DNA of 64,000 nt from Phycisphaerales bacterium Planc_01 (GTDB lineage: Bacteria; Planctomycetota; Phycisphaerae; Sedimentisphaerales; Anaerobacaceae): the NCBI GenBank assembly GCA_001603075.1, contig LVBB01000022.1, forward strand, positions 1 through 64,000. Reading direction: 5' to 3'. Of the stretch, positions 1 to 64,000 are shown piece after piece. The first letter of the stretch is position 1. Every line of letters begins with the position of its first letter. A program made the position numbers and the translations under genes. Below the pieces are notes generated by a model. It was given only the letters and a program-made list of their open reading frames with translations. It made no database searches and was not told the DNA's origin.

Positions 1-2169
1 GACACTGGGGTACAGCCCCAGGGATTTGAACTGTGACAAGGCAACACTGTTACGGCGGGGAAAGTAGTCTTCCAGAAGCCGTTGCCGCTCGGTGATCCAG
101 AAGTCGTTTCGGGTGTACAAATAGTAGGGTCCGGAACTCCAGGAGTGCATGTCACGGCGATAGCTGCCCCACCGGGCCGATTCGGCAACGACCGCGACGT
201 CGATTTCATCGGCGCGCTTCGTCCACCGCTCGATGTTGCGCTCGGCCGTCAGGGCCCCGTCGTTGAACAGGTGCTTATGGACACGGTCGCCGAAGCGGAT
301 GCGGAACTCCTCGATTTGTGATAACGGCTGATACATGCCGGTCGGGTCCGACGATGGGCTGGTGCCGGTCTGGTTGCGATTGACGAGGACCTGCTCGGCG
401 TCCCAGCTATAGAAGCGCCACGGCTTGCCGTCGGGGCCTCCTCCGGCGGCGCGCCAGTTTCCATCGGTCTTGAGATCCTGGTTGCCGGCGAACAGGTTCA
501 GGAGCGTAAAGTCGATGAAGTTGTCGATGTCGATGACCTCACAGATCCGATTCCAGTCCTTGGCGGCGGCGAGACTCCTGGCCTGCTGCCAGGCCTGGGC
601 GGTGCCGTCGGTGGCACGACCTCCGTTGATCGCGTCGATGCGGTCGGGGTCGCCGCCGTTGTAGGCGGCGTAGTGCGAGGCGACCGGCCGCTCCTGAACG
701 AGATAGAGGCCCCAGTAGATCCCGTTGAGATAGAGATGAACGTAGAAGCCCCGGCCCGCGTCGGCCTGCCCCATGTCGAGCAGCGCGTCCCGCATCCACT
801 GATCGCGAATGTACTGGGCCCGTTGCCGCTGGCCCGCGTCCCAATGAGTCCAGGAGTTGTTGAAGAACCCGCGCAGTTGCAGCGAATCGAACGCCTCCAC
901 CGGGCTGCCGTCAAACAAAGACAGACGCAGCTTCGACGCCCCGTACGTCCCGCGGAAGCGAAGACTGAAGCTGTGCTTGGGACACTTCTGCGGATTGCGG
1001 CTCTCGCCCCCCTGGATGCGCAGGCCACAGTCGATCTGGAATCCGTCGGTCCCGTCGAAGCTGAACAGCTCGGCCGAGACCGGTCGTTCCCAGTCCTGGC
1101 CGCCCGTGCTTCCGTGGCCGGTGTAGATGTAGATTCCGCCGGTCTCAGCGTCCCTGGTCTTGCTGAACAGATGGTCCTTGTTGGTCACTACCGACAGGGT
1201 CGGAATCGCCAGCAGCGCATCGTCCATGACCGCGGCATAGACGGGATTGCTGGTGACATCAGGGTCCATCTCGTAATCGGCTGGGTACGAGCCGTACCAC
1301 GTGCTCGGATAGCCCTGGATCAAGACCGCCGACTGCGAGCGGGTCGCCACCTCGGCCGGGAAGATGTATGTGTGCGTCATGGAGTTGCCCGACAGCCATC
1401 CCGGCTTGATCGCCTGGGCCCGAAGGCATGTGGTCCTGGAGATCAGGATCGGACCGCTGTAAATGCTGCCGGCCGGCACCTGGCGAGATCGCGAGTAAGG
1501 CTCGCTGCCATCGAGAGTGTAGTAGATCGTCGCGCCCGGCGTCTGGCAGCCGAGCGTCACCTGGAACGGCGCATCGTAGAACCCACGGGGGCGACTGAAC
1601 TCCGCATCAGCCACGACGCCCTCGTAGAGGTCGCTGTTGGGTGTGCCGGGCGTCGGGGCCAGAAGATAGCCGAACGGCCCGGTGCCATCGGGCGAGCGTC
1701 CATAGGAAACGTCGGTCCTCTGCGGTCCGAACGTAACACTGTCGATGACCGTGGTCCCATCGGGCGCCAAGAGCGCCACGGCCTCGCCGTCCGAGTCCAG
1801 CGCGAATGGCGCGTGCAGTCCCGCATCGCTCGTGTGGCCGTCGAGCCAGATGAGCACATAGCCGCCGGGCCCGACGGTCGTCAGTTGGGATGCGCCGCCC
1901 GGGATCTGCCACTTCGTCGGATCGGCCGGATCGTCCGTCAGATACATCCGGGCCAGATCGATTGGGGCATCGCTGTAGTTGTGGATCTCCACCCAGTCGT
2001 CGTAATGGCCCTGCGGATCGGTCTCCGTGCTGCTGTTGGCCGCCATCAGTTCGTTGATGGCCAGGGGAATCCCCGCTCCCCAGGCTACCGGCGCAACAGG
2101 AGCGAACCAGAAGCACAGACACAGATAGATCAGCGGGGAAATGCCCGTCGAGCGGGATCGGCGCATCAT
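1..2169 (-). CDS. CotH-kinase family secreted protein with lamin-tail domain (3' end outside window)
   Basis: The C-terminus runs off the left edge; 723 codons are visible. A signal peptide (about residues 1-31, hydrophobic core YLCLCFWFAPVAPVAW) is followed by a lamin-tail domain (about 35-150; INELMAANSS and DDWVEIHNYS are typical), a chitobiase/hexosaminidase-type C-terminal module (about 190-260; GATIYYTLDGSEP) and a CotH kinase-like domain from about residue 320 (LQLRGFFNNSWTHWD, then YSWDAEQVL near 593). CotH domains are atypical protein kinases; in secreted planctomycete proteins of this layout the substrate is unknown. ATG at 2169 was chosen because GAGGA lies 6 bases upstream; an in-frame ATG at 2175 with GGGAG upstream is equally possible. 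The gene is divergent from the GH130 gene. Confidence 0.85.
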   Translation of the reverse strand, partial: MMRRSRSTGISPLIYLCLCFWFAPVAPVAWGAGIPLAINELMAANSSTETDPQGHYDDWVEIHNYSDAPIDLARMYLTDDPADPTKWQIPGGASQLTTVGPGGYVLIWLDGHTSDAGLHAPFALDSDGEAVALLAPDGTTVIDSVTFGPQRTDVSYGRSPDGTGPFGYLLAPTPGTPNSDLYEGVVADAEFSRPRGFYDAPFQVTLGCQTPGATIYYTLDGSEPYSRSRQVPAGSIYSGPILISRTTCLRAQAIKPGWLSGNSMTHTYIFPAEVATRSQSAVLIQGYPSTWYGSYPADYEMDPDVTSNPVYAAVMDDALLAIPTLSVVTNKDHLFSKTRDAETGGIYIYTGHGSTGGQDWERPVSAELFSFDGTDGFQIDCGLRIQGGESRNPQKCPKHSFSLRFRGTYGASKLRLSLFDGSPVEAFDSLQLRGFFNNSWTHWDAGQRQRAQYIRDQWMRDALLDMGQADAGRGFYVHLYLNGIYWGLYLVQERPVASHYAAYNGGDPDRIDAINGGRATDGTAQAWQQARSLAAAKDWNRICEVIDIDNFIDFTLLNLFAGNQDLKTDGNWRAAGGGPDGKPWRFYSWDAEQVLVNRNQTGTSPSSDPTGMYQPLSQIEEFRIRFGDRVHKHLFNDGALTAERNIERWTKRADEIDVAVVAESARWGSYRRDMHSWSSGPYYLYTRNDFWITERQRLLEDYFPRRNSVALSQFKSLGLYPSV

Positions 2170-2305
2170 GTTCATTCCTCACTCCCAACAATCCAAGCAG
2201 CGGCGTGCACATGCAATAGCGCTGTGACGACCCGGGACCGCCATCGATCCCGATGTCCATCAGGACTCCGCCCGCCGTGAAGACGCAACACATGGTTGTT
2301 ACCCC

Positions 2306-2333
2306 ATTCTAACATGTGTGGGCCGAAATTCAA
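2306..2333 (-). promoter_or_regulatory. Sigma70-type promoter for the CotH gene
   Basis: On the minus strand TTGAAT (2333-2328), a 16-base spacer and TAGAAT (2311-2306) precede the CotH-kinase gene by about 130 bases. This is a consensus match only. Confidence 0.45.
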
Positions 2334-2448
2334 CGGTCTTTTGGTCTTGGGCGGCTTCAGACGGGCCTGGCCACTTGCCGGCGGCCGCCGGAGGTGCTAC
2401 GATCCACGGTCGAATCATCGTATCGAGAATGTCCGGGAGTGCAGCGTC

Positions 2449-3495
2449 ATGGCGGTCTTTCGTTCGGCAGAGAACCCGATCCTTACTCCGGAAGACATAG
2501 CCCCGTCGCGCGACGACTTCGAGGTCATCGGCGTCTTCAATGCCGCCGTCGCCCGTTATCGCGACGAAGTGCTCCTGTTGATGCGGGTGGCGGAACGCCC
2601 CGTCCAGACCGATCCGGACGGGGTTGTGACGGCGTTTCTGGACCCGGCCCAGGGCAGGATCGTCACCACGACGTTTGCGCGGTCCGATCCCGACAATGAC
2701 TTCTCCGACCCCCGCCTGATCGTCCGTCGGGGGCGGACGTACCTGAGCTCCATCTCGCACCTGCGGCTGGCTCGCAGCGCCGACGGCATCCACTTCACCG
2801 TTGGCCGGCACCCCGCCCTCGCCCCGACCGAATCCTGTGAGAGTTTCGGCATGGAAGACCCGCGGATCACCCAGATCGGCCAGACGTATACCATCAGCTA
2901 CGTCGCCGTCTCACCGCTTGGCGTGACCACGGCGCTGGCCTCGACCGGGGACTTCACCGCCTTCCAACGTCACGGCGTCATCTTCGGCCCGGAGAACAAA
3001 GACGTCGTACTCCTCCCGGAGCCGATCGACGGCCGCTATTATGCCCTGCATCGCCCCCACTCGCCGCTGTGTCACAGAAACGACATGTGGATCGCCGAAT
3101 CGCCCGACCTGCTGTGCTGGGGCGGACATCGACACCTGATGGGCACGCGCGAGGGGTTCTGGGACGAGACCCGTATCGGCGCCGGCGCCCCGCCGGTTCG
3201 CACCGACGCGGGCTGGCTGGAGATCTATCACGCCGCCGACCGGCACGATCGCTACTGCCTCGGGGCCGTGCTGCTCGACACCCGCGAGCCATGGAAGGTG
3301 CTGGCCCGTTCGGCCGAGCCCGTCTTCCAGCCGCAAACCGAATACGAACAGGCCGGCTTCTTCGGCGGAGTGGTCTTCACGTGCGGCCTGCTGTGCGAGA
3401 ACCAGACACTGATGATCTACTACGGCGCCGCCGACACCACGATCGGCTATGCCGAGATTCCTCTCGCCGACGTGTTCGCCTCGCTGTCGTCCTGA
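2449..3495 (+). CDS. GH130 family beta-mannoside phosphorylase-like glycosidase
   Basis: The 348-residue protein has the five-bladed propeller signatures of GH130 enzymes, which phosphorolyse beta-1,4-mannosyl-glucose or mannosyl-GlcNAc and mannooligosaccharides. Residues 133-141 (ESFGMEDPRIT region) match the family block holding the catalytic Asp, here Asp137; other family-like blocks are NDFSDPRLI, WDETRIGAGAPP and MIYYGAADTTIGYAEI. No signal peptide is present, so it is probably cytoplasmic, consistent with phosphorolysis of imported oligosaccharides. ATG 2449 has GGGAG about 9 bases upstream; upstream in-frame codons lack family similarity. The exact substrate cannot be read from sequence. 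A hairpin follows the stop codon. Confidence 0.88.
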   Translation: MAVFRSAENPILTPEDIAPSRDDFEVIGVFNAAVARYRDEVLLLMRVAERPVQTDPDGVVTAFLDPAQGRIVTTTFARSDPDNDFSDPRLIVRRGRTYLSSISHLRLARSADGIHFTVGRHPALAPTESCESFGMEDPRITQIGQTYTISYVAVSPLGVTTALASTGDFTAFQRHGVIFGPENKDVVLLPEPIDGRYYALHRPHSPLCHRNDMWIAESPDLLCWGGHRHLMGTREGFWDETRIGAGAPPVRTDAGWLEIYHAADRHDRYCLGAVLLDTREPWKVLARSAEPVFQPQTEYEQAGFFGGVVFTCGLLCENQTLMIYYGAADTTIGYAEIPLADVFASLSS

Positions 3496-3499
3496 AGCG

Positions 3500-3521
3500 C
3501 TGCCCGGGTGCAACCGGGCAG
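3500..3521 (+). terminator. Hairpin after GH130 gene
   Basis: An 8-bp GC-rich stem (CTGCCCGG/CCGGGCAG) with a 6-base loop lies 5 bases after the GH130 stop. There is no U-run downstream, so it may stabilise the 3' end or act as a Rho-independent terminator without a U-tract. Confidence 0.4.
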
Positions 3522-3537
3522 AAAACGCACACGCCCG

Positions 3538-3566
3538 TTCTCATTGGCATCGCTTTCTGGTACACT
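3538..3566 (+). promoter_or_regulatory. Possible promoter for rhomboid gene
   Basis: TTCTCA, a 17-base spacer and TACACT lie about 50 bases before the rhomboid start. The match is moderate (4 of 6 in each box). Confidence 0.3.
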
Positions 3567-3616
3567 GTGAACGGAGATCGTGACCTGACAGCGACTTGTG
3601 AGATGGATGGCGAGTG

Positions 3617-4615
3617 ATGATCGTACCCTGGTGCGTTGACGTCCCCCAAGAGCGACGGCCTGTCATCAACTGGCTGATCGTCGCCGCTTCGATTGCCGTC
3701 TTCGCTCTTCAGATCACCGCATTCGCCCGGAGCGCGTCAGACCCCGCCGCCGCAGCAGGTCGGAACGCCGTCCGGGGCATCACCGACGTCATGATACTGA
3801 ACGGCTGGAGCCTCACAGGTCTTTTCGGGCATATCTGGATCCACGGTGACCTGATGCATCTGCTCGGCAATATGTGGTTCCTCCGGGTCTTCGGCAACGC
3901 CGTCTGCGCCAAGGTCGGCAATCTCCGCTATCTGGTTCTATATGTCCTCCTGGGGACTACGGCCGGTGTCACCCATCTGCTGTTCGATTCGCGCCCGGCC
4001 CTCGGCGCCAGCGGCGCCATCAACGGAGTCGTCGGCATGTATCTGGTGCTGTTCTACGAGAACCGCATCACCTGCTATTGGACGCCAATCCTGATCTACT
4101 GGCGCCAGTTCACCGTCGGCAGCTACTGGATGATCGGCTTCTGGTTGTTCTGGGACATCGTCGGCGCCGCAAGGGCCGACTCATCGGTAGCGTACTTCGC
4201 GCATCTGGGCGGCTTCGGAGCCGGCTTCGCCGCGGCTCTGTACATGTGCAAGAAGAACTGGATCGTCATGGAACGCTACGAGAAGTCACTGTGGCAATGG
4301 TGGCAGCAGCGGAAGGCCCAACGCTCTCGAATGTCACCGGGCCCCGCCGTCCCCTCCCTGCGCGCTGACACGCGTCAGGAGCGATCGCGACACGAGCCGA
4401 CGGCGCCGCCCCAAACCGCTGGACCGACCGCCGTCGGTCGCGACAGGGTGCGCTATCCCGCATGTCCCTCGACCGCGCCCGCCACATCCAGTGAGAACGA
4501 GATTCGCTTCGCCTGCACCTGCGGAAAGAGAATCCGCGTCCCTGCGCGATTCGCCGGCCGTTACGGCCAATGCCCTCGATGCGGCGCCCGCGTGAGAATC
4601 CCTGAGCTGTTCTGA
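3617..4615 (+). CDS. Rhomboid family intramembrane serine protease with C-terminal zinc ribbon
   Basis: This 332-residue polytopic membrane protein carries the rhomboid catalytic dyad: Ser132 in GASGAINGVVG (GxSG) and His196 in FAHLGGFGAG. The HGDLMHLLGNMWFL block also fits the family. Rhomboids cleave transmembrane segments of substrates within the membrane. After the last membrane helix a charged, low-complexity linker (about 220-295) leads to a short zinc-ribbon-like tail (CTC...CPRC, 'CGKRI.VP..FAG.YGQCPRCG'), a module also seen at the N-terminus of the 28686 gene. ATG 3617 is used; a GTG directly before it (3614) is an alternative, and no strong ribosome site is visible. The zinc ribbon may bind a partner; its role is unknown. 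Confidence 0.85.
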   Translation: MIVPWCVDVPQERRPVINWLIVAASIAVFALQITAFARSASDPAAAAGRNAVRGITDVMILNGWSLTGLFGHIWIHGDLMHLLGNMWFLRVFGNAVCAKVGNLRYLVLYVLLGTTAGVTHLLFDSRPALGASGAINGVVGMYLVLFYENRITCYWTPILIYWRQFTVGSYWMIGFWLFWDIVGAARADSSVAYFAHLGGFGAGFAAALYMCKKNWIVMERYEKSLWQWWQQRKAQRSRMSPGPAVPSLRADTRQERSRHEPTAPPQTAGPTAVGRDRVRYPACPSTAPATSSENEIRFACTCGKRIRVPARFAGRYGQCPRCGARVRIPELF

Positions 4616-5058
4616 CGAAACACGGATCGTGGCAGGCTCGTGGGCACGCGAACATCCGATAAGAACGACGACGGCAGAGGTGGGTATCGAGAGGAAAGCG
4701 GGCCACGCAAAGAGTTCTCTATTTCCCCTAAGCCCCCCGCATCACAATAAGCATTTTCCGCAATAGAAATACTTGCACGGAGTCCTATATTCCATGTATA
4801 TTTCAATTGGATGGGGTGGTGATAGTCACAAGCTTGTGTCGTTCTGCATCGGACGTTGTGGGAACAGGTCCGAAAAGGAATCCGGAGGCAGTGGCGATGA
4901 ACGAATGCCGTTCGGGACGGCGTTTGTCCGGGCGGGAAGAAAAATGTCTCGTTGCGGGTGGGAGAACCCCCACGAAAGGAGGTGTCAGTCAGTCCCATAA
5001 ATGCGAGGTATGCCAACGGTTTCCAAGTAGTCACACGGAGTGTAAGGAGACACAAAAG
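4616..5058 (+). other. Intergenic region/long leader before PEP-CTERM gene
   Basis: No convincing gene is seen in these 443 bases. A promoter match lies at 4773-4802, which would give a leader of about 250 nt. The leader contains a small hairpin (GTGGG 4958-4962 with CCCAC 4969-4973) next to an AAAGGAGGTG purine tract. I do not recognise a known riboswitch class. Confidence 0.4.
4773..4802 (+). promoter_or_regulatory. Candidate promoter for PEP-CTERM gene
   Basis: TTGCAC, an 18-base spacer and TATATT sit in an AT-rich island. Transcription would start near 4809, leaving a 250-nt 5' leader before ATG 5059. Confidence 0.4.
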
Positions 5059-5754
5059 ATGAGACGGTTACCAGCAATACTGTCGGCCGTGGCGGTGCTC
5101 GCCATGGTCGGCACGGCAAGCGGTGCGCTGACGCTTGCGACGGTTAGCAGCGCGTGGAGCGATCCCGTACTCCAGGGCGGGGCCCCGAATCCGACCTACC
5201 AGTCTTCCATGGGGGAAGAGCTAATATACTGGGGCACGCCGTACATCTACGGCAAGACGTTCATGGGATTTGCGGGAGCAACCACACCCGCGGAGATCAC
5301 ACTCGACACGGCCTTCGCCGTAGGTACGTTGCGGCATCTGAACACCCCCATCGCCCAGAACACCGGCATCACAGCGGTCGATCTGGACTTGTCGTTGGGC
5401 TTCGGCTCTGCCTCCGTCGACACGACGGTCGCGCTGGCCATCTATGAGACGGTCGGCCCCAACGGCGGCGGCCCGGATACGATCACGCTTCCGACCTCCT
5501 TCGATCCGATTGCGTTTCAGGTCGATGGAAAGGATTACGAACTGCAACTGCTGGGTTTCGGTGACAGCCCCGATGCTATCGTATCGTCGTTGACCACCCC
5601 GGAAGCAAGTTACTGCCAGTCGCCCGAGAGCAGCACCACGCTCTGGGCGAAGGTTACCGGCGGGACGCCGGTCATTCCGGCCCCGGGAGCCTTGCTGCTG
5701 TCCGCAATCGGCGCCAGCACGGTCAGTTGGCTGCGTCGGCGCAGGGCGCTTTAG
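5059..5754 (+). CDS. PEP-CTERM-type secreted protein with choice-of-anchor K-like domain
   Basis: The 231-residue protein has a signal peptide (1-22), a domain resembling choice-of-anchor K proteins (YWGTPYIYGKTFMGFAG, then FAVGTLRHLNTPIAQNTGI and VDLDLSLGF) and a C-terminal sorting tail: Pro-Ala-Pro-Gly, a hydrophobic helix, then RRRR. This PAPGA variant is common in planctomycetes and is expected to be processed by an exosortase, which is not in this window. The start ATG has AAGGAGA 8 bases upstream; the frame is open further upstream but that segment looks non-coding. The role is unknown, probably at the cell surface or in extracellular polymer. It converges with the alpha-2-macroglobulin gene. 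Confidence 0.8.
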   Translation: MRRLPAILSAVAVLAMVGTASGALTLATVSSAWSDPVLQGGAPNPTYQSSMGEELIYWGTPYIYGKTFMGFAGATTPAEITLDTAFAVGTLRHLNTPIAQNTGITAVDLDLSLGFGSASVDTTVALAIYETVGPNGGGPDTITLPTSFDPIAFQVDGKDYELQLLGFGDSPDAIVSSLTTPEASYCQSPESSTTLWAKVTGGTPVIPAPGALLLSAIGASTVSWLRRRRAL

Positions 5755-5868
5755 AATCGATCCCCGTTGATCGGTACGACATACAGTCCTTGGCGAGTGG
5801 AAGCATCGCCGGCAAGGACGCGGAGCAACCCGCAGCAGTACGCCTGGACTTGACGCCACAGTCCTCGT

Positions 5869-8800
5869 CTACTGCTGCGGGCCAAGCTCTATGGTGATTT
5901 CACTTCCCGACGCCTCGGCACGCACCTCGGGTTCGTAGTAGGAGTATGCCCGGCTATCGGGGATTGTAGCCCGTACCGGGAAGCGGGCCTTGACCTGAAA
6001 GCGCAGCGTGCGCTGCTCGCCCCGTTCCAGGCCGTCAAGATAGAAGATCACCTTCCGCCCGGCCACCTCATACCGCGTGATGAGTCCTTCCTCGAGCACA
6101 GCGTCGAGAGACTCGCCGACCGTGGCAAACCCCGTGGGAACGCCGACGTCCACGATCATCATGCCCGTGGAATCCCTCAAACCGAAGTAGCGGACCGTCG
6201 CTGTGACGTTGACGATGTCATCGACCTCGACGTGCGTGGCGTCATAGACCACATCCAGCGTCATGTCCTTCTCGACCGAGTCGTCGCGCAGCAGGACATT
6301 GAATCGTCGCACCAGTTGGAATCGAACCTGCCCCGACCCGACGGCCGAGATCTCCACACTCGATTCGAGCGGCAGCTCCGCCGTCTGGAGCACGTCGAAA
6401 TTGGCGCTGTTGACGTCGAACTGCGCCAGCGTGTCTCCGCCGACGTTCCGGGCGGTCACCGTCAGGTCCACGCTGCGGCCCTGATGGCGGGCCGCCATCA
6501 TCAGGGCCTTGAGCCCTACGACGGTGTCCTGCGTGCTGCCGTAGCCGCCGAGACTGTTGCGTTGGAGCGACAACCACTGGATCGCGGCGTTTGCCTGGGC
6601 CCATTCTTTCTCGATCATAGCCAGCGCCACGTATCCGGTCGTCTCGACGGGATGAGACCGCCAGTACAGGCCGTCCGGGTCGCTGACCGCGATCGCCAGC
6701 AGGCGATCGAGCGCCAAGTCCGCCGCAGGATCGCCCACGCGAGCCAGGGCCAAGGCCGCGATCGCCAGGGCATAGGCATCGTCCTGAACCGACGAGAGGT
6801 TACCACGCAGATACTGCGTGGCCGCCCCGAGCACGTGCGGATCGGCCATGCCGTAGTCGGCCATCGCGATCGCCACGAACGCCGTAAGGGCGTACGTACC
6901 CTGCACGCCGCCGATCATCTCCGTATGACAGACGAATCCCACCGGCTCCCACGAGCCATCGGATGATTGGTGTGCGACGATCCATGCCGCGGCGTCCGAC
7001 AGGATCGTCTCATCGATCGTGGTCACTTCACGGGCCGCGCTAAGCGTACCGAGCACGAATGCCGTCAGCCACAGGCTGCCCTCCGCATCGCTCTCGCCGA
7101 AGGCCGAGAAGGCGCCGTCCTGGTGGCGGAACGTCAACTGCCGCTGGTAGCCGACCGTGATGAAGTGCTCCGCTTTGGCCCGCACCTCGGGGGTGAGCTG
7201 CCCCGTCGCGTTCAGATACCGCAAGACCTCGACGTTCGGTGCGAAGAGGATCATGTTCTGCTCGCCGCAGCCGTAGGGCATGCCGAGCAGATCGTCGACC
7301 CCGCTGATGCTCTGGGCAACCAGGCTGGGCGTGACACTCAGCAGGAGCTTCTGCGAATCAGGAACCGCGTACGGCGGAATGTCCGCTTCGAGCGAAGCCG
7401 TCTCGCCCGCCCGGATCAAACCGTTGGCGACCATCTCTCGCCGGGTGCCTTGCGGCTCGACGAGGACTTCCCGGCGTACGGCGTCGGCCCGCCGGATCGA
7501 CCGCAGGCGAACCTCCAGCGGATGGCGTCCGAGCTTCGTCGGTTGGATGAGGAACGAGACCGAAGAGACGGAATTCGCGTTGACCTGGATCTGTTGCTCG
7601 CTGATGTCGAGCAGATCGAACCAGTCCGCGTCCATCATCTCCACGTGAACGATCTGTGGCTCGTCGAGATAGTTGAAGACTTGAATGCGAACGGGGAATT
7701 GCTCGCCCCGCGTCACGGAATAGGGCAAATCCGGCTCGCCGAAGAACTCCTGGAACACACGGAGCGACGACTCGGCGACTCCCAACCCGCTGTCGGAGGT
7801 CGAAACCGCATGAAGACGCCACGTGGTAATACTGTCCGGGGCCGTCAGGTCCAGCACCGCAACCCCGTTGGGCTCGGTAAGCAACTCGGGCATCCAGACC
7901 CACGTCTCGGGAAAGAACTGGCGGACCCGTTCGACTTCGGCCAACCCGCCATCCTTGTCGGCGGCTGTAGGGCTTTCCCCGCCGGCGTCGCGCCGGACGG
8001 GATCAACCCACCACCAGAGACCGCCGATCCGACGGCCCTCGGGAACTTCCAGCCCTGCTGACGTGACCACGGCAAGCCCGGCGTCTTCGAACACGTTGCG
8101 GGCGCCGTAGCTGTAGGGCTGACTGTGCGTCTCCGCCTGGGGCTCCATGAAGCGCTTTTCGAGTTCGTTCAATACCTCCTGCATGTTGAGCCGGCCCTCG
8201 TTCAGCGCATAGACCGACTCATCAACGATAGCCAGGCCGATCATGGCCTGAACCTCCGACCGGATGGAGAGGCGAACCGGCTCGGCAGGCCCCACTTCCT
8301 CGGCGCTGAGGCCCAGGCTCAGAGCGGCGGAGTGATCCATCACCACATCGAATTCGATCGTGTCGGCTGAGATCTCGTTGTTCGGGTTGATCACATAGGC
8401 CACTACCCTGGCGGCGGGAACCATCTGCTGGGTCGCCTGGAACCGAATCGACGATCCGGTCACCGCGTCCGACCAGACGGTGCGTCCGTTGGCGAAAACA
8501 TCGTAGTAGATGGTCCCCTGATGCGTGCGAAAGACGTCGATGACCACGGTTCCCCCCACCCCGAGGGCTTCTCCGGACGGCCGGCTCAGATGCACGAAAC
8601 TGTCGCTCGGCGAGTACGTGGAGTAGACGTAGAGTTCCGCTTGCCCGCTCTCACTATCGCCTCGAACGCTGCTGCTAAGCCAGGCCCAGGAGGCCTTTTC
8701 CGGTGCGGTCAGAGTGACCAGGGTCGATCCCTCGAACGCCAGCGTGTGGCCCTCCTTGGAGAGCGGATCGCCCGATTCGGAGTAATACTCGCAGGTCAAC

Positions 8801-9897
8801 TGCCCCGCCACGGAGACGGGCACACCATCCGGCGTCTCGGCCACCAGCAGGACGGCATACGACTGCCCAGGCGTAAACGACCGCGAAGAAGCGATGAGCC
8901 GATGGTCGATCCCCGATGAGACGATCTTCAGCAGCTTGGTCGTCTTCTCCTGGTGGCCCGATGTGTCCGTAACGGTGATGTCGAGTTGCACGCTGCCCGA
9001 GCCGCCGGCTCCGGAGGTGCCGCTGACGTACTTGACTTCGGGCAATGAGAACTGCGCCTGACCCTCGGCCAGCGGCGCCGTGTAGCGGGCGTATTCCTCC
9101 CAAACGCCGACGTATCGGCTGGCGCTGATCTCGACCGTGCCGTCGACCGGCTTACCGAAGAAATACGTGGCGGTGACGGTCCCGGGAATCTTCTCGTCGG
9201 TGCGGAAATAGTCGCGCGGCGTGTCGAGCTGGACCTCGAATCGCGGAAGCACGTACTGCTCGACCCGCAGGTCGATGGTCCCCCGGCCGCTGCCGGACTC
9301 GGCGGTGATCTTCCACGTGCCATAGTTCAGTTCGCTGGCCAGATCGAGATGGAACGGCGCGACACCGAAGGCGTTGGTCGTCAGCTCTCTGCGGAAGATC
9401 TTGACGCCCTTGCCGTCGGTAATCTGCACAGCCACATCGGATGCCGTCGGTCGAAGCTCGTTCGTCAACACCAGGACGCGGCCCTGGATCGTCTGGCCCG
9501 GCTTATAGATCGGCTTGTCCGTCTCGATCAGCACCACCGGCATCCGACGAATCTGGATCTGGCTGGTCAGAAGGCTGTCGGCGCCATCGACGCGAACCTC
9601 CAGAGTATACGCCCCCGGCGTCACATCAGGCGTCTCGAATCGGGCAATGAGCCGCCCCGCCTCGTCGGTGGCCCCGCCAACGAGGCCCATCACCCCCTCC
9701 GGCGTCCTGAGCCCCAGCTCCACGGTCCGCCCCACCGCCGATTCACGGTCGGTGACCGCTGTGATCGTGGCGGACGCCGAGGCCCCCGAATACAGCGTCT
9801 TCGGGACGACCATCATGACCTCGACGGCCCCGGCCCGGACCGCGCCGGCCAGGAGCCCCAGCAGCAGAAGCCCTGCGAATCTCGTTTTGCATGCCAT
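5869..9897 (-). CDS. Eukaryote-like alpha-2-macroglobulin family protein (thioester type)
   Basis: This 1342-residue exported protein starts with a signal peptide (MACKTRFAGLLLLGLLAG). It has MG-type repeats (TDKPIYKPGQT near 130; VEQYVLPRFEVQL near 220), a bait-like segment, the block FFPETWVWMPEL near 659, the thioester motif GCGEQ with Cys near 877, an alpha-helical TED region and a C-terminal receptor-binding-like domain. Alpha-2-macroglobulins trap proteases: cleavage of the bait exposes the thioester, which then attaches covalently. The blocks resemble metazoan A2M/TEP/CD109 more than the large enterobacterial YfhM type, and no pbpC-like partner is adjacent. The ATG was chosen for AAGGAG 7 bases upstream plus the signal peptide. 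No lipobox is seen, so it is probably periplasmic or secreted. Confidence 0.9.
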   Translation of the reverse strand: MACKTRFAGLLLLGLLAGAVRAGAVEVMMVVPKTLYSGASASATITAVTDRESAVGRTVELGLRTPEGVMGLVGGATDEAGRLIARFETPDVTPGAYTLEVRVDGADSLLTSQIQIRRMPVVLIETDKPIYKPGQTIQGRVLVLTNELRPTASDVAVQITDGKGVKIFRRELTTNAFGVAPFHLDLASELNYGTWKITAESGSGRGTIDLRVEQYVLPRFEVQLDTPRDYFRTDEKIPGTVTATYFFGKPVDGTVEISASRYVGVWEEYARYTAPLAEGQAQFSLPEVKYVSGTSGAGGSGSVQLDITVTDTSGHQEKTTKLLKIVSSGIDHRLIASSRSFTPGQSYAVLLVAETPDGVPVSVAGQLTCEYYSESGDPLSKEGHTLAFEGSTLVTLTAPEKASWAWLSSSVRGDSESGQAELYVYSTYSPSDSFVHLSRPSGEALGVGGTVVIDVFRTHQGTIYYDVFANGRTVWSDAVTGSSIRFQATQQMVPAARVVAYVINPNNEISADTIEFDVVMDHSAALSLGLSAEEVGPAEPVRLSIRSEVQAMIGLAIVDESVYALNEGRLNMQEVLNELEKRFMEPQAETHSQPYSYGARNVFEDAGLAVVTSAGLEVPEGRRIGGLWWWVDPVRRDAGGESPTAADKDGGLAEVERVRQFFPETWVWMPELLTEPNGVAVLDLTAPDSITTWRLHAVSTSDSGLGVAESSLRVFQEFFGEPDLPYSVTRGEQFPVRIQVFNYLDEPQIVHVEMMDADWFDLLDISEQQIQVNANSVSSVSFLIQPTKLGRHPLEVRLRSIRRADAVRREVLVEPQGTRREMVANGLIRAGETASLEADIPPYAVPDSQKLLLSVTPSLVAQSISGVDDLLGMPYGCGEQNMILFAPNVEVLRYLNATGQLTPEVRAKAEHFITVGYQRQLTFRHQDGAFSAFGESDAEGSLWLTAFVLGTLSAAREVTTIDETILSDAAAWIVAHQSSDGSWEPVGFVCHTEMIGGVQGTYALTAFVAIAMADYGMADPHVLGAATQYLRGNLSSVQDDAYALAIAALALARVGDPAADLALDRLLAIAVSDPDGLYWRSHPVETTGYVALAMIEKEWAQANAAIQWLSLQRNSLGGYGSTQDTVVGLKALMMAARHQGRSVDLTVTARNVGGDTLAQFDVNSANFDVLQTAELPLESSVEISAVGSGQVRFQLVRRFNVLLRDDSVEKDMTLDVVYDATHVEVDDIVNVTATVRYFGLRDSTGMMIVDVGVPTGFATVGESLDAVLEEGLITRYEVAGRKVIFYLDGLERGEQRTLRFQVKARFPVRATIPDSRAYSYYEPEVRAEASGSEITIELGPQQ

Positions 9898-10286
9898 CGT
9901 ACCGCTCCTTGAATGGAATGAGTGAATGGATGATAACCGTAAGTTCAGCACCAGCCCTCTCTTCGACCGGACAGAGGGCGTAGCTTTGGCGGAAACCACC
10001 TCAGGTCTTGCGAGTTGTCGGCGGTGCTCCGAAATCCCTCAAGCCAATGCAGACAATTTCAGCGAGGTCTCCGGAGGCAGCGGCGGTATGATATGCGACA
10101 ATAGAATGATAGCAACGAAACCGGATATGAAAGCCACTTCCGGCCGACCTCCGAACCTTCATCTATTACGCCGATTTTATCGGAATGTGCGTAGCAGTTC
10201 AAGCCCTTTCGTTTTGCCGTCGCCACCAACCGCCAGGAGAAGGGCACGGCCCCTTCCCACCGGCAAGAGGCCACACCATTCGTCCA
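9898..10286 (-). other. Intergenic region upstream of alpha-2-macroglobulin
   Basis: These 389 bases hold the promoter listed at 10174-10202 and otherwise no gene that I can support on either strand. Confidence 0.4.
10174..10202 (-). promoter_or_regulatory. Promoter for alpha-2-macroglobulin gene
   Basis: On the minus strand TTGAAC (10202-10197), a 17-base spacer and TAAAAT (10179-10174) form a good sigma70 match. The leader to the start codon would be about 270 nt. Confidence 0.5.
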
Positions 10287-12749
10287 TCAGTTCGTCGGCG
10301 GGGTCGGCTCGACCTTCAGAACGCCCAGATAAGTGAAGTGATTGGAGTTGACGTTATTGGCGGTTGGGGCCAGATCGATCGTGATCTGCCCGTCTGCGTC
10401 CGGCTCGATCCCGGTCACCATCACGAAGGCGTTCTCATTGCTCGAGGGGTCCAGGGCCGCAAAGCCCGCGTTGGCGCCGACGACCGTGTAGCCGGTCTCC
10501 CGGTTGTCGCGGACGCCCATTCGCGAGGCATAGAATGTGAAATCGTACGTCAGCAGCGGGTCCAGGCCGGTCAGTTTGAAGCTCGGAAACACGTCGGCCA
10601 GGCCGCTGAACGTCTCGGTGTTGCCGAACAGCGAGTCGCGCGTCGCGTTCATCGGAAAGACCGCCGAAGCGAGCGTGCCATTGGTATTGGCGCCGTTGAA
10701 CCGCCGGACCATGACCAGATCGGTCGTCGTCGGAATCCCCTCTATGGTCACCAGTCCGGACAGTCGACCCGTATCGGAGCAGCCGATGCCCTGCGTCACG
10801 TTGTTCCAGGTGTTGGCCGGATCGTTCTGCGTGGGGGTCTCCGAGGCGCCAAAATCGACGAGAAGAACCTCCAGACGCACCTGCCCTGCCACGGCCGTGC
10901 CGGCAACGATCTCGTTGCCCGCCAGATCCTGTACGAAACTGACGCTCACGACGAAGTCACCCGTCACGCGCTGCCCCAGCGTCAGGATGACGGTGCGACC
11001 GTCGGCGGCCCGCTCGGCGACGACCACCTCGATAGCCCCTTCATTGACGCTGTAGTTCGCGGCGACGCCGGCCGTCTCCGGGTCCACGCGCTCGTCGAAG
11101 GATAGCGCGATCGCGTAGCCGTTGGTGCTCTCGGCCGCCAACAGAATCGGGGCGTTGACATCGGCAACCACGTGAAGAACCGCCTCGTCGCTCATCGCGC
11201 TGTAGACCATGTTGCTGACGCGGACCGAGAACGCGGCCCCGTCCATATCGGGCGTGACGATGTCGATGGTGTGCGCAAATTCGTTGGCGTCGGCGATCGG
11301 CTCGCCGTCCCGGAACCACTGTACGAAATACGGAGGCGTGCTCTGGACCGCCGCCTGGAACGTCGCCGACTGGTAGGCCACCACCGTCTGGCCGGCGGGC
11401 TGCTGAACGAAGACGATCGGCTGCTGTTCGGGGACCTCCTCGACTTTCATCGCACCGAGGTAGATGAAATGATACCCGTTGTTGTTGTTCGCCGTCGGCG
11501 CCAGATCGATGGTGATCTCAGCCATCGCATCCGGGACGATGCCGACGGCGGTCGCGACGGCGTCGATATTGTTGCCCGCATCGAGCGTCACGACGGCGGT
11601 GCTCTCACCGACAATCGTATAGCTGGCCTCGCGGATGTCGCTGACGCCCAGCCGCGATCCGTAGAAGGCGAAGTTGTACACGCGTTCGGGATTCAGGCCG
11701 GTCAACTTGAAGCTGGGCGCCACGTCGGCCAGTCCGCCCCAGGACTCCGTGTTGCCGTAGAGCGAGTCCCGCGTGGCGTTCGCCGGAAACACGCTCGATT
11801 CGAGTGTGCCGTTCGTATTCGGGCCGCTGCCGTTGAATGGACGGAGAATCTCCAGACCGATCGGCGTCGCCACATTCAGGGTGTTGACCAGGCCCGACAA
11901 CTGCCCCCCTGCCAGGCCGCCGACGGCCTCGGTCACGTTGTTCCAGAAGTTCAGCGGATCGTCCGGCGCCGGGGCGTTCTGTGTGGGCGTTCCCGAAGAG
12001 CCGAAATCAATCAGCAGGGTCTGCACCTTGGGCATGGCCCATGCCGCCAGCACCGGCTCGACGATCGATCGCCACAGCTCGTAGCCGGCCGCGTTCATGT
12101 GGAGCATGTCGCTGCCGAACAGATCGGGGCGAGGCTGACCGCTCTCGTTGAGCATCGGGGTAAAGACGTCGATGAACCACAGATGAGAGTCGGTCGCCGC
12201 CAGGGCCGCCAGACGCTCGTTCAATTGCCGCGTGAGCTCCAGATACTGGGCCCGGCTCGGACTGCCTTTGGTCGCGATGAACGCCACGTCCGCCTCGGGC
12301 AGCCGCTCTTCTGCCAGCGTTACGAACTGCAGATAGTCGGCGTAGACCTGGTCCACGGACTTGCCGCCAGCCAGGTCGTTATCGCCTTCATAGACCAGGA
12401 TCAGGGCCGGGGCATACACGGCTACGACGCGGTCGAAGTAGTACAGCAGATCGCTCATGTGCGAGCCGCCGAAACCGCGATTCATCACGGGGTAGTCGGG
12501 GAAGTCGGCCGCCAGACTGGTCCACATCCGAACGCTGGACGAACCGACGAACAAGACCGGATCGGCGGGAGGAGGACTGACCAGGTCAGCCCGCTCGAAG
12601 GCCTGAATGTCGGCCTCGAAACGGGTCGGGTCCTGCGCCCGGACCTTGACGAGCGGCAGCAGTACGAACGCCGCGATAAGCAATGCCACAAGTCGCCCTG
12701 TGACGGGGACACTGCCGATGGTCCTTGCACGATGCAGCTTCCACGACAT
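10287..12749 (-). CDS. Secreted SGNH/GDSL hydrolase with duplicated beta-domains and Ig-like modules
   Basis: The 820-residue protein has a signal peptide (about 1-38) and an N-terminal SGNH hydrolase (about 40-240): VLFVGSSSVRMW carries the nucleophile Ser, NRGFGGSHMSD the Gly block, YEGDNDL the Asn block and DMLHMNAAGY the Asp/His pair. It is likely a carbohydrate or lipid esterase. Two homologous domains of about 190 residues follow (coordinates about 12026-11443 and 10869-10305; both contain NATRDSL.GNTE, PSFKLTGL and ITIDLAPTANN), separated by an Ig-like domain and a bacterial Ig/SwmB-like module. ATG 12749 was chosen for GGAGG 8 bases upstream. The gene is divergent from the lipoprotein at 12918. 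The substrate is unknown. Confidence 0.8.
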   Translation of the reverse strand: MSWKLHRARTIGSVPVTGRLVALLIAAFVLLPLVKVRAQDPTRFEADIQAFERADLVSPPPADPVLFVGSSSVRMWTSLAADFPDYPVMNRGFGGSHMSDLLYYFDRVVAVYAPALILVYEGDNDLAGGKSVDQVYADYLQFVTLAEERLPEADVAFIATKGSPSRAQYLELTRQLNERLAALAATDSHLWFIDVFTPMLNESGQPRPDLFGSDMLHMNAAGYELWRSIVEPVLAAWAMPKVQTLLIDFGSSGTPTQNAPAPDDPLNFWNNVTEAVGGLAGGQLSGLVNTLNVATPIGLEILRPFNGSGPNTNGTLESSVFPANATRDSLYGNTESWGGLADVAPSFKLTGLNPERVYNFAFYGSRLGVSDIREASYTIVGESTAVVTLDAGNNIDAVATAVGIVPDAMAEITIDLAPTANNNNGYHFIYLGAMKVEEVPEQQPIVFVQQPAGQTVVAYQSATFQAAVQSTPPYFVQWFRDGEPIADANEFAHTIDIVTPDMDGAAFSVRVSNMVYSAMSDEAVLHVVADVNAPILLAAESTNGYAIALSFDERVDPETAGVAANYSVNEGAIEVVVAERAADGRTVILTLGQRVTGDFVVSVSFVQDLAGNEIVAGTAVAGQVRLEVLLVDFGASETPTQNDPANTWNNVTQGIGCSDTGRLSGLVTIEGIPTTTDLVMVRRFNGANTNGTLASAVFPMNATRDSLFGNTETFSGLADVFPSFKLTGLDPLLTYDFTFYASRMGVRDNRETGYTVVGANAGFAALDPSSNENAFVMVTGIEPDADGQITIDLAPTANNVNSNHFTYLGVLKVEPTPPTN

Positions 12750-12818
12750 GACCGCATCCTCCAAATGGTCGGCTGCTTTCGATAGATCGTCTGACGGCCC
12801 CCCGTATATTCCGACAGT

Positions 12819-12848
12819 ATCCTATCAGCCACCCATGTCGGGTGTCAA
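12819..12848 (-). promoter_or_regulatory. Promoter for SGNH hydrolase gene
   Basis: On the minus strand TTGACA (12848-12843), an 18-base spacer and TAGGAT (12824-12819) lie about 65 bases before the start codon. Confidence 0.45.
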
Positions 12849-12881
12849 CCGGAATCACAACAGCGGTCCGCCGCGGGTGCG

Positions 12882-12910
12882 TTGACAAGCAATACCCACA
12901 CGGGTACGCT
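12882..12910 (+). promoter_or_regulatory. Promoter abutting a start codon (leaderless candidate)
   Basis: TTGACA (12882-12887), exactly 17 bases, then TACGCT (12905-12910). Transcription would begin about 7 bases later, at the A of ATG 12918. No ribosome-binding sequence is present between them. Confidence 0.5.
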
Positions 12911-12917
12911 GTGGCCG

Positions 12918-13769
12918 ATGCGTGTCTTGCGAACCATTGCAGCGGTGATTCTTTCGAGTCTGGCCCTGAGCGGCTGCGGGCCGACACCGGAGCCGGCCGT
13001 ACCGATCTGGGAGCAGGTCAAAATCGGCCAGATCGCCCCTGATTCACCCGATCCATCGCGACAGGCGAGATTCCTGGCGACCGTCAACCTCGACGTCTAT
13101 ATCCTCGATCTTCCGGCTGAGAACATCGACAGGCTCGACGACCTCTGGCAGTCGCTGTCGGCCAAGCCCATCCAGACGAACAGCTACAACGCCTTTGCCG
13201 GCAATTCGTTCCGCGTGCGGCTCGGGCATGCGGCGATGTGGGAGGAGATCCGCCGTCAACTGGCGACGGCCGGGGCACAGGACGCCGGGACCATCTCGCT
13301 CGTCGTCGGCAACGACGAACCGGGCGACCTGCCCGTCGCCAACGTCGCCCCGGACAGTGCAATCTGGTTCGTCGGCACGAACCTCGCCAGACACACCGTC
13401 CAGGTGGGACGCGGCCTGCTGGTCCTGCGCCTCCGCGAGCAGGTCATCCCCGGGGCCCGGGGCGTCCGGAAGATCATCGCCTATCCCGTCTATACACTGC
13501 CCATGACCAGCGCCGTTCCGGAACTCCGGACACAAGCCGCTCGGCGAGAGTTCTACTTCGACTCAGCGGCGTTTGCCGCCCAGATGGCCCCCGGCGATCT
13601 GCTCGTGCTGGCGCCCGACAGCTACTCGGGCGAGACTCTCAGTTTGGGCGGACGGTTCTTCAATCGCCCGGAACCCGTGCTGTTCTTCGACCCGGAAACA
13701 AAAGAGCCGCCGAAGCGTCACCCGGCAGTTCGAGTGTTCGTCCTGGTCTGCACGCGGATCAACGACTGA
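12918..13769 (+). CDS. Hypothetical lipoprotein
   Basis: The 283-residue protein starts with a lipoprotein signal: hydrophobic segment then LALSGC, with Cys at about residue 18, so a lipid-anchored envelope protein is expected. The mature part has no family that I recognise; it is mixed alpha/beta and contains repeated short hydrophobic strands. The start ATG lacks a Shine-Dalgarno sequence and coincides with the predicted transcription start of the promoter at 12882-12910, so the mRNA may be leaderless. The DUF362 gene follows after 7 bases and is probably co-transcribed. Confidence 0.75.
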   Translation: MRVLRTIAAVILSSLALSGCGPTPEPAVPIWEQVKIGQIAPDSPDPSRQARFLATVNLDVYILDLPAENIDRLDDLWQSLSAKPIQTNSYNAFAGNSFRVRLGHAAMWEEIRRQLATAGAQDAGTISLVVGNDEPGDLPVANVAPDSAIWFVGTNLARHTVQVGRGLLVLRLREQVIPGARGVRKIIAYPVYTLPMTSAVPELRTQAARREFYFDSAAFAAQMAPGDLLVLAPDSYSGETLSLGGRFFNRPEPVLFFDPETKEPPKRHPAVRVFVLVCTRIND

Positions 13770-13776
13770 GCGGACC

Positions 13777-14769
13777 ATGACCGACCAGACCGTCGCCCTC
13801 GTTCGATGTCACGACTACGATCCCGGCCGGGTCGCCCGCGCGATCGCCCGGCAGTTCGATCTGCTGGGCGGCATCGAACGGTTCGTCAAGCCGGGTGATA
13901 CAGTCCTGATGAAACCCAATCTCATAGCGCCGCGTTCCCACCACCGGTATCCGACACAGACGCACCCGGAGGTCATCCTGGCGGTCGCCCGACTGCTGAA
14001 GGATTACGGAGCCAGGCCGTTCGTGGGCGATTCACCGGCATGGACGAACGCCGCGACATGCATCGGCGCCTTGGAGCTGAGCGAGCCGCTCGCCGAGCTG
14101 GGGGTCCCCGTCCGGCAACTCGACAATCCGAGAAAACGCCGCCTCGGCCCGGGCAAGCCCCACGCATGGATCAGCGCGGCGGCTCTCGACGCCGACGTCA
14201 TCGTCAACCTGCCCAAGTTCAAGGCCCATCAGCAATTGGTGACCACCTTCGCCGTCAAGAACATGTTCGGCTGTGTCAGCGGCAAGCGCAAGGCCCTGTG
14301 GCATTTCCGCCAAGGCGACGACATGGCCGGATTCTGCGAACTGCTCATCGACATCTATCGAACCCTGCGTCCGGCGTTGACGATCGTCGATGGGATCGTT
14401 GCGATGGAAGGCCAGGGCCCGATCCGTGGGACAAACAAGCCGCTTGGCTGGCTGATCGGCGGTACGGATCCAATCGCCGTGGAAACGATCTGCGGCCGGC
14501 TCATCAATCTTCCGCCGGAGCAGATCCCCATCGTGCGGACCGCCCGACAGATGAAATTTGGCTGTGCGGAGATCACACGGATCGATGTGGCCGGCGACGC
14601 CCTGCCGACCGAACCATGCACAGACTTTCAGTTCGCCAAGCAGGTGCCGATCAAATTCACCTTCGGTCGCGTCTGCCGCAGCATTGGCAGACAAATCGCC
14701 TTTCTGGCCCGCAATCGTGGGCTTCGCCGCTCAACGCTCAATTCCGTCCGCTCGCGGGCCACTGAATGA
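13777..14769 (+). CDS. DUF362 domain-containing protein
   Basis: The 330-residue protein matches the DUF362 family: VKPGDTVLMKPNL near the N-terminus, a VGDSPAW block, VIVNLPKFKAHQQLVTTFAVK in the middle and VDGIVAMEGQGP. DUF362 proteins often occur with ferredoxin domains, but here no Cys-rich iron-sulfur cluster motif is seen. The biochemical function of the family is not settled. It follows the lipoprotein gene by 7 bases and its 3' end overlaps the convergent beta-helix gene by 32 bases. Confidence 0.8.
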   Translation: MTDQTVALVRCHDYDPGRVARAIARQFDLLGGIERFVKPGDTVLMKPNLIAPRSHHRYPTQTHPEVILAVARLLKDYGARPFVGDSPAWTNAATCIGALELSEPLAELGVPVRQLDNPRKRRLGPGKPHAWISAAALDADVIVNLPKFKAHQQLVTTFAVKNMFGCVSGKRKALWHFRQGDDMAGFCELLIDIYRTLRPALTIVDGIVAMEGQGPIRGTNKPLGWLIGGTDPIAVETICGRLINLPPEQIPIVRTARQMKFGCAEITRIDVAGDALPTEPCTDFQFAKQVPIKFTFGRVCRSIGRQIAFLARNRGLRRSTLNSVRSRATE

Positions 14770-15901
14770 CGCCGTCCTTCACCTGTGGCGGCGCGATGCG
14801 GAAGAACAGCTCTGTCGGCCAGGCGCCCAAACGCTCGAAGCCGGCGGGCACGGTCTGCTCGAATTGCACGTAGGCCCGGACACGGCCTTCAGTTGTATAC
14901 GAGATCTTCTCGTCATGGCCGCCAGTGCCGAAGACCTGGTATCCGGCGAGAATACAGTCCTTCAAGTCAACGTGCAGCAACGGCGGGTTCCTCTCAGAGC
15001 AAATGATGCCGGTGGAGGGACTGATCGTCGGCTGGGAGAAGTTCAGCACGATCATCCGGCAGTCCTCGAAGCGGGCTCGCACGCATTTGCTGGCGTACGA
15101 GACCTGGACCGCGTTGTCGGGGTGTACGAGGGTGCAGTCTTCGAAAACAACGTGCGGGGCCTGCGGCATCGTCGTCTCCCAGCCGCCGATCAGGACGGCC
15201 GCCGTGTCGCCTCGCCAGTCCAGGGCCATGAAGTAACAGCGTCGAAAGATGCTCGGCTCATCCGGCCGCACAGTCGGGTAGCACAACCCACCGCCAAATG
15301 CCCTTCCGATACCGACGCAGTCCTCGACCAGGACGGTGAAGCCCCCGCCGCTCTCGTGCGTGAGGTCCCAGAACAGGCCCGCATCGCCCCCGGTGGCGTA
15401 GAGATTCCGCAGCGCCCAGCGGTCCCAGACGATGCAGGAGAAGTTCGTCTCGTTGTTGCCGCCGGACCAGTCGGTCGTCGAAGCCCGCATGTTGGACCAC
15501 CAGTCCCAGCTCTTGAATCCCATGTTCGGATCGCCCGCGTCGATGATGACCCAGCCCTGTGCGCCCGAGCCGAGACGCCCATCCACGTCACCGATCAGGA
15601 GATTGTAGGCGCCCGGCGCGCCTTTGTGCGGCGTTTCGAGGTTCGGCTCGATGTAGTGGTCCGGCCGGACGATCACCCGATGGCCCCCACGATCGTCGGG
15701 CACCGCATTCAACGCCGCCTGGATCGTGTGGAACGCACGAGTCCAACTCCGGCCATCGGAGTTGTCCCCCGCCTTCGAGACATAGAAGATGGTCCCCCTC
15801 CGACCGGTATAACCCACATCACCCGGCACGGAAGACGCCCCCTGCACCGCCGCCACACCAGCCAACAACACCCAGACGAAACCCAACCGCAACATATCCA
15901 T
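14738..15901 (-). CDS. Secreted right-handed beta-helix protein
   Basis: The 387-residue protein has a signal peptide (about 1-23). The start of the mature part (IFYVSKAGDNSDGRSWTRAF, then TIQAALN) is typical of pectate-lyase-like parallel beta-helix proteins, followed by repeated short strands such as VVFEDCTLVHPDNAVQVS and ARFEDCRMIVLN. A polysaccharide-binding or lyase-like role is plausible, but no catalytic signature is evident. ATG 15901 has AAGGAG 6 bases upstream. Its last 32 bases overlap the convergent DUF362 gene. Confidence 0.75.
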   Translation of the reverse strand: MDMLRLGFVWVLLAGVAAVQGASSVPGDVGYTGRRGTIFYVSKAGDNSDGRSWTRAFHTIQAALNAVPDDRGGHRVIVRPDHYIEPNLETPHKGAPGAYNLLIGDVDGRLGSGAQGWVIIDAGDPNMGFKSWDWWSNMRASTTDWSGGNNETNFSCIVWDRWALRNLYATGGDAGLFWDLTHESGGGFTVLVEDCVGIGRAFGGGLCYPTVRPDEPSIFRRCYFMALDWRGDTAAVLIGGWETTMPQAPHVVFEDCTLVHPDNAVQVSYASKCVRARFEDCRMIVLNFSQPTISPSTGIICSERNPPLLHVDLKDCILAGYQVFGTGGHDEKISYTTEGRVRAYVQFEQTVPAGFERLGAWPTELFFRIAPPQVKDGVIQWPASGRN

Positions 15902-15978
15902 GGACTGCTCCTTTAGACACCATGACGCCCCATCATGGAGGGCACCCTGGTCATGTATACAGCACGTGCCGATAGGGA

Positions 15979-16383
15979 TCAATCGAGGAATCTATCACCG
16001 TAGATCAGATAGGCGGTGGCCAACCCAGAGACGACAAGGACCAGAAGGAGCAGGAAGCCATGCAACAACAGCACACCGAGCCCTTTGAGCCGCCGCGCCC
16101 AGAGCAGATAGATGGGCACGCCGGCCTGCCACAGAAGGAAGATGCCGAGTCGCGCCAGCGGGAGCAGCGGCCTGCCCATGAGCCTCGCGTCGGCCGTGCA
16201 GCACCACATGAACCCCAGTGAGACCGCGATGGCGAACAGCAGCTCGCCGTGAACAATGGCATTCGCATCGGACGAGTACCAGAGCAGTCCACGCAGCACA
16301 CCCATGAAAAGGAAGACCACATACAGATAGATCAGCGCAATGCGACGCTGCCGTCGCCATCGACTCTCAGAAGTTGTCTCCAT
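15979..16383 (-). CDS. Small integral membrane protein
   Basis: The 134-residue protein has a basic N-terminus and four predicted hydrophobic helices (about 14-34, 46-62, 73-93, 100-126). No catalytic motif or family is recognised. It lies 77 bases upstream of the beta-helix gene on the same strand. An AGGGAG sequence is about 10 bases upstream of the ATG. Confidence 0.6.
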   Translation of the reverse strand: METTSESRWRRQRRIALIYLYVVFLFMGVLRGLLWYSSDANAIVHGELLFAIAVSLGFMWCCTADARLMGRPLLPLARLGIFLLWQAGVPIYLLWARRLKGLGVLLLHGFLLLLVLVVSGLATAYLIYGDRFLD

Positions 16384-16567
16384 CGCTCACACACTCCCTC
16401 TCGCGAAACGCTTCTTCACGAAACACCTGGACGCCACGGCCGGCTTGCCTCCAACGGCCTCCAATGGGCCACATGGTGACACCCGCCGTCCTTGTACCAG
16501 CCGCGAGCCAAAGCGCCCACTTCTTTCTCCCTGCCGTGTGAAAACCGCAGCCGCGGCAAATCAACGA

Positions 16568-16996
16568 CTAACCAGGCCACCGGTTGCTTCGCTTGCGGTA
16601 TGTTTCGATGGCGACGGCGGTATAGTGCTCGATGGGCAATTCTTCGATTCGGCCGATGTCGATCCAGACGTAGTCCTGTGCCTCGTCATTCAGCACCACC
16701 TCGGTCGAATCGGTCCGGCAGGCGAAATCGAAGAAGATGAAGTGACACGGCTTCCAGAACCGCTGGTCATACAGGAACTCCTGAAAGCAGAGGAACTCGA
16801 TGTCACGGATCTCCAGGCCGGTCTCTTCGCGGATCTCGCGCCGCAGGGCCTGTTCCATCGTCTCGCCCAGCTCGATGTGCCCGCCGGGAACGACCCACTT
16901 GCCCCGCCACTTGTGCGAACTCATCAGAAAGAGCTTGCCCTCGGCGTTAAAGATCAACGCCCCGACCGTCGGTTCCGGATATCGCTGTTCGGCCAT
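16568..16996 (-). CDS. Nudix hydrolase
   Basis: This 142-residue protein carries a full Nudix box, GGHIELGETMEQALRREI with REETGLE (GX5EX7REUXEEXGU), the Mg-binding loop-helix that cleaves nucleoside diphosphates linked to other moieties. The N-terminal VGALIFN and WVVPGG fit the family. The substrate cannot be inferred. The start follows the methyltransferase stop by a single base, suggesting translational coupling. Confidence 0.88.
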   Translation of the reverse strand: MAEQRYPEPTVGALIFNAEGKLFLMSSHKWRGKWVVPGGHIELGETMEQALRREIREETGLEIRDIEFLCFQEFLYDQRFWKPCHFIFFDFACRTDSTEVVLNDEAQDYVWIDIGRIEELPIEHYTAVAIETYRKRSNRWPG

Positions 16997-16997
16997 G

Positions 16998-17771
16998 TCA
17001 CACCGTCTCCGCTCGTGCTCTGCGCAGGACCCAGATCATGAAGGGACTCGTCTGAGGTTCGAATGGACCATGGGAATAGTCCCCATATAGATGGACCGGG
17101 ACGAAGTCTGCCGCTTCCGCCAGCGATTGGAAGTCGTAGTGCGAGTGCAGGCAAAAGTGGAGGTCCACAGTCATGCTGGCCAGAAGACAGCCGTCCCAGC
17201 ACCGGACGTCATAGAACTGGCTGCCGCTCACGGATTTGGACACGGGATCGTAGTTCTCCACGGATGACAAGGTCAGCACATTGCCGTCCGGAAGCGGGAA
17301 GTTGCCCAGTTCGCGTCGCCGCCTCGTCACCGACTGCAATCGCACCGGCGGATTGTGCAGGGTGCAGATGAACCGCCCTTCATCCGACAGATGATCGTGG
17401 ATTCGCGACAGAGCCTGTCGCTGCTGGGTGGGATCGGTGATTTCGGCGAACGAATGAAATGGAATGAAGATCAGATCAAACTGTCGATTCAGCGACAGCT
17501 CGCACAGATCGGACTGAATCACTTCCGCCGAAAGGTCTTCCGTTCGAAGCTTGTCGCGCAGGATATCCAACATGGCCGGCGAACTGTCCACGCACGTCAG
17601 ATCGATGCCGGCCAACAGCAAGGGGATCGAGACGCGTCCAGTGCCTGCTGTCAATTCCAGGACCGGCCCGCCGGCCCCCTTTGCCTCCCGGAGAAAGAAC
17701 GGGACGTCGAGATCCGTCTGGACGTAGCTGTCATAGAGTCGGGCGACCCGCTCGTAGTCCATCGCAGGCAT
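16998..17771 (-). CDS. Class I SAM-dependent methyltransferase
   Basis: The 257-residue protein has the Rossmann methyltransferase motifs: VLELTAGTGRVSIPL (motif I, SAM-binding), DLTCVDSSPAML (acidic loop), VIQSDLCEL (motif II) and FDLIFIPFHSFAEI (motif III). The substrate is not evident. It starts 6 bases after the GH140-like gene stop and is followed by the Nudix gene after one base, so the three appear to form an operon. An internal ATG at codon 4 is an alternative start. Confidence 0.82.
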   Translation of the reverse strand: MPAMDYERVARLYDSYVQTDLDVPFFLREAKGAGGPVLELTAGTGRVSIPLLLAGIDLTCVDSSPAMLDILRDKLRTEDLSAEVIQSDLCELSLNRQFDLIFIPFHSFAEITDPTQQRQALSRIHDHLSDEGRFICTLHNPPVRLQSVTRRRRELGNFPLPDGNVLTLSSVENYDPVSKSVSGSQFYDVRCWDGCLLASMTVDLHFCLHSHYDFQSLAEAADFVPVHLYGDYSHGPFEPQTSPFMIWVLRRARAETV

Positions 17772-17777
17772 GGCCCA

Positions 17778-19184
17778 TCACTCCGACCGCCCCGGCAGCG
17801 GGAACTTCGCGGTCGCGTCGTCGAGGACGAGAATCCAGTCGCAGCCCCGCCCCCGCGTCGGCGGCACGAACGTCTGAAAGCCGGGCGTATCGGTGGTGTG
17901 CAGCGGCCGGGCGCTCCCATCGCGCGGATCGAACCACGTCTGGCGGATCATCGAGGTCCGAATCACATTCACGCGGAGTGTGAACGGCTCGCCGCGCGGC
18001 GAGTAGATGAACGCAAAGGAGCCGTCCGTCGCGCGGGCCGCGCGGACTTTGGCGCCTCCGTGCGTCGGTCCGTCCAGGATCATCGACTGGTCGGGAACGA
18101 GCTCGTGAAACGGACGCGATTCGAACAGCCGGCGGACGTGGCCCATCTGCGCCGCACCGGGATGGTCGAGCGATTCATGCCACGGCGTGGACGCCCAGAT
18201 CACCGGCGTGCGCCCCGGCTGCCACATCTGCCAGACACTATTGTGCCCGTAGGTGTGCCCGCACGCCCCGGCCAGCAGCGACCAGTAGGCCGCCTGCCGG
18301 ACGTCATAGTCATCGAACCGAAACTCGCGATCCGCGCCGGCGTTGTAGAAGCCCACGGGGATTCCCTCGTACCGTGGCTCGCCGTCGAGGGTCGGTTTGA
18401 CCGGCTCCAACAGATAGTCGTGCTCGGCGAACAGGCCGTTGTCGTGGTCCTGCGCCCCGTGTGACGACTGGACCATATTGAAGTCCAGCCACTCGGCCTG
18501 ATGAAAGTAGTCCGATGACAGGCCGGGACCGCGCGGATGGTACGTCATCAGGTGCGCGCCACCGTCGCCTTCATGGAGGCCCAGAGCCATCGCCTCGATG
18601 GTCGCCCGTTCGCTGTCGTTGCGAACGTTCTCGTCGCCTCCGAGAATCCAGATAATGGATTTGTCCTTGTACCGCCGGCCGAGGAAACGTCCATAGACCT
18701 TGGCATTCTCGGCATTGAAGATGCCCGAGCCGATCTGCCAGTAGTTACCCCAGGTCGGAAGCATCCCAATGACCAAGCCTGCCTCGTTGGCCTTTTCGAC
18801 GATGTAGTCCACGTGCGCGAAGTAGGCCTCGTTGGGCCGCGTCGGGTCTTTGTCGGCAAAGGGCACCGCGCCGTACGGATTCGGGGCGGTCAGCCCGCCC
18901 AGTTGAGCCACCACCACCGCCTGGATCACTGTGAAGCCCTTCGCGGCGCGATTCGCCAGATAGCGGTCCGCCTCCTCCCGGTCGAGCCGATGGAACAGTT
19001 CCCACGCGGTGTCACCGAGGTAGAAAAACGGCCGCCCATCGGTGTACTCAAGGTAGCGGCCCGATTCGGCGACGCGAAGCCGCGTCGTTTCCGACGCCGC
19101 ATTGGCGGCAGCGGTCCGGGCAGCCGTCGCCGTCGCCAGAACAACAACGATCGCCCAACGGAATCCTACAGACGTCGCGATCAT
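17778..19184 (-). CDS. GH140-like (DUF4038) secreted glycoside hydrolase
   Basis: The 468-residue exported protein has a signal peptide (about 1-28), then YLEYTDGRPFFYLGDTAWEL, the hallmark of the DUF4038/GH140 TIM barrel. Likely catalytic acids lie in WILGGDENV and in the SSHGAQDHD region. A C-terminal beta-domain (FAFIYSPRGEPFTLRVN; TWFDPRDGSA) is the type annotated as putative collagen-binding. GH140 members include an apiosidase acting on rhamnogalacturonan-II, but substrates vary in this family. ATG 19184 has AAGGAGAAG about 7 bases upstream. It lies 53 bases after the 19238-19870 gene. Confidence 0.82.
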   Translation of the reverse strand: MIATSVGFRWAIVVVLATATAARTAAANAASETTRLRVAESGRYLEYTDGRPFFYLGDTAWELFHRLDREEADRYLANRAAKGFTVIQAVVVAQLGGLTAPNPYGAVPFADKDPTRPNEAYFAHVDYIVEKANEAGLVIGMLPTWGNYWQIGSGIFNAENAKVYGRFLGRRYKDKSIIWILGGDENVRNDSERATIEAMALGLHEGDGGAHLMTYHPRGPGLSSDYFHQAEWLDFNMVQSSHGAQDHDNGLFAEHDYLLEPVKPTLDGEPRYEGIPVGFYNAGADREFRFDDYDVRQAAYWSLLAGACGHTYGHNSVWQMWQPGRTPVIWASTPWHESLDHPGAAQMGHVRRLFESRPFHELVPDQSMILDGPTHGGAKVRAARATDGSFAFIYSPRGEPFTLRVNVIRTSMIRQTWFDPRDGSARPLHTTDTPGFQTFVPPTRGRGCDWILVLDDATAKFPLPGRSE

Positions 19185-19237
19185 GAATGCTTCTCCTTTG
19201 CCGAAGCCGTCCACATGAACGGGCGGCATTCCCCAAA

Positions 19238-19870
19238 TCAGCCATTCCACCAGGTCCCCGCCCTGGCCTGGACGGCCTCCATCACCTCGGCCAGGTCGTC
19301 AAGAACGGCATCCTGGGCGCTCTCGTACTCGTCGAAAGCCCCGATCACGGTCTCGGCTCCATAGGGTCCGAGTCGCACGATCTCGTATTCGGGCTGCCCG
19401 CTCGATGTGGCACGGACTTCCACGGCCAGGAGTGTACGGCCGATCATGTCGGGAGCGGGAGATCCTTTGGGCCCCCAGAACCGCCACAGCAGCCGGACAC
19501 CAATCGGTGCGACACTGACGTGGGACAACTCAATTCGGATCGATCCGGCCTCCTTCAGGGCGCTATGCCAATCCGCTCCGGCATCCACCAGAAGCAGGTC
19601 GAGCAATCGTCGGATATCATCACCTGGAGCGGTCTTGAACGCCGCGCCGGGAGACGGACCCGGAAAATGAAGCGTCCAGCCATAACGACCGTCCGGAGAC
19701 GGCGGCACATGCGTCAATTGACGCACCACCACCAGCCCGCCAAGACCCAGGAGCAGAACGATGCCGATGCGCAGGAGGATGCGACGCCGGCCCCGACGAG
19801 GCGCCCGCCCCACATGACCTTGGCCATCATCACGATCTGCCGAATTCTCATGCACCTGCCATTCGTCCAT
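19238..19870 (-). CDS. Hypothetical single-pass membrane protein
   Basis: The 210-residue protein has a basic segment (RAPRRGRRRI) followed by one transmembrane helix (about 31-50), then a periplasmic or cytoplasmic domain of unknown family. The start is uncertain because no strong ribosome site is visible. It is the first gene of an apparent minus-strand cluster with the GH140-like, methyltransferase and Nudix genes. Confidence 0.55.
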   Translation of the reverse strand: MDEWQVHENSADRDDGQGHVGRAPRRGRRRILLRIGIVLLLGLGGLVVVRQLTHVPPSPDGRYGWTLHFPGPSPGAAFKTAPGDDIRRLLDLLLVDAGADWHSALKEAGSIRIELSHVSVAPIGVRLLWRFWGPKGSPAPDMIGRTLLAVEVRATSSGQPEYEIVRLGPYGAETVIGAFDEYESAQDAVLDDLAEVMEAVQARAGTWWNG

Positions 19871-20306
19871 CTGACTCTCGACTTCTCATGTTCGCAACCG
19901 GCACCGTCACACAATGCAGCGTTTCGCATAGCCTACCACAATCCCACCCCCCTGGAAAGCATCCCCCTGGAACCGACGATGCCGGCCGCCGAAACGATAT
20001 CGGCGAATTGTCGCACAGAACATCCAGATTTCTCTTGACAACGGTTTGCCCGCGCGGTATGCAGAAACCGAGTATCGGTTGGAGTCGATACTTGGGCACG
20101 GAGGCAGGGATGCTGAAGGGGCCACATTTCTCCGCAACAGTCCTGTTCTCACATGCATTTCGTCTCCGCGCAGGGTCATCGTAAAGGGTGAGGTTATATC
20201 GATGCGCGCCCGCATGGATGGTTCAGGTGCGTCCGGACGGAGCGGCCCTCTGGAGAGGGTCGCGCTCTGATGAAAAAGGAGTGTCTATTTACAGGGAGGT
20301 AGAAGA
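19871..20306 (+). other. Divergent intergenic region with promoter for the first Cys-Pro repeat gene
   Basis: No gene is supported in these 436 bases. The plus strand has TTGACA at 20035-20040, 17 bases, then TATGCA at 20058-20063, which would leave a leader of about 240 nt before ATG 20307. Confidence 0.4.
20035..20063 (+). promoter_or_regulatory. Candidate promoter upstream of Cys-Pro repeat protein 1
   Basis: A perfect -35 box TTGACA and a 17-base spacer with the weaker -10 box TATGCA. Confidence 0.4.
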
Positions 20307-20675
20307 ATGAAGAAGTACACATTGTTACTGGCGGTGCTCGCGATGAGCACCAGTGCATGGGGATTTGGAATCGGCAACGTCGAAGGCACCTTCTCCTGGG
20401 CGCCGACACCGTGCCCGTGCCCGACACCCAGCCCATGCCCGACACCATGCATCACCGCCGGCGCCGTCATCGGGGGCAGCTTTGCAGGCCAAAGTGGCTT
20501 GCTCTATTCCAGCCCCTGCACCGGATTCCGCAAGGTTGAGGTCGACAGCTACCAGGGGGCGATCTCCAAGCAGGGCCAGATCGGCTGCATGGACTGGGGT
20601 TGCTACAAGACCTTCGGCGGCCGCGAGGTTTCGTACGGCTATCCGAATCCCTGGGGCAGCGTCAGCCCGCGGTAG
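20307..20675 (+). CDS. Small secreted protein with Cys-Pro repeats (copy 1)
   Basis: The 122-residue protein has a short signal peptide (MKKYTLLLAVLAMSTSAWG) and then a run of Cys-Pro pairs (PTPCPCPTPSPCPTPC) before a C-terminal part with further Cys residues. It starts like the 21156 gene (MK-K/R-YTLL) and shares the Cys-Pro run, so the two look like paralogues. AGGGAGG lies about 7 bases before the ATG. The function is unknown; disulfide-rich surface or matrix material is one possibility. Confidence 0.65.
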   Translation: MKKYTLLLAVLAMSTSAWGFGIGNVEGTFSWAPTPCPCPTPSPCPTPCITAGAVIGGSFAGQSGLLYSSPCTGFRKVEVDSYQGAISKQGQIGCMDWGCYKTFGGREVSYGYPNPWGSVSPR

Positions 20676-21155
20676 TCGTCGGGCCGTTCCGGGAATGGGA
20701 ACGCAAATCGTCATGTGAGAGTGGTGCGCAGATTTGGCCCGGCCGTGGGTCCGTGGCACGACCCACGGCTGAGGCTGGCCATCGAAGCGATACGTTTCAT
20801 CCCATGGTCTGCGCCGTCCAACCGATGAGAATCCTCTGAATCGGCCACCGTCTCACGCTGACCGGAGACAGTCCGGCAACGGCAGCCTGTCTCATGTCCT
20901 GGATGTCTCGGCAGTGCACGATGTACAACACCCGATGGGGCTATGGCCTCGTACCGACAGACTGCCGGGAGTGGTCTACTGTTGGGAACGAGGTCCGTCA
21001 CCCAGGAGCCGCCACCAGACAAAATGTCACCCGATCAGATCTCGTGTGTAGATCGGGCCGACCGAGTGCGCGGAATCGCACTCACCCGTTGGGCCGGTCT
21101 ATGGAGAGGCTGGCACGGCGGGAGAGACAATTACACCGCTACAAGGAGGTATCAC
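20676..21155 (+). other. Intergenic region between the two Cys-Pro repeat genes
   Basis: These 480 bases contain the hairpin at 20743-20768 and otherwise no supported gene. No strong promoter match for the second gene was found. Confidence 0.35.
20743..20768 (+). terminator. Strong hairpin downstream of Cys-Pro gene 1
   Basis: A perfect 9-bp stem (CCGTGGGTC/GACCCACGG) with an 8-base loop lies 68 bases after the stop codon. No U-tract follows. Confidence 0.4.
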
Positions 21156-21536
21156 ATGAAGAGATACACGTTGTTGCCTCTGCTCGCGCTTGCGTTCGGC
21201 ACGACGGCATGGGGCTGCCACATTGGAAGCTACTACTCGAGCACATTTGTGAATGTGACCTGCTCGTCGAGCTGGAACGTATGCCCGAGTCCGTGCCCCG
21301 CCCCAAATCCGTGCCCGGGGCTCTGCCCGAGTCCGTGTCCGACTCCCAATCCGTGCCCGAGCCCAAACCCATGTCCAAGCCCGAGCCCGAGCCCAAACCC
21401 ATGTCCAAGCCCGAGCCCGTGCCCAAACCCGTACCAGAACTGGTCATGGTCATGGCACTGGAGCAACTACAGCCACATGTCCTACTATAGTGTCCGCTAC
21501 GGCCCTGTATACTATGGCAACTGCTGGACACAATAG
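21156..21536 (+). CDS. Small secreted protein with long Cys-Pro repeat tract (copy 2)
   Basis: The 126-residue protein has a signal peptide (MKRYTLLPLLALAFGTTAWG) and a 50-residue tract of alternating PC, PS, PN and PT pairs (residues about 43-92), then a Tyr/Ser/Trp-rich tail (YSHMSYYSVRYG). The tract is an expanded version of the one in the 20307 protein. AAGGAGG lies 6 bases before the start codon. The function is unknown. The antisense reading of the tract gives a Gly-His-Gly-Leu repeat, which I treat as an artefact. Confidence 0.7.
   Translation: MKRYTLLPLLALAFGTTAWGCHIGSYYSSTFVNVTCSSSWNVCPSPCPAPNPCPGLCPSPCPTPNPCPSPNPCPSPSPSPNPCPSPSPCPNPYQNWSWSWHWSNYSHMSYYSVRYGPVYYGNCWTQ
21361..21420 (+). 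repeat. 30-bp direct repeat within Cys-Pro tract
   Basis: Two nearly identical 30-base units (21361-21390 and 21391-21420) sit within a longer degenerate CCC-rich tract, consistent with growth of the protein repeat by slippage. Confidence 0.7.
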
Positions 21537-21593
21537 TCTCCTGCGACCGAGGCGAAGCGGAGCAGATCGGCGAAAGCCAGAACCGTGTCCGGC

Positions 21594-21627
21594 CCGGCGG
21601 TGAGCTGCGGAAGAAGCTCACCGCCGG
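21594..21627 (+). terminator. Perfect hairpin between convergent genes
   Basis: A 12-bp perfect stem (CCGGCGGTGAGC/GCTCACCGCCGG) with a 10-base loop lies between the convergent Cys-Pro gene and the diguanylate cyclase gene. It could terminate in either direction; no U-run is seen. Confidence 0.5.
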
Positions 21628-21768
21628 CGCCGGGCCGCTATACCGATCCTCGCACGCCTCCGCCGACACGCGAGCCGATCAGGCAGTTGCAGAATCGTCG
21701 CCAGGCCCATGGTGCCACCGGCCATGGGCCGGTCGCCGGGAAGGCACATTCCTGCCGACGGCAGTCTG

Positions 21769-22887
21769 CTACAGATTCTCGGAAGCGCCGAACACTCGGA
21801 CGGTGTTCTTGCCCGACTGTTTGGCGATGTAAAGGGCCCGATCCGACCGGCTGGTGATATCCTCAGGATTGGCGTCAGCACCGTACTGGCCCACACCGAC
21901 GCTGATCGACAGCGGCACACGGACGCTCTGCCAGGATACCGTCGAGGCGGCGACGGCCTCGACGATGCGCTGAGAGACCAGTATGGCTTCTTCCAGCGAC
22001 GTATTCGGCAGGATGACGCTGAATTCGTCGCCTCCGTATCGCGCCGCCAGGTCGATCTGACGGATGCACTCCTTGATCCTGCGGCTGATCTCCCGGATGA
22101 CCTTGTCGCCGGCCCGATGACCATAGGTGTCGTTGATGGCCTTGAGATTGTCGATGTCGGCCATGATCATGGAAATCGCGCCGCCGTATCGACGCGAACG
22201 CCACAGCTCGCGCTCCAGGGCTTCGTAGAATGTCCTGTGGTTCATCAGGCCGGTCAAGCCATCGAGCATGGCCTGACGCTGCATCTTCTCAAACAGCTTG
22301 ATGTTCCCGATCGACGCCCCGATCAACTGCCCGAGCAACTCGATCAGCGAGATGTCCTCCTGCGTGAACGTGGCCGGCTCGGCCTTGTCGGCCAGATTGA
22401 GCACACCGACCACACCGTCGTGACAGATCAGAGGCACGATGGCACAGTTGCGGGTCGTGTAGTTCTGGGCGAAGGCGCGCTGAGACCGTTTGATAATCGG
22501 CTTGTTGTATGTGTCGATATCGCCGGTCAGAATCAACTCCTTGCTCTTGACCGCCACGACCATGGGAGACGGCGGGACCTGATTCAGTGACACGATCTTG
22601 TTGATGGGAAACGGATGATTGCATCGCACCAGATGCAGAATGTGGTTCGGTTCGTCGAGAGCATAGAGCGACGCGAAGGTTGATCCGACCAGCGCAGGGA
22701 TCTTCGTGACACAGACATCCGCGATCCGGTCGATGTCCAGGCTGTTGATCTGGCGGGCCAGGGGCGTGACCAGTTCCAGCAGCGAGACCCGGTGTGCGGG
22801 ACCGCCCTTGTGACCTCTCGATTCGGCGATTCGTTTTGTCATGGCAAAGACATCAACCTGATTCTTGTCGTGCGTTTGTTTCGACAC
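21769..22887 (-). CDS. GAF-GGDEF diguanylate cyclase
   Basis: The 372-residue protein has a GAF domain (about 45-200) and a C-terminal GGDEF domain (about 205-368). The catalytic motif RYGGDEF is intact (GGDEF near 285-289), so c-di-GMP synthesis from two GTP is expected, and RQID five residues before it is a product-inhibition I-site. No membrane segment is seen, so it is cytoplasmic. The start is GTG at 22887; an internal ATG at codon 16 is possible. It is divergent from the MerR/FlhG/FliA cluster, so a role in motility versus attachment is an inference. Confidence 0.88.
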   Translation of the reverse strand: MSKQTHDKNQVDVFAMTKRIAESRGHKGGPAHRVSLLELVTPLARQINSLDIDRIADVCVTKIPALVGSTFASLYALDEPNHILHLVRCNHPFPINKIVSLNQVPPSPMVVAVKSKELILTGDIDTYNKPIIKRSQRAFAQNYTTRNCAIVPLICHDGVVGVLNLADKAEPATFTQEDISLIELLGQLIGASIGNIKLFEKMQRQAMLDGLTGLMNHRTFYEALERELWRSRRYGGAISMIMADIDNLKAINDTYGHRAGDKVIREISRRIKECIRQIDLAARYGGDEFSVILPNTSLEEAILVSQRIVEAVAASTVSWQSVRVPLSISVGVGQYGADANPEDITSRSDRALYIAKQSGKNTVRVFGASENL

Positions 22888-23108
22888 CGTTTCTTATCGT
22901 CCAATCCGCGACGAGCTGTTTGTAGAAATCCGAAAATGCTCCCCCAGAGTGGACCGGGAATGAGAGAGATTGCCCGCAAGCCGCCCCGATGCGCGGAACC
23001 CGAGGCGTTATAGGGCCTTCGGACAGACTTCCACGCCGCAAAGGTCAAACGTGGACACAATGGCATCGAGGAGGCAGGAAGATTTTTCCCGAAAAATCCC
23101 AAAACCAG

Positions 23109-23137
23109 TTGACAGGCCGATAAGCGCCTTTTACATT
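23109..23137 (+). promoter_or_regulatory. Sigma70 promoter upstream of MerR region
   Basis: TTGACA (23109-23114), a 17-base spacer and TACATT (23132-23137). Transcription would start near 23144. The palindrome at 23128-23153 overlaps the -10 box and start point. Confidence 0.5.
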
Positions 23138-23153
23138 TTGCAAAATGCAAAAG
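23128..23153. promoter_or_regulatory. 26-bp near-perfect palindrome (candidate operator)
   Basis: Left arm CTTTTACATTTTG and right arm CAAAATGCAAAAG are reverse complements except at one pair; the inner 14 bases CATTTTGCAAAATG are perfect. The position over the -10 box and transcription start is typical of a repressor site. Confidence 0.55.
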
Positions 23154-23462
23154 GCATTTCGACGGCGTTGGGCAGTTCGATGGTTACTCTGCCGATCCGG
23201 CAACGGAAAGGAGCTGCAGGCGACGCCGTGGTATGGTTTGTGTGTTCCGAGACGCCCTGGAGTGGGAGGCCACCTCAGAAAGATGGTCATTTCCCTTCGG
23301 GACGTGTTTGTTTCAGCCGGGTGCGATGATATGGCCTTCTGCGTTGAGAATCCGGCTTCGGTCTGTTGTGGCGGCGCTTGCGCAGCGCCGCCCGTATGGG
23401 ATCGCCCAGGATCGTCGTATCGTCGCCATCGGAATCTGTGGGTCTTCGAGCCGCACTTATGA
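23145..23462 (+). CDS. Doubtful 105-codon ORF coupled to MerR gene
   Basis: The frame opens with ATG exactly where transcription from 23109-23137 should begin, and its TGA overlaps the MerR ATG (ATGA). These two coincidences are its only support. The predicted protein is Arg- and Cys-rich, has no recognisable domain and could be chance. Confidence 0.2.
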   Translation: MQKAFRRRWAVRWLLCRSGNGKELQATPWYGLCVPRRPGVGGHLRKMVISLRDVFVSAGCDDMAFCVENPASVCCGGACAAPPVWDRPGSSYRRHRNLWVFEPHL

Positions 23463-23752
23463 GTTGGGAAAAAACCAGTCACAGGCTACAAGTTCCAGCC
23501 AAACGCTATCGCATCGGCGAGCTGGTGCGATACAGTCCCTTCTCCCGGCAGACGATTCACAACTACACGATCATGGGGCTCATTCGCGAAGCGGAGTGGA
23601 CCGAGGGGGGACACCGACTGTACGACGAATCCGTCTTCGATCGCCTTTCCCGCATCATGGAGCTGCGAGAGAACATGAGTCTGGGCGAGATCCGTCGCAT
23701 ACTGAATGAAGAAGACAGAAGAGGAGGCTTCATGCCGTCGGAGGCGACGTAG
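23459..23752 (+). CDS. Small MerR-family transcriptional regulator
   Basis: The 97-residue protein is essentially a MerR winged-helix domain: YRIGELVRYSPFSRQTIHNY (HTH with Tyr), MGLIREAEWTEGGHRLYDES (wing) and a helix FDRLSRIMELRENMSLGEIRRI. There is no effector-binding domain after it. MerR proteins usually bind palindromic operators within promoters; the palindrome at 23128-23153 is a candidate target. It precedes the FlgB-like/FlhG/FliA genes and may control them. Confidence 0.8.
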   Translation: MSWEKTSHRLQVPAKRYRIGELVRYSPFSRQTIHNYTIMGLIREAEWTEGGHRLYDESVFDRLSRIMELRENMSLGEIRRILNEEDRRGGFMPSEAT

Positions 23753-24042
23753 CCGCGTGCCCCTGAAGGCGGTGCAGGACGCACACAATCGACTCCGTGA
23801 AGGTTCGCCGCTTCACGGGGAGTGAAGGAAGACCGAAAGGATCAAGGATGAGACAAACGGTTTCAGTGCGAGTGATACAGTTCAATGCCCCCCCTGTCCT
23901 GGCAGGCGGATTGGCCGCGACGGCGATACCCGAGTTTTCCCCCGTCGGCATCCGGCGTTTGAATTCCGCATGCTCCACCGGCAACGCACCGTTTCGCTCT
24001 GCCATTCGGATCGTGTGAGATCGTCCCGCAGAAGGAGTGCCT

Positions 24043-24534
24043 ATGGACCTGCTGTCTCCTATCCCCGACAATCTGACCGAGCTGTTGGTGAAGATCATTC
24101 GCTTCACGGAACTGCGGCGAGATGTGTTGTATCGTAACATGCACAACACGCGAACGCCGGGGTTCATCCCGCAAGACATGCCCGTGCTGGAGTTCGTCGG
24201 CGTGCTCAACGGCGCGATTGCCGAGCATCTGCAAAGCCGGCGTCTGCTGTTCTGCGACACCGCAAACATCCGGTTTGGCCCCAACAGCACGATGGAGATC
24301 CGCCCACAACCCGACCCGGACGCCCGGGCCCTGCTCGAACGCAACCGGGACGAGTATCTCCAGTTGCAGGTCAACAAGCTCCTCGAAAACTCCCTGAACC
24401 GCAAGATCGCCAAGGAGTTGCTGACGCTCAAGTGCGGTGCCCCGCTGGGTGTGGGGCGTCTGCCCATCGCAGAGATCGCCACCCACGATCGGCCCCTCGA
24501 CGACCCGTCGAGTCCCGGTCCGATCACGGACTGA
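24043..24534 (+). CDS. Putative FlgB-like flagellar rod protein
   Basis: The 163-residue protein is helical and contains LRRDVLYRNMHNTRTPGFIP with a downstream acidic D and an F.L segment, resembling the 'NN.AN..TPGY...D..F' block of FlgB/FlgC rod proteins, plus a C-terminal helix (LQLQVNKLLENSLNRKIAK). The similarity is modest, so the name is tentative. AGAAGGAG lies 5 bases upstream of the ATG. It sits directly before FlhG and FliA, which supports a flagellar role. A 290-base gap separates it from the MerR gene; a 56-codon frame there (from 23848) is not convincing. Confidence 0.45.
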   Translation: MDLLSPIPDNLTELLVKIIRFTELRRDVLYRNMHNTRTPGFIPQDMPVLEFVGVLNGAIAEHLQSRRLLFCDTANIRFGPNSTMEIRPQPDPDARALLERNRDEYLQLQVNKLLENSLNRKIAKELLTLKCGAPLGVGRLPIAEIATHDRPLDDPSSPGPITD

Positions 24535-24557
24535 ACCAGAGGCTTCTGCCCGCAACC

Positions 24558-25403
24558 ATGGGAAACCACGCAGTCAATCTGCAACAGGCATCCGGCGGCA
24601 GCCGGCCAGCGGCGCGCGTGCTTGCTGTCACCAGCGGCAAGGGTGGGGTCGGCAAGACGAATATCGCCACCAATCTGGCGCTATGCATGGCGGCATCGCA
24701 GAAGCGGGTCCTTCTGCTCGACGCCGACATTTCGCTGGGCAATCTCGACCTGCTGTTGAACGTGCGAAGCAAGTACAACATCTCGCATGTGATCAACGGC
24801 TCCAAGCGCATCGAACAGATCATCCTGCCCGGACCCCAGGGCCTTCGGGTGATTTGCGGGGCTTCCGGTCTGGACCAACTGGCGGACATCAGCGAAACGG
24901 AGCAGCATCGGCTGCTCGAGCACCTTTCCGGGCTGCAATACGGCAGCGATACCATCGTGATCGACACAGCGGCGGGCATCTCGAACTCGGTGGTCAGCTT
25001 CTGCCTCGCGGCCGACCACGTGCTTGTGGTCACCACGCCCGAGCCCACCGCCATGACCGATGCGTACGGCATGATCAAGGTTCTGGTCCGAAAACGCTAC
25101 GAAGGCCCGATAAGCGTGGTCGTCAATATGGCGCACAGTCTGGCCGAGGGAAAAAAGATCTATCAGCGACTGGCCGACGTCGCGGCCAGGTTTCTTCAGG
25201 CCGACCTCTATTACGCCGGGGTCTTGCTCAAGGACGAACGCCTCTGTGCGGCCGTACGCTTGCGCCAGCCCGTCGTGTTGGCCTATCCCACGAGCCAAAT
25301 CACCGCTTCGTTCAACGCCATGGCGACGCGCCTGGGGGGAATCGATTGCAGTAACCGGGGCAATGGGAGCTTTTTCCGGAGAGTGTTTCGGTGGCTGACC
25401 TAA
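24558..25403 (+). CDS. flhG: MinD/ParA-family ATPase, FlhG-like
   Basis: The 281-residue protein has a deviant Walker A motif SGKGGVGKTN, the block LLLDADISLGNLDLLL and DTIVIDTAAGIS (Walker B). FlhG/YlxH ATPases control flagellar number and position. A MinD or other ParA-family role would also fit sequence alone, but the fliA gene 125 bases downstream and the FlgB-like gene 23 bases upstream favour FlhG. A C-terminal basic amphipathic stretch (FFRRVFRWLT) could be a membrane-targeting helix. Confidence 0.75.
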   Translation: MGNHAVNLQQASGGSRPAARVLAVTSGKGGVGKTNIATNLALCMAASQKRVLLLDADISLGNLDLLLNVRSKYNISHVINGSKRIEQIILPGPQGLRVICGASGLDQLADISETEQHRLLEHLSGLQYGSDTIVIDTAAGISNSVVSFCLAADHVLVVTTPEPTAMTDAYGMIKVLVRKRYEGPISVVVNMAHSLAEGKKIYQRLADVAARFLQADLYYAGVLLKDERLCAAVRLRQPVVLAYPTSQITASFNAMATRLGGIDCSNRGNGSFFRRVFRWLT

Positions 25404-25528
25404 AGTCTTGGCCCATGCGGCCGATAAAGGTTCTTGTGGGCATCGCTCTGTCCGAAGCAGGATCGTGAGCGGGCAGGACCGGCATCGCGCAAAACGGATT
25501 GGGCTGCGGCACGTAACGGAGACGACTT

Positions 25529-26326
25529 GTGAAGACACACACAGCGGCGAAGACCGACAAGAAGCTCACGATCGACGAAGTATGGGAGCGTTTCCACGAC
25601 AGTCGCCAGGACTGCTACCGCAACCTGCTCATGGAGCATTATCGGGACCTTGTCCGGCACGCCGCCGAGCGACTCCACAGCAAACTCCCCGACAAAGTCG
25701 AGATGGACGACCTGGTCAGCGCCGGCACGTTCGGCCTGATGGACGCCATCGACGCATACGACCCCTCGCGGGGCGTGAAGTTCGAGACGTATTGCGCTCC
25801 GCGAATCAAGGGATCGATCCTCGACGAATTACGCAGCATGGACTGGGTCCCCCGCCTGGTGCGCGCCCGGGCCCATCAGTTGGCCAAAGCGACCCACGCC
25901 TTGGAGATGCACCTGGGCCGCAAGCCCGACGAACATGAGCTGGCCGAGGAGTTGAACATGGACATGGATGAGTTCATTCGCCTCCAGCGCGACGCCAACG
26001 CCACCAGCCTCGTTTCCCTGAGCACCAAGTGCGGCGACGGGGATGGAGAGAAAGACGTCTATGAGATCGACGTCATCAAGGACAACCGCAGCGAGGACCC
26101 GCTCATCGAGGCCCAGAAACGCGACTTGAAGAGCCTCCTGACCAAGGGCCTGACTCGCGCCGAGCGGCTGATCATCGTGCTGTACTACTACGAAGAAATG
26201 ACGATGAAGGAGATCGGCGCGACGCTGGATCTGTCCGAGTCGCGCGTCTCGCAGATGCACTCGTCCATCCTGGCCCGGCTCAAGGCCCAGATGAACACCC
26301 GCAAGAAGGAATTCGCGGTCGAGTAG
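25529..26326 (+). CDS. fliA: FliA/WhiG-family RNA polymerase sigma factor (sigma28)
   Basis: The 265-residue sigma factor lacks region 1. Region 2 is DDLVSAGTFGLMDAIDAYDP with RGVKFETYCAPRIKGSILDE, region 3 follows near 100-150, and region 4 ends with a helix-turn-helix (MTMKEIGATLDLSESRVSQM). This is the FliA signature; these factors transcribe late flagellar and chemotaxis genes. The start is GTG with GGAG 7 bases upstream. No other flagellar structural genes apart from the FlgB-like one are in the window. Confidence 0.9.
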   Translation: MKTHTAAKTDKKLTIDEVWERFHDSRQDCYRNLLMEHYRDLVRHAAERLHSKLPDKVEMDDLVSAGTFGLMDAIDAYDPSRGVKFETYCAPRIKGSILDELRSMDWVPRLVRARAHQLAKATHALEMHLGRKPDEHELAEELNMDMDEFIRLQRDANATSLVSLSTKCGDGDGEKDVYEIDVIKDNRSEDPLIEAQKRDLKSLLTKGLTRAERLIIVLYYYEEMTMKEIGATLDLSESRVSQMHSSILARLKAQMNTRKKEFAVE

Positions 26327-26482
26327 AACGGCTCCCCCCGACAGCACGCAGCGCTGCCACGTCCCTTTCACAGGGGACGCAACAGGAAGGCGCAATCCGT
26401 ATCCATCCACTCCAAGCCCGATCCATACCACAGATCTGCTGCACCTGGCGTCACGAATCGGGGATGCACTCCTGGAAAGAAG

Positions 26483-26567
26483 TGCCCGGGACTGGATTCG
26501 AACCAGCACGGGCCGAAGCCCACCAGCCCCTCAAGCTGGCGCGTCTGCCAAATTCCGCCACCCGGGC
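26483..26567 (-). tRNA. tRNA-Leu (anticodon GAG)
   Basis: The 85-base gene on the minus strand has a 7-bp acceptor stem (GCCCGGG/CCCGGGC), an anticodon stem CCAGC/GCTGG around loop TTGAGGG giving anticodon GAG (reads CUC/CUU), a long variable arm closed by GGGC-TTCG-GCCC as in leucine tRNAs, and a T-arm with GGTTCGAATCC. The 3' CCA is not encoded. A strong promoter lies 12 bases upstream. Confidence 0.95.
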
Positions 26568-26579
26568 GACAAAGCAGTG

Positions 26580-26608
26580 ATTATCAATGATCGATGGTTG
26601 ATTGTCAA
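26580..26608 (-). promoter_or_regulatory. tRNA-Leu promoter
   Basis: On the minus strand TTGACA (26608-26603), 17 bases and GATAAT (26585-26580) end 12 bases before the tRNA 5' end. Confidence 0.7.
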
Positions 26609-26664
26609 CTGGGATTCGGGCGGAACGCGAAAAATGGGCGGTGGTCCCGACGCCGGTTTCCCGC

Positions 26665-27363
26665 CTACAGACCCCGCCGGTCGCTCCACAGCAGCACGTG
26701 CAGGCGGTGTCCAAAGCGATACCCCGTCTGCCGACACAACTGCACGACCGCGGGGGCCCTGGCCAGAAGCTCGTCCCGAGTTCGGGCTTGGGGCATCAGC
26801 AGGACGCGATCGGAAGGCACAGGCGGCAGACGATCCAGAAGGCGATGGATCTCGCCGATATCGTCTGCTGTCTCGACCACGAACTTGAGCTGACAGGGAT
26901 AGGCCTCAATCAGTCCGGCCAAGGCTCCAAGATCGGTTCTTCGCCTTTCGTGGGCCACCGCAAGGGTCGGCTCTGCGGGGGCCGAATTGGTCGTCTTCGG
27001 ACTGATACTCATCAGATCGCACGCCAGATCGGGCACGAAGAGCCCCCCCGCCGTCTCGATGGTCACATGCATCCGCCTGGCTCGCAGATGACTCGTCAAG
27101 TCCGCCAGGCCCTCTCTGGCGGCAAGATCGGGTCCCACCATCGGCTCGCCGCCGGTGATCACGACGTGGCCGCAGGGATGCTTCTCGATCGCCTCCACCA
27201 GGTCGTCCATACCATATTCGTCGCCGGCCGAGAAGTCCCATGCGTACCTCGTATCGCACCATCGACACCGCAGGGGACAACCGGCCAGTCGAACGAACAC
27301 GCTCGGCGTGCCGCTGAGGATCCCCTCGCCCTGCAAGGAATGAAATATCTCGATGACGCGCAT
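26665..27363 (-). CDS. queE: 7-carboxy-7-deazaguanine synthase QueE
   Basis: This 232-residue radical SAM enzyme converts 6-carboxytetrahydropterin to 7-carboxy-7-deazaguanine in queuosine biosynthesis. The N-terminus IFHSLQGEG is diagnostic, followed by the cluster motif CPLRCRWCDT (Cys-x3-Cys-x2-Cys) and the SAM-binding block VVITGGEPM. ATG 27363 was chosen because the family begins just before IFHSLQGEG; GGAA lies 6 bases upstream. It starts 11 bases after the queC stop. Confidence 0.93.
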   Translation of the reverse strand: MRVIEIFHSLQGEGILSGTPSVFVRLAGCPLRCRWCDTRYAWDFSAGDEYGMDDLVEAIEKHPCGHVVITGGEPMVGPDLAAREGLADLTSHLRARRMHVTIETAGGLFVPDLACDLMSISPKTTNSAPAEPTLAVAHERRRTDLGALAGLIEAYPCQLKFVVETADDIGEIHRLLDRLPPVPSDRVLLMPQARTRDELLARAPAVVQLCRQTGYRFGHRLHVLLWSDRRGL

Positions 27364-27374
27364 GGGAAGTTCCG

Positions 27375-28142
27375 CTATCGACCGGGGCAAACGTAAGCAA
27401 CCGGATCGGCCAGACCCGCCTCGGCAAAGCCCTTCAGCCGCAACCGACAGGAATCACACCGGCCGCAGCTTCGCCCTTGCGCGTCCGGATCGTAGCAACT
27501 ATGGGTCAAAGCGTAATCGACTCCCAGCCGCATGCCCGTCCGAATGATCTCGGCCTTGGTCATCGCGATGATTGGCGTATGGATTCGGTAACGCCCCCGG
27601 CCTTCGACAGCAGCCGCTGTCGCCAGATTGGCCATCGCCTCGTAGGCCGCCACAAATTCCGACCGGCAATCGGGGTATCCGCTGTAGTCCGTCGAGTTGA
27701 CTCCGATGAATAAGTCGAACACACCGAGGACCTCCGCCCACGCGAGGGCGTAGCTGAGGAAGATGGTGTTCCTGGCCGGCACATAGGTCACGGGGATGTC
27801 CGCTGCGGCGAGGGGATCGCGATCCTTGGGCACATCAATGCGACCGTCGGTCAATGCCGAGCCGCCGAAGGCTGCCAGATCGATCGTCACGACGCGATGT
27901 TCGACGGCGCCGAGCGAGGCGCAGACCTTCTCGGCGGCCTGTGTCTCCCGCCGATGACGTTGCCCGTACAGGAACGTCAGGGCATGGCAGGCATACCCAT
28001 CGTCCCGGGCGATCGCCAGCGTCGTGGCCGAATCCAGTCCCCCGCTGACCAATACGACGGCCTTCTTCTGCGGCACGCGCAACTCTCCCGACCATGCCGC
28101 CGGGACGAAGAATGGCCCTTCCCCCTTCGGGGAATCGGGCAA
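27375..28142 (-). CDS. queC: 7-cyano-7-deazaguanine synthase QueC
   Basis: QueC makes preQ0 from 7-carboxy-7-deazaguanine using ATP and ammonia. The ATP-PP loop [36 protein letters not shown], the [12 protein letters not shown] block and the C-terminal zinc Cys set (CGRCDSC) are all present. The true start is uncertain: the longest frame starts with TTG at 28142, but most QueC proteins begin just before [10 protein letters not shown], so GTG 28076 with GGGAG 8 bases upstream is a good alternative. It forms an operon with queE. queD is not in the window. Confidence 0.93.
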
Positions 28143-28168
28143 CGTCCCGGCCGGCCGGTCAGGCGGCC

Positions 28169-28197
28169 ATGGTATCGCACCCGTCCGCCCATGTCAA
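28169..28197 (-). promoter_or_regulatory. queC-queE promoter
   Basis: On the minus strand TTGACA (28197-28192), a 17-base spacer and TACCAT (28174-28169). It is divergent from the queF promoter, with 54 bases between the two -35 boxes. Confidence 0.5.
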
Positions 28198-28251
28198 AGA
28201 CCTCCGGACAGTCCACAGGCCCGTTTTCAGCGTCCCTGCGCCGGTTCTTGC

Positions 28252-28280
28252 TTGTCACATCGACGCCGACGCGCTATACT
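28252..28280 (+). promoter_or_regulatory. queF promoter abutting a start codon (leaderless candidate)
   Basis: TTGTCA (28252-28257), exactly 17 bases, then TATACT (28275-28280). The predicted transcription start (+7) falls on the A of ATG 28287. Confidence 0.6.
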
Positions 28281-28286
28281 GGACAC

Positions 28287-28676
28287 ATGCGAAATGACAA
28301 GGATCGGGGTATGACTGAATCCGGCACAATCGAGTTGTTCGACAATCCGCGTCCCGGACGCGATTACCGAATCGCGATTTGCTGCCCCGAGTTCACCAGC
28401 GTTTGCCCGAAGACGGGCCAACCCGACTTCGGCGAAATTACCGTCGAATACTGCCCCGAGAAGCACTGCATCGAGCTGAAAAGCCTCAAGTTCTACTTGC
28501 AGGGCTATCGAAACAAGGGCATCTTCTATGAATCGCTGACAAACGAGATCCTGGACGATCTGAGCGGCGCGTGCAAACCGCGATGGATGACGGTGACGGC
28601 CCGTTTCACCCCCCGTGGCGGCATCACGACCGACGTGACGGCCGAGTATCACGCGCAGGGCCATCGCTTGACGTGA
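28287..28676 (+). CDS. queF: NADPH-dependent 7-cyano-7-deazaguanine reductase QueF
   Basis: QueF reduces the nitrile preQ0 to preQ1, the step after QueC. The 129-residue protein is of the short type [17 protein letters not shown] carries the catalytic Cys and Asp, and [14 protein letters not shown] is the family motif next to the NADPH site. ATG 28287 coincides with the predicted transcription start and has no ribosome site; ATG 28311 (121 residues) is the alternative, with only GGAT upstream. It lies divergent from queC-queE, so the three genes form one queuosine locus. The 28686 zinc-ribbon gene follows after 9 bases. Confidence 0.92.
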
Positions 28677-28685
28677 GGTCTGAAA

Positions 28686-29186
28686 ATGTCGATCAAGTTT
28701 CATTGCGAGCACTGCGGGAAGAAGATCGATGCCCCGGACACCGCCGGGGGCAAGTGGGGCAAATGTCCGGCGTGCCACAACCGGGTCTACGTCCCCCAGA
28801 TGGAGGCCGAGGAGGAGCTGAAGCTGGCCCCGATCGACGAGACCGAAGAGGAACGTCAGAAGCGACTTCTGGCCGAGACGTTCCAGTTGACGCAAAGCAT
28901 CCTTCAGGAAAAGGACGTTCCCGAGGGCGACCCGTTCTCCTCACCGGCGCAGGAGATCAGCGACGAGAAGATGACCGAAGCGATCGTACGCTACCTGCGT
29001 CAGATGGTGGACGGCGATCTCGATACGGCCCAGCGAACCTCTGAGACGATCGCATCGGATCGTCGCAAGGCCAGAGAAATCCTCAGCCAGATGGCCGCAG
29101 GCGATCCTCCCGACGCCGAATTGGCAGACGTTCCGCCCCAGGTCCTTTCCGGACTCATCCGAAACCTGCGGACGCGCCTCAGTTAG
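28686..29186 (+). CDS. Hypothetical protein with N-terminal zinc ribbon
   Basis: The 166-residue protein opens with a zinc-ribbon-like module (FHCEHCGKKI, then GKCPACHNRVYVP), followed by a charged helical region (about 40-110) and a C-terminal helix. The zinc ribbon matches the C-terminal tail of the rhomboid at 3617 and is frequent in planctomycete proteins. The function is unknown; it is probably co-transcribed with queF because only 9 bases separate them. Confidence 0.6.
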   Translation: MSIKFHCEHCGKKIDAPDTAGGKWGKCPACHNRVYVPQMEAEEELKLAPIDETEEERQKRLLAETFQLTQSILQEKDVPEGDPFSSPAQEISDEKMTEAIVRYLRQMVDGDLDTAQRTSETIASDRRKAREILSQMAAGDPPDAELADVPPQVLSGLIRNLRTRLS

Positions 29187-29380
29187 GCTCCCTCCCCCGC
29201 CGTTTCCGTCCGAAAAGACCCCACCCGGACGCATGTGTCAGGGCCCCTTTTCCGGACCGGCCACGGTGCTCATATCCCCCCTCCGCCTCGGTGTTTGGCA
29301 CCTCCTCGGCCATGCCGTACATTTTGGGTGTGGATTCACGCACTCGCTTCGACGTATGCCAACGCTTGGGGAGATCGCAC

Positions 29381-31156
29381 ATGGCCGCAGAAGGCATCGC
29401 GGTACACGTCACCCATGAAGCCGCCGCCAAGGTCGGGGGAATCGGCGCCGTTCTTCAGGGCTTCTTCACGTGTCCATCCTATCTCGACGTGATCGGCCGG
29501 TCGATCCTCGTCAGCCCCCTGTTTACCACGGAAGGCTCCGTCCAGGATCGATTGGGGGAGGATGGCGAGGTGCTGTACTCGTCGGTCGACGGCCTGATCA
29601 ACCCGAGCTACAGCCATGCGTTCGGCCGCATCGAGAGTCTCTACAACGTGGGCATCGTGTACGGGCGGCGCACGTTCCTCGACGAACAGACCGGGGTCCG
29701 CAGCACACCCGAGGTTCTGTTGATCGACGTGCGCTACATGGACAGTGGGATGGTCAACGACTTCAAGCGGCGACTGTTCGAGGAATTCGGCATTCAGAGT
29801 CAAATGCACGAGCACCTGTGGGAGTACGAGCAGTACGTGCGGCTGGCGCCGCCGGCCATCGCGGCGCTCAAGGCGCTGGGCGCCGCCGAAGGACGAACCA
29901 CCGTCATCTCTCATGAATTCATGGGCATGCCCACCGTTCTGGCGGCAATCCTCGAACCCTACTGCCGCTTCCGGACGGTCTTCTACGCCCACGAAGTGGC
30001 GACCGTACGCCGTATCGTCGAAGAGCATCCGGGCCACGATACGATGTTCTACAACGTCATGGAGCAGGCCCGGCGCGACCGGCTCTACGTCAGCGACGTC
30101 TTCGGCAATCAGGCAACCTATTTCAAGCACTCGCTCGTGGAAGCGTCGAAGTACTGCGACCACATCTATGCGGTCGGAGACTACGTGGCGGACGAGCTGC
30201 GGTTCCTGGCGCCGGAGTTCGAGTCGGCCGACATCGACATCGTCTACAACGGCATTCCGGCGTACGAAATCGATGTCGCCGACAAGCGTGCGTCCAAGGA
30301 CAGACTCCAGCGCTATTGTGAAGGCCTTCTGGGGTTTCGGCCGGACTACGTGTTCACCCATGTGACGCGTCTGGTCCGCAGCAAAGGGCTTTGGCGCGAC
30401 CTGCGCGTGCTCTACGAGATGGACGAAACGCTGCGGCAGAAGGGACAGACAGCGGTTTTCCTGCTGTTGAGCACGGAGGTCTCACGGCGGCGCAGTTGCG
30501 ACATCCATCACATGGAATCAACGTACGGCTGGCCCGTCGCCCACCGGGAGGGCTGGCCCGACCTGTCCGGCGGAGAGGCCGATTTCCACACGGCCATCCA
30601 GCAGTTCAACGCCCGCAGTCGAAGCATCAAGGCCGTCTTCATCAACCAGTTCGGGTTCGATCGCCATTGCTGTGGCAGCAGGGTCCCGCTTGACGTGGAG
30701 TTCATCGACATCCGAAAGGGCAGCGACGTCGAGTTCGGACAGAGCATCTATGAGCCGTTCGGCATCGCGCAGCTCGAACCGCTCACCTACGGCAGCCTCT
30801 GTGTATTCACGGGCGTCTGCGGGTGCGCCGGCTTCGTTCGCGATGTGACGGGAGGACAGCCGATCAGAAATGTCCTCCTGGCCGACTACGCCGATCTCGG
30901 GGACCGCTCCTACGGGGACATCGAAGACCTGCTGACGATCGACCGGCACGTGCGCGATCGGATCGAGACCGCCGAGGCAGCCCGCCTGGCGAGAGAAATC
31001 ACCGAGCGACTGCCCAGGAACGACACGGAACTGGAGACAATGATCTGTGAGGGCTACCGTCTGGCCTACAACATGAGTTGGGACGTGGTCGTCCGCAAGT
31101 ATTTGCTCGCCGACCTGTCTCGTGCCTTCGACAAGCCGGTCTCCTGTCGGAATTGA
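29381..31156 (+). CDS. GT-B glycosyltransferase, glycogen/starch-synthase-like
   Basis: The 591-residue protein has the GT3/GT5-like N-terminal motif KVGGIGAVLQGF (Lys-x-Gly-Gly, sugar-nucleotide binding), FYAHEVATVRR, VYNGIP and the C-terminal E-x7-E block YEPFGIAQLEPLTYG. Such enzymes transfer glucose from ADP- or UDP-glucose to alpha-glucan ends, but the acceptor here is inferred only. It is longer than typical bacterial GlgA (about 480 residues) and has an insert of about 70 residues between the two Rossmann-like domains. ATG 29381 has GGGAG 7 bases upstream. Confidence 0.75.
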   Translation: MAAEGIAVHVTHEAAAKVGGIGAVLQGFFTCPSYLDVIGRSILVSPLFTTEGSVQDRLGEDGEVLYSSVDGLINPSYSHAFGRIESLYNVGIVYGRRTFLDEQTGVRSTPEVLLIDVRYMDSGMVNDFKRRLFEEFGIQSQMHEHLWEYEQYVRLAPPAIAALKALGAAEGRTTVISHEFMGMPTVLAAILEPYCRFRTVFYAHEVATVRRIVEEHPGHDTMFYNVMEQARRDRLYVSDVFGNQATYFKHSLVEASKYCDHIYAVGDYVADELRFLAPEFESADIDIVYNGIPAYEIDVADKRASKDRLQRYCEGLLGFRPDYVFTHVTRLVRSKGLWRDLRVLYEMDETLRQKGQTAVFLLLSTEVSRRRSCDIHHMESTYGWPVAHREGWPDLSGGEADFHTAIQQFNARSRSIKAVFINQFGFDRHCCGSRVPLDVEFIDIRKGSDVEFGQSIYEPFGIAQLEPLTYGSLCVFTGVCGCAGFVRDVTGGQPIRNVLLADYADLGDRSYGDIEDLLTIDRHVRDRIETAEAARLAREITERLPRNDTELETMICEGYRLAYNMSWDVVVRKYLLADLSRAFDKPVSCRN

Positions 31157-31194
31157 CCCGGCCCGGTCCGATGCGTGCGCTCGTCCGAAGGCCG

Positions 31195-32391
31195 CTACCT
31201 GGACCCCGTCTGGGCGAAGACATCGTACCCTGAGCCCTCGATCTCCGCAATCCAGACCACGACGTACCGTCCGTCGGACGCCATCGCCGCGTCGGGATAC
31301 CAGTTCCGCCCGGCCGTCTCGATCGCCACGCTGCATTCATATCCGGACAGCTCGCCTGCTCCCGTACAGAACTGGCCGCCCACCCGACAACCGCTGCCGC
31401 TCGGATCGTGGCAATCCCATGCGATGAGGAAGTCGCTGTCGCCGTTTGACGCGATGCAGGGACGCCCCTGATGTCCCTCCATGCAGGTGTTGACGATCTG
31501 CGGTGCAGACATCGGCTCGGCGTCCCGGTTGAACGGCTGGGCACAGATATTGCAGGGAAACGGCCCGATCACCCAGGCCACAACGAAACCGCCGTCGCCG
31601 CCGGTCGCCACCGCCGGGCCGTACCACCGGTTGTTCAGGTCGCCCGTCAGCAGCATCTCGGGCCCCAACGGCATTCCATCGGCGTCGAATTGGCGAAGCA
31701 TGACATACTCGCCGTAGGGGCGATTGTAGGTATCGCCCATCCGGACCCACGCGACGACGAATCGGCCCGCCTCATCCATCGCCACATGGGGCCATCTCTG
31801 TTGTGGCCGATCGCTGATCTCGAACGGGTCGCCTATGGGCGAACCATCGGCCTCGTAGAGGCGGGCCGCCGCATAGCTCTTGCCGGTGTAGGAGTCGCCG
31901 TATCGGTTGGTCCAGACGATGACAAAGGCTCCCGTCGAGTTCATCGCGATCCTCGGGTCCGACTCGACGACGCCTGCGGCGCCCGCCACCGGCATCTCCT
32001 CGGTCAGCGGTGCCCCTGTGGCGTCGAACCGCCGGGCCACAACGTCGCAGTCGCCCTCTCGGTCGGCCACCCACACCACCACGAAATCGCCTCCGGGCGC
32101 AATCGCCACCGCCGGCGACCAGTTGTCCACGTCCACATCGGAGAGATTGGCTTTGAATTCGTCGCCGAGGGCCGTTCCGTCGGGATCAAACCGACGGGCA
32201 AACACCCCGCCCCCGCGGCCGTCGGCCACGTGGCTGCGCCAGACCACCACGAAGTCGCCGGCGTCATTCATGGCCACCGCCGGATGGGTTTGATGGTGCC
32301 GATCGTAGCTGTTCACCTGCAACTGAGCGGCCCCGACAACTGCCAGAATCAGGACAGTCCCTATCGCCGCGCACAATCCTCGCCTGCACAT
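31195..32391 (-). CDS. Secreted repeat protein, possible beta-propeller
   Basis: The 398-residue protein has a signal peptide (about 1-22) and repeats of about 50 residues containing 'G.FVVVW', an acidic turn and 'a.RFD..G.p' (for example GDFVVVWRS, GDFVVVWVA, GAFVIVWTN, GRFVVAWVR, GGFVVAWVI, YVVVWIA). Such repeats usually build beta-propellers. No catalytic motif is visible; the function is unknown. TTGGAG lies 8 bases before ATG 32391. Confidence 0.65.
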   Translation of the reverse strand: MCRRGLCAAIGTVLILAVVGAAQLQVNSYDRHHQTHPAVAMNDAGDFVVVWRSHVADGRGGGVFARRFDPDGTALGDEFKANLSDVDVDNWSPAVAIAPGGDFVVVWVADREGDCDVVARRFDATGAPLTEEMPVAGAAGVVESDPRIAMNSTGAFVIVWTNRYGDSYTGKSYAAARLYEADGSPIGDPFEISDRPQQRWPHVAMDEAGRFVVAWVRMGDTYNRPYGEYVMLRQFDADGMPLGPEMLLTGDLNNRWYGPAVATGGDGGFVVAWVIGPFPCNICAQPFNRDAEPMSAPQIVNTCMEGHQGRPCIASNGDSDFLIAWDCHDPSGSGCRVGGQFCTGAGELSGYECSVAIETAGRNWYPDAAMASDGRYVVVWIAEIEGSGYDVFAQTGSR

Positions 32392-32618
32392 GGTTGCACT
32401 CCAACCAGCGTTCCCCGGAAACAATGGAACCTCGCCTCGTATTCTTGCCTGTGATGCTCACCGACGCCTCACTCCGGCGCGTCTATCCCATAAGACGCAG
32501 CAGACCGGATGCTGTTACAGAAAAATGGGGCGTATCGGAAAATTCGCGGCGGGCCTGGGCTGTGCGAGCACCGCGGGAGGCAATGTGCGGATCAGGGATG
32601 TGTCTTACCGGCAGAGCG

Positions 32619-34070
32619 TCATGGGAACGGCCATGTCTCCGACGGCTTGTGTGCGGCCTTCATCAGGGCGGCAATCTGCGCGACGACCTCAGGGTATTCG
32701 TCGGCGAGGTTCACCGTTTCCCCCAAGTCCGTTTGCAGGTCATACAGCTCGATCGGCCCGTTCGGGTCCTTGGCCACGTTCAGACGCACGCCCTTCCAGC
32801 GGCCCATGCGGACCGCCTGCTTCTTGCCCTGTTCATGGAACTCCCAGTAGAGATATCCATGCCTTCTCTGGTATTCGGGCTTGCCTCGCAGCGTGGGCAG
32901 GAAGGAAAACCCATCGGCGTCGTCCGGCGGGATCGCCCCGGCCAGATCGCAACAGGTCGGCAGGAAGTCCCAGAAGGCGCAGACGTGGTCCGTGCCCGAA
33001 CCGGCGGCGATCCTCCCCGGCCAGCGGGCAATCAGCGGCACGCGAATCCCACCCTCGTAGAGATCGCGTTTGATGCCGCGCAGCGGACCGCTGCTGAGGA
33101 AGAACGCCGGATCAGCGCCCCCCTCGGCGTGCGGACCGTTGTCGCTGGAAAACAACACCAGCGTGTCACCATCGATGCCGAGTTCCTTGAGCTTGTCGAG
33201 CAGGCGGCCCACGTCGCCGTCCATCCGCGTAATCATCGCGGCGTGGCCCTTCTGCGGCTCGGGCCAATCTGTGTCGGCATACGGCCCGTAGGACGGCACT
33301 TCCATCCCCGCTCGGCCTGCCTCGTTGTTGGCGTGTGGAATCGTCAACGCCAGATACAGGAAGAAAGGCACCTGGCGGTTCCGCTCGATGAATTGCAGCG
33401 CCTCGTCCGCAACCAGGTCATGGGAATACTCGACCTTTTCCGTCGCCACGCCGGCGCCGTCGTCCCGATCACCTGCGACCTTGTTGGCCAGCGGCACACG
33501 CTGATCGTTGCGATAGAGAAACTCCGGGTAGTAATTGTGCGCATGCCTCTGGCAGAGATACCCGAAGAAGTAGTCGAAGCCCTGGTTGTTGGGCGCCCCG
33601 CTGCTGCCCGGTCCGCCGAGTCCCCACTTGCCGATCAAGCCCGTCCGATAGCCGCGACCGGCCAGCAGACGAGGCACGGTGACAGCGCCCGTGGGCAGAG
33701 GCAATTGGCCCATCGGCTTGGCCTCTTTGTTGCCGCGTACGTAGGCGTGCCCGGTATGCAGACCCGTCATCAACGAACAGCGCGACGGCGCGCAGACGGT
33801 GCTGCCGGCGTAGGCGTCGGTAAAGAGCATGCCCTCGGCCGCCATCCGGTCGATGTTCGGGGTCCGGATCACCTGCTGGCCGTAACAGCCCAGGTCGCCG
33901 TAGCCAAGATCGTCGGCCAGGATGAAGATGATGTTCGGCTGGTCCGGCCCGGCCAGTCGCTTCGACCCGCCGGTCCGGCAGCCGCCAGGCGCCAGCGCCG
34001 AGGCGGCGGCCAGCCCGGCCGCCTGAAGGAAGCTTCGTCTGGTCCAATACTGCCTTTGTCGTTCGTTCAT
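32619..34070 (-). CDS. TAT-exported sulfatase (arylsulfatase family)
   Basis: This 483-residue sulfatase has the twin-arginine signal RRSFLQAAGLAAAS, the metal-binding block NIIFILADDLGYGDLGC and the maturation motif CAPSR (Cys93, converted to formylglycine), then GKWGLGG and DNGPH. It hydrolyses sulfate esters, probably of a sulfated polysaccharide; the exact substrate is unknown. A possible lipobox-like Gly-Gly-Cys follows the TAT segment. ATG 34070 has GGAGAG about 7 bases upstream. A separate formylglycine-generating enzyme is needed and is not in the window. Confidence 0.9.
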   Translation of the reverse strand: MNERQRQYWTRRSFLQAAGLAAASALAPGGCRTGGSKRLAGPDQPNIIFILADDLGYGDLGCYGQQVIRTPNIDRMAAEGMLFTDAYAGSTVCAPSRCSLMTGLHTGHAYVRGNKEAKPMGQLPLPTGAVTVPRLLAGRGYRTGLIGKWGLGGPGSSGAPNNQGFDYFFGYLCQRHAHNYYPEFLYRNDQRVPLANKVAGDRDDGAGVATEKVEYSHDLVADEALQFIERNRQVPFFLYLALTIPHANNEAGRAGMEVPSYGPYADTDWPEPQKGHAAMITRMDGDVGRLLDKLKELGIDGDTLVLFSSDNGPHAEGGADPAFFLSSGPLRGIKRDLYEGGIRVPLIARWPGRIAAGSGTDHVCAFWDFLPTCCDLAGAIPPDDADGFSFLPTLRGKPEYQRRHGYLYWEFHEQGKKQAVRMGRWKGVRLNVAKDPNGPIELYDLQTDLGETVNLADEYPEVVAQIAALMKAAHKPSETWPFP

Positions 34071-34122
34071 GCGCTGTCTCTCCATTCCATCCACCGCGGC
34101 ACTCGGGGCAGATGTCCCTTCG

Positions 34123-35577
34123 TCACTTGCCCGGCGGCAGGATGGTGACATCAATCGAACGGACCTCGCCCAGTGTGGACAGGGGCCGATCGAAATCCTC
34201 CGGTCGCCCCACCACCAGGATTTGCAGGACATCAGGCCTCAGATGCGCGCGGGCAGCCCTGAGGACATCGGCCTTCGTGACCTTCTCGATCCGCTCTCGG
34301 GTCTGCTGCAGGAAGTCGGGCGGATAGCCGTAATACTCATAGGTCATCAGGCGACTGATGATCTGGCCCGTGCTGTCGAAGTTGAACACGAACGAGTTCA
34401 GGTAGCTGTCCTTGGCCAGTTCCAGTTCCTCGTCGGTCACTTCCTCCTGGGTCATCTTCCGGGCCTCCTCGCGGATGGCCTCGATCGCGTGGACGGTGCT
34501 CTCCGACTTCGTCTGGCAGCCCATGGCGAAAACGCCGGGACGGTCGTAGCGTGTGGCGTAGGTCCCGAAGACCGAATAGGCCAGACCCTGTCGCGAGCGC
34601 ACGTTCTTGAACAATCGCCCGGTGAAGCCGCCTCCAAGGATGTGGTTCATCAGCGTCAGCGCCGCATAGTCCGGGTCGCTCATCCGCCCGCCGATGTGGC
34701 CGATGTAGATATTCGACTGGTTGAGGTCCCCCCGGGCCACGAGGTTCACCGTGGCCCGCCACGCATAATCCACCTCGGGCGAGGGCGGCAGGTCCAGATC
34801 GATCTTCTCCCATCCGTCGAAGGCCTTCTCGATCCGGGCGATCATCTCTTGCGCGTCGAAATCGCCCCAGACGGCCAGCATCATGTTGTTGGGCCCGAAG
34901 AACCGCTTGTGGAACGCCACCAGGTCGTCGCGGGTGATGCTGTCGATGGTCGCGTACTCGGTGTGCCGGGCGTACACGCTCTCGGGACCGTAGATCAGCT
35001 TGTCGAACTCGCGCGAGGCGATGGAGCGGGGCGAATCGTTGCGCCGGGCGATGGCGCTGCGGTGCTGCATCTTGGCCAATTCGATCTTGTCCTGGCGGAA
35101 CGCCGGATGCATCAGCACGTCGGCCAGAATCCCCAGCCCCTTGCCAATGTCTTCCTTGAGCACCGACACCGAGACATATCCCGAATCCTGCCCGATGCCC
35201 GTTTCGACCGAGGCGGCGATCTGCTCCAGTTCGTCGTCCAGCTCGTCGCCGGTCCTGCTCTTCGTCCCGCCGGTGCGCATGACCTCGCCGGTGATGTCGG
35301 CCAGGCCCACCTTGTCGGCCGGCTCGTAGATAGACCCCACACGAATGCGGCCGGACAGGGAGATCAGCGGCAGCTCATGATCCTCCAGCAGGAGCAGCCA
35401 CATCCCGTTGGACAGGGTCACACGCTGCACCTCAGGCACGACCACGTCGCGAAGGCTCGGGTATTTCAGTTGCATGTGGTCCGTGGCACGCTGCGCCGTC
35501 ACCGGCGAAACCGCCAGAAACAATACCGCCACCGCACAGAGAACCGGTGACAGATGACATACTCGTTGGCTTCTCAT
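34123..35577 (-). CDS. M16 peptidase, non-catalytic subunit
   Basis: This 484-residue exported M16-fold protein has a signal peptide and the C-terminal R/Y pair block RLFKNVRSRQGLAYSVFGTY, but the HxxEH zinc motif is absent (the equivalent region reads GLADITGEVM). In paired M16 systems such a subunit forms the peptide-binding half of a heterodimer. It lies 16 bases after the catalytic M16 gene and is therefore its likely partner. Confidence 0.85.
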   Translation of the reverse strand: MRSQRVCHLSPVLCAVAVLFLAVSPVTAQRATDHMQLKYPSLRDVVVPEVQRVTLSNGMWLLLLEDHELPLISLSGRIRVGSIYEPADKVGLADITGEVMRTGGTKSRTGDELDDELEQIAASVETGIGQDSGYVSVSVLKEDIGKGLGILADVLMHPAFRQDKIELAKMQHRSAIARRNDSPRSIASREFDKLIYGPESVYARHTEYATIDSITRDDLVAFHKRFFGPNNMMLAVWGDFDAQEMIARIEKAFDGWEKIDLDLPPSPEVDYAWRATVNLVARGDLNQSNIYIGHIGGRMSDPDYAALTLMNHILGGGFTGRLFKNVRSRQGLAYSVFGTYATRYDRPGVFAMGCQTKSESTVHAIEAIREEARKMTQEEVTDEELELAKDSYLNSFVFNFDSTGQIISRLMTYEYYGYPPDFLQQTRERIEKVTKADVLRAARAHLRPDVLQILVVGRPEDFDRPLSTLGEVRSIDVTILPPGK

Positions 35578-35593
35578 ATTCCCGCTCCCCTAT

Positions 35594-37132
35594 TCAGGAT
35601 TCGTTTTCGCCGGCCATCGTCTCGATGATGCCGACGGTTCGGTTCTTCGTCGTAAAACAGGCTCGGGCGACCCGCTGGATGTCCTCGGCGGTGACCCGGT
35701 CGATCCGTTCGAGCTGTTGGAACAGGTTTCGCCAATCGCCCGTCAGCACCTCGTAGAACGTCAACTGCTCCGCCAGGCCCGAGTTGGAGTCGAGCTGCCG
35801 AACCAGAGCGGCGCGGGCCCGCGTCTTGGCCTTCTGCAACTCCTGCTCGCTGACCGGCTCGTTCCTGAGCCTCTCGATTTCGTCGTAGATCGCCCGTTCG
35901 CACTCCTGGTTCGTGTGGCCCCTGGCCGGCATGGCGTAGAACAGGAACAGCCCCGGGTACTTCTGACCGGGCATGCCCTGGAAGCCCGAGGTGGCCATCG
36001 CGATCCGCTTGTCCTTGACGAGACTGCGGTACAGCCGTGACGTGCGCCCACTGCCCATGATGTCCGTGATGGCATCGAACACCGCGTTGTCCTCGTGCTG
36101 AATGCTCGGCTTGTGGTATCCGATCAGAACGAAGGGCTGGGCCGGGTCTTCCACGACGACGCGGCGCTCGCCCGGCTGCGGGGGCTCGACCGTCACGACC
36201 GGCCCCGGCGCCGGACGAAGGGGAATCCGTCCGAAGTACTCCCGCGCCAGCGTCTTGACGCGGGCCGGATCGACGTCGCCGACGATGGCCACCGTCAGAT
36301 TGCTCGGCACGTAGTGCGTCCGAAAGAACGCCTCGGCCTGCGCGCGGGTCACGGCCTCGATGTCGCTCATGTGTCCGATGACCGGCTGGCCGTAGGGATG
36401 GGCCTTGTACGCCGCCGCAAGGAATTCCTCCAGCAGTTTGCCGACCGGCTGGGTTTCCGTGCGGAGCCGGCGCTCTTCCATAACCACGTCCTTCTCGTTG
36501 TAGAACTCGCGCAGGACGGGATTGAGGAACCGATCCGACTCCATCAGCATCCAGAGCTCAAGCTTGTTGGCCGGCAGGCTCACGAAATAGACCGTGTAGT
36601 CGGAACTGGTCCCGGCGTTGAGCCCCACCCCGCCGGCCCGCTTGAGGATCTCGTCGAACTCATCGTGCACCAGATACTGCTGGGCCTGCTCCTGCGCCTC
36701 GGCGAGCCGGCTTTGCAGTTCGGCCAACTTCTGCTCGTCGGCCGAACCGCCCTTGAGCCGCTCGGCTCGGATCGCCTCGAAGATCTCGTCGATCTTCGCC
36801 AGCGCCCTGGCCTCGGCCTCGGGGTCTCGGGTGCCAATCGTCCGCGTGCCCTTGAAGGCCATATGCTCGAAGAGATGCGCCAGGCCCGTCAGGCCGGTGA
36901 CTTCGTCCACGGCGCCGACGTTGGCATGCGTGAAACATGTCACGACCGGTGCCTCGGGCCGCCGAAGCACGATGAACTTCAGTCCGTTGTCCAGCGAGAA
37001 TTCGGTCACGCGCGACTCGAATTCCACCAGGTTCTGGGCCAGACCCGACGGCCCCGTCGCCAGCAACACAGCCAGCAAGGGCAATACGACCGAGCCGACC
37101 GCCCGCCGCCAAACCGCACTTACTCGTCCCAT
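35594..37132 (-). CDS. M16 zinc peptidase, catalytic subunit
   Basis: The 512-residue exported zinc peptidase has HLFEHMAFKG (HxxEH, near residue 85) and a downstream Glu in VVMEERRLRTE. Between them lies a long, charged helical insert (about residues 98-165: EARALAKIDEIFEAIRAERL region) not found in short M16 enzymes. Signal peptide about 1-33. ATG 37132 has GAGGAG 7 bases upstream. It pairs with the non-catalytic M16 gene downstream. Confidence 0.88.
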   Translation of the reverse strand: MGRVSAVWRRAVGSVVLPLLAVLLATGPSGLAQNLVEFESRVTEFSLDNGLKFIVLRRPEAPVVTCFTHANVGAVDEVTGLTGLAHLFEHMAFKGTRTIGTRDPEAEARALAKIDEIFEAIRAERLKGGSADEQKLAELQSRLAEAQEQAQQYLVHDEFDEILKRAGGVGLNAGTSSDYTVYFVSLPANKLELWMLMESDRFLNPVLREFYNEKDVVMEERRLRTETQPVGKLLEEFLAAAYKAHPYGQPVIGHMSDIEAVTRAQAEAFFRTHYVPSNLTVAIVGDVDPARVKTLAREYFGRIPLRPAPGPVVTVEPPQPGERRVVVEDPAQPFVLIGYHKPSIQHEDNAVFDAITDIMGSGRTSRLYRSLVKDKRIAMATSGFQGMPGQKYPGLFLFYAMPARGHTNQECERAIYDEIERLRNEPVSEQELQKAKTRARAALVRQLDSNSGLAEQLTFYEVLTGDWRNLFQQLERIDRVTAEDIQRVARACFTTKNRTVGIIETMAGENES

Positions 37133-37202
37133 CTCACTGCTCCTCAAACCGCATCGTTTCAGGATTGCCATACGCCAACATCATCCAACCGCCGACCGCC
37201 GC

Positions 37203-39875
37203 TCAGTTGTACATGAAATACACCGTGGCCTTGCAGGCCCTATCCACCCGCACGCGGACCCAGTGGGCGGAAAAGCCGTCCGGGAACTCGTGGTGCCGGT
37301 AGCCCTTGCGGAAGCGGAAGGTCTCATAGGGTTGCCAACTGCCATCGCCCAGGAAATCCACCTCCAGAGCGAAACTCACATTCTCGTCGCTGTCGTGGAC
37401 CATATGCACGACCTTCTTGTCGAAGCCGGTCATCAGGAACGGGTCCGAGACTTCGTCGGCCTGCACGGGCGTATCCCACCACGGGCCGCCCCAGCCGGCG
37501 GGCTTGCCCATCTGCCAGAGGTCGTCGAGGTTCCCGAACCACAGCCCGGATTGCGGCTGGCCCTGGTCGTGGTCGATCTGGTCCGACGCCATCACGAACA
37601 GCCCGCGCCAGTGGCAGAAATCCGGGACCACCCGCAGATGCGAGCAGATCGGCCGAATCCCCCAGATCCGACCACCGTAGGCAAACGGAGGCAGCTCGTA
37701 GAACATGCCGTGTACGTCCATCAGCAGGCGTTCCGTCACCGCATGGCGAATCCGCATCCATTCGGTGTTCCAGGCATGGTCCCAGCTATGGCTGGCCTTC
37801 GGCAGCAGATACCGTTGCCACGTGCCGTTGACCAGGACGCGCAGCACCACGCTCGACTTCGTCCAACCGGTTACGTAAAGGGTGTTGCCGCCGTACGAAC
37901 CGCTACCGGCGCTGGCGTGGACCTCGACGAAGGGATTGCGCTCGACAATGGTCCATCGGTCGCCGTCCCATTCGGCCAGCCGGCCCGCCTGACGACGGCC
38001 GAGAAACTCCTGCTCGTCATACGTGTTGTTGGCGACCACGACGCGGCCTTGCGCGGTGAAGGCACTCTTGAAATGCTCTCTGGCGCCCGTGATCTCCAGC
38101 TCCTTTCGCAGATCGAACAGATGCCTCGCTTCGAGACTGTGGACGTCCACCTCCCAGAAACCCCCTTCCATGCCCAGAAAGTAGACCTTGTCTTTGGGGT
38201 CCTTCAGGTGATCGCACGTCGCGCACAGACGGTAGTTCTTCAGGCCTTCGATCGTGCGGACGTTGCCGTCGATGTCGATCGCATAGGGTCCAATGAACGC
38301 CTGCCCGCTGGGCCAGTGCACGAACCGGTTGGCGAAGGTCCCGGTCAGCGTCACCGACGCCGGGTGACGTCGCATCGTCATATCCTCGCCGATCTCGTAG
38401 AGGCCGATCCCCTGGCCGCGAATGTGTGCGACATAGCCCACCGCCCAGAGCTTGCCAGCCCAGGGCACCAGGGCGCCGATCCCCGCCTCCGAGTCGCTGC
38501 CGAGCCCGTGGGCCATCACCGTCATCTGCGGAAAGACGCCACCGACCTGCACGGGCCGCGCGGGCGATGCTTCGGCCTGGCGCTCTTCCACATCGAGGCG
38601 TTCGAGATACGCCCGCATCGCCCGGGCGAGACTTCGCCCGAAGGCGCGGGCGCTCTCGGCGGTCACCGGCTGGCCCGCCGCGTTGGCATACGGGATCTCG
38701 AACGGCGCCGACAATCGCACGCCGTCGATGCCGCCCGCCCATCGACTGCAACTCTTGCCCGCCGCATAGTTGCGTCCCGTGTTCCACGCCTTGCCGAACG
38801 GCAGATTGTCCGAGACACGATAGACCAGCGGACCTCGCTGAAGCTCTTCGAGCAGACGGCCGAACCGCCGCTGCTCCTGCCACGTCCGCTCCTCCGAACT
38901 GCCGGGGATGTAGATCACCTCGTTGTACTCGCCTCGAATGTGCGGGCAGTGCAGATCGAAGGCGGCGCGCAGCTTGCCGTTGGACCAGTTCGGCACGAAT
39001 GTCCGCAGCGCCGCAACGGACGGATGGATGCTGGGTCCGATATAGTCGCGGTTGTGGTCGCGAGGTTTGCGGTTCTTGCCCTGGTCACCCGCCTCGACGC
39101 CGTCCTTGCCCACGAAGGGAATCGCCAGGACCTCGACGTTGCGGCCGAACCAGTAGCCGTCGTCGCTGTCGGACAACACCACGTCGAGCACGCCCTCCAG
39201 CACGAAGCTGGCCATCGACTCGCACGCGTGGTGTCGGGCGGTCAGCAGGACGCGAAAGCGCGGGTCGCCATCCAGACGGCCGGCATGAATCCGCTCGACC
39301 GACCGTCCCTGGCGTGTCTTGCACAGCTCTTCAACGCGAAGGTTGGGATGCTTGGCAAAGCCGGCCAGAAACTCCTTCAGATCGGCCTCGACATACGGCA
39401 CCGCAAAGCAGAAGCGCACCTCGGCCGCATCCTGCGAAAACGCATAGGAGAACGAGCTGCCTCTGACGGCGTCGGCGCCGAGCCATGCCCAGGTTCGCCC
39501 CCGATCGAGACTGACGGCCGGGCCGCGCACGCCGATCGGGTTGTTGCCGCTGAATTGGAAGCGCAGCGTCCGGCCTTCGGCCCCGCGCACTCGGAAGTTC
39601 CAATAGAACCACCATCCCTCCGTGTCGCGCAGATCAGACCGCAGATAGACGGTGTCCGCCTCCATCCGCTCGACCACGATATTGCCGCCGGGATAGTCCG
39701 CATCGACGACGATACCGCCGACCGGGCCCTGCCCCCAGCCAACCTTCGACCCATCAGACAGGAAGAAGGCCATGATAAGAACCGCCGCTTGCAGGACGAA
39801 TCTCCGTGACGGTGGCCTGGGGAATCCCGACAGAGGCCGGGATCGGCCCAGATAAGCTGGATCGGAACGCACCAT
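37203..39875 (-). CDS. M14-type carboxypeptidase fused to a beta-propeller-like domain
   Basis: The 890-residue exported protein has a basic N-terminus and signal-type hydrophobic segment (about 23-40), then a region with M14 zinc-carboxypeptidase features: RFRVLLTARHHACESMASFV (HxxE near 215) and FDLHCPHIRGEYN (zinc His). The second half (about residue 440 to the end) has repeated strands such as ALVPWAGKLWAVGYVA, GNTLYVTGW and GLWFGNLDDLWQMG, which suggests a propeller. A proteolytic role is likely; the fold of the C-terminus is inferred. Weak AGGGAA precedes ATG 39875. Confidence 0.65.
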   Translation of the reverse strand: MVRSDPAYLGRSRPLSGFPRPPSRRFVLQAAVLIMAFFLSDGSKVGWGQGPVGGIVVDADYPGGNIVVERMEADTVYLRSDLRDTEGWWFYWNFRVRGAEGRTLRFQFSGNNPIGVRGPAVSLDRGRTWAWLGADAVRGSSFSYAFSQDAAEVRFCFAVPYVEADLKEFLAGFAKHPNLRVEELCKTRQGRSVERIHAGRLDGDPRFRVLLTARHHACESMASFVLEGVLDVVLSDSDDGYWFGRNVEVLAIPFVGKDGVEAGDQGKNRKPRDHNRDYIGPSIHPSVAALRTFVPNWSNGKLRAAFDLHCPHIRGEYNEVIYIPGSSEERTWQEQRRFGRLLEELQRGPLVYRVSDNLPFGKAWNTGRNYAAGKSCSRWAGGIDGVRLSAPFEIPYANAAGQPVTAESARAFGRSLARAMRAYLERLDVEERQAEASPARPVQVGGVFPQMTVMAHGLGSDSEAGIGALVPWAGKLWAVGYVAHIRGQGIGLYEIGEDMTMRRHPASVTLTGTFANRFVHWPSGQAFIGPYAIDIDGNVRTIEGLKNYRLCATCDHLKDPKDKVYFLGMEGGFWEVDVHSLEARHLFDLRKELEITGAREHFKSAFTAQGRVVVANNTYDEQEFLGRRQAGRLAEWDGDRWTIVERNPFVEVHASAGSGSYGGNTLYVTGWTKSSVVLRVLVNGTWQRYLLPKASHSWDHAWNTEWMRIRHAVTERLLMDVHGMFYELPPFAYGGRIWGIRPICSHLRVVPDFCHWRGLFVMASDQIDHDQGQPQSGLWFGNLDDLWQMGKPAGWGGPWWDTPVQADEVSDPFLMTGFDKKVVHMVHDSDENVSFALEVDFLGDGSWQPYETFRFRKGYRHHEFPDGFSAHWVRVRVDRACKATVYFMYN

Positions 39876-40030
39876 TCGATTCCCTTCCGGTGATCTGCCA
39901 GATATCCCGTCGGCCGACATTCGGCAGTTGTTCGGAGGCGCACTATACCCCACGGCGCCCCCGTCGTCAACGACACCCGGCATCATGGAAAGGACGGATC
40001 GAAAGGAGCACCCTTGCCGCAGCCGGCATC

Positions 40031-41515
40031 CTACCACATCGGGTCCCAGACGGGCAGCTTCTGCGTCGGCTGGGCCAGAATCTTGCGGACCTCGTCGGGC
40101 ACGTCATCGCGATGCACGATGATGTTGTAGACGTTGTCGTCGAACCAGTCATCGTACATGGTCCAGAGTCCGCCGCTGCCCCGGTCGCTGCCCCAACTGT
40201 TCTCGACGAGCCACTTGACCGGCGTTCCGTCGACCAGATCGACGCCGATGAACGCCATGCCGTGATTGATCGTGCTGTCCCGCAAGAGGAGCCGCTCGGT
40301 CTTGTTCAGGCCCATGTCGAGGGCATAAACCGATTCGTAGTCGTACAGATTGCGGGCCATGATCCCGGCCTTGCTGTCCTGGTCGGGCGAGACGTCGGCG
40401 GCGAAGTAGACCGGCTGGTTGCTCAATAGCACCTTGACGACGAGGTCCTTGAGGGTCTGAATGTCCACGCTCGCATAGCTGGCGTTTCGTCCGTCGTACA
40501 GGTTCTTGGTCATCGCGATCTCGTAGTGACCGCCCTCCGGACGGATCGGATCGTTCGCCACGTTGACGTACTGACGCAGGTCCAGACCCACGAACTCGTC
40601 ATAGAACGATTGGGGCCTAAAGGTGCGCAGCACGCTCCAATCCTGCTCGACCCGGTAGCCGTCGTCCTTCTTCTCGCTGGCCTGGTCTTCGGCGGAATCA
40701 CCGTCATTCTCGGCCTTCTCCTCGTCGCCCTTGGCGGCCTTGCCTTTTGCCTTATGGCGCCAGGAGAACTCCTCCGGCGGCTCTCCCAGGTTCAGCACGA
40801 GCACGCGATACACCTCGGCCAGCATCTTCGGCTTGGCGTCGCGCATCTTCCGGACCGAGCCGGTCTCCTGGTAGATCTCGCGCATCTCGGCGGCGCTCTT
40901 GCGCAGCAGGCGCGCCAGGGCGCGGTTCATCATGCCCGTGTTCTCCGAGCTGGCGGTCTCGGCCATCGCCTCCTTCGGGATCACGCCGTATTTGGTAACC
41001 AGATCCACGAAGTTCTCCCAATACCCGCCATCCGAGGCCGGGTCTTTCAGCAGGAATACCATATCGCGGTCCTGGAGGTCCCGATCGCGGTACTCGATCA
41101 TGTATTCGAGGAAGCTGTTGGCCTTCTCCATCTTGTCCCAGAACTGAAGATAGATATGGGAGAACTCGAAGTCGTCCAGATCGAGCTTGTTGAGCACCAC
41201 CGGCTTGATCGTATTGAACCCGGCGAACATCCAGCATCGTCCGCTGCTCTTCTGGTTGCTGATGCCCTTGGTCTTGATCTTGTGGCTGAACTGCTTGTTG
41301 TGCGCCGCGAGAATCTCGCGGTTCTCGGCGATATCGCGGATGCCCGTGCTGGTCAGCGCGTTGCGCATCGCCCGCGCGTGCGCGTCCATCTGGAACTCGC
41401 TTCGAATCCGCTCGATCTGCGACGGCGCCAGCGCCCCGTCCTGGGCCGCCGCACCGGCCGAAAGAACCAACCACGCCAACAGCACCCCCATCAACCGCAC
41501 CATAGCATCTCTCAT
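40031..41515 (-). CDS. Exported bleomycin-hydrolase/aminopeptidase C-type peptidase (C1B)
   Basis: The 494-residue cysteine peptidase carries all three catalytic residues: Cys94 in SSGRCWMFAG, His418 in INHGMAF and Asn439 in VENSWGS. Relatives (PepC, Blh) are cytoplasmic hexamers, but here a signal peptide (MRDAMVRLMGVLLAWLVLSA) precedes the domain. A charged insert (residues about 265-300, Lys/Glu/Asp-rich) is also unusual. ATG 41515 has GGAGGT 5 bases upstream. It is divergent from the 41745 gene. Confidence 0.88.
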   Translation of the reverse strand: MRDAMVRLMGVLLAWLVLSAGAAAQDGALAPSQIERIRSEFQMDAHARAMRNALTSTGIRDIAENREILAAHNKQFSHKIKTKGISNQKSSGRCWMFAGFNTIKPVVLNKLDLDDFEFSHIYLQFWDKMEKANSFLEYMIEYRDRDLQDRDMVFLLKDPASDGGYWENFVDLVTKYGVIPKEAMAETASSENTGMMNRALARLLRKSAAEMREIYQETGSVRKMRDAKPKMLAEVYRVLVLNLGEPPEEFSWRHKAKGKAAKGDEEKAENDGDSAEDQASEKKDDGYRVEQDWSVLRTFRPQSFYDEFVGLDLRQYVNVANDPIRPEGGHYEIAMTKNLYDGRNASYASVDIQTLKDLVVKVLLSNQPVYFAADVSPDQDSKAGIMARNLYDYESVYALDMGLNKTERLLLRDSTINHGMAFIGVDLVDGTPVKWLVENSWGSDRGSGGLWTMYDDWFDDNVYNIIVHRDDVPDEVRKILAQPTQKLPVWDPMW

Positions 41516-41599
41516 CGGAGACCTCCAGATATCGCACCTGCATTTATGGTCACTTGACGCTCGCACCGAATCGGCATCCCGCCGCCGGTGGAAGGCTTC

Positions 41600-41628
41600 A
41601 CTATCGGCCCGGCTCGGCCCTCTGTCAA
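41600..41628 (-). promoter_or_regulatory. Promoter for bleomycin-hydrolase-type gene
   Basis: On the minus strand TTGACA (41628-41623), 17 bases and GATAGT (41605-41600) lie about 85 bases before ATG 41515. Confidence 0.5.
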
Positions 41629-41677
41629 CCCTTCTATTCCGTCAATTCGGCCGGCACGATCCCCGCGGCGTTCGGTA

Positions 41678-41706
41678 TTGACGGCCTCGCCGGACCGCTC
41701 TACGAT
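41678..41706 (+). promoter_or_regulatory. Promoter for pseudopilin-like gene
   Basis: TTGACG (41678-41683), 17 bases and TACGAT (41701-41706) lie about 38 bases before ATG 41745. Confidence 0.5.
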
Positions 41707-41744
41707 GACATGCGACAATCTCAGAAACGATGAAGGGGCAGGCT

Positions 41745-42290
41745 ATGAACGCACGCAAGAACGAACGATCGAACCGTGCTCTGATCCCCATGCGGCGGAC
41801 GAACGGCGGCGCGATCGTCAATCTCGTCTTTGCCGTGGTCTTCTTCGGGCTGCTCGCCCTTGGCGTCGTCTGGCTTCTCAAAATGGTCGGCGATGCGGGT
41901 CAGCAATATTCCACCGCCATGGTCCAGACCAGCCACAGGGCCTCGGCGTTGAAGTGCCAGAACAATCTGCGCACGATCGCGCAGAGCATCCAGATGTATG
42001 CCATCGGCAATGAGAGTCTGCCGCCAACCCAGCAGGCTTTGATGGACTACTGCGGCTACGGATCGCGATTGTTCCATTGCGACGAACCCAACGCGCCGCA
42101 GTACGTCTACATCGCGGGCCAGAGCCTGGACATGCCGCCGACGAACGTCCTGCTGTACGAGCCGCAGCCCGTCCACGATGGCAAGTGCAGCGTCCTGTTC
42201 CTCGACGGCCAGATCGCCATGCTCAGCCCCGAGGAGCTGAAATTCGCCGTCGAAGCCACCGTCGCGATCATCGAGCGAAGGCAGAGATGA
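41745..42290 (+). CDS. Pseudopilin-like protein with C-terminal DG motif
   Basis: The 181-residue protein has one N-terminal transmembrane helix (about 26-47, IVNLVFAVVFFGLLALGVVW), then SALKCQNNLRTIAQSIQMYA typical of planctomycete type II-pseudopilin-like proteins, and a C-terminal HDGKCSVLFLDGQIAML (H-x9-DG) motif. Unlike the 57661 prepilin it lacks the Gly-Phe-Thr-Leu-Ile-Glu processing site. AAGGGG precedes ATG 41745; ATG 41730 is an alternative. Confidence 0.65.
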   Translation: MNARKNERSNRALIPMRRTNGGAIVNLVFAVVFFGLLALGVVWLLKMVGDAGQQYSTAMVQTSHRASALKCQNNLRTIAQSIQMYAIGNESLPPTQQALMDYCGYGSRLFHCDEPNAPQYVYIAGQSLDMPPTNVLLYEPQPVHDGKCSVLFLDGQIAMLSPEELKFAVEATVAIIERRQR

Positions 42291-42297
42291 CGACCGT

Positions 42298-42768
42298 TCA
42301 GCCGACCCGGCCAACCATCCGACAGACCGTTTCGAGGTGGATGCGATCCACGTCGTCGAAGGCTGCCGGCTGATCGGAATCGATATCGAGCACCGCCACC
42401 AACTCGCCCTGCGGCGTAAGTACGGGCACCACGATCTCCGAACGCGTCGAGTGCGAACAGGCGATATGACCGTCAAACGCGCGAACGTCCGGCACGATCT
42501 GGGTCTGCCGCAGGCGCGCGGCGGCGCCGCACACGCCTCGGTCGAAAGAGATCTCCAGGCACCCATGCGGGCCCTGATAGGGACCGACCTTGAGCACCCC
42601 CCGCGCAACGACGCGATAGAACCCCGTCCAGTCGAACCACTCGAATCGGTTGTGCAACTCGCACACCACCGTCGCCATGACCGCAATCAGGTCCGTCTCA
42701 GCCGCGATCAGCCGCTCGATGCCATCGATGGTCCGGTCATACAACTGGTGTTTCTCGTTCGAATCCAT
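42298..42768 (-). CDS. Free methionine-(R)-sulfoxide reductase (GAF domain)
   Basis: The 156-residue GAF protein has the fRMsr signature: GPYQGPHGC, RGVCGAAA and GHIACSHSTRSEIVVP, providing three Cys positions matching those of E. coli YebR. It reduces free L-methionine-(R)-sulfoxide and is cytoplasmic. The residue after HIAC is Ser rather than the commoner Asp. It converges with the 41745 gene, with 7 bases between the stop codons. Confidence 0.88.
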   Translation of the reverse strand: MDSNEKHQLYDRTIDGIERLIAAETDLIAVMATVVCELHNRFEWFDWTGFYRVVARGVLKVGPYQGPHGCLEISFDRGVCGAAARLRQTQIVPDVRAFDGHIACSHSTRSEIVVPVLTPQGELVAVLDIDSDQPAAFDDVDRIHLETVCRMVGRVG

Positions 42769-42791
42769 TGCTCATCCGATGGCAGGGCGTG

Positions 42792-43601
42792 CTACCGCTC
42801 GATCGCGCCGTCGGCCCCAGGCGGCGGACAGGGATGCGTGAACGGGAGGCGGCCACCCGGCCATGCCCCTTTGGCGTCGTGCTGCAGAGCCGCGTAATTC
42901 CGGGCCAGTTCGATCACCGCGTCATCGCTTTCGTCGACATATAACTCCAGCCAATGTCCCTCGACCCCCTTCTTCGCGACCCGTATCCCCGCCGCCAGGC
43001 GTCCGCGATGGTCGCCGCCGGCACAGTCGCCCGCGACGAGCGCCGCCATCAGGCGGTCGGCGAAGCTGCCCTGCGTCTGCTCGTAGGCCCGGGCCATGGC
43101 GAAGACGACTTCGCAACCGGCCAGCGTATTGCCCTGGCAGGCGTAGTATCGGCCGCTGGCAGCACCCCACCACAGGCCCGATGGGTCGGCGTCGGCCGGA
43201 TTGCGGTTGGCCGCCCGGCCCGACATGTCGATGATCGCCAGTTGCCGCTTGTCCCGACGCGGGTCGTCCCGCAACAGTTCGGCAAGGACCTGCTCGGGCA
43301 GATGCCCCTCGGCCAGCAAGTCCAATGCCTGCTCGGCCCACGCGGGATTGTGCCAATGCTGCGTGCAGAAGGCGCCGACGCCGGCGCGCACGTACGGAAC
43401 CACCTTGCCCACCGCCGGGTACTTGCTCGCCACCGCGGCGCCGCAAACACCCGTATTGGGGTCGACCGCCACGATGGAGAACGTCCCGGATACGGCCATC
43501 CGCAAACCGTGGCCTGATTGCACGGCTTGGGGCTCCGCGCCCGGCCGGCATCCGAAGAGAATCACAACAACGAACAGGGACATGCGCCATAGTGTCTGCA
43601 T
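42792..43601 (-). CDS. DUF1028 family lipoprotein
   Basis: The 269-residue protein has a lipoprotein signal (MSLFVVVILFGC) and a DUF1028 domain: AVSGTFSIVAVDPNTGVCGA, then VGKVVPYVRAGVGAFCTQ and LLAEGHLPEQVLAELL. DUF1028 has an Ntn-hydrolase-like fold, and its Thr after Gly (here GTFS) is the proposed nucleophile; the substrate is unknown. The start is uncertain: ATG 43601 sits 6 bases from a -10-like sequence (leaderless candidate), while ATG 43667 has GGAGGA upstream. Its first part is the parent of the chimeric gene at 45633-45896. Confidence 0.75.
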   Translation of the reverse strand: MQTLWRMSLFVVVILFGCRPGAEPQAVQSGHGLRMAVSGTFSIVAVDPNTGVCGAAVASKYPAVGKVVPYVRAGVGAFCTQHWHNPAWAEQALDLLAEGHLPEQVLAELLRDDPRRDKRQLAIIDMSGRAANRNPADADPSGLWWGAASGRYYACQGNTLAGCEVVFAMARAYEQTQGSFADRLMAALVAGDCAGGDHRGRLAAGIRVAKKGVEGHWLELYVDESDDAVIELARNYAALQHDAKGAWPGGRLPFTHPCPPPGADGAIER

Positions 43602-43607
43602 GGCTCC

Positions 43608-43636
43608 CATAAACACCGCGACGGTCGCTCTGTCAA
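43608..43636 (-). promoter_or_regulatory. DUF1028 promoter abutting start codon
   Basis: On the minus strand TTGACA (43636-43631), 17 bases, TTTATG (43613-43608), 6 bases, then ATG 43601. The -10 box is weak (3 of 6), but the same arrangement is kept in the related copy at 45903-45931. Confidence 0.4.
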
Positions 43637-43772
43637 GCATCCATCTCCTCCGCTGAATCGCCGTCATCGTCTCCTCCAGAACCGAAACGCATACCAAGAC
43701 CGAGGCGGATCACCCCCCAACATCGGCGACGGCCGCGTCAGGAGGGGAAGTCCCCAGGACCTCCAGCTTCTT

Positions 43773-45560
43773 CTACAGCGGCCAGAACCAGAGGATCAGC
43801 GGCACCCCCGCAGCAATGACGAGAATCGATAGGGGCAGACCCATCCGCCAATAGTCGCCGAACGTGTATCCGCCGGGGTCCATGACCAGGGCGTTGGACT
43901 GATGGCCGATTGGGGTCAGGAACGCACACGACGCCCCGACGGCAACCGTCATCAGGAACGGATCGGCACTGGCGTCGATGCTCCCGGCCAGGCTCACGGC
44001 GATCGGCGCCATCAGGATCGCGGCGGCAGCGTTGTTGATAATGTTGCTCAGCAGCATCGTGCCGACCATCAGGATCACCAGCGTCGTCGCCGGTGTCGCT
44101 GCCTGGGCGATGCTGTGCAAGCGACCGGCGATCAGATCGGCGCTTCCGGTGGTTTCAAAGGCCCGGCCAATCGGGATCATCGCACCCAGCAGCACGACGA
44201 CAGGCCAGTCGATACTCTTGTACGCCTCGGCTGGCGACAACAATCCGGATGCGATCAGTGCCAGCGCCGCGCACGTCAGCGTGATGGGGGCCGGCAGCAC
44301 ACCGAAGGCAACAAGCGACATCGCCAGAACAAATATTGCCACCGCAAGCAGCACCTTGCGTGGTTTCCCGATCCGCAGCCCGCGCTCGGCCAGCCGCAGG
44401 CACCCCAGTTCCGACAGCGTTGACGGCAGTGAGTCATTGCCGCCCTGGACCAGCAAGATGTCCCCGGCCAGAAAGCGGATACGTCCCAGTCGTTGCTTCA
44501 GTTGTTTGCCGCGACGGGCCACGGCAATGACGTTGATCCCATACCGTTCGCGGAGGTCCAGGCCCGAGGCGGTCTTGCCGATCAACAGAGATTCCGGGGC
44601 CACGATCGCTTCCACCACACCGACCTCTTCGGATTCGATGGCCTTGGTGTCGTCTTGTTCTTTGTCGCCTTCAATGAATTCCAGTCCACCGTCGTCGATC
44701 AGGCTTCTGAGGCTGTCCGAGTCGGTTTCAACCATCAGGATGTCGCCGGAGTGCAAAACTCGATACATCGACGGCGCCAGAATCCGCTTTTCGCGACGCA
44801 CCAGAGCAACGACCGAAACGTCTTCTTTGCTGGGCATAGCCGCCAGCAGATCGTGGAGCGGAAGGCCAACGAACTTGCTGTCCTCCCGCAGGCGGACTTC
44901 ACTGATGTAATCGCTGATTCTGAATGGATCCTCCGGACTGTCTTTTTCCGGGTGTTTGGGAATCAGCCGCCAGCCGATCAAGGCGATAAAGATGACTCCG
45001 ATGAGGGTCACACCAAGGCCAACGGGCAGAAAGCCGAACATCCCAAAGGGCGCTGTCCCATCCTGTGCGCGGTATGCTGCGATGATCATGTTCGGAGGCG
45101 TACCGATCAGCGTCAACGATCCGCCCAGCAGCGACCCGAACGCCAGCGGCATCAGCATCAGCGATGGGGAACGGCCGCTCTTTCGCGACATCCAAATCGT
45201 TACCGGCATCAGCAACGCCAGTGCCCCGACATTGTTCATGAAGCCTGAGCAAGCCGCCACGAGCCCTGTCATCGCCAACACCTGCACGGTCGGACGGTCG
45301 CCGATCCGACCCAACTGTCGTGCCATGACGTCGATCACACCGGCATTGATCAGTCCACGGCTCACGACCAGCACCGCGACAACCGTTACCACCGCCGGAT
45401 GTCCAAAGCCGGAGAAAACCTCATCGGGCGGCACGATGCCCGTGATGGCAACAACCAGCAACGCGGCAATGGACACCACGTCATACCGCCAGCGATTCCA
45501 GACGAACATGCCCAGAGTGGCTGCCAGAACACCGAAGACGACAAGTTGCTGTGTATTCAT
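43773..45560 (-). CDS. SLC13/DASS-family transporter with TrkA-C domains
   Basis: The 595-residue protein has membrane helices at both ends and a central cytoplasmic region (about 205-375) with two RCK-C/TrkA-C domains (around SVVALVRREKRILAP and INVIAVARRGKQLKQ). Transport signature blocks are FMNNVGALALLMPV, GTPPNMII and SNIINNAAAAILMAP. This family (DASS, YfbS/SdcS type) moves di- or tricarboxylates or sulfate with Na+; the substrate is not deducible. ATG 45560 has AAGGA 9 bases upstream. Confidence 0.88.
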   Translation of the reverse strand: MNTQQLVVFGVLAATLGMFVWNRWRYDVVSIAALLVVAITGIVPPDEVFSGFGHPAVVTVVAVLVVSRGLINAGVIDVMARQLGRIGDRPTVQVLAMTGLVAACSGFMNNVGALALLMPVTIWMSRKSGRSPSLMLMPLAFGSLLGGSLTLIGTPPNMIIAAYRAQDGTAPFGMFGFLPVGLGVTLIGVIFIALIGWRLIPKHPEKDSPEDPFRISDYISEVRLREDSKFVGLPLHDLLAAMPSKEDVSVVALVRREKRILAPSMYRVLHSGDILMVETDSDSLRSLIDDGGLEFIEGDKEQDDTKAIESEEVGVVEAIVAPESLLIGKTASGLDLRERYGINVIAVARRGKQLKQRLGRIRFLAGDILLVQGGNDSLPSTLSELGCLRLAERGLRIGKPRKVLLAVAIFVLAMSLVAFGVLPAPITLTCAALALIASGLLSPAEAYKSIDWPVVVLLGAMIPIGRAFETTGSADLIAGRLHSIAQAATPATTLVILMVGTMLLSNIINNAAAAILMAPIAVSLAGSIDASADPFLMTVAVGASCAFLTPIGHQSNALVMDPGGYTFGDYWRMGLPLSILVIAAGVPLILWFWPL

Positions 45561-45632
45561 TACGATCGATCCTTCTGCCCGCGACGCAAGCCCCCCCGAT
45601 CGAGACTCAATGCCGGATGATGCAAACATCGT

Positions 45633-45896
45633 TCACCAGCCAAGGACGCAGATGCCAAGCTGGTCGGCCAGGGCGATGGTCTGGGGCGTATCGATCACGA
45701 TGGTCTTGCCCGCTTCGATCGCCAGGCGCGCGGCGCCGCAGAGGCCCGTGTTGGGGTCAACCGCCACGATGGAGAACGTCCCGGAAACGGCCGCCGGGCA
45801 ATCGCCGCTCAATCGCGCGGTGCGGGATTCCGAACTCTGCCGGCACCCCCATGCGATCCAGGCAACGAGCAGCGATATCGACAACAGCCTCTGCAT
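45633..45896 (-). pseudogene. Chimeric gene: DUF1028 lipoprotein N-terminus joined to LpxI C-terminus
   Basis: An 87-residue frame, fully open. Residues 1-54 look like the DUF1028 gene (lipoprotein signal MQRLLSISLLVAWIAWGC, then AVSGTFSIVAVDPNTGLCGA); residues 55-87 look like the LpxI C-terminus (RLAIEAGKTIVIDTPQTIAL, then ADQLGICVLGW). The junction is an 11-base GC-rich sequence (45729-45739) present in both parents (43434-43444 and 52703-52713). The upstream promoter boxes are also kept. It may be an expressed lipoprotein or a decaying remnant; I call it a pseudogene because neither domain is complete. The last residue, Trp, differs from LpxI. Confidence 0.7.
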
Positions 45897-45902
45897 GGCC
45901 TC

Positions 45903-45931
45903 TATAGAAACGCCCGTCGCGATTCTGTCAA
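45903..45931 (-). promoter_or_regulatory. Promoter copy upstream of chimeric gene
   Basis: On the minus strand TTGACA (45931-45926), 17 bases, TCTATA (45908-45903), 6 bases, ATG 45896. It is related to the DUF1028 upstream sequence. Confidence 0.4.
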
Positions 45932-45969
45932 GCGTCCGTCCGCGCCGGCGCCGACAGGAAAACGCAGAC

Positions 45970-45998
45970 TTGACCGGCCCGAAGGCAGGTGATACGGT
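45970..45998 (+). promoter_or_regulatory. Candidate promoter for oxidoreductase gene
   Basis: TTGACC (45970-45975), 17 bases and TACGGT (45993-45998) lie about 50 bases before ATG 46048. Confidence 0.4.
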
Positions 45999-46047
45999 GG
46001 AACCGTCGGCATGATCCGTTCCACATGACAATAAGGAGTGGCAAACG

Positions 46048-47367
46048 ATGCAGCGCAAACTGACCCGCCGTACCTTCCTCCGCAACGCCGCCTGGGCCGG
46101 CTCAAGCCTGGTCGTCCTGTCCAACAGTCGACTGGTGCGAGGGACCTTGGCCAACAGCAAGCTCAACATCGCCGGGATCGGCATCGGCGGTCGCGGTGCC
46201 GCGAACATCCAGGGCGTGGCGAGCGAGAACATCGTCGCTCTCTGTGACGTCGACGAGAAGCACGCCGCCGCGACGTTCGAACAGCATCCCGGCGCCAAGC
46301 GGTTCAAGGATTTCCGCAAGATGCTCGACGCGGTGCACAACCAGATCGACGCGGTCGTGATCGGCACGCCGGACCATACGCATGCCCCGGCCGGCGTGAT
46401 GGCCATGAAGCTCGGCAAGCACTGCTACTGCGAGAAGCCGCTGACCCACAGCGTCTATGAGGCCCGGCTGATGGCGAATATCGCCCGCGAGAAAGGGCTC
46501 GTGACACAGATGGGCACGCAGATCCACGCCGAGAACAACTACCGCCGCGCCGTCGAGCTGGTGCAAAGCAACGCCATCGGTCCCGTGCGCGAGGTTCACG
46601 TCTGGTTGGGGGCCAATTTCGACGGTCCGCCCAAGCCCACCGACATGAGCCAGCCGAACGCGCCGACCGACCATGTGCCCGTGCCGGCAGGTCTCGACTG
46701 GGACCTCTGGCTCGGACCGGCGTCGTACCGCTTCTACAGCCCCGCCTATGCACCGTTCCACTGGCGATACTGGTGGAACTTCGCCAACGGGCAACTGGGC
46801 GACTTCTTCTGCCACTACTGCGATCTGGCCTTCTGGGCGCTGAAGCTGCGGCATCCGACCACGGTCGAGGCCGAAGGACCCGTCCATCCGGAGAGCACCG
46901 CCAAATGGACCATCGCACGCCAGGAGTACCCCGCTCGCGGCGACCTGCCGCCGGTGGCGCTGACCTGGTACAACGGCGGCGGCTATCCGGCGCTCGTCAA
47001 GGAGAGGAACGTGCCGCAGTGGTCCAGCGGCGTGCTGTTTGTCGGCAGCAAGGGCATGCTGCTGGCCGACTACGGCCGGCACCAACTGCTGCCTGAGGCG
47101 GAGTTCGCCGGTTTCCAGCCGCCCGATCCATTCATTGCGAATTCCATCGGCCATCATCGCGAATGGATCGAGGCGTGCAAGACGGGCGGGCCGACCACGT
47201 GCAATTTCGACTACTCCGGCGCGCTGACCGAGGCGGCCCTGCTGTGCAACGTGGCGCTGCGCACGGGCGAGAAGCTCACGTGGGACGCCGCCAACCTCAA
47301 GGCCATTGGCTGCCCACAGGCGGATGCGTATATTCAGCGTCCCTACCGACGGGGATGGACGCTCTGA
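46048..47367 (+). CDS. TAT-exported Gfo/Idh/MocA-family oxidoreductase
   Basis: The 439-residue protein has a twin-arginine signal (TRRTFLRNAAWAGSS) and an NAD(P)-binding Rossmann fold: LNIAGIGIGGRGAANIQG, then VALCDVDE and CEKPLTHS (family Lys). Family members oxidise or reduce sugars or act as glycosidases by redox steps; TAT-exported ones are common in planctomycetes and Bacteroidetes polysaccharide loci. AGGAG is 9 bases before ATG 46048. The two-domain hydrolase at 47396 follows after 28 bases. Confidence 0.9.
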   Translation: MQRKLTRRTFLRNAAWAGSSLVVLSNSRLVRGTLANSKLNIAGIGIGGRGAANIQGVASENIVALCDVDEKHAAATFEQHPGAKRFKDFRKMLDAVHNQIDAVVIGTPDHTHAPAGVMAMKLGKHCYCEKPLTHSVYEARLMANIAREKGLVTQMGTQIHAENNYRRAVELVQSNAIGPVREVHVWLGANFDGPPKPTDMSQPNAPTDHVPVPAGLDWDLWLGPASYRFYSPAYAPFHWRYWWNFANGQLGDFFCHYCDLAFWALKLRHPTTVEAEGPVHPESTAKWTIARQEYPARGDLPPVALTWYNGGGYPALVKERNVPQWSSGVLFVGSKGMLLADYGRHQLLPEAEFAGFQPPDPFIANSIGHHREWIEACKTGGPTTCNFDYSGALTEAALLCNVALRTGEKLTWDAANLKAIGCPQADAYIQRPYRRGWTL

Positions 47368-47395
47368 GAGCTGGCCGTAGCAGGAGATCGACGAC

Positions 47396-49564
47396 ATGAA
47401 CGAACAACGGAGGACCCGAACCAGCGCCGGATTGGGATGGATGTTCCTGGCAATGGCGATCCTCTCGCCGGGTTGGGACCGCGCGGCGCGGGCGGCCGCG
47501 ATTTCACCGATCGCGCTGCACCCGGAGAACCCCCACTACTTCCTCTGGCGGGACAAGCCCACCATCCTGATCACGTCGGCCGAACACTACGGCGCGGTGC
47601 TGAACCGCGCGTTCGACTACGTCAAGTACCTCGACACGCTTGAGACCAACGGATTCAACATGACGCGGACCTTCAGCGGCGCCTACTGCGAGCCGCCGGG
47701 CGCGTTCAACATCGAGAAGAACACGCTCGCGCCGGCCAAAGGAGATCTGCTCTGTCCGTGGGCGCGCAGCGACACGCCGGGCTATACCAACGGGGGCAAC
47801 AAGTTCGACCTGACGAAATGGGACCCGGAGTACTTTCGGCGTCTGACCGACTTCGTCGCCCAGGCGGGCCGACGCGGCATCGTCGTGGAGATGGTTCTGT
47901 TCTGCCCGTTCTACGAAGACAGCATGTGGGAATTGAGCCCGATGAATTCCCGCAACAACGTCAACGACGTCGGGACCATGCCGCGCACGGAGGTCTACAC
48001 GCTCAAGCACCCCAGACTGCTGGCGATCCAGGAGGCCATGATCCACAAGATCGTGGAAACCCTGGAGGGATTCGACAACCTCTACTACGAGATCTGCAAC
48101 GAGCCCTACTTCGGCGGCGTCACCATCGACTGGCAGCACCACATCGCCGAGACCATCGCCGGCGCCGAATCGAAGTTCCAGCACAAGCACTTGATCGCGC
48201 AGAACATCGCCAACAAGGCCCAGGTCGTCGAGAACCCCAGCCCTCACGTTTCGATCTTCAACTTCCACTACGCCAAGCCGCCGATCGCGGTGGCCCAGAA
48301 CTACCACTGGGACCGCGTGATCGGCGACGATGAGACCGGGTTCGCCGGCGACGACCGGGTCAAGCCATATCGGCTCGAAGGATGGGACTTCATCGTCGCC
48401 GGAGGAGCGATCTTCAACAATCTGGATTACTCCTTCGCGGTCGGCCACGAAGACGGATCGGCCAGAATCAACGCGCCGGGCGGGGGCGGTCCCGAACTCT
48501 GGCACCAGTTGGGCTTCCTTCGGGACTTCATCAACGGCTTCGATTTCATTCGTATGCGTCCGGACGACTCGGTCCTCACCTCGGATCTGCCCGACGGCAC
48601 CACGGCGCGGGCGCTGGTGCAGCCGGGCGTTGCCTATGCGATCTACGTCAATGGTAACAACGCAACCCGGCTGACCGTCGATCTGCCCAGTGGCGCCTAC
48701 AAGGCTGAGTGGATCGACACGAAGACCGGGCAGATCGCAGATGCCCAATCGTTCACGCACGACAGCGGCCTCCATCCGCTCGATGTGCCGCCGTACGCCG
48801 ACGATATCGCCCTGCGGATCGTCAGCACCCAGCGGCCGCGCCAGGGATTGCTGTTCGAAAGCGATTTCGAAACCGAAGACCTCAAGGGCTGGAGGACATC
48901 GGGCAACGCCCCGCGTGTCACCGGCGCCCTCGCCCGGGCCGGCCGGCAGGCCATGCAGACCTCGCTCGATCGCGACAGAGACAGGGTTTCGTACCGTACC
49001 GAGGTCAGCGGCCCCGGCGCCGACGTCGGCAAAGAGTACTGGTATGGTTTCAGCATCCTGCTGCCTGAGGATTACCAGCCCGACGGGATATGGGAGATCG
49101 TGGCCCAGTGGCACGGCGTGCCCGACTTCGACATCGGCGAAGACTGGCGCAATCCCGTCATGGCGCTGTCCACGACCGGCGGCCGCTGGGGCTGGGTCAG
49201 CCGCTGGGACGCCAAACGCAATACGTTCGAAAGCGGGACCCGCCAGTACGGCGGGACGCAGCACTACGATCTTGGTCCCTACCGCAAAGGCGTCTGGACC
49301 GACTGGGTCGTTCATGTCAAATGGTCGTATGGACGGGACGGATTTCTGCGCGTCTGGAAAGACGGCGTCGAGGTCGTCGACCAGAACGGGCCCAACGCGT
49401 TCAACGACGAGCGCGGCCCCTATTTCAAGATGGGCCTCTATAAGGGTTGGGCCGATGCCGATCGGCCCAGCGATGCCGTGAGCCGGCGCATCCTCTACCA
49501 TGACGAGTTCCGCATGGGCGGAGCCGAGGCCGGCTACGACGACGTCGCGCCCGGACCACGGTGA
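47396..49564 (+). CDS. Exported GH5-like glycoside hydrolase fused to a polysaccharide lyase-like domain
   Basis: The 722-residue protein has a signal peptide (about 1-34), then a cellulase-type TIM barrel (about 40-370): FLWRDKPTILITSAEHYG, EICNEPYF with the probable acid/base Glu236, and IGDDETGF with a possible nucleophile Glu. A linker leads to a C-terminal jelly-roll (about 485-720) with YWYGFSILLPEDYQPDG and EIVAQWHG, as in heparin lyase I/PL20-like lyases. The fusion combines hydrolysis and binding or beta-elimination; the substrate is unknown. The mnmA gene overlaps its stop by 4 bases. Confidence 0.75.
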   Translation: MNEQRRTRTSAGLGWMFLAMAILSPGWDRAARAAAISPIALHPENPHYFLWRDKPTILITSAEHYGAVLNRAFDYVKYLDTLETNGFNMTRTFSGAYCEPPGAFNIEKNTLAPAKGDLLCPWARSDTPGYTNGGNKFDLTKWDPEYFRRLTDFVAQAGRRGIVVEMVLFCPFYEDSMWELSPMNSRNNVNDVGTMPRTEVYTLKHPRLLAIQEAMIHKIVETLEGFDNLYYEICNEPYFGGVTIDWQHHIAETIAGAESKFQHKHLIAQNIANKAQVVENPSPHVSIFNFHYAKPPIAVAQNYHWDRVIGDDETGFAGDDRVKPYRLEGWDFIVAGGAIFNNLDYSFAVGHEDGSARINAPGGGGPELWHQLGFLRDFINGFDFIRMRPDDSVLTSDLPDGTTARALVQPGVAYAIYVNGNNATRLTVDLPSGAYKAEWIDTKTGQIADAQSFTHDSGLHPLDVPPYADDIALRIVSTQRPRQGLLFESDFETEDLKGWRTSGNAPRVTGALARAGRQAMQTSLDRDRDRVSYRTEVSGPGADVGKEYWYGFSILLPEDYQPDGIWEIVAQWHGVPDFDIGEDWRNPVMALSTTGGRWGWVSRWDAKRNTFESGTRQYGGTQHYDLGPYRKGVWTDWVVHVKWSYGRDGFLRVWKDGVEVVDQNGPNAFNDERGPYFKMGLYKGWADADRPSDAVSRRILYHDEFRMGGAEAGYDDVAPGPR

Positions 49565-50616
49565 CGGCCGACAGACACAACGTGGTCGTCGCCCTGAGCG
49601 GGGGCGTCGACAGCTCCGTCGCTGCGGCCCTGCTGCTCGAATCGGGCTGCAACGTCCAGGGCGTGTTCATGATCACCTGCGAGCAGGGCCGCCGTGCCCA
49701 GGCGGAAGCCGAAGAGGTGGCCCGCCGCCTCGGCCTCCAGTTGACCGTGCTGGATCTGTGCGACGACTTTGCGCAGATTCTCGGCTACTTCTTCGACGAA
49801 TACGCCAAGGCCCGCACGCCCAACCCCTGCGTGATGTGCAACCGGCTGGTCAAGTTCGGCAAGCTCTGGGATTTTGCCCGCCAGGCGCAGGCCGAGTACC
49901 TCGCCACCGGTCATTACGCCAAAGTGCTCCAGCGCGATGGAGCCGTCGGCCTCTACGAAGGCGCGGACCCGGCGAAGGACCAGTCCTACGCCCTGTCGAT
50001 GATCCGCCGCGACGTGCTCGCTCACGTCCTGCTGCCCATGGGCGAACACTCCAAGGACCAGACCCGACAGATCGCGCGACGACTGGCCCTCGGCACAGAG
50101 GCCAAAGCGGAGTCGCAGGAGATCTGCTTCATCCCCGACGACGACTATGTCGCGTTGCTCGAACGGCGCCACCCTGAACTGATCCGGCAAGGCCAGATCG
50201 TGGACTGTTCCGGCAAGGTGCTCGGCACGCACCAGGGCATCCACCGTTTCACGATCGGCCAGCGGCGCGGCCTGCGCGTGGCGATGGGCAAGCCCTACTA
50301 TGTTATCGGTCTCGACGCTGGCAGCAACACGGTGATCCTGGGCCCGAAGGAAGAGGTGATGCACCGCCGCCTGACAGCCGGCGAAGTGAACTGGCTAATC
50401 GAGCCACCTCAGTCCGCTTTCAGCGCGACGGTCAAGATTCGCTACAACGACCGCGGCAAGCCTGCGACGGTGCATCCGGTCGGTCGCCTCGCCGAGGTCG
50501 AATTCGACAAACCCAACATGGCCATCACGCCCGGACAGCTCGCCGTCTTCTACGTGGACGAAGGCCGCCTGCGACGCGTCGCGGGCGCCGGATGGATCGA
50601 ACGAGCCGACGATTGA
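49561..50616 (+). CDS. mnmA: tRNA 2-thiouridylase MnmA
   Basis: MnmA thiolates U34 of tRNA-Lys, -Glu and -Gln with ATP and a relayed persulfide. The 351-residue protein has the PP-loop ALSGGVDSSVAA, the first catalytic Cys90 in NPCVMCNRLVKF, the second Cys189 in SQEICFIPD and the conserved GQRRGLRV in the C-terminal half. The start is GTG, overlapping the stop of the 47396 gene (GTGA), so translation is probably coupled. It is shorter at the N-terminus than some homologues but complete. Confidence 0.92.
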   Translation: MTADRHNVVVALSGGVDSSVAAALLLESGCNVQGVFMITCEQGRRAQAEAEEVARRLGLQLTVLDLCDDFAQILGYFFDEYAKARTPNPCVMCNRLVKFGKLWDFARQAQAEYLATGHYAKVLQRDGAVGLYEGADPAKDQSYALSMIRRDVLAHVLLPMGEHSKDQTRQIARRLALGTEAKAESQEICFIPDDDYVALLERRHPELIRQGQIVDCSGKVLGTHQGIHRFTIGQRRGLRVAMGKPYYVIGLDAGSNTVILGPKEEVMHRRLTAGEVNWLIEPPQSAFSATVKIRYNDRGKPATVHPVGRLAEVEFDKPNMAITPGQLAVFYVDEGRLRRVAGAGWIERADD

Positions 50617-50657
50617 ACGTTGATGAAGTCCATTCACACAGATGAGGCGATCGAGTC

Positions 50658-50686
50658 TTGCCGTCCAGCCGAGGAGGAGGTATAAT
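50658..50686 (+). promoter_or_regulatory. Strong promoter close to GT9 start codon
   Basis: TTGCCG (50658-50663), 17 bases and a perfect TATAAT (50681-50686). Transcription would start near 50693, leaving only about 5 bases before ATG 50698. Confidence 0.6.
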
Positions 50687-50697
50687 CAACGGTCATA

Positions 50698-51777
50698 ATG
50701 GCGCAGACCAGCAACGACATTCTGAGTTTGCTCGAAGCCGAAGGCGCCCAGGCGGCCAAGGAGGCCCAACGAGGTGTCATTCTTCAGCCGGGGGCCCTGG
50801 GCGACTGCATCTTGACGCTGCCCCTGGTCAAGGTGATGACCGAGGCGCTGGGGCTCGGCGGCGTCGATCTCGTCGGGCATAGCGAGTATATCGGCATCCT
50901 GCCGGGCCGCAGTTGCGTCAGCGGCATCCGTTCCATCGACTCCACCGAGTTGCACCGCCTCTTCGTCGAGCCGGACAAGTTCGATCTGGCCGACCGCGAT
51001 CCCCTGATCAACACGTTCGCCGACTACGCATGGATCGTCACGTTTCTTGGCGAGCCGGACGGACCCTTCGAACAGAACCTGATTTTCACGGCCAATTGCA
51101 GCCACAGCGCCGAGATCATCACCCTGTCGCTCAAACCGCCCCAGGACACCGGGCAGCACGTCGCGGAGCACTACGTCCGCCAGTTCGCTCGTCAGAGCGG
51201 CCTGCCGCCGGACCGCGCCGGCATCGCCGCCACCGAACCGCTGATCCGTGTCACCGACGCCGATCGCGAACGAGGGCTCGACATGCTCGAACAGACGGGC
51301 ATCGATCCGTCCAAGCGGCTGGTGGTGATCCACCCCGGCAGTGGTGGACGCCATAAATGCTGGCACATCAGCAACTTCCTCGGCATCGCACAGGCGCTTC
51401 GCGCCGGCGCAATCGAGGTCCTGTTTCTGCTCGGACCGGCGGAGGTGGAACGCTTCGAGAATATCGACAAGGCGCGCCTGTACGGTGCCGCCAAGTGCGT
51501 CGCGCATCTTTCGCTCAGTCAGGTCGTCGATCTCCTGGCCTGCACCGACGCCGTCGTGGGCAATGACAGCGGGGTCACGCATCTGGCCGCTGGGTTGGGG
51601 TTGCGCACGTTCGCTATGTTCGGTCCGACCGATCCGGCCCTGTACAAACCCATCGGTCCGGCGGTAACAGTCCTTCAGGACCCGCACGACCGGTTCACCC
51701 GTCAGCCCAATCCCGACCTCCAAAGGGCCGTTATCGAAGGCATCCTCGCGTCCCCTTCCGACGGCCCTGTGCACTAA
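50698..51777 (+). CDS. Glycosyltransferase family 9 (heptosyltransferase-like)
   Basis: The 359-residue GT-B enzyme has the GT9 blocks VILQPGALGDCILTLPL (N-terminal), VVIHPGSGGRHKCW and VGNDSGVTHLAAGLGLRT (C-terminal nucleotide-sugar site). GT9 proteins add heptose or similar sugars to lipopolysaccharide core. Together with LpxI just downstream this supports an LPS-type envelope. No ribosome site precedes ATG 50698. Its predicted 5' leader is about 5 bases. Confidence 0.85.
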   Translation: MAQTSNDILSLLEAEGAQAAKEAQRGVILQPGALGDCILTLPLVKVMTEALGLGGVDLVGHSEYIGILPGRSCVSGIRSIDSTELHRLFVEPDKFDLADRDPLINTFADYAWIVTFLGEPDGPFEQNLIFTANCSHSAEIITLSLKPPQDTGQHVAEHYVRQFARQSGLPPDRAGIAATEPLIRVTDADRERGLDMLEQTGIDPSKRLVVIHPGSGGRHKCWHISNFLGIAQALRAGAIEVLFLLGPAEVERFENIDKARLYGAAKCVAHLSLSQVVDLLACTDAVVGNDSGVTHLAAGLGLRTFAMFGPTDPALYKPIGPAVTVLQDPHDRFTRQPNPDLQRAVIEGILASPSDGPVH

Positions 51778-51810
51778 CCCCAACTCCCTTCAGCGTATCG
51801 CGGTGCGCAC

Positions 51811-51838
51811 TTGACCACATCAGACCATCGGATAGAAT
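51811..51838 (+). promoter_or_regulatory. lpxI promoter
   Basis: TTGACC (51811-51816), 16 bases and TAGAAT (51833-51838) lie about 135 bases before ATG 51973. Confidence 0.45.
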
Positions 51839-51972
51839 CCGCCCTGGGTCCTCTCGTTGCATCCCTGTGCTTGTCGCGCAGCGAGAAGAAGGCCACCGGA
51901 AGACGGTGTCGTCAGTTCCATGAGATCACAGATGATCCGTCGCAACAGCAGAATTCTCGCAGGACGTAGCGC

Positions 51973-52809
51973 ATGACGGAGCCCAACGTCGTCGGTCTGA
52001 TCGCAGGCGGAGGCCGGCTGCCTTTTATGGTGGCCGCCGGCGCCAGAGCATCGGGCTGCCGCGTGGTGTGTGTCGGGCTGGCCGGCTACGTGGACGCATC
52101 GCTGGCGGCCGAGGTGGACGTATTCTACGAAGCCGCCGTGGCCCGTCCCGGCAGTTGGATTCGCCGCCTCCGCAAACATGGCGCGATCGATACGATCATG
52201 GTCGGCACCGTCACGAAGTCGCACCTGTTCACGCGGAGGCGCATCCTGCGCTACGTGCCGGACTGGCGGGCGTTCCGCATCTACTACTGGCGGCTTCGCG
52301 GCCGGCCCAAACAAACAGACGTGCTCCTGAGGGCCCTGGCCGACGAGCTGGCCACCGGCGGCATTCGCTTGGAGAACTCCACGATGTACTGCGAGCAATA
52401 CATGGCCGATTCGGGCGTCATGACGAAACACCAGCCCGGCGCACAGGTGCTTGGCGATATCGAGTTCGGCTGGCCGCTGGCCAGGCAGCTCGGCGACATG
52501 GACATCGGCCAGGCGATCGCCGTCCGCGAACGGGAAGTGATCGCCGTCGAGGCCATCGAGGGCACCGCCGAGATGATCAAGCGGGCCGGCCAGTTCTGCA
52601 AGGCCGGAGGATGGACCCTCATCAAGACCGCCAAGCCCAAGCAGGATCCGCGCTTCGATGTCCCCTGCGTCGGACCCGAGACGATCCGTGACCTCGCCGC
52701 CGGCGGCGCCGCGTGCCTGGCGATCGAAGCGGGCAAGACCATCGTCATCGACAAGCCCCAGACCATCGCCCTCGCCGACGAGTTGGGCATCTGCATCGTC
52801 GGCCGCTGA
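51973..52809 (+). CDS. lpxI: UDP-2,3-diacylglucosamine pyrophosphatase LpxI
   Basis: LpxI hydrolyses UDP-2,3-diacylglucosamine to lipid X in lipid A biosynthesis, replacing LpxH in many bacteria. The 278-residue protein has VVGLIAGGGRLPFMVA at the N-terminus, VGTVTKSHLF in the middle, the block VIAVEAIEGTAEMIKRAG and a C-terminus CLAIEAGKTIVIDKPQTIAL. This last part was copied into the chimeric gene at 45633-45896. It converges with the 52827 TPR gene, with 17 bases between the stop codons. An AGGAC sequence precedes the ATG. Confidence 0.9.
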   Translation: MTEPNVVGLIAGGGRLPFMVAAGARASGCRVVCVGLAGYVDASLAAEVDVFYEAAVARPGSWIRRLRKHGAIDTIMVGTVTKSHLFTRRRILRYVPDWRAFRIYYWRLRGRPKQTDVLLRALADELATGGIRLENSTMYCEQYMADSGVMTKHQPGAQVLGDIEFGWPLARQLGDMDIGQAIAVREREVIAVEAIEGTAEMIKRAGQFCKAGGWTLIKTAKPKQDPRFDVPCVGPETIRDLAAGGAACLAIEAGKTIVIDKPQTIALADELGICIVGR

Positions 52810-52826
52810 GCGCGCCGGACCTCGGA

Positions 52827-54770
52827 CTATTGCGCCCCCATTCTTTGCAGTTCCATCGTCGCCCTGGAGTCGCCTGTCTGCTGCGATTTTCGCAGCGTCT
52901 CGACAGCCCGTTCGGTTTGTCCCAGCCTCTGGTAGGCCATCCCGAGAAAGAGATACGCCGAGCCCAGGTCCGGATATGCCAGATCGATCGCCCGCGTCAG
53001 CAGGCGCACCGCCTGCTCGGTGGCCCCCGTCTGGAGCCGCACGGCCCCGAGCCAGAAGGTTGCCTGCGCATGGGCCGGATGAAGCCGTAACACCGCTTCG
53101 TAATCGGCCATGGCCCGACCCCACTGCTCTATCGCTCGATACGCGTCGGCGCGTTCGCATAGGGCCCGTACATTCGCCGCATCACCCTCGATGGCCGCGC
53201 TGAAATCTGCGATCGCCCCGGCCGGGTCTCCCATCTTCTGCTTCGCCATGCCTCGATTGATGAGGTAGTCGCCCTTGGGCCTGGCCTCGACCGCACGGTC
53301 AAAATCGGCCAGAGCCTCCTGCCAGCGGCCGAGATAGGCATGGCAGCCGCCACGATTGTTCCATGCAAGACCCGAACGGGGATTGAGCTGCAAAGCCCTG
53401 TCGAAATCGGCGATCGCCGCCTCATGGCGGCCTGCCTCGGCCTCGGCCAGACCGCGATTGAGCCAAGCGACCCAGAGGTCTGTCCGTTTGCTGATGACGT
53501 CGTTCCACAGCGTCAGACTGTCTTTCCAGACCGCGATTCGCCGGAATGTGGCATACAATAGAAGGACCATCACGACTGCCAGGCCCGTCAGTGCCGCCGT
53601 CTTTGAGATGCGGCTGCGCGAAGCGATCCGCACGACCAGAGTCCCGACAAGGAAGAACAGCCCGACACAGGGGACATAGGCGTAGCGATCGCAGACCATC
53701 AGCTCGCTGATCGGGACAACCTGGATTACCAGGACAAGCGAAGCGACCATGAACAGCGCCGCGAAGGCCAGGAGCCGGCGGTGCCTGCCGCTGAACCATA
53801 TTCCCACCGCCAGAGCCACCAGGACAAGGGGCGCCAGATAGAACAGGGCCGGCAGCCATCCATCCGCCTTGCTCGGAAACGGATAGAACACCGACAGGTT
53901 CGCCGGCCAGAGCAGCTTGCCGACGTACCACAGACACGAATAGCACACGATGCAGACCCGCTCCAGCAGCGAGTACCGCAAAGCGAAATCCTGAAGGTGG
54001 CCGGCGCCGCCGCGGGCGTACACCGCAATCGCGCCGAATACGATCGACAGCAGGACGAAGGGCGCCTTTTCGAGAAGGACCCGGCGGACCGGCCGCCGCC
54101 CCAGATACAGATCGATCACAACCAGCACCAGCGGGAGCGTCGCGGCACTGGACTTCGCCAACAGGGCCAGCAGAAACAACCCCCACACCATCGCCAGATG
54201 CCGCATCCTGCCGGATTTCGCATACGCCAGATAGACGATCAAACCCCCCAGGTAGAACGACGTCGAGAGCAGAATGCTCAGCGAGGAGACCCACGCCACA
54301 ACCTCGACTTGAAGTGGATGAATCGCAAACAGCGCCGCCACGATCAACGCGATGGCTGTCCGCTGCGACAGCGACCGGACCAGGACATATACCAGGAGGA
54401 TATTCGCCAGATGCAGCAGGACGTTGACCGTGTGGTAGCCCCTGGGGTCGAGCTCGAAGAAGCGGTACTGCACCGCGAAGACCAACGACGTGAGAGGCTG
54501 ATACAAGGAAACCGTGAAGCTGGAGAAGATGCGATTGAGACCCTCCGCCGACAAATCGCGGATCACCGGGTTGGCGACCACCTGCTTGTCGTCGTCCCAG
54601 TTGGTGAAGCCGTTGTCCAACGCCGGCAGATAGAGAAGCGCCGTGATGGCTACCACAAGCCCCACCCCCACCCGACGACGCCAACGCCCGGGCACTGCGT
54701 CTGTGCGTCCCGGTTCCCCTTTGGTTCTCACCGGCTGCCTGTGTATTCGCTTGCCTTTGCTCTGCGCCAT
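52827..54770 (-). CDS. Membrane protein with TPR repeats, TMTC/O-mannosyltransferase-like
   Basis: The 647-residue protein has about ten membrane helices (residues 35-405) and then 6-7 TPR repeats (about 425-640, for example AWLNRGLAEAEAGRHEAAIA). The first periplasmic loop contains GFTNWDDDKQVVANPVI, the block typical of TMTC and GT-C-type O-mannosyltransferases; the Asp-Asp pair is the likely catalytic acid. The acceptor is unknown. The start ATG has no strong ribosome site. Confidence 0.75.
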   Translation of the reverse strand: MAQSKGKRIHRQPVRTKGEPGRTDAVPGRWRRRVGVGLVVAITALLYLPALDNGFTNWDDDKQVVANPVIRDLSAEGLNRIFSSFTVSLYQPLTSLVFAVQYRFFELDPRGYHTVNVLLHLANILLVYVLVRSLSQRTAIALIVAALFAIHPLQVEVVAWVSSLSILLSTSFYLGGLIVYLAYAKSGRMRHLAMVWGLFLLALLAKSSAATLPLVLVVIDLYLGRRPVRRVLLEKAPFVLLSIVFGAIAVYARGGAGHLQDFALRYSLLERVCIVCYSCLWYVGKLLWPANLSVFYPFPSKADGWLPALFYLAPLVLVALAVGIWFSGRHRRLLAFAALFMVASLVLVIQVVPISELMVCDRYAYVPCVGLFFLVGTLVVRIASRSRISKTAALTGLAVVMVLLLYATFRRIAVWKDSLTLWNDVISKRTDLWVAWLNRGLAEAEAGRHEAAIADFDRALQLNPRSGLAWNNRGGCHAYLGRWQEALADFDRAVEARPKGDYLINRGMAKQKMGDPAGAIADFSAAIEGDAANVRALCERADAYRAIEQWGRAMADYEAVLRLHPAHAQATFWLGAVRLQTGATEQAVRLLTRAIDLAYPDLGSAYLFLGMAYQRLGQTERAVETLRKSQQTGDSRATMELQRMGAQ

Positions 54771-54872
54771 GCGATCTCGACCGATAACGGGAAATCACGA
54801 GCCAACCGTTCTGCACCCATCCCACATCAGCGACATGACCCGATCCTTCGGTGGCTGTGATCTGATGAGGCC

Positions 54873-54901
54873 ACTGTATCAGAGTCCGACCGCTGCGGCA
54901 A
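54873..54901 (-). promoter_or_regulatory. Promoter for TPR membrane protein
   Basis: On the minus strand TTGCCG (54901-54896), 17 bases and TACAGT (54878-54873), about 100 bases before ATG 54770. Confidence 0.4.
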
Positions 54902-54948
54902 CGGCACATCAGGCTCCTGAGGCGTAGCAGGAGCCCCGATCAAAAGGA

Positions 54949-54985
54949 AACGCCGCATACACTCCATGCGAGCGTACGCGGCGTT
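54949..54985 (-). terminator. Terminator after LamG gene
   Basis: On the minus strand an AACGCCGC/GCGGCGTT stem with a long loop is followed by TTCCTTTTG. A second stem, GGCTCCT/AGGAGCC, lies at 54911-54934. This is a moderately convincing Rho-independent terminator. Confidence 0.45.
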
Positions 54986-55045
54986 CTTCAATCGCGCGGC
55001 AAGATGCGATTCTGGCACGTCTGCCACGAGCCTGCGATTTACATA

Positions 55046-57619
55046 CTATTGTTCTACGGCCGGCTCCAGGGCCTTGACCTCCTCGGCCGAGAGGGCTCGG
55101 TCGTACACGCGGAAATCATCCAGGATGCCGTTGCAGTCCTCGTTGTCGCGATGGCCGCCGCCCAGGAACACGGTCGAGCCCGGATCGACCCACTCGGACT
55201 GGTTGCTGGTTACGAATTCGCCATTCATGTAGAGCAACTGGTCGACGACGGCCGGGTTGTCGGAACCTCGTTCCCAGGTCATCACGATGTGATACCAGTT
55301 CTGGGCTTCCATGAAATAGCCGCGGACGTAGCCTGTCTGTATCCGGCCGGCGAATTCGCCGCTGCCGTAGACCCACATCTCCCAGTCGTTGCCGTCGCCG
55401 CTGTTGTCGAGGATGCTGTTGTAGTTGTAGAGCATCGTCGGCTGGAACCACAGCGAGATCGTGCCCCGGCCGGCGTAGACGAAGTCGATCGCAACATAGT
55501 CATTGTCGGTGCTGCCGTCGGTCCCGGACAGTTGCAGAGCCTGTCCGTGGACGCCCTCGACGAACGCATGATCGCCGTCGACGCCATCTACCAGGTACGC
55601 GGGGAAACCACCGGCGACATCAACGACATCTCCATCGAGAGGCAGGTGAACGATCAGACCCGAATCCCCGAAGGGCCACACGTCGATGACGACGCTGTCG
55701 CTATCGGTGAATTGCCCATCGTCGGCGATCAGCGAAAACGTATACAAGCCCGGAACGGTGATGACCATGGTGGTCTGTGCGGCGGTCGGGTCCTCGATCG
55801 TCACGTCCGCGGGCCCGTCCACCATCTGCCACAATTGGGTGACTTCGCCGTTTGGACTGCCGTCGACGTCTTCGACACTGCCGGTCAGGATCACCGTCAC
55901 CGAGCCGGCCGGCGTGAGCCATACCGTCTGGTCTTCGCCCGCATCGGCGGACGGCGGCTTGTTGTCGGGATAGACCAATTCCAGAATTCTCTCGGGAGTG
56001 ATGGCCCGATCGAAGATCATCACTTCGTCAAACGTGCTGTTGCAGAACATGTTGTTGGGATGACCGCCGCCCAGGAAGAAGGTGGCGCCCGGATCGATCC
56101 AGGTGCCGGTCGTCTGCTCCATCAGAGCAGCGTTGACGTACAACTGCGTGGTGACCCGGCCGGGTTGATTGGGATCGCGCGCCCAGGTGCAGGCGAAGTG
56201 CCACCACCGGTCCTGGCCATTGCCGTCGCCGGCCAGGATATTGAGGTTGGCCGTCACCGCGGTATCGCTCTCCACGCGGAAACGGGCGCGCGAGTCGCCA
56301 TAAATCCACATCTCCCAATCATCGCCGTTGCCGGAGTTGTCGAAGATGGAGTGGTAATTATAGAAATTGAGGGGCTTGACCCACATCGCAATGGTGCCGC
56401 TGTCCGGCAGCACAAGGTCGAGAGCGACCCAGTCCCCTTCCTGCGTCAGATCGTCACTGAGCAGGTTCAAGCCCTGTCCAACCCGGGCCTCTGTGTACTC
56501 GGAAATCCCGTCGCGACCGTCCACGATCCTGCCCTTGTTGTTGTTTCCTGAGGCGTCGTTGACGTCCTGACCATTCCAGGGCTCTTCGAAATTCCAGTAC
56601 ACGATCAGGTCGTTGTAGTCATGGACCCAGGCACTGATCACGACGCGATCTCCGGCCACAAACTCGCCGTCGTCGGCCGACAGTTCCAGCGTGTACTGGC
56701 CGGGTGCAGTGATCGTGGCCGTAGCGGTCGCGCTGTCGGCCGGTTCGATCGCGACCGCATCCGGCCCGGCGACCTTCCGCCACACCACCGTCACGTTCGG
56801 ATCTTCATCCCTGATGGTGCCCACCAACTCGACCACCGCCATGCCGGTCTCGTCCAGCTCAACGGTCTGATTGGCGCCGGCGTCAACCGTCGGGGCGACA
56901 TTCTCACGCAGCACGGTGTCACCGGCCAGCCCGAGCGACAAGACCTCGCTGGCAGTCAGCGGTCGGTCCCAGATGGCCACCGTGGTGATGTCGATCGGCG
57001 CGTCGTCGCCATCCTGGTTGTATCCGGCGCAGAACAGCAGGAGCGTTTCGGCCAGGCTGTAACGCCCGTCGATCCCCTGCTGATTGCCCTTGAGGATCTC
57101 GACGCCATCGAAATATACGTCATGCCGAGCCCCGTTGTCGACGACGATCACCATCCGATACCAGATGTCCGCTTCGGTAGTGAAGCCGGCGGCGCTGGTG
57201 TAGCCGACGCTGCTGATGCCCACGGCGCCGGAGGAGTTGATGGTCCAGTCGGAATCGTCGGCGTTGGTCGGATCGGTCTGGAACAGGTCGTTGTACCCGT
57301 TGGGCGGATCGTTCAGGCTGCCGGGCAGGTACGCGAAATCGATCAGCAGGGTCCATTCGTTGACCTTGCTTCCCCCTCCGTTCGGAGCGATGCCGTGCGT
57401 GCAGACAAAGTAGCTGCCCTCGCCGATCGTGATCGCGCCGTCGTCGGCATCGACGCCGAAGATTTCCTCGATTGTTCCGACCAGTTCCAGCGGCGCGCCG
57501 ATCGTCGCAGCCGTGTGATCCGGACCGTTGAATTCCCACAGCCCTTTCGGCTCGGGAATCTGTGCCTGCCCCTGCGAGGCGCAGGCCGCCATGAGCAGTA
57601 ACCACGTGAGTCTTTTCAT
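55046..57619 (-). CDS. Secreted LamG/PKD-repeat protein
   Basis: The 857-residue protein has a signal peptide (about 1-22) and three LamG-like domains (about 25-250, 385-590, 690-855), separated by two PKD-like modules (NVAPTVDAGANQTVELD and KPPSADAGEDQTVWLT). The second and third LamG domains share blocks (HSIFDNSGNGDDWEMWIYG and NSILDNSGDGNDWEMWVYG), so they arose by duplication. No catalytic motif is seen; an adhesive or polysaccharide-binding role is likely. AAGGAG lies about 6 bases upstream of ATG 57619. Confidence 0.8.
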   Translation of the reverse strand: MKRLTWLLLMAACASQGQAQIPEPKGLWEFNGPDHTAATIGAPLELVGTIEEIFGVDADDGAITIGEGSYFVCTHGIAPNGGGSKVNEWTLLIDFAYLPGSLNDPPNGYNDLFQTDPTNADDSDWTINSSGAVGISSVGYTSAAGFTTEADIWYRMVIVVDNGARHDVYFDGVEILKGNQQGIDGRYSLAETLLLFCAGYNQDGDDAPIDITTVAIWDRPLTASEVLSLGLAGDTVLRENVAPTVDAGANQTVELDETGMAVVELVGTIRDEDPNVTVVWRKVAGPDAVAIEPADSATATATITAPGQYTLELSADDGEFVAGDRVVISAWVHDYNDLIVYWNFEEPWNGQDVNDASGNNNKGRIVDGRDGISEYTEARVGQGLNLLSDDLTQEGDWVALDLVLPDSGTIAMWVKPLNFYNYHSIFDNSGNGDDWEMWIYGDSRARFRVESDTAVTANLNILAGDGNGQDRWWHFACTWARDPNQPGRVTTQLYVNAALMEQTTGTWIDPGATFFLGGGHPNNMFCNSTFDEVMIFDRAITPERILELVYPDNKPPSADAGEDQTVWLTPAGSVTVILTGSVEDVDGSPNGEVTQLWQMVDGPADVTIEDPTAAQTTMVITVPGLYTFSLIADDGQFTDSDSVVIDVWPFGDSGLIVHLPLDGDVVDVAGGFPAYLVDGVDGDHAFVEGVHGQALQLSGTDGSTDNDYVAIDFVYAGRGTISLWFQPTMLYNYNSILDNSGDGNDWEMWVYGSGEFAGRIQTGYVRGYFMEAQNWYHIVMTWERGSDNPAVVDQLLYMNGEFVTSNQSEWVDPGSTVFLGGGHRDNEDCNGILDDFRVYDRALSAEEVKALEPAVEQ

Positions 57620-57660
57620 GCCTTTCTCCTTTTTGCTGAGTTGTGATGGGTGCCGCAGCT

Positions 57661-58413
57661 CTATTGAGTATTCAGAGGCGACAGACGCGCGCCGTCCGGT
57701 GCACAATACCGCCAGGAATCCTCCCGATGCACGGTCTGGACCTGACCGTCAAGGAATACCGCGTTCACAACCCCCTTCTCGGGATCGCGCGTCAGGTGGA
57801 AGGTGCCGAAGCTGTCCCACTTCTGATAAACGCACATGGCGGTATCGTTGAAGGCATAGATGTTGTACGGTTCGGTGATCCAGAGATTCTCTTCGGCGAA
57901 GAAGAAGACCTCCGAGTGACGTTTGATGCTGATGGCGTTCTTCAGACTGAGATAGGAGTTCATCGCGTAGTTGTAGTTCGGTTCGATCGGCACGCTCTCG
58001 ACATGCTGGGGGTGCGTCGGGCCGTACTCGTACGCAATTCGATAGAAGGACGGGCAGATATGGATGCCTTTGCCCTTGAGATAGGGCCAGAAGGGTCCGG
58101 CGTATTCCGGGTGCTTCTCGAGATCATAATCCGGGTTGTGCCAGCGGCAGTACCGGTGCGGCTCACCCCGGTACTCTTCGTGCTTGTTGTAGAAACTGGT
58201 CCAGGCGTCCGGCATCTTCCCGTTGTTGTCGTCGATATACATGAACGCCAGAACGCCATAGGATTTGAGATTCGACTTGCAGACGACGAATCGCGCCTGC
58301 TCTCTCGATCGATTCAGGGCCGGCACCAGAATGCCGATCAGGACTGCCATAATGGCAATTACGACCAACAGCTCGATCAACGTGAATCCCGTGTGTCGGT
58401 GGTTCCTCATCAT
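57661..58413 (-). CDS. Type II/IV prepilin-like protein
   Basis: The 250-residue protein has a canonical prepilin leader [20 protein letters not shown], with cleavage expected after Gly and Glu at +5. The helix ends in [19 protein letters not shown], typical of planctomycete DUF1559-like pseudopilins, and [13 protein letters not shown] carries the C-terminal DG motif. Such proteins may assemble or escort secreted enzymes through a type II-like system. ATG 58413 has AGGA upstream. Confidence 0.85.
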
Positions 58414-58778
58414 CCCATATCCTCTAAGCGACGCAGAGCATTGACATTCGATACGAAACACGCGTCTATTTACGGCATTCGTGTTTTGAGTTGATTAGGA
58501 TTGCATTTGAAATCTGTTGTGCCTCCATCTCCTGACACGGAGCGGACAGGACGAATCCCATCCACCTCGCGTCACCGGCATCCCTTGGCATCCACATTTC
58601 CTATACAATAACGGCACAAGAAAGACAAGCAAATTCGCCCCCCCTCTGCCCTGGATGCATGTCCGACCCATGTTTCGGATTGCTGGCACCGTTCGCCCAG
58701 GTATAATCAGATGCAACTCTGTGCATCGGGACGGGAAGTCTGTGTCAAAGGGACAGGTAGACCGAGTAGGAGACAGCC
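58414..58778 (+). other. Divergent intergenic region before CE15-SGNH gene
   Basis: The 365 bases hold the promoter at 58680-58707. A second plus-strand match (TTGACA 58441-58446, 18 bases, TCTATT 58465-58470) is present, with no gene nearby. No other gene is seen. Confidence 0.4.
58680..58707 (+). promoter_or_regulatory. Promoter for CE15-SGNH gene
   Basis: TTGCTG (58680-58685), 16 bases and a perfect TATAAT (58702-58707) lie about 70 bases before ATG 58779, which has TAGGAG upstream. Confidence 0.55.
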
Positions 58779-60908
58779 ATGTCCATGAGCCTGAAGGATT
58801 CGATTGCCTGTAGTGTCCTGGCGTTCCTGGCGACGATGGCCTCATCAAATCCGGCAGCCGTCGGCGGTGCGGGTCCGGCCGAGCCGGACGCCTACGACGA
58901 CCACCAGCACATGATGGACCAACTGGGGATCCGGGCCCTGCGTCCAGGCGAGAGCGGCCAGAATCAGGAGCGGTTCACCGAGGAGAAGGCCAATCCCTAC
59001 CACGACACGATGCCCGATGTGCTGACGATGAAGGACGGAACCAGGGTGACCAGGCCGGAGCAATGGGCCGCGAGGCGTGCGGAAATCGTCGAGGACTTCG
59101 AGCGTGAGGTGTACGGGCGGATTCCGCCGAACGTACCGAAGGTGACCTGGGAGGTGACGGCGACGACCGATGGCAACAGCGCAGGCATCCCGATCGTCAC
59201 CAGGACGCTGGTCGGTCACGTCGACAATTCGGCGTGCCCGCAGATCGCGGTGAACATCGCGGCGAGCTTCACCGTCCCGGCCGGAGCAACCGAGCCCGTA
59301 CCCATGATGCTGGAGTTTGGATTCGGCGGCTTTGGCGGCGGCCGTGGCGGGCCATCCTGGATGCAGCAGGCCATCGCCCACGGCTGGGGCTATGGCTTCA
59401 TCAATCCCGGCAGCATTCAGGCCGACAGGGGCGGCATGAGCCTGCGCCAGGGCATCATCGGCCTGACCAACAAGGGCGAGCCTCGCCAGCCTGACCAATG
59501 GGGCGCCCTGCGGGCCTGGGGCTGGGGCGTCAGCCGGCTGATCGACTTTTTCGAGGCCAACCCCGACGTCAAGGTGGACGCGAGGAAGGTCGGCATCGAG
59601 GGCGTCTCCCGCTTTGGGAAGGCCGCATTGGTCGCGGCCGCTTTCGACGAGCGCATCGCGGTCGCCTTTGTCGCCTCCTCAGGCGAAGGCGGCGCGAAAC
59701 TGCATCGGCACATCTTCGGCGAGGCGCTCGAGAACCTCACCGGCAAGGGCGAATATCACTGGATGGCCGGCAATTTCCTCAAGTACGGCGCATCCGATCC
59801 CTGCATGACGGCGGCCGATCTGCCGGTGGACTCGCACGAGCTGATCGCCCTGTGCGCCCCGCGTCCGTGCTTCATCAGCTACGGAGTCCCTCCGGGCGAT
59901 CCGCCTTGGGTGGATGCCCGTGGCAGCTTCATGGCCGGCGTGCTGGCCGGCCCGGTATACGAACTCCTGGGCAGGAAGGGTTTCGGCACGCCGGGCAACT
60001 ACCTGACCGACCCGATGCCTCCGGTTGGAACGTTGACCGGAGGCGAGTTGGCCTGGCGCCAGCACGAAGGCGGCCACACGTCGGGCCCCAACTGGCCGGT
60101 CTTCTTCGAATGGATAGGACGGTACATCAAGGCCCCGCCGCTGCCGGCGGCGGCATCCACCGAACTCGCTGCCGTTCGATCCGTCGAACGCACGGACCAG
60201 AACTCGCGAACCGCCCATGCCCAGTTGCTCGACAAGGCCCGCAAGGGCCGCATCGATGTCTACTTCGAAGGCGATTCCATCACGCGCCGCTGGGGAGCGT
60301 TGGACTATCCCCAGTTGCTGGCCAACTGGAGAGAGAACTTCTTCGGCTGGAACGCGGCGAATTTCGCCTGGGGCGGCGACGGCACCCCGAACATCCTCTG
60401 GCGTCTGGAGAACGGAGAACTCGACAACGTTCATCCCAAGGTGATTGTGCTCATGGCCGGCACCAACGACGTCGGCGGCTCGCCCTCACGCGGGGCCGAC
60501 GATCCGAGGATCGCAAAAGTGACTGCAGGCATCGAGGCCATTCTGAACATCTGCCGCAAGAGGGCGCCCCAGGCCACGATCATCCTGACGGGCATCACCC
60601 CTCGCAACGACCGCTCCGCCAATCCCACGGCGGTCATGCCCGTGATCGCCAGGATCAACGGGAACATCGCCAAGCTCGCCGACGGCAAGACGATCCGCTA
60701 TCTCAACATCAACGACCAGCTCGCCGACCAGGACGGCAGGCTATACGACGGAATGACGGTCGATGGGCTGCACCTGTCGCTCAAGGGCTACCAGGTCTGG
60801 GCCGACGCCCTGAAACCGATCCTGATCGAACTGCTCGGCCCGCCCGCCGACGAGGACCACGCCCCGCCCCCCACCGGCGATCCCAGCGCAGCGCTCAAGC
60901 AGCCATAG
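58779..60908 (+). CDS. CE15 glucuronoyl esterase-like domain fused to SGNH hydrolase
   Basis: The 709-residue exported protein has a signal peptide (about 1-27). The N-terminal alpha/beta-hydrolase (about 60-440) has GVSRFGKAAL with nucleophile Ser277 in the CE15 motif and a downstream QHEGGHTSGPN His block. The C-terminal SGNH hydrolase (about 485-690) has FEGDSIT (Ser500), WGGDGTPN, MAGTNDVG and DGLHLS. CE15 enzymes cleave glucuronoyl esters that link lignin to xylan; SGNH domains often remove acetyl groups, so the two may act together on hemicellulose. The specificity is inferred. Confidence 0.85.
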   Translation: MSMSLKDSIACSVLAFLATMASSNPAAVGGAGPAEPDAYDDHQHMMDQLGIRALRPGESGQNQERFTEEKANPYHDTMPDVLTMKDGTRVTRPEQWAARRAEIVEDFEREVYGRIPPNVPKVTWEVTATTDGNSAGIPIVTRTLVGHVDNSACPQIAVNIAASFTVPAGATEPVPMMLEFGFGGFGGGRGGPSWMQQAIAHGWGYGFINPGSIQADRGGMSLRQGIIGLTNKGEPRQPDQWGALRAWGWGVSRLIDFFEANPDVKVDARKVGIEGVSRFGKAALVAAAFDERIAVAFVASSGEGGAKLHRHIFGEALENLTGKGEYHWMAGNFLKYGASDPCMTAADLPVDSHELIALCAPRPCFISYGVPPGDPPWVDARGSFMAGVLAGPVYELLGRKGFGTPGNYLTDPMPPVGTLTGGELAWRQHEGGHTSGPNWPVFFEWIGRYIKAPPLPAAASTELAAVRSVERTDQNSRTAHAQLLDKARKGRIDVYFEGDSITRRWGALDYPQLLANWRENFFGWNAANFAWGGDGTPNILWRLENGELDNVHPKVIVLMAGTNDVGGSPSRGADDPRIAKVTAGIEAILNICRKRAPQATIILTGITPRNDRSANPTAVMPVIARINGNIAKLADGKTIRYLNINDQLADQDGRLYDGMTVDGLHLSLKGYQVWADALKPILIELLGPPADEDHAPPPTGDPSAALKQP

Positions 60909-61401
60909 GGAACGCTCTTGAACAACCCCTGCGACCAAGGCCCCATCGCCGCAAAGCGCGCATGACAAGGGCCTGTATCGTTGGCGCTTGGCACTTGGCG
61001 GTCTTGCTTATTGACTCAAAAATCAACATTGCCAAGTGCCAAGCGACAGACACACAGGCACGCTGTCACGCGCGGAATGACAAAGGGGCTGTGTCGTTGT
61101 CGTTTGTCGCTTGGCGGTCTTGCTTATTGACTCAAAAATCCACATTGCCAAGTGCCAAGCGACAGACACACAGGCACGTTGTCACGCGCGGAATGACAAA
61201 GGGGCTGTGTCGTTGTCCTTTGTCGCTTGGCGGTCTTGCTTATTGACTCAAAAATCAACATTGCCAAACGACAAGCGACAGGAACACAGGCACGTTGTCA
61301 TGCGCGCTTGGAGTGATGCTGTCAGGCGTGATCTTGCCTGAGCGTAGGATGCCCGGCGGGGGCGAATGATGATTCGCCCCTGCTTCGGAGAGCTCAAGGC
61401 A
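60909..61401. other. Intergenic region with tandem hairpin repeats
   Basis: The 493 bases hold no supported gene; frames that run through the repeat are artefacts. The repeat array is listed separately. Confidence 0.6.
60961..61307. repeat. Three tandem ~116-bp units with hairpin arms
   Basis: Units start at 60961, 61076 and 61192 (periods 115 and 116 bases) and are 80-95% alike by eye. Each has a core (GGTCTTGCTTATTGACTCAA) flanked by inverted arms. In unit 1 the arms CGCTTGGCACTTGGC and GCCAAGTGCCAAGCG are perfect complements; arms in units 2 and 3 are imperfect. No transposase is adjacent. Confidence 0.85.
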
Positions 61402-61716
61402 TCAGTCGGCGAACAGCTCAGCCAGGGTGTTGAGGAGATTCTGGCGCGTCTTGCCGGAGACGGCACCGACCTTCTCGACAAGACGTTGTTTGTCCACGGT
61501 TCGGATCTGATCGACGGCGGCCACGCCGGGCTTGCCGGCGACCTTCGTGGCGACTCGAAACGGATACGTCTTGCCCATCGTCAATGGGACCACGATCACG
61601 GTGCGCAGGTGCTTGTTCAACTCATCCGGACTGACAATGACGGCTGGTCGGGTCTTCTGGATCTCGCTGCCGATGGTGGGATCGAGGTTGACCAACCAGA
61701 CTTCGAATCGGTTCAT
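61402..61716 (-). CDS. mazF: MazF/PemK-family endoribonuclease toxin
   Basis: The 104-residue protein has the MazF fold signatures FEVWLVNLDPTIGSEIQKTR and AVIVSPDELN, VVPLT and VDQIRTVDKQRL. MazF toxins cleave mRNA at short sequences. ATG 61716 overlaps the antitoxin stop (ATGA); a GTG at 61722 is possible but less likely. The pair lies between the tandem repeats and the rml operon. Confidence 0.9.
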   Translation of the reverse strand: MNRFEVWLVNLDPTIGSEIQKTRPAVIVSPDELNKHLRTVIVVPLTMGKTYPFRVATKVAGKPGVAAVDQIRTVDKQRLVEKVGAVSGKTRQNLLNTLAELFAD

Positions 61717-61958
61717 TCCCACGATCCTTCGAAGTCATTCAAGGCGCCGTCCCAATCGGCCAAGTCATCTTGACCGGCGTCATGGCATGCCTGCGCAGCG
61801 GCCCCCCATCCGGCCCGGGCCGGACGCGCGGAAGAGAGAATGACTTTGCCGTCTTTGACTTCCAGGTCGATCTCGTCTTCCAGACCCGCCTGCTCGATCA
61901 CCGCCTTCGGCAGGCGAACACCCTTGGAGTTCCCGATTCGTATCAGCGGTATCAGCAT
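61713..61958 (-). CDS. mazE: MazE-type AbrB-fold antitoxin
   Basis: The 81-residue protein begins with an AbrB/SpoVT DNA-binding fold (LIRIGNSKGVRLPKAVIEQA, LEDEIDLEVKDGKVIL) and ends in an acidic tail that should bind MazF. It is expected to repress its own operon. AAGG is about 8 bases before the ATG. Confidence 0.88.
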   Translation of the reverse strand: MLIPLIRIGNSKGVRLPKAVIEQAGLEDEIDLEVKDGKVILSSARPARAGWGAAAQACHDAGQDDLADWDGALNDFEGSWE

Positions 61959-62003
61959 ATCCAGACCTTTCCTATTCGAGACGCCGGCGGCAGACGTAAT
62001 TAC

Positions 62004-62032
62004 AATATACCCACTCTCTGCGCCACGGGCAA
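62004..62032 (-). promoter_or_regulatory. mazEF promoter
   Basis: On the minus strand TTGCCC (62032-62027), 17 bases and TATATT (62009-62004) lie about 45 bases before mazE. Confidence 0.55.
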
Positions 62033-62072
62033 GGGAAAAGTGGCAGAACCGACGGGCGGGCGGGGTCGGCGG

Positions 62073-63086
62073 TCAGCGGTTGGCGTACATGGTGCGGTAG
62101 TAGTTCTGGTAGTCGCCGGAGACGACGTGGGCCAGCCACTGATCGTTGGCCAGGTACCAGTCGATGGTTTTGGCGATGCCTTCCTCGAACGTCACGGAGG
62201 GCTTCCAGCCCAGCTCGCGCATGATCTTGCTCGCGTCGATGGCGTAGCGGCGGTCGTGGCCGGGCCGATCCTTGACGTGCCGGATCAGCGTCTCGGGCTT
62301 GCCCACGTGCCTGAGGATGAGCCGGATCACTTCGAGGTTGGGCTTTTCGTTGCAGCCCCCGATGTTGTAGACCTCCCCCGGCGGCGCGTTCCGGAGCACA
62401 CACCAGATCGCGGTGCAGTGGTCGTAGACGTAGAGCCAGTCGCGAACGTACAGGCCGTCGCCATAGACAGGCAGTTCCTTGTCGTGGATCGCGTTGTGGA
62501 TCATCAGCGGAATCAGCTTCTCGGGAAACTGATACGGCCCGTAGTTGTTGGAGCAGCGCGTGATGTTGTACGGCAGACCCCAGGTGCGGCCGAACGCCTG
62601 GACGAAATGGTCAGCGGAGGCCTTGCTGGCCGAATAGGGCGAGTTCGGGCTCAGCGGCGTACGCTCGGTGAACATCCCTTCGGACCCAAGCGAGCCGTAG
62701 ACCTCGTCGGTAGAGACCTGGAGGAACCGCTCGACCTTCATGTCGCGGGCGGCCTCCAGCAGCGTCAGCGTGCCGCCGACATTCGAGTCGATGAAGATCT
62801 TGGGCCCGGTGATGGAGCGGTCGACGTGGCTCTCGGCCGCGAAGTTGACGATGGCCTCGATCCGGTATTCATCGAGCAGCCGCGTGACGAGCGGACCGTC
62901 GCAGATGTCTCCGTGGACGAACCGGTGATTCTTGTGCGACATGAACTCCGTGAGGTTTTCGAGATTGCCGGCGTACGTCAGCTTGTCGAGATTGACCACC
63001 AGACAGTCCGGATGCTCCGACAGGACCATGCGAACGAAGTTGCTGCCGATGAACCCGGCTCCGCCGGTGACCAGAAGTCTTCTCAT
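62073..63086 (-). CDS. rmlB: dTDP-glucose 4,6-dehydratase RmlB
   Basis: RmlB makes dTDP-4-keto-6-deoxyglucose for rhamnose. The 337-residue SDR has the NAD motif LLVTGGAGFIGSNFVR, LDKLTYAGNLENL, the catalytic region STDEVYGSL and the YSASKASAD (Tyr-x3-Lys) block, with TRCSNNYGPYQFPEKLIPL. ATG 63086 overlaps the rmlD stop (ATGA). It is the last gene of the visible operon. Confidence 0.95.
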   Translation of the reverse strand: MRRLLVTGGAGFIGSNFVRMVLSEHPDCLVVNLDKLTYAGNLENLTEFMSHKNHRFVHGDICDGPLVTRLLDEYRIEAIVNFAAESHVDRSITGPKIFIDSNVGGTLTLLEAARDMKVERFLQVSTDEVYGSLGSEGMFTERTPLSPNSPYSASKASADHFVQAFGRTWGLPYNITRCSNNYGPYQFPEKLIPLMIHNAIHDKELPVYGDGLYVRDWLYVYDHCTAIWCVLRNAPPGEVYNIGGCNEKPNLEVIRLILRHVGKPETLIRHVKDRPGHDRRYAIDASKIMRELGWKPSVTFEEGIAKTIDWYLANDQWLAHVVSGDYQNYYRTMYANR

Positions 63087-63946
63087 AGCTGCCTCAGGAA
63101 ACGCTCGAGCCCCTGCTGCCACGATTCGAGGGGGTCTTTCAACAGGGTCTCGATCTTACGGCAATCGAAGCGACTGTTCAAGGGCCGCATGGCCAGCGTG
63201 GGGTATTCGCTGCTGCAACACGGCGTCAGTTCCGCATCGAGTCCGAGCCGCTCGAACACGAACTGCGTCATGCCGAACCGGCTGACGTATCCGGCGCTGG
63301 CCAGATGGAACGTCCCTTCCGCCCTGCACCCCAGCAGCTCGCGTGCGACATCGGCCACCAGCGTGGTCGGGGTCGGCGAGCCGATCTGGTCTTCGACCAC
63401 GACGAGGCGACGTTCCGTCACGGCGCGTTCGATGGTCTTTGTCACGAAGTTGTTTCCATGCAGGCCGTAGGTCCACTCCAGGCGGACCAGGCAATGCGCG
63501 CAGCCGCTCTGCGCGAGCAGTTCCTCTCCGGCCAGCTTGCTCCGACCGTACTCATTGATCGGGTTCGGGGCGTCGGTCTCCACATAGGGCCGGTCGAGCG
63601 TGCCGTCGAAGACGAAATCCGTGCTGAAATGCAGAACCCATCGGCCGTACCGAGCCGCCAGTTCCCCGAGGCGACCGACGGCCTCGGCGTTGACCCGCTG
63701 AGCCAGCGCCGCATGCGTCTCGGCGCCGTCGACGTCGGTGTAGGCGGCACAATTGAGAATGGCGTCCGACGCCTCGACCACACCTCGCAGATGCTCGGCG
63801 TCGGTGATGTCGAATTCCGGCAGATCGTAACTGCGAACATCGAACCCCCCGGCGGCACACGCGGCCACCAGATCGGTCCCGAGCATTCCTCTGCCACCGA
63901 GGACGGCGACGACGGGCTTGTCAGAATGCGCAACCCTGTCTGTCAC
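63083..63946 (-). CDS. rmlD: dTDP-4-dehydrorhamnose reductase RmlD
   Basis: RmlD reduces dTDP-4-keto-L-rhamnose to dTDP-L-rhamnose. The 287-residue SDR has VAVLGGRGMLGTDLV, FDITDAEHL, NCAAYTDVDGAE, STDFVFDGTLDRPY and YGRSKLAGE. The start is GTG at 63946, overlapping the stop of the upstream gene by 4 bases (GTGA). The epimerase gene rmlC is not visible here. Confidence 0.93.
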   Translation of the reverse strand: MTDRVAHSDKPVVAVLGGRGMLGTDLVAACAAGGFDVRSYDLPEFDITDAEHLRGVVEASDAILNCAAYTDVDGAETHAALAQRVNAEAVGRLGELAARYGRWVLHFSTDFVFDGTLDRPYVETDAPNPINEYGRSKLAGEELLAQSGCAHCLVRLEWTYGLHGNNFVTKTIERAVTERRLVVVEDQIGSPTPTTLVADVARELLGCRAEGTFHLASAGYVSRFGMTQFVFERLGLDAELTPCCSSEYPTLAMRPLNSRFDCRKIETLLKDPLESWQQGLERFLRQL

Positions 63947-64000
63947 TTCGGCGGCTCCATCTGCACCAGCTCGTTGGCGCGAGCGAGGGACTCGAATGTC
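63943..64000 (-). CDS. C-terminal fragment, probably RmlA (5' end outside window)
   Basis: Only 18 residues plus the stop are visible: TFESLARANELVQMEPPK. The TFESLARAN segment resembles the end of glucose-1-phosphate thymidylyltransferase, and the position before rmlD fits rmlA. This identification is by context and a short motif, so it is tentative. Confidence 0.4.
   Translation of the reverse strand, partial: TFESLARANELVQMEPPK

Follow-up and report, generated by a model that had tools for sequence, protein, structure and literature searches.

A chimeric DUF1028-lpxI reading frame in a Phycisphaerales genome, probably the scar of a foreign gene import

Introduction

In the genome of Phycisphaerales bacterium Planc_01 (here G000) a short open reading frame begins like a gene of the DUF1028 family and ends like lpxI, and intact genes of both kinds lie on the same stretch of DNA, which raises the question how such a fused frame came about and whether it is a gene in its own right. 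The window analyzed here comprises 64,000 nucleotides of contig LVBB01000022.1 (assembly GCA_001603075.1). A sequence-only reading had derived both halves of the chimera from these neighbors and had regarded the product as either a very recent rearrangement or a new lipoprotein in the making. Comparison with related genomes suggests another history: at a probability of roughly 80%, a foreign block of ~2.3 kb entered the native DUF1028 gene and left the chimera behind as a truncated stub. A literature search under the name "DUF1028" found no paper on this family.

Anatomy of the Chimeric Reading Frame

The fused frame is real (Table 1). It is open over its entire length, and in it 56 codons from the start of a DUF1028 gene run in frame into the last 31 codons of an lpxI gene. 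In a base-by-base alignment of the three loci, positions 45940-45729 match the DUF1028 gene at 43645-43433 with 158 of 206 aligned bases identical and 12 gap positions, in which the alignable region takes in ~45 bp upstream of the ATG, and positions 45739-45630 match lpxI at 52703-52813 without gaps (96 of 110 bases identical). The string GCGGCGCCGCG is found at the joint, in the DUF1028 gene (43434-43444) and in lpxI (52703-52713), in both own genes at the corresponding codons. An identical run of at least 11 bases across a random pair of same-phase sites was obtained in 18 of 1,000,000 draws from the coding sites of ten window genes. The earlier view that the fusion took place at a microhomology was right. 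The own DUF1028 and lpxI genes have two 11-mers in common overall, so that a shared 11-mer in itself is ordinary and it is the exact position at the joint that matters.

Table 1. Features of the locus, in window coordinates.
Feature	Position	Strand	Basis or remark
Chimeric ORF	45633..45896	-	87 codons, DUF1028 start and lpxI end; read as truncated stub (scar)
Joint, 11-bp microhomology GCGGCGCCGCG	45729..45739	-	Base alignment and chance test
Second copy of the 11-mer, inside intact DUF1028 gene	43434..43444	-	
CitMHS/DASS-like transporter, probably imported, 595 aa	43773..45560	-	Pfam PF03600, TrkA_C, PF00939
Native DUF1028 start in ancestral place beside Gfo/Idh	45740..45896	-	Identity of codons 1-39 and synteny
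Intact DUF1028 gene, donor-like codons 1-39 with promoter region	43485..43645	-	62-65% nucleotide identity to every sampled version over codons 1-39
Intact DUF1028 gene, mosaic: foreign leader and native body	42792..43601	-	PF06267, 206 bits
Inserted block	43434..45728	.	2295 bp relative to empty site; blastn against G001, G005, G002
Promoter-like boxes, native: TTGACA 45926-45931, TATAGA 45901-45906	45897..45931	-	Conserved spacing to ATG
lpxI gene end, probably of another lineage	45633..45728	-	13/96 bases differ from own lpxI
Resident lpxI, the formerly proposed parent; the tail probably has another source	51973..52809	+	Site patterns

The first 56 residues of the chimeric protein are those of a DUF1028 start (PF06267; the solved structure 2imh is a relative), but the protein lacks nearly all of the domain, and no Pfam match to PF06267 was obtained at E<=0.001. 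Its last 31 residues correspond to the end of LpxI, the UDP-2,3-diacylglucosamine hydrolase (4ggm, 4j6e), of whose 278 residues it keeps only these, and its score against LpxI_C (PF06230) was 22.9 bits, under the cut-off of 25. The lipobox region, read by eye, runs ...IAWGC and places a tryptophan two positions before the cysteine. Tryptophan is unusual at this position of a lipobox. Among 61 relatives, 57 contain some match to one or the other half at E<=0.01, and a match across the whole frame was found in the own genome alone; among 89 family genomes five match at E<=1e-10, again with whole-frame coverage confined to the own one. Within these samples the whole frame was seen in this genome alone, and the proposed new lipoprotein in the making finds no support in this distribution.

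The Empty Site in Congeners

Three congeners, G001, G005, and G002, were compared at this site with G000, of which the window is a part. All three show the gene order GAF, a single intact DUF1028 gene and Gfo/Idh, without a transporter. By blastn, window positions 40029-43616 correspond to 6526-10115 and positions 45729-51777 to 9933-15982 of contig L048 of G001, so that the two stretches overlap there, and the same kind of overlap of two window stretches on one contig is seen in G005 and G002. The 2295 extra bases of the window are bracketed by a duplicated DUF1028 5' region (43434-43645 and 45729-45940), whose copies are direct repeats in the same orientation, and no native DNA is missing at the site, as the corresponding stretches of G001, G005, and G002 are covered gap-free. 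DUF1028 genes occur once each in five of the six genus genomes; G004 gave no DUF1028 match, and in G003 the DUF1028 gene and lpxI are ~290 kb apart. In the same region the window, G001, and G005 carry a whole mnmA gene at a place where G002 (L051 8427-8730, between a GH-like gene and GT9) retains a decayed one, of which only MnmA residues 80-127 were matched.

Direct repeats around a block allow its clean loss. The insertion might hence be older than the split from G001 and G005, with recombination between the DUF1028 starts having later removed it from both and restored the gene, and its age would then explain the divergence of tail and leader described below. We regard such an older insertion as unlikely, since it requires repeated loss among genomes that are nearly equidistant (G000, G001, and G005 at 89.4-91.3% over the shared block) and since G002 is also without the block.

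Which DUF1028 Copy Is Native

The sequence-only reading had taken the intact DUF1028 gene as the parent of the chimera's 5' half. The comparison contradicts this: the start carried by the chimera is the original one and adjoins Gfo/Idh as in G001, G005, and G002. Over codons 1-39 the chimera is identical to G001 at 110 of 117 nucleotides and to G005 at 103 of 117, and the same codons of the intact gene reach 73/117 to the chimera, 74/117 to G001, 76/117 to G005, and 74/117 to G002 (62-65%). The body of the intact gene shows 95-96% identity to G001 over 43433-43034 and 91% over 43033-42792. It follows from these identities that the chimera keeps the native promoter and start, and that the intact gene is a mosaic in which the leader of another lineage is set on the native body. 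The switch from leader to body falls within 43484-43398, where the sequences are too alike for a finer placement. The promoter boxes, which had been thought to have come along with a copied start, are likewise native to their place.

When the leader of the intact gene was searched in the 89 family genomes, 26 matched at E<=1e-7, and the best matches after the own genome were G005 (66%), G002 (68%), and G001 (60%), each across all 62 residues. In the spacer upstream of the intact gene (43602-43697) the frame of the gene stays open back to a TTG at 43697, so that a longer DUF1028 product is possible, though position 43601 is the conserved start.

Origin of the lpxI Tail

Beyond the 11-mer and with the stop codon included, the tail comprises 96 bases, 13 of which differ from the resident lpxI. 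Seven of the 13 differing states are present in G001, G005, or G002, and the single base that is specific to the own lpxI is not shared by the tail. Four states are private, being absent from all seven lpxI genes compared, and two of them alter residues that are conserved in all seven (C to R and K to T); the private changes may date from after the fusion or may already have been present in the donor. The final tryptophan of the tail is not private, as the lpxI of G036 also ends in W. A tree joins the tail to G005 with an ultrafast bootstrap of 79%, a weak placement from ~100 bases. The tail probably stems from another lpxI lineage, as judged from these site patterns, and copying from the resident lpxI, as formerly proposed, is probably not its origin. 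Since neither half of the chimera is near-identical to any sampled sequence, the description of the fusion as very recent is unsupported.

These results also bear on an internal rearrangement in which the DUF1028 start would have been copied from 42792-43601 and the lpxI end from 51973-52809. Both sources lie within 7 kb and both own genes contain the 11-mer, but the 5' half stands in its ancestral place and is closer to G001 than to its supposed parent, the tail is without the own-specific base and has more than half of its differences in common with congeners, and the transporter would require a separate event. Copying from the neighbors is thus contradicted by synteny and identity for the 5' half and unlikely by site patterns for the 3' half, and we consider this explanation very improbable as a whole.

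The full 11-mer is absent from the lpxI genes of G005 and G002, a point against the import model described below. Downstream of lpxI a TPR gene is found in the window, G001, and G002, and other genes in G005, G003, G004, and G036, none of which, as named by eye, is a transporter of the kind described below. A stretch of 188 bp just 3' of lpxI in G005 (L050 5304-5491) matches window positions 60726-60912, ~8 kb past the window lpxI, and L051 1195-1382 of G002 at 91-92%; this displacement makes the 3' side of lpxI in G005 look like a rearrangement point.

The Imported Transporter and the Search for a Donor

Between the two DUF1028 starts lies the transporter gene, which at E<=1e-100 was found in one of the 89 family genomes, namely the own one. 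Among 392 phylum genomes, drawn evenly, 17 including the own one carry it at E<=1e-120, with 62% identity for the best other match. A genome_contigs scan, whose reach is limited to close relatives and which may miss near records, gave 27 loci with at most 59% identity. Searched as DNA, positions 43602-45640 matched only in pieces of 29-70 bp in four of the other 88 family genomes, and the inserted block has no second copy in the own genome. No donor was found in the 89 family genomes, the 392 phylum genomes or the genome_contigs scan, and 41 transporter loci, the 14 from the phylum search being only ~3 kb long, yielded neither a DUF1028 nor an LpxI match at E<=1e-3. The third-position GC of the transporter is 0.75, slightly under that of ten other window ORFs including the chimera (0.78-0.87).

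A plausible source is an unsampled congener in which the transporter lies 3' of lpxI, and the block would then have come from within the genus. Against the import reading, the two donor-like pieces have no common nearest relative: the leader shows no preference among the sampled congeners, all of which are about as distant, and the tail is nearest to G005. The origin of the block in another congener and the order of events are inferred here.

A Model for the Import

A donor block that would account for this layout is ordered lpxI 3' end, transporter, and DUF1028 promoter with the first codons, all in one direction, and would have entered the native DUF1028 gene at approximately codon 55. On one side a homologous crossover would have occurred in the conserved stretch at 43484-43398, and on the other side DUF1028 would have been joined to lpxI at the GC-rich 11-bp microhomology. 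The product would be a whole gene with donor start and native body, a truncated copy in which the native promoter and start run into the imported lpxI tail, and the import in between.

With a circle closed at the 11-mer, a single crossover at any point within ~30 codons would give exactly the observed layout, and we lean toward such a circular intermediate, at somewhat less than even odds, over a linear fragment. Insertion-duplication by single crossover is the Campbell-type integration of a circle that carries a gene fragment. The locus resembles it: the import lies between direct repeats of a gene fragment, of which one copy is whole and mosaic and the other truncated, and no native DNA is lost relative to the empty site. 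A difference is that the truncated copy here terminates in a scrap of lpxI, joined through 11 bp of microhomology.

The second route within the import reading, tentative and somewhat less favored, is a linear fragment that entered by homology-facilitated illegitimate recombination (HFIR), with one end anchored in DUF1028 and the other at the microhomology. The combination of one homologous joint, one microhomology joint, and non-homologous cargo is that of HFIR, in which, according to PMC3240628, the illegitimate joint commonly shows 3-10 bp of microhomology and native DNA is usually deleted, the deletion being of similar size. The joint described here, in contrast, has 11 bp and no accompanying deletion, and the illegitimate joint of a linear fragment must by chance fall within ~30 codons of the crossover. 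The microhomology at such a joint was judged with the own and the G001 lpxI standing in for the donor bases.

The insertion is carried by one genome assembly only, and this assembly consists of 162 contigs with an estimated contamination of 3.84%, so that misjoined pieces of two related genomes could be suspected. Such an error would have to occur twice, at points 2.3 kb apart, and hit one stretch of a single gene both times, in one case on an overlap of 11 bp, which is shorter than usual assembly overlaps, and we rate it as highly unlikely. A transposon with an 11-bp target duplication was rejected as well, because the import brings a DUF1028 start with it, and this start breaks off at the very codon at which the target was opened.

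Promoters and Possible Expression

In all five DUF1028 starts compared, TTGACA stands exactly 29 nt before the ATG (window 45897-45931 and 43602-43636; L048, L050, L051). TATAGA or TATAGG ends 4 nt before the ATG in four of them, the intact window copy being the exception, which would let the transcript start fall at the ATG, so that DUF1028 is possibly leaderless. A sigma-70 scan with spacers of 16-18 nt found no promoter; between the boxes described here the spacer measures 19 nt. From the chimera stop it is 72 bp to the start of the transporter, and the intact DUF1028 gene follows 171 bp past the transporter. Given the native boxes and the 72-bp spacing, the native promoter may now serve the imported transporter, into which it could read through the chimera, and the intact DUF1028 gene may be transcribed from the imported leader. 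Terminator-like sites number six against 2.4 expected from shuffles; none was detected in the two intervals that separate the transporter from the chimera and from DUF1028, and two minus-strand sites lie early inside the transporter gene.

The chimera itself is most likely a truncated copy of the DUF1028 gene, a scar of the import without function. It might instead act as a small envelope protein or a leader peptide, made from the native, apparently leaderless promoter and tuning the transporter downstream, but we consider such a role improbable.

Conclusion

The locus serves as a warning that a chimeric gene beside its apparent parents need not derive from them. As the empty sites in three relatives, both joints, the mosaic gene, and the leftover stub can be read together, it provides an unusually legible natural record of how a gene without visible mobile-element parts would have entered the chromosome. 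If the chimera were expressed in such a role after all, the entry of foreign DNA would have created a new gene in a single step.
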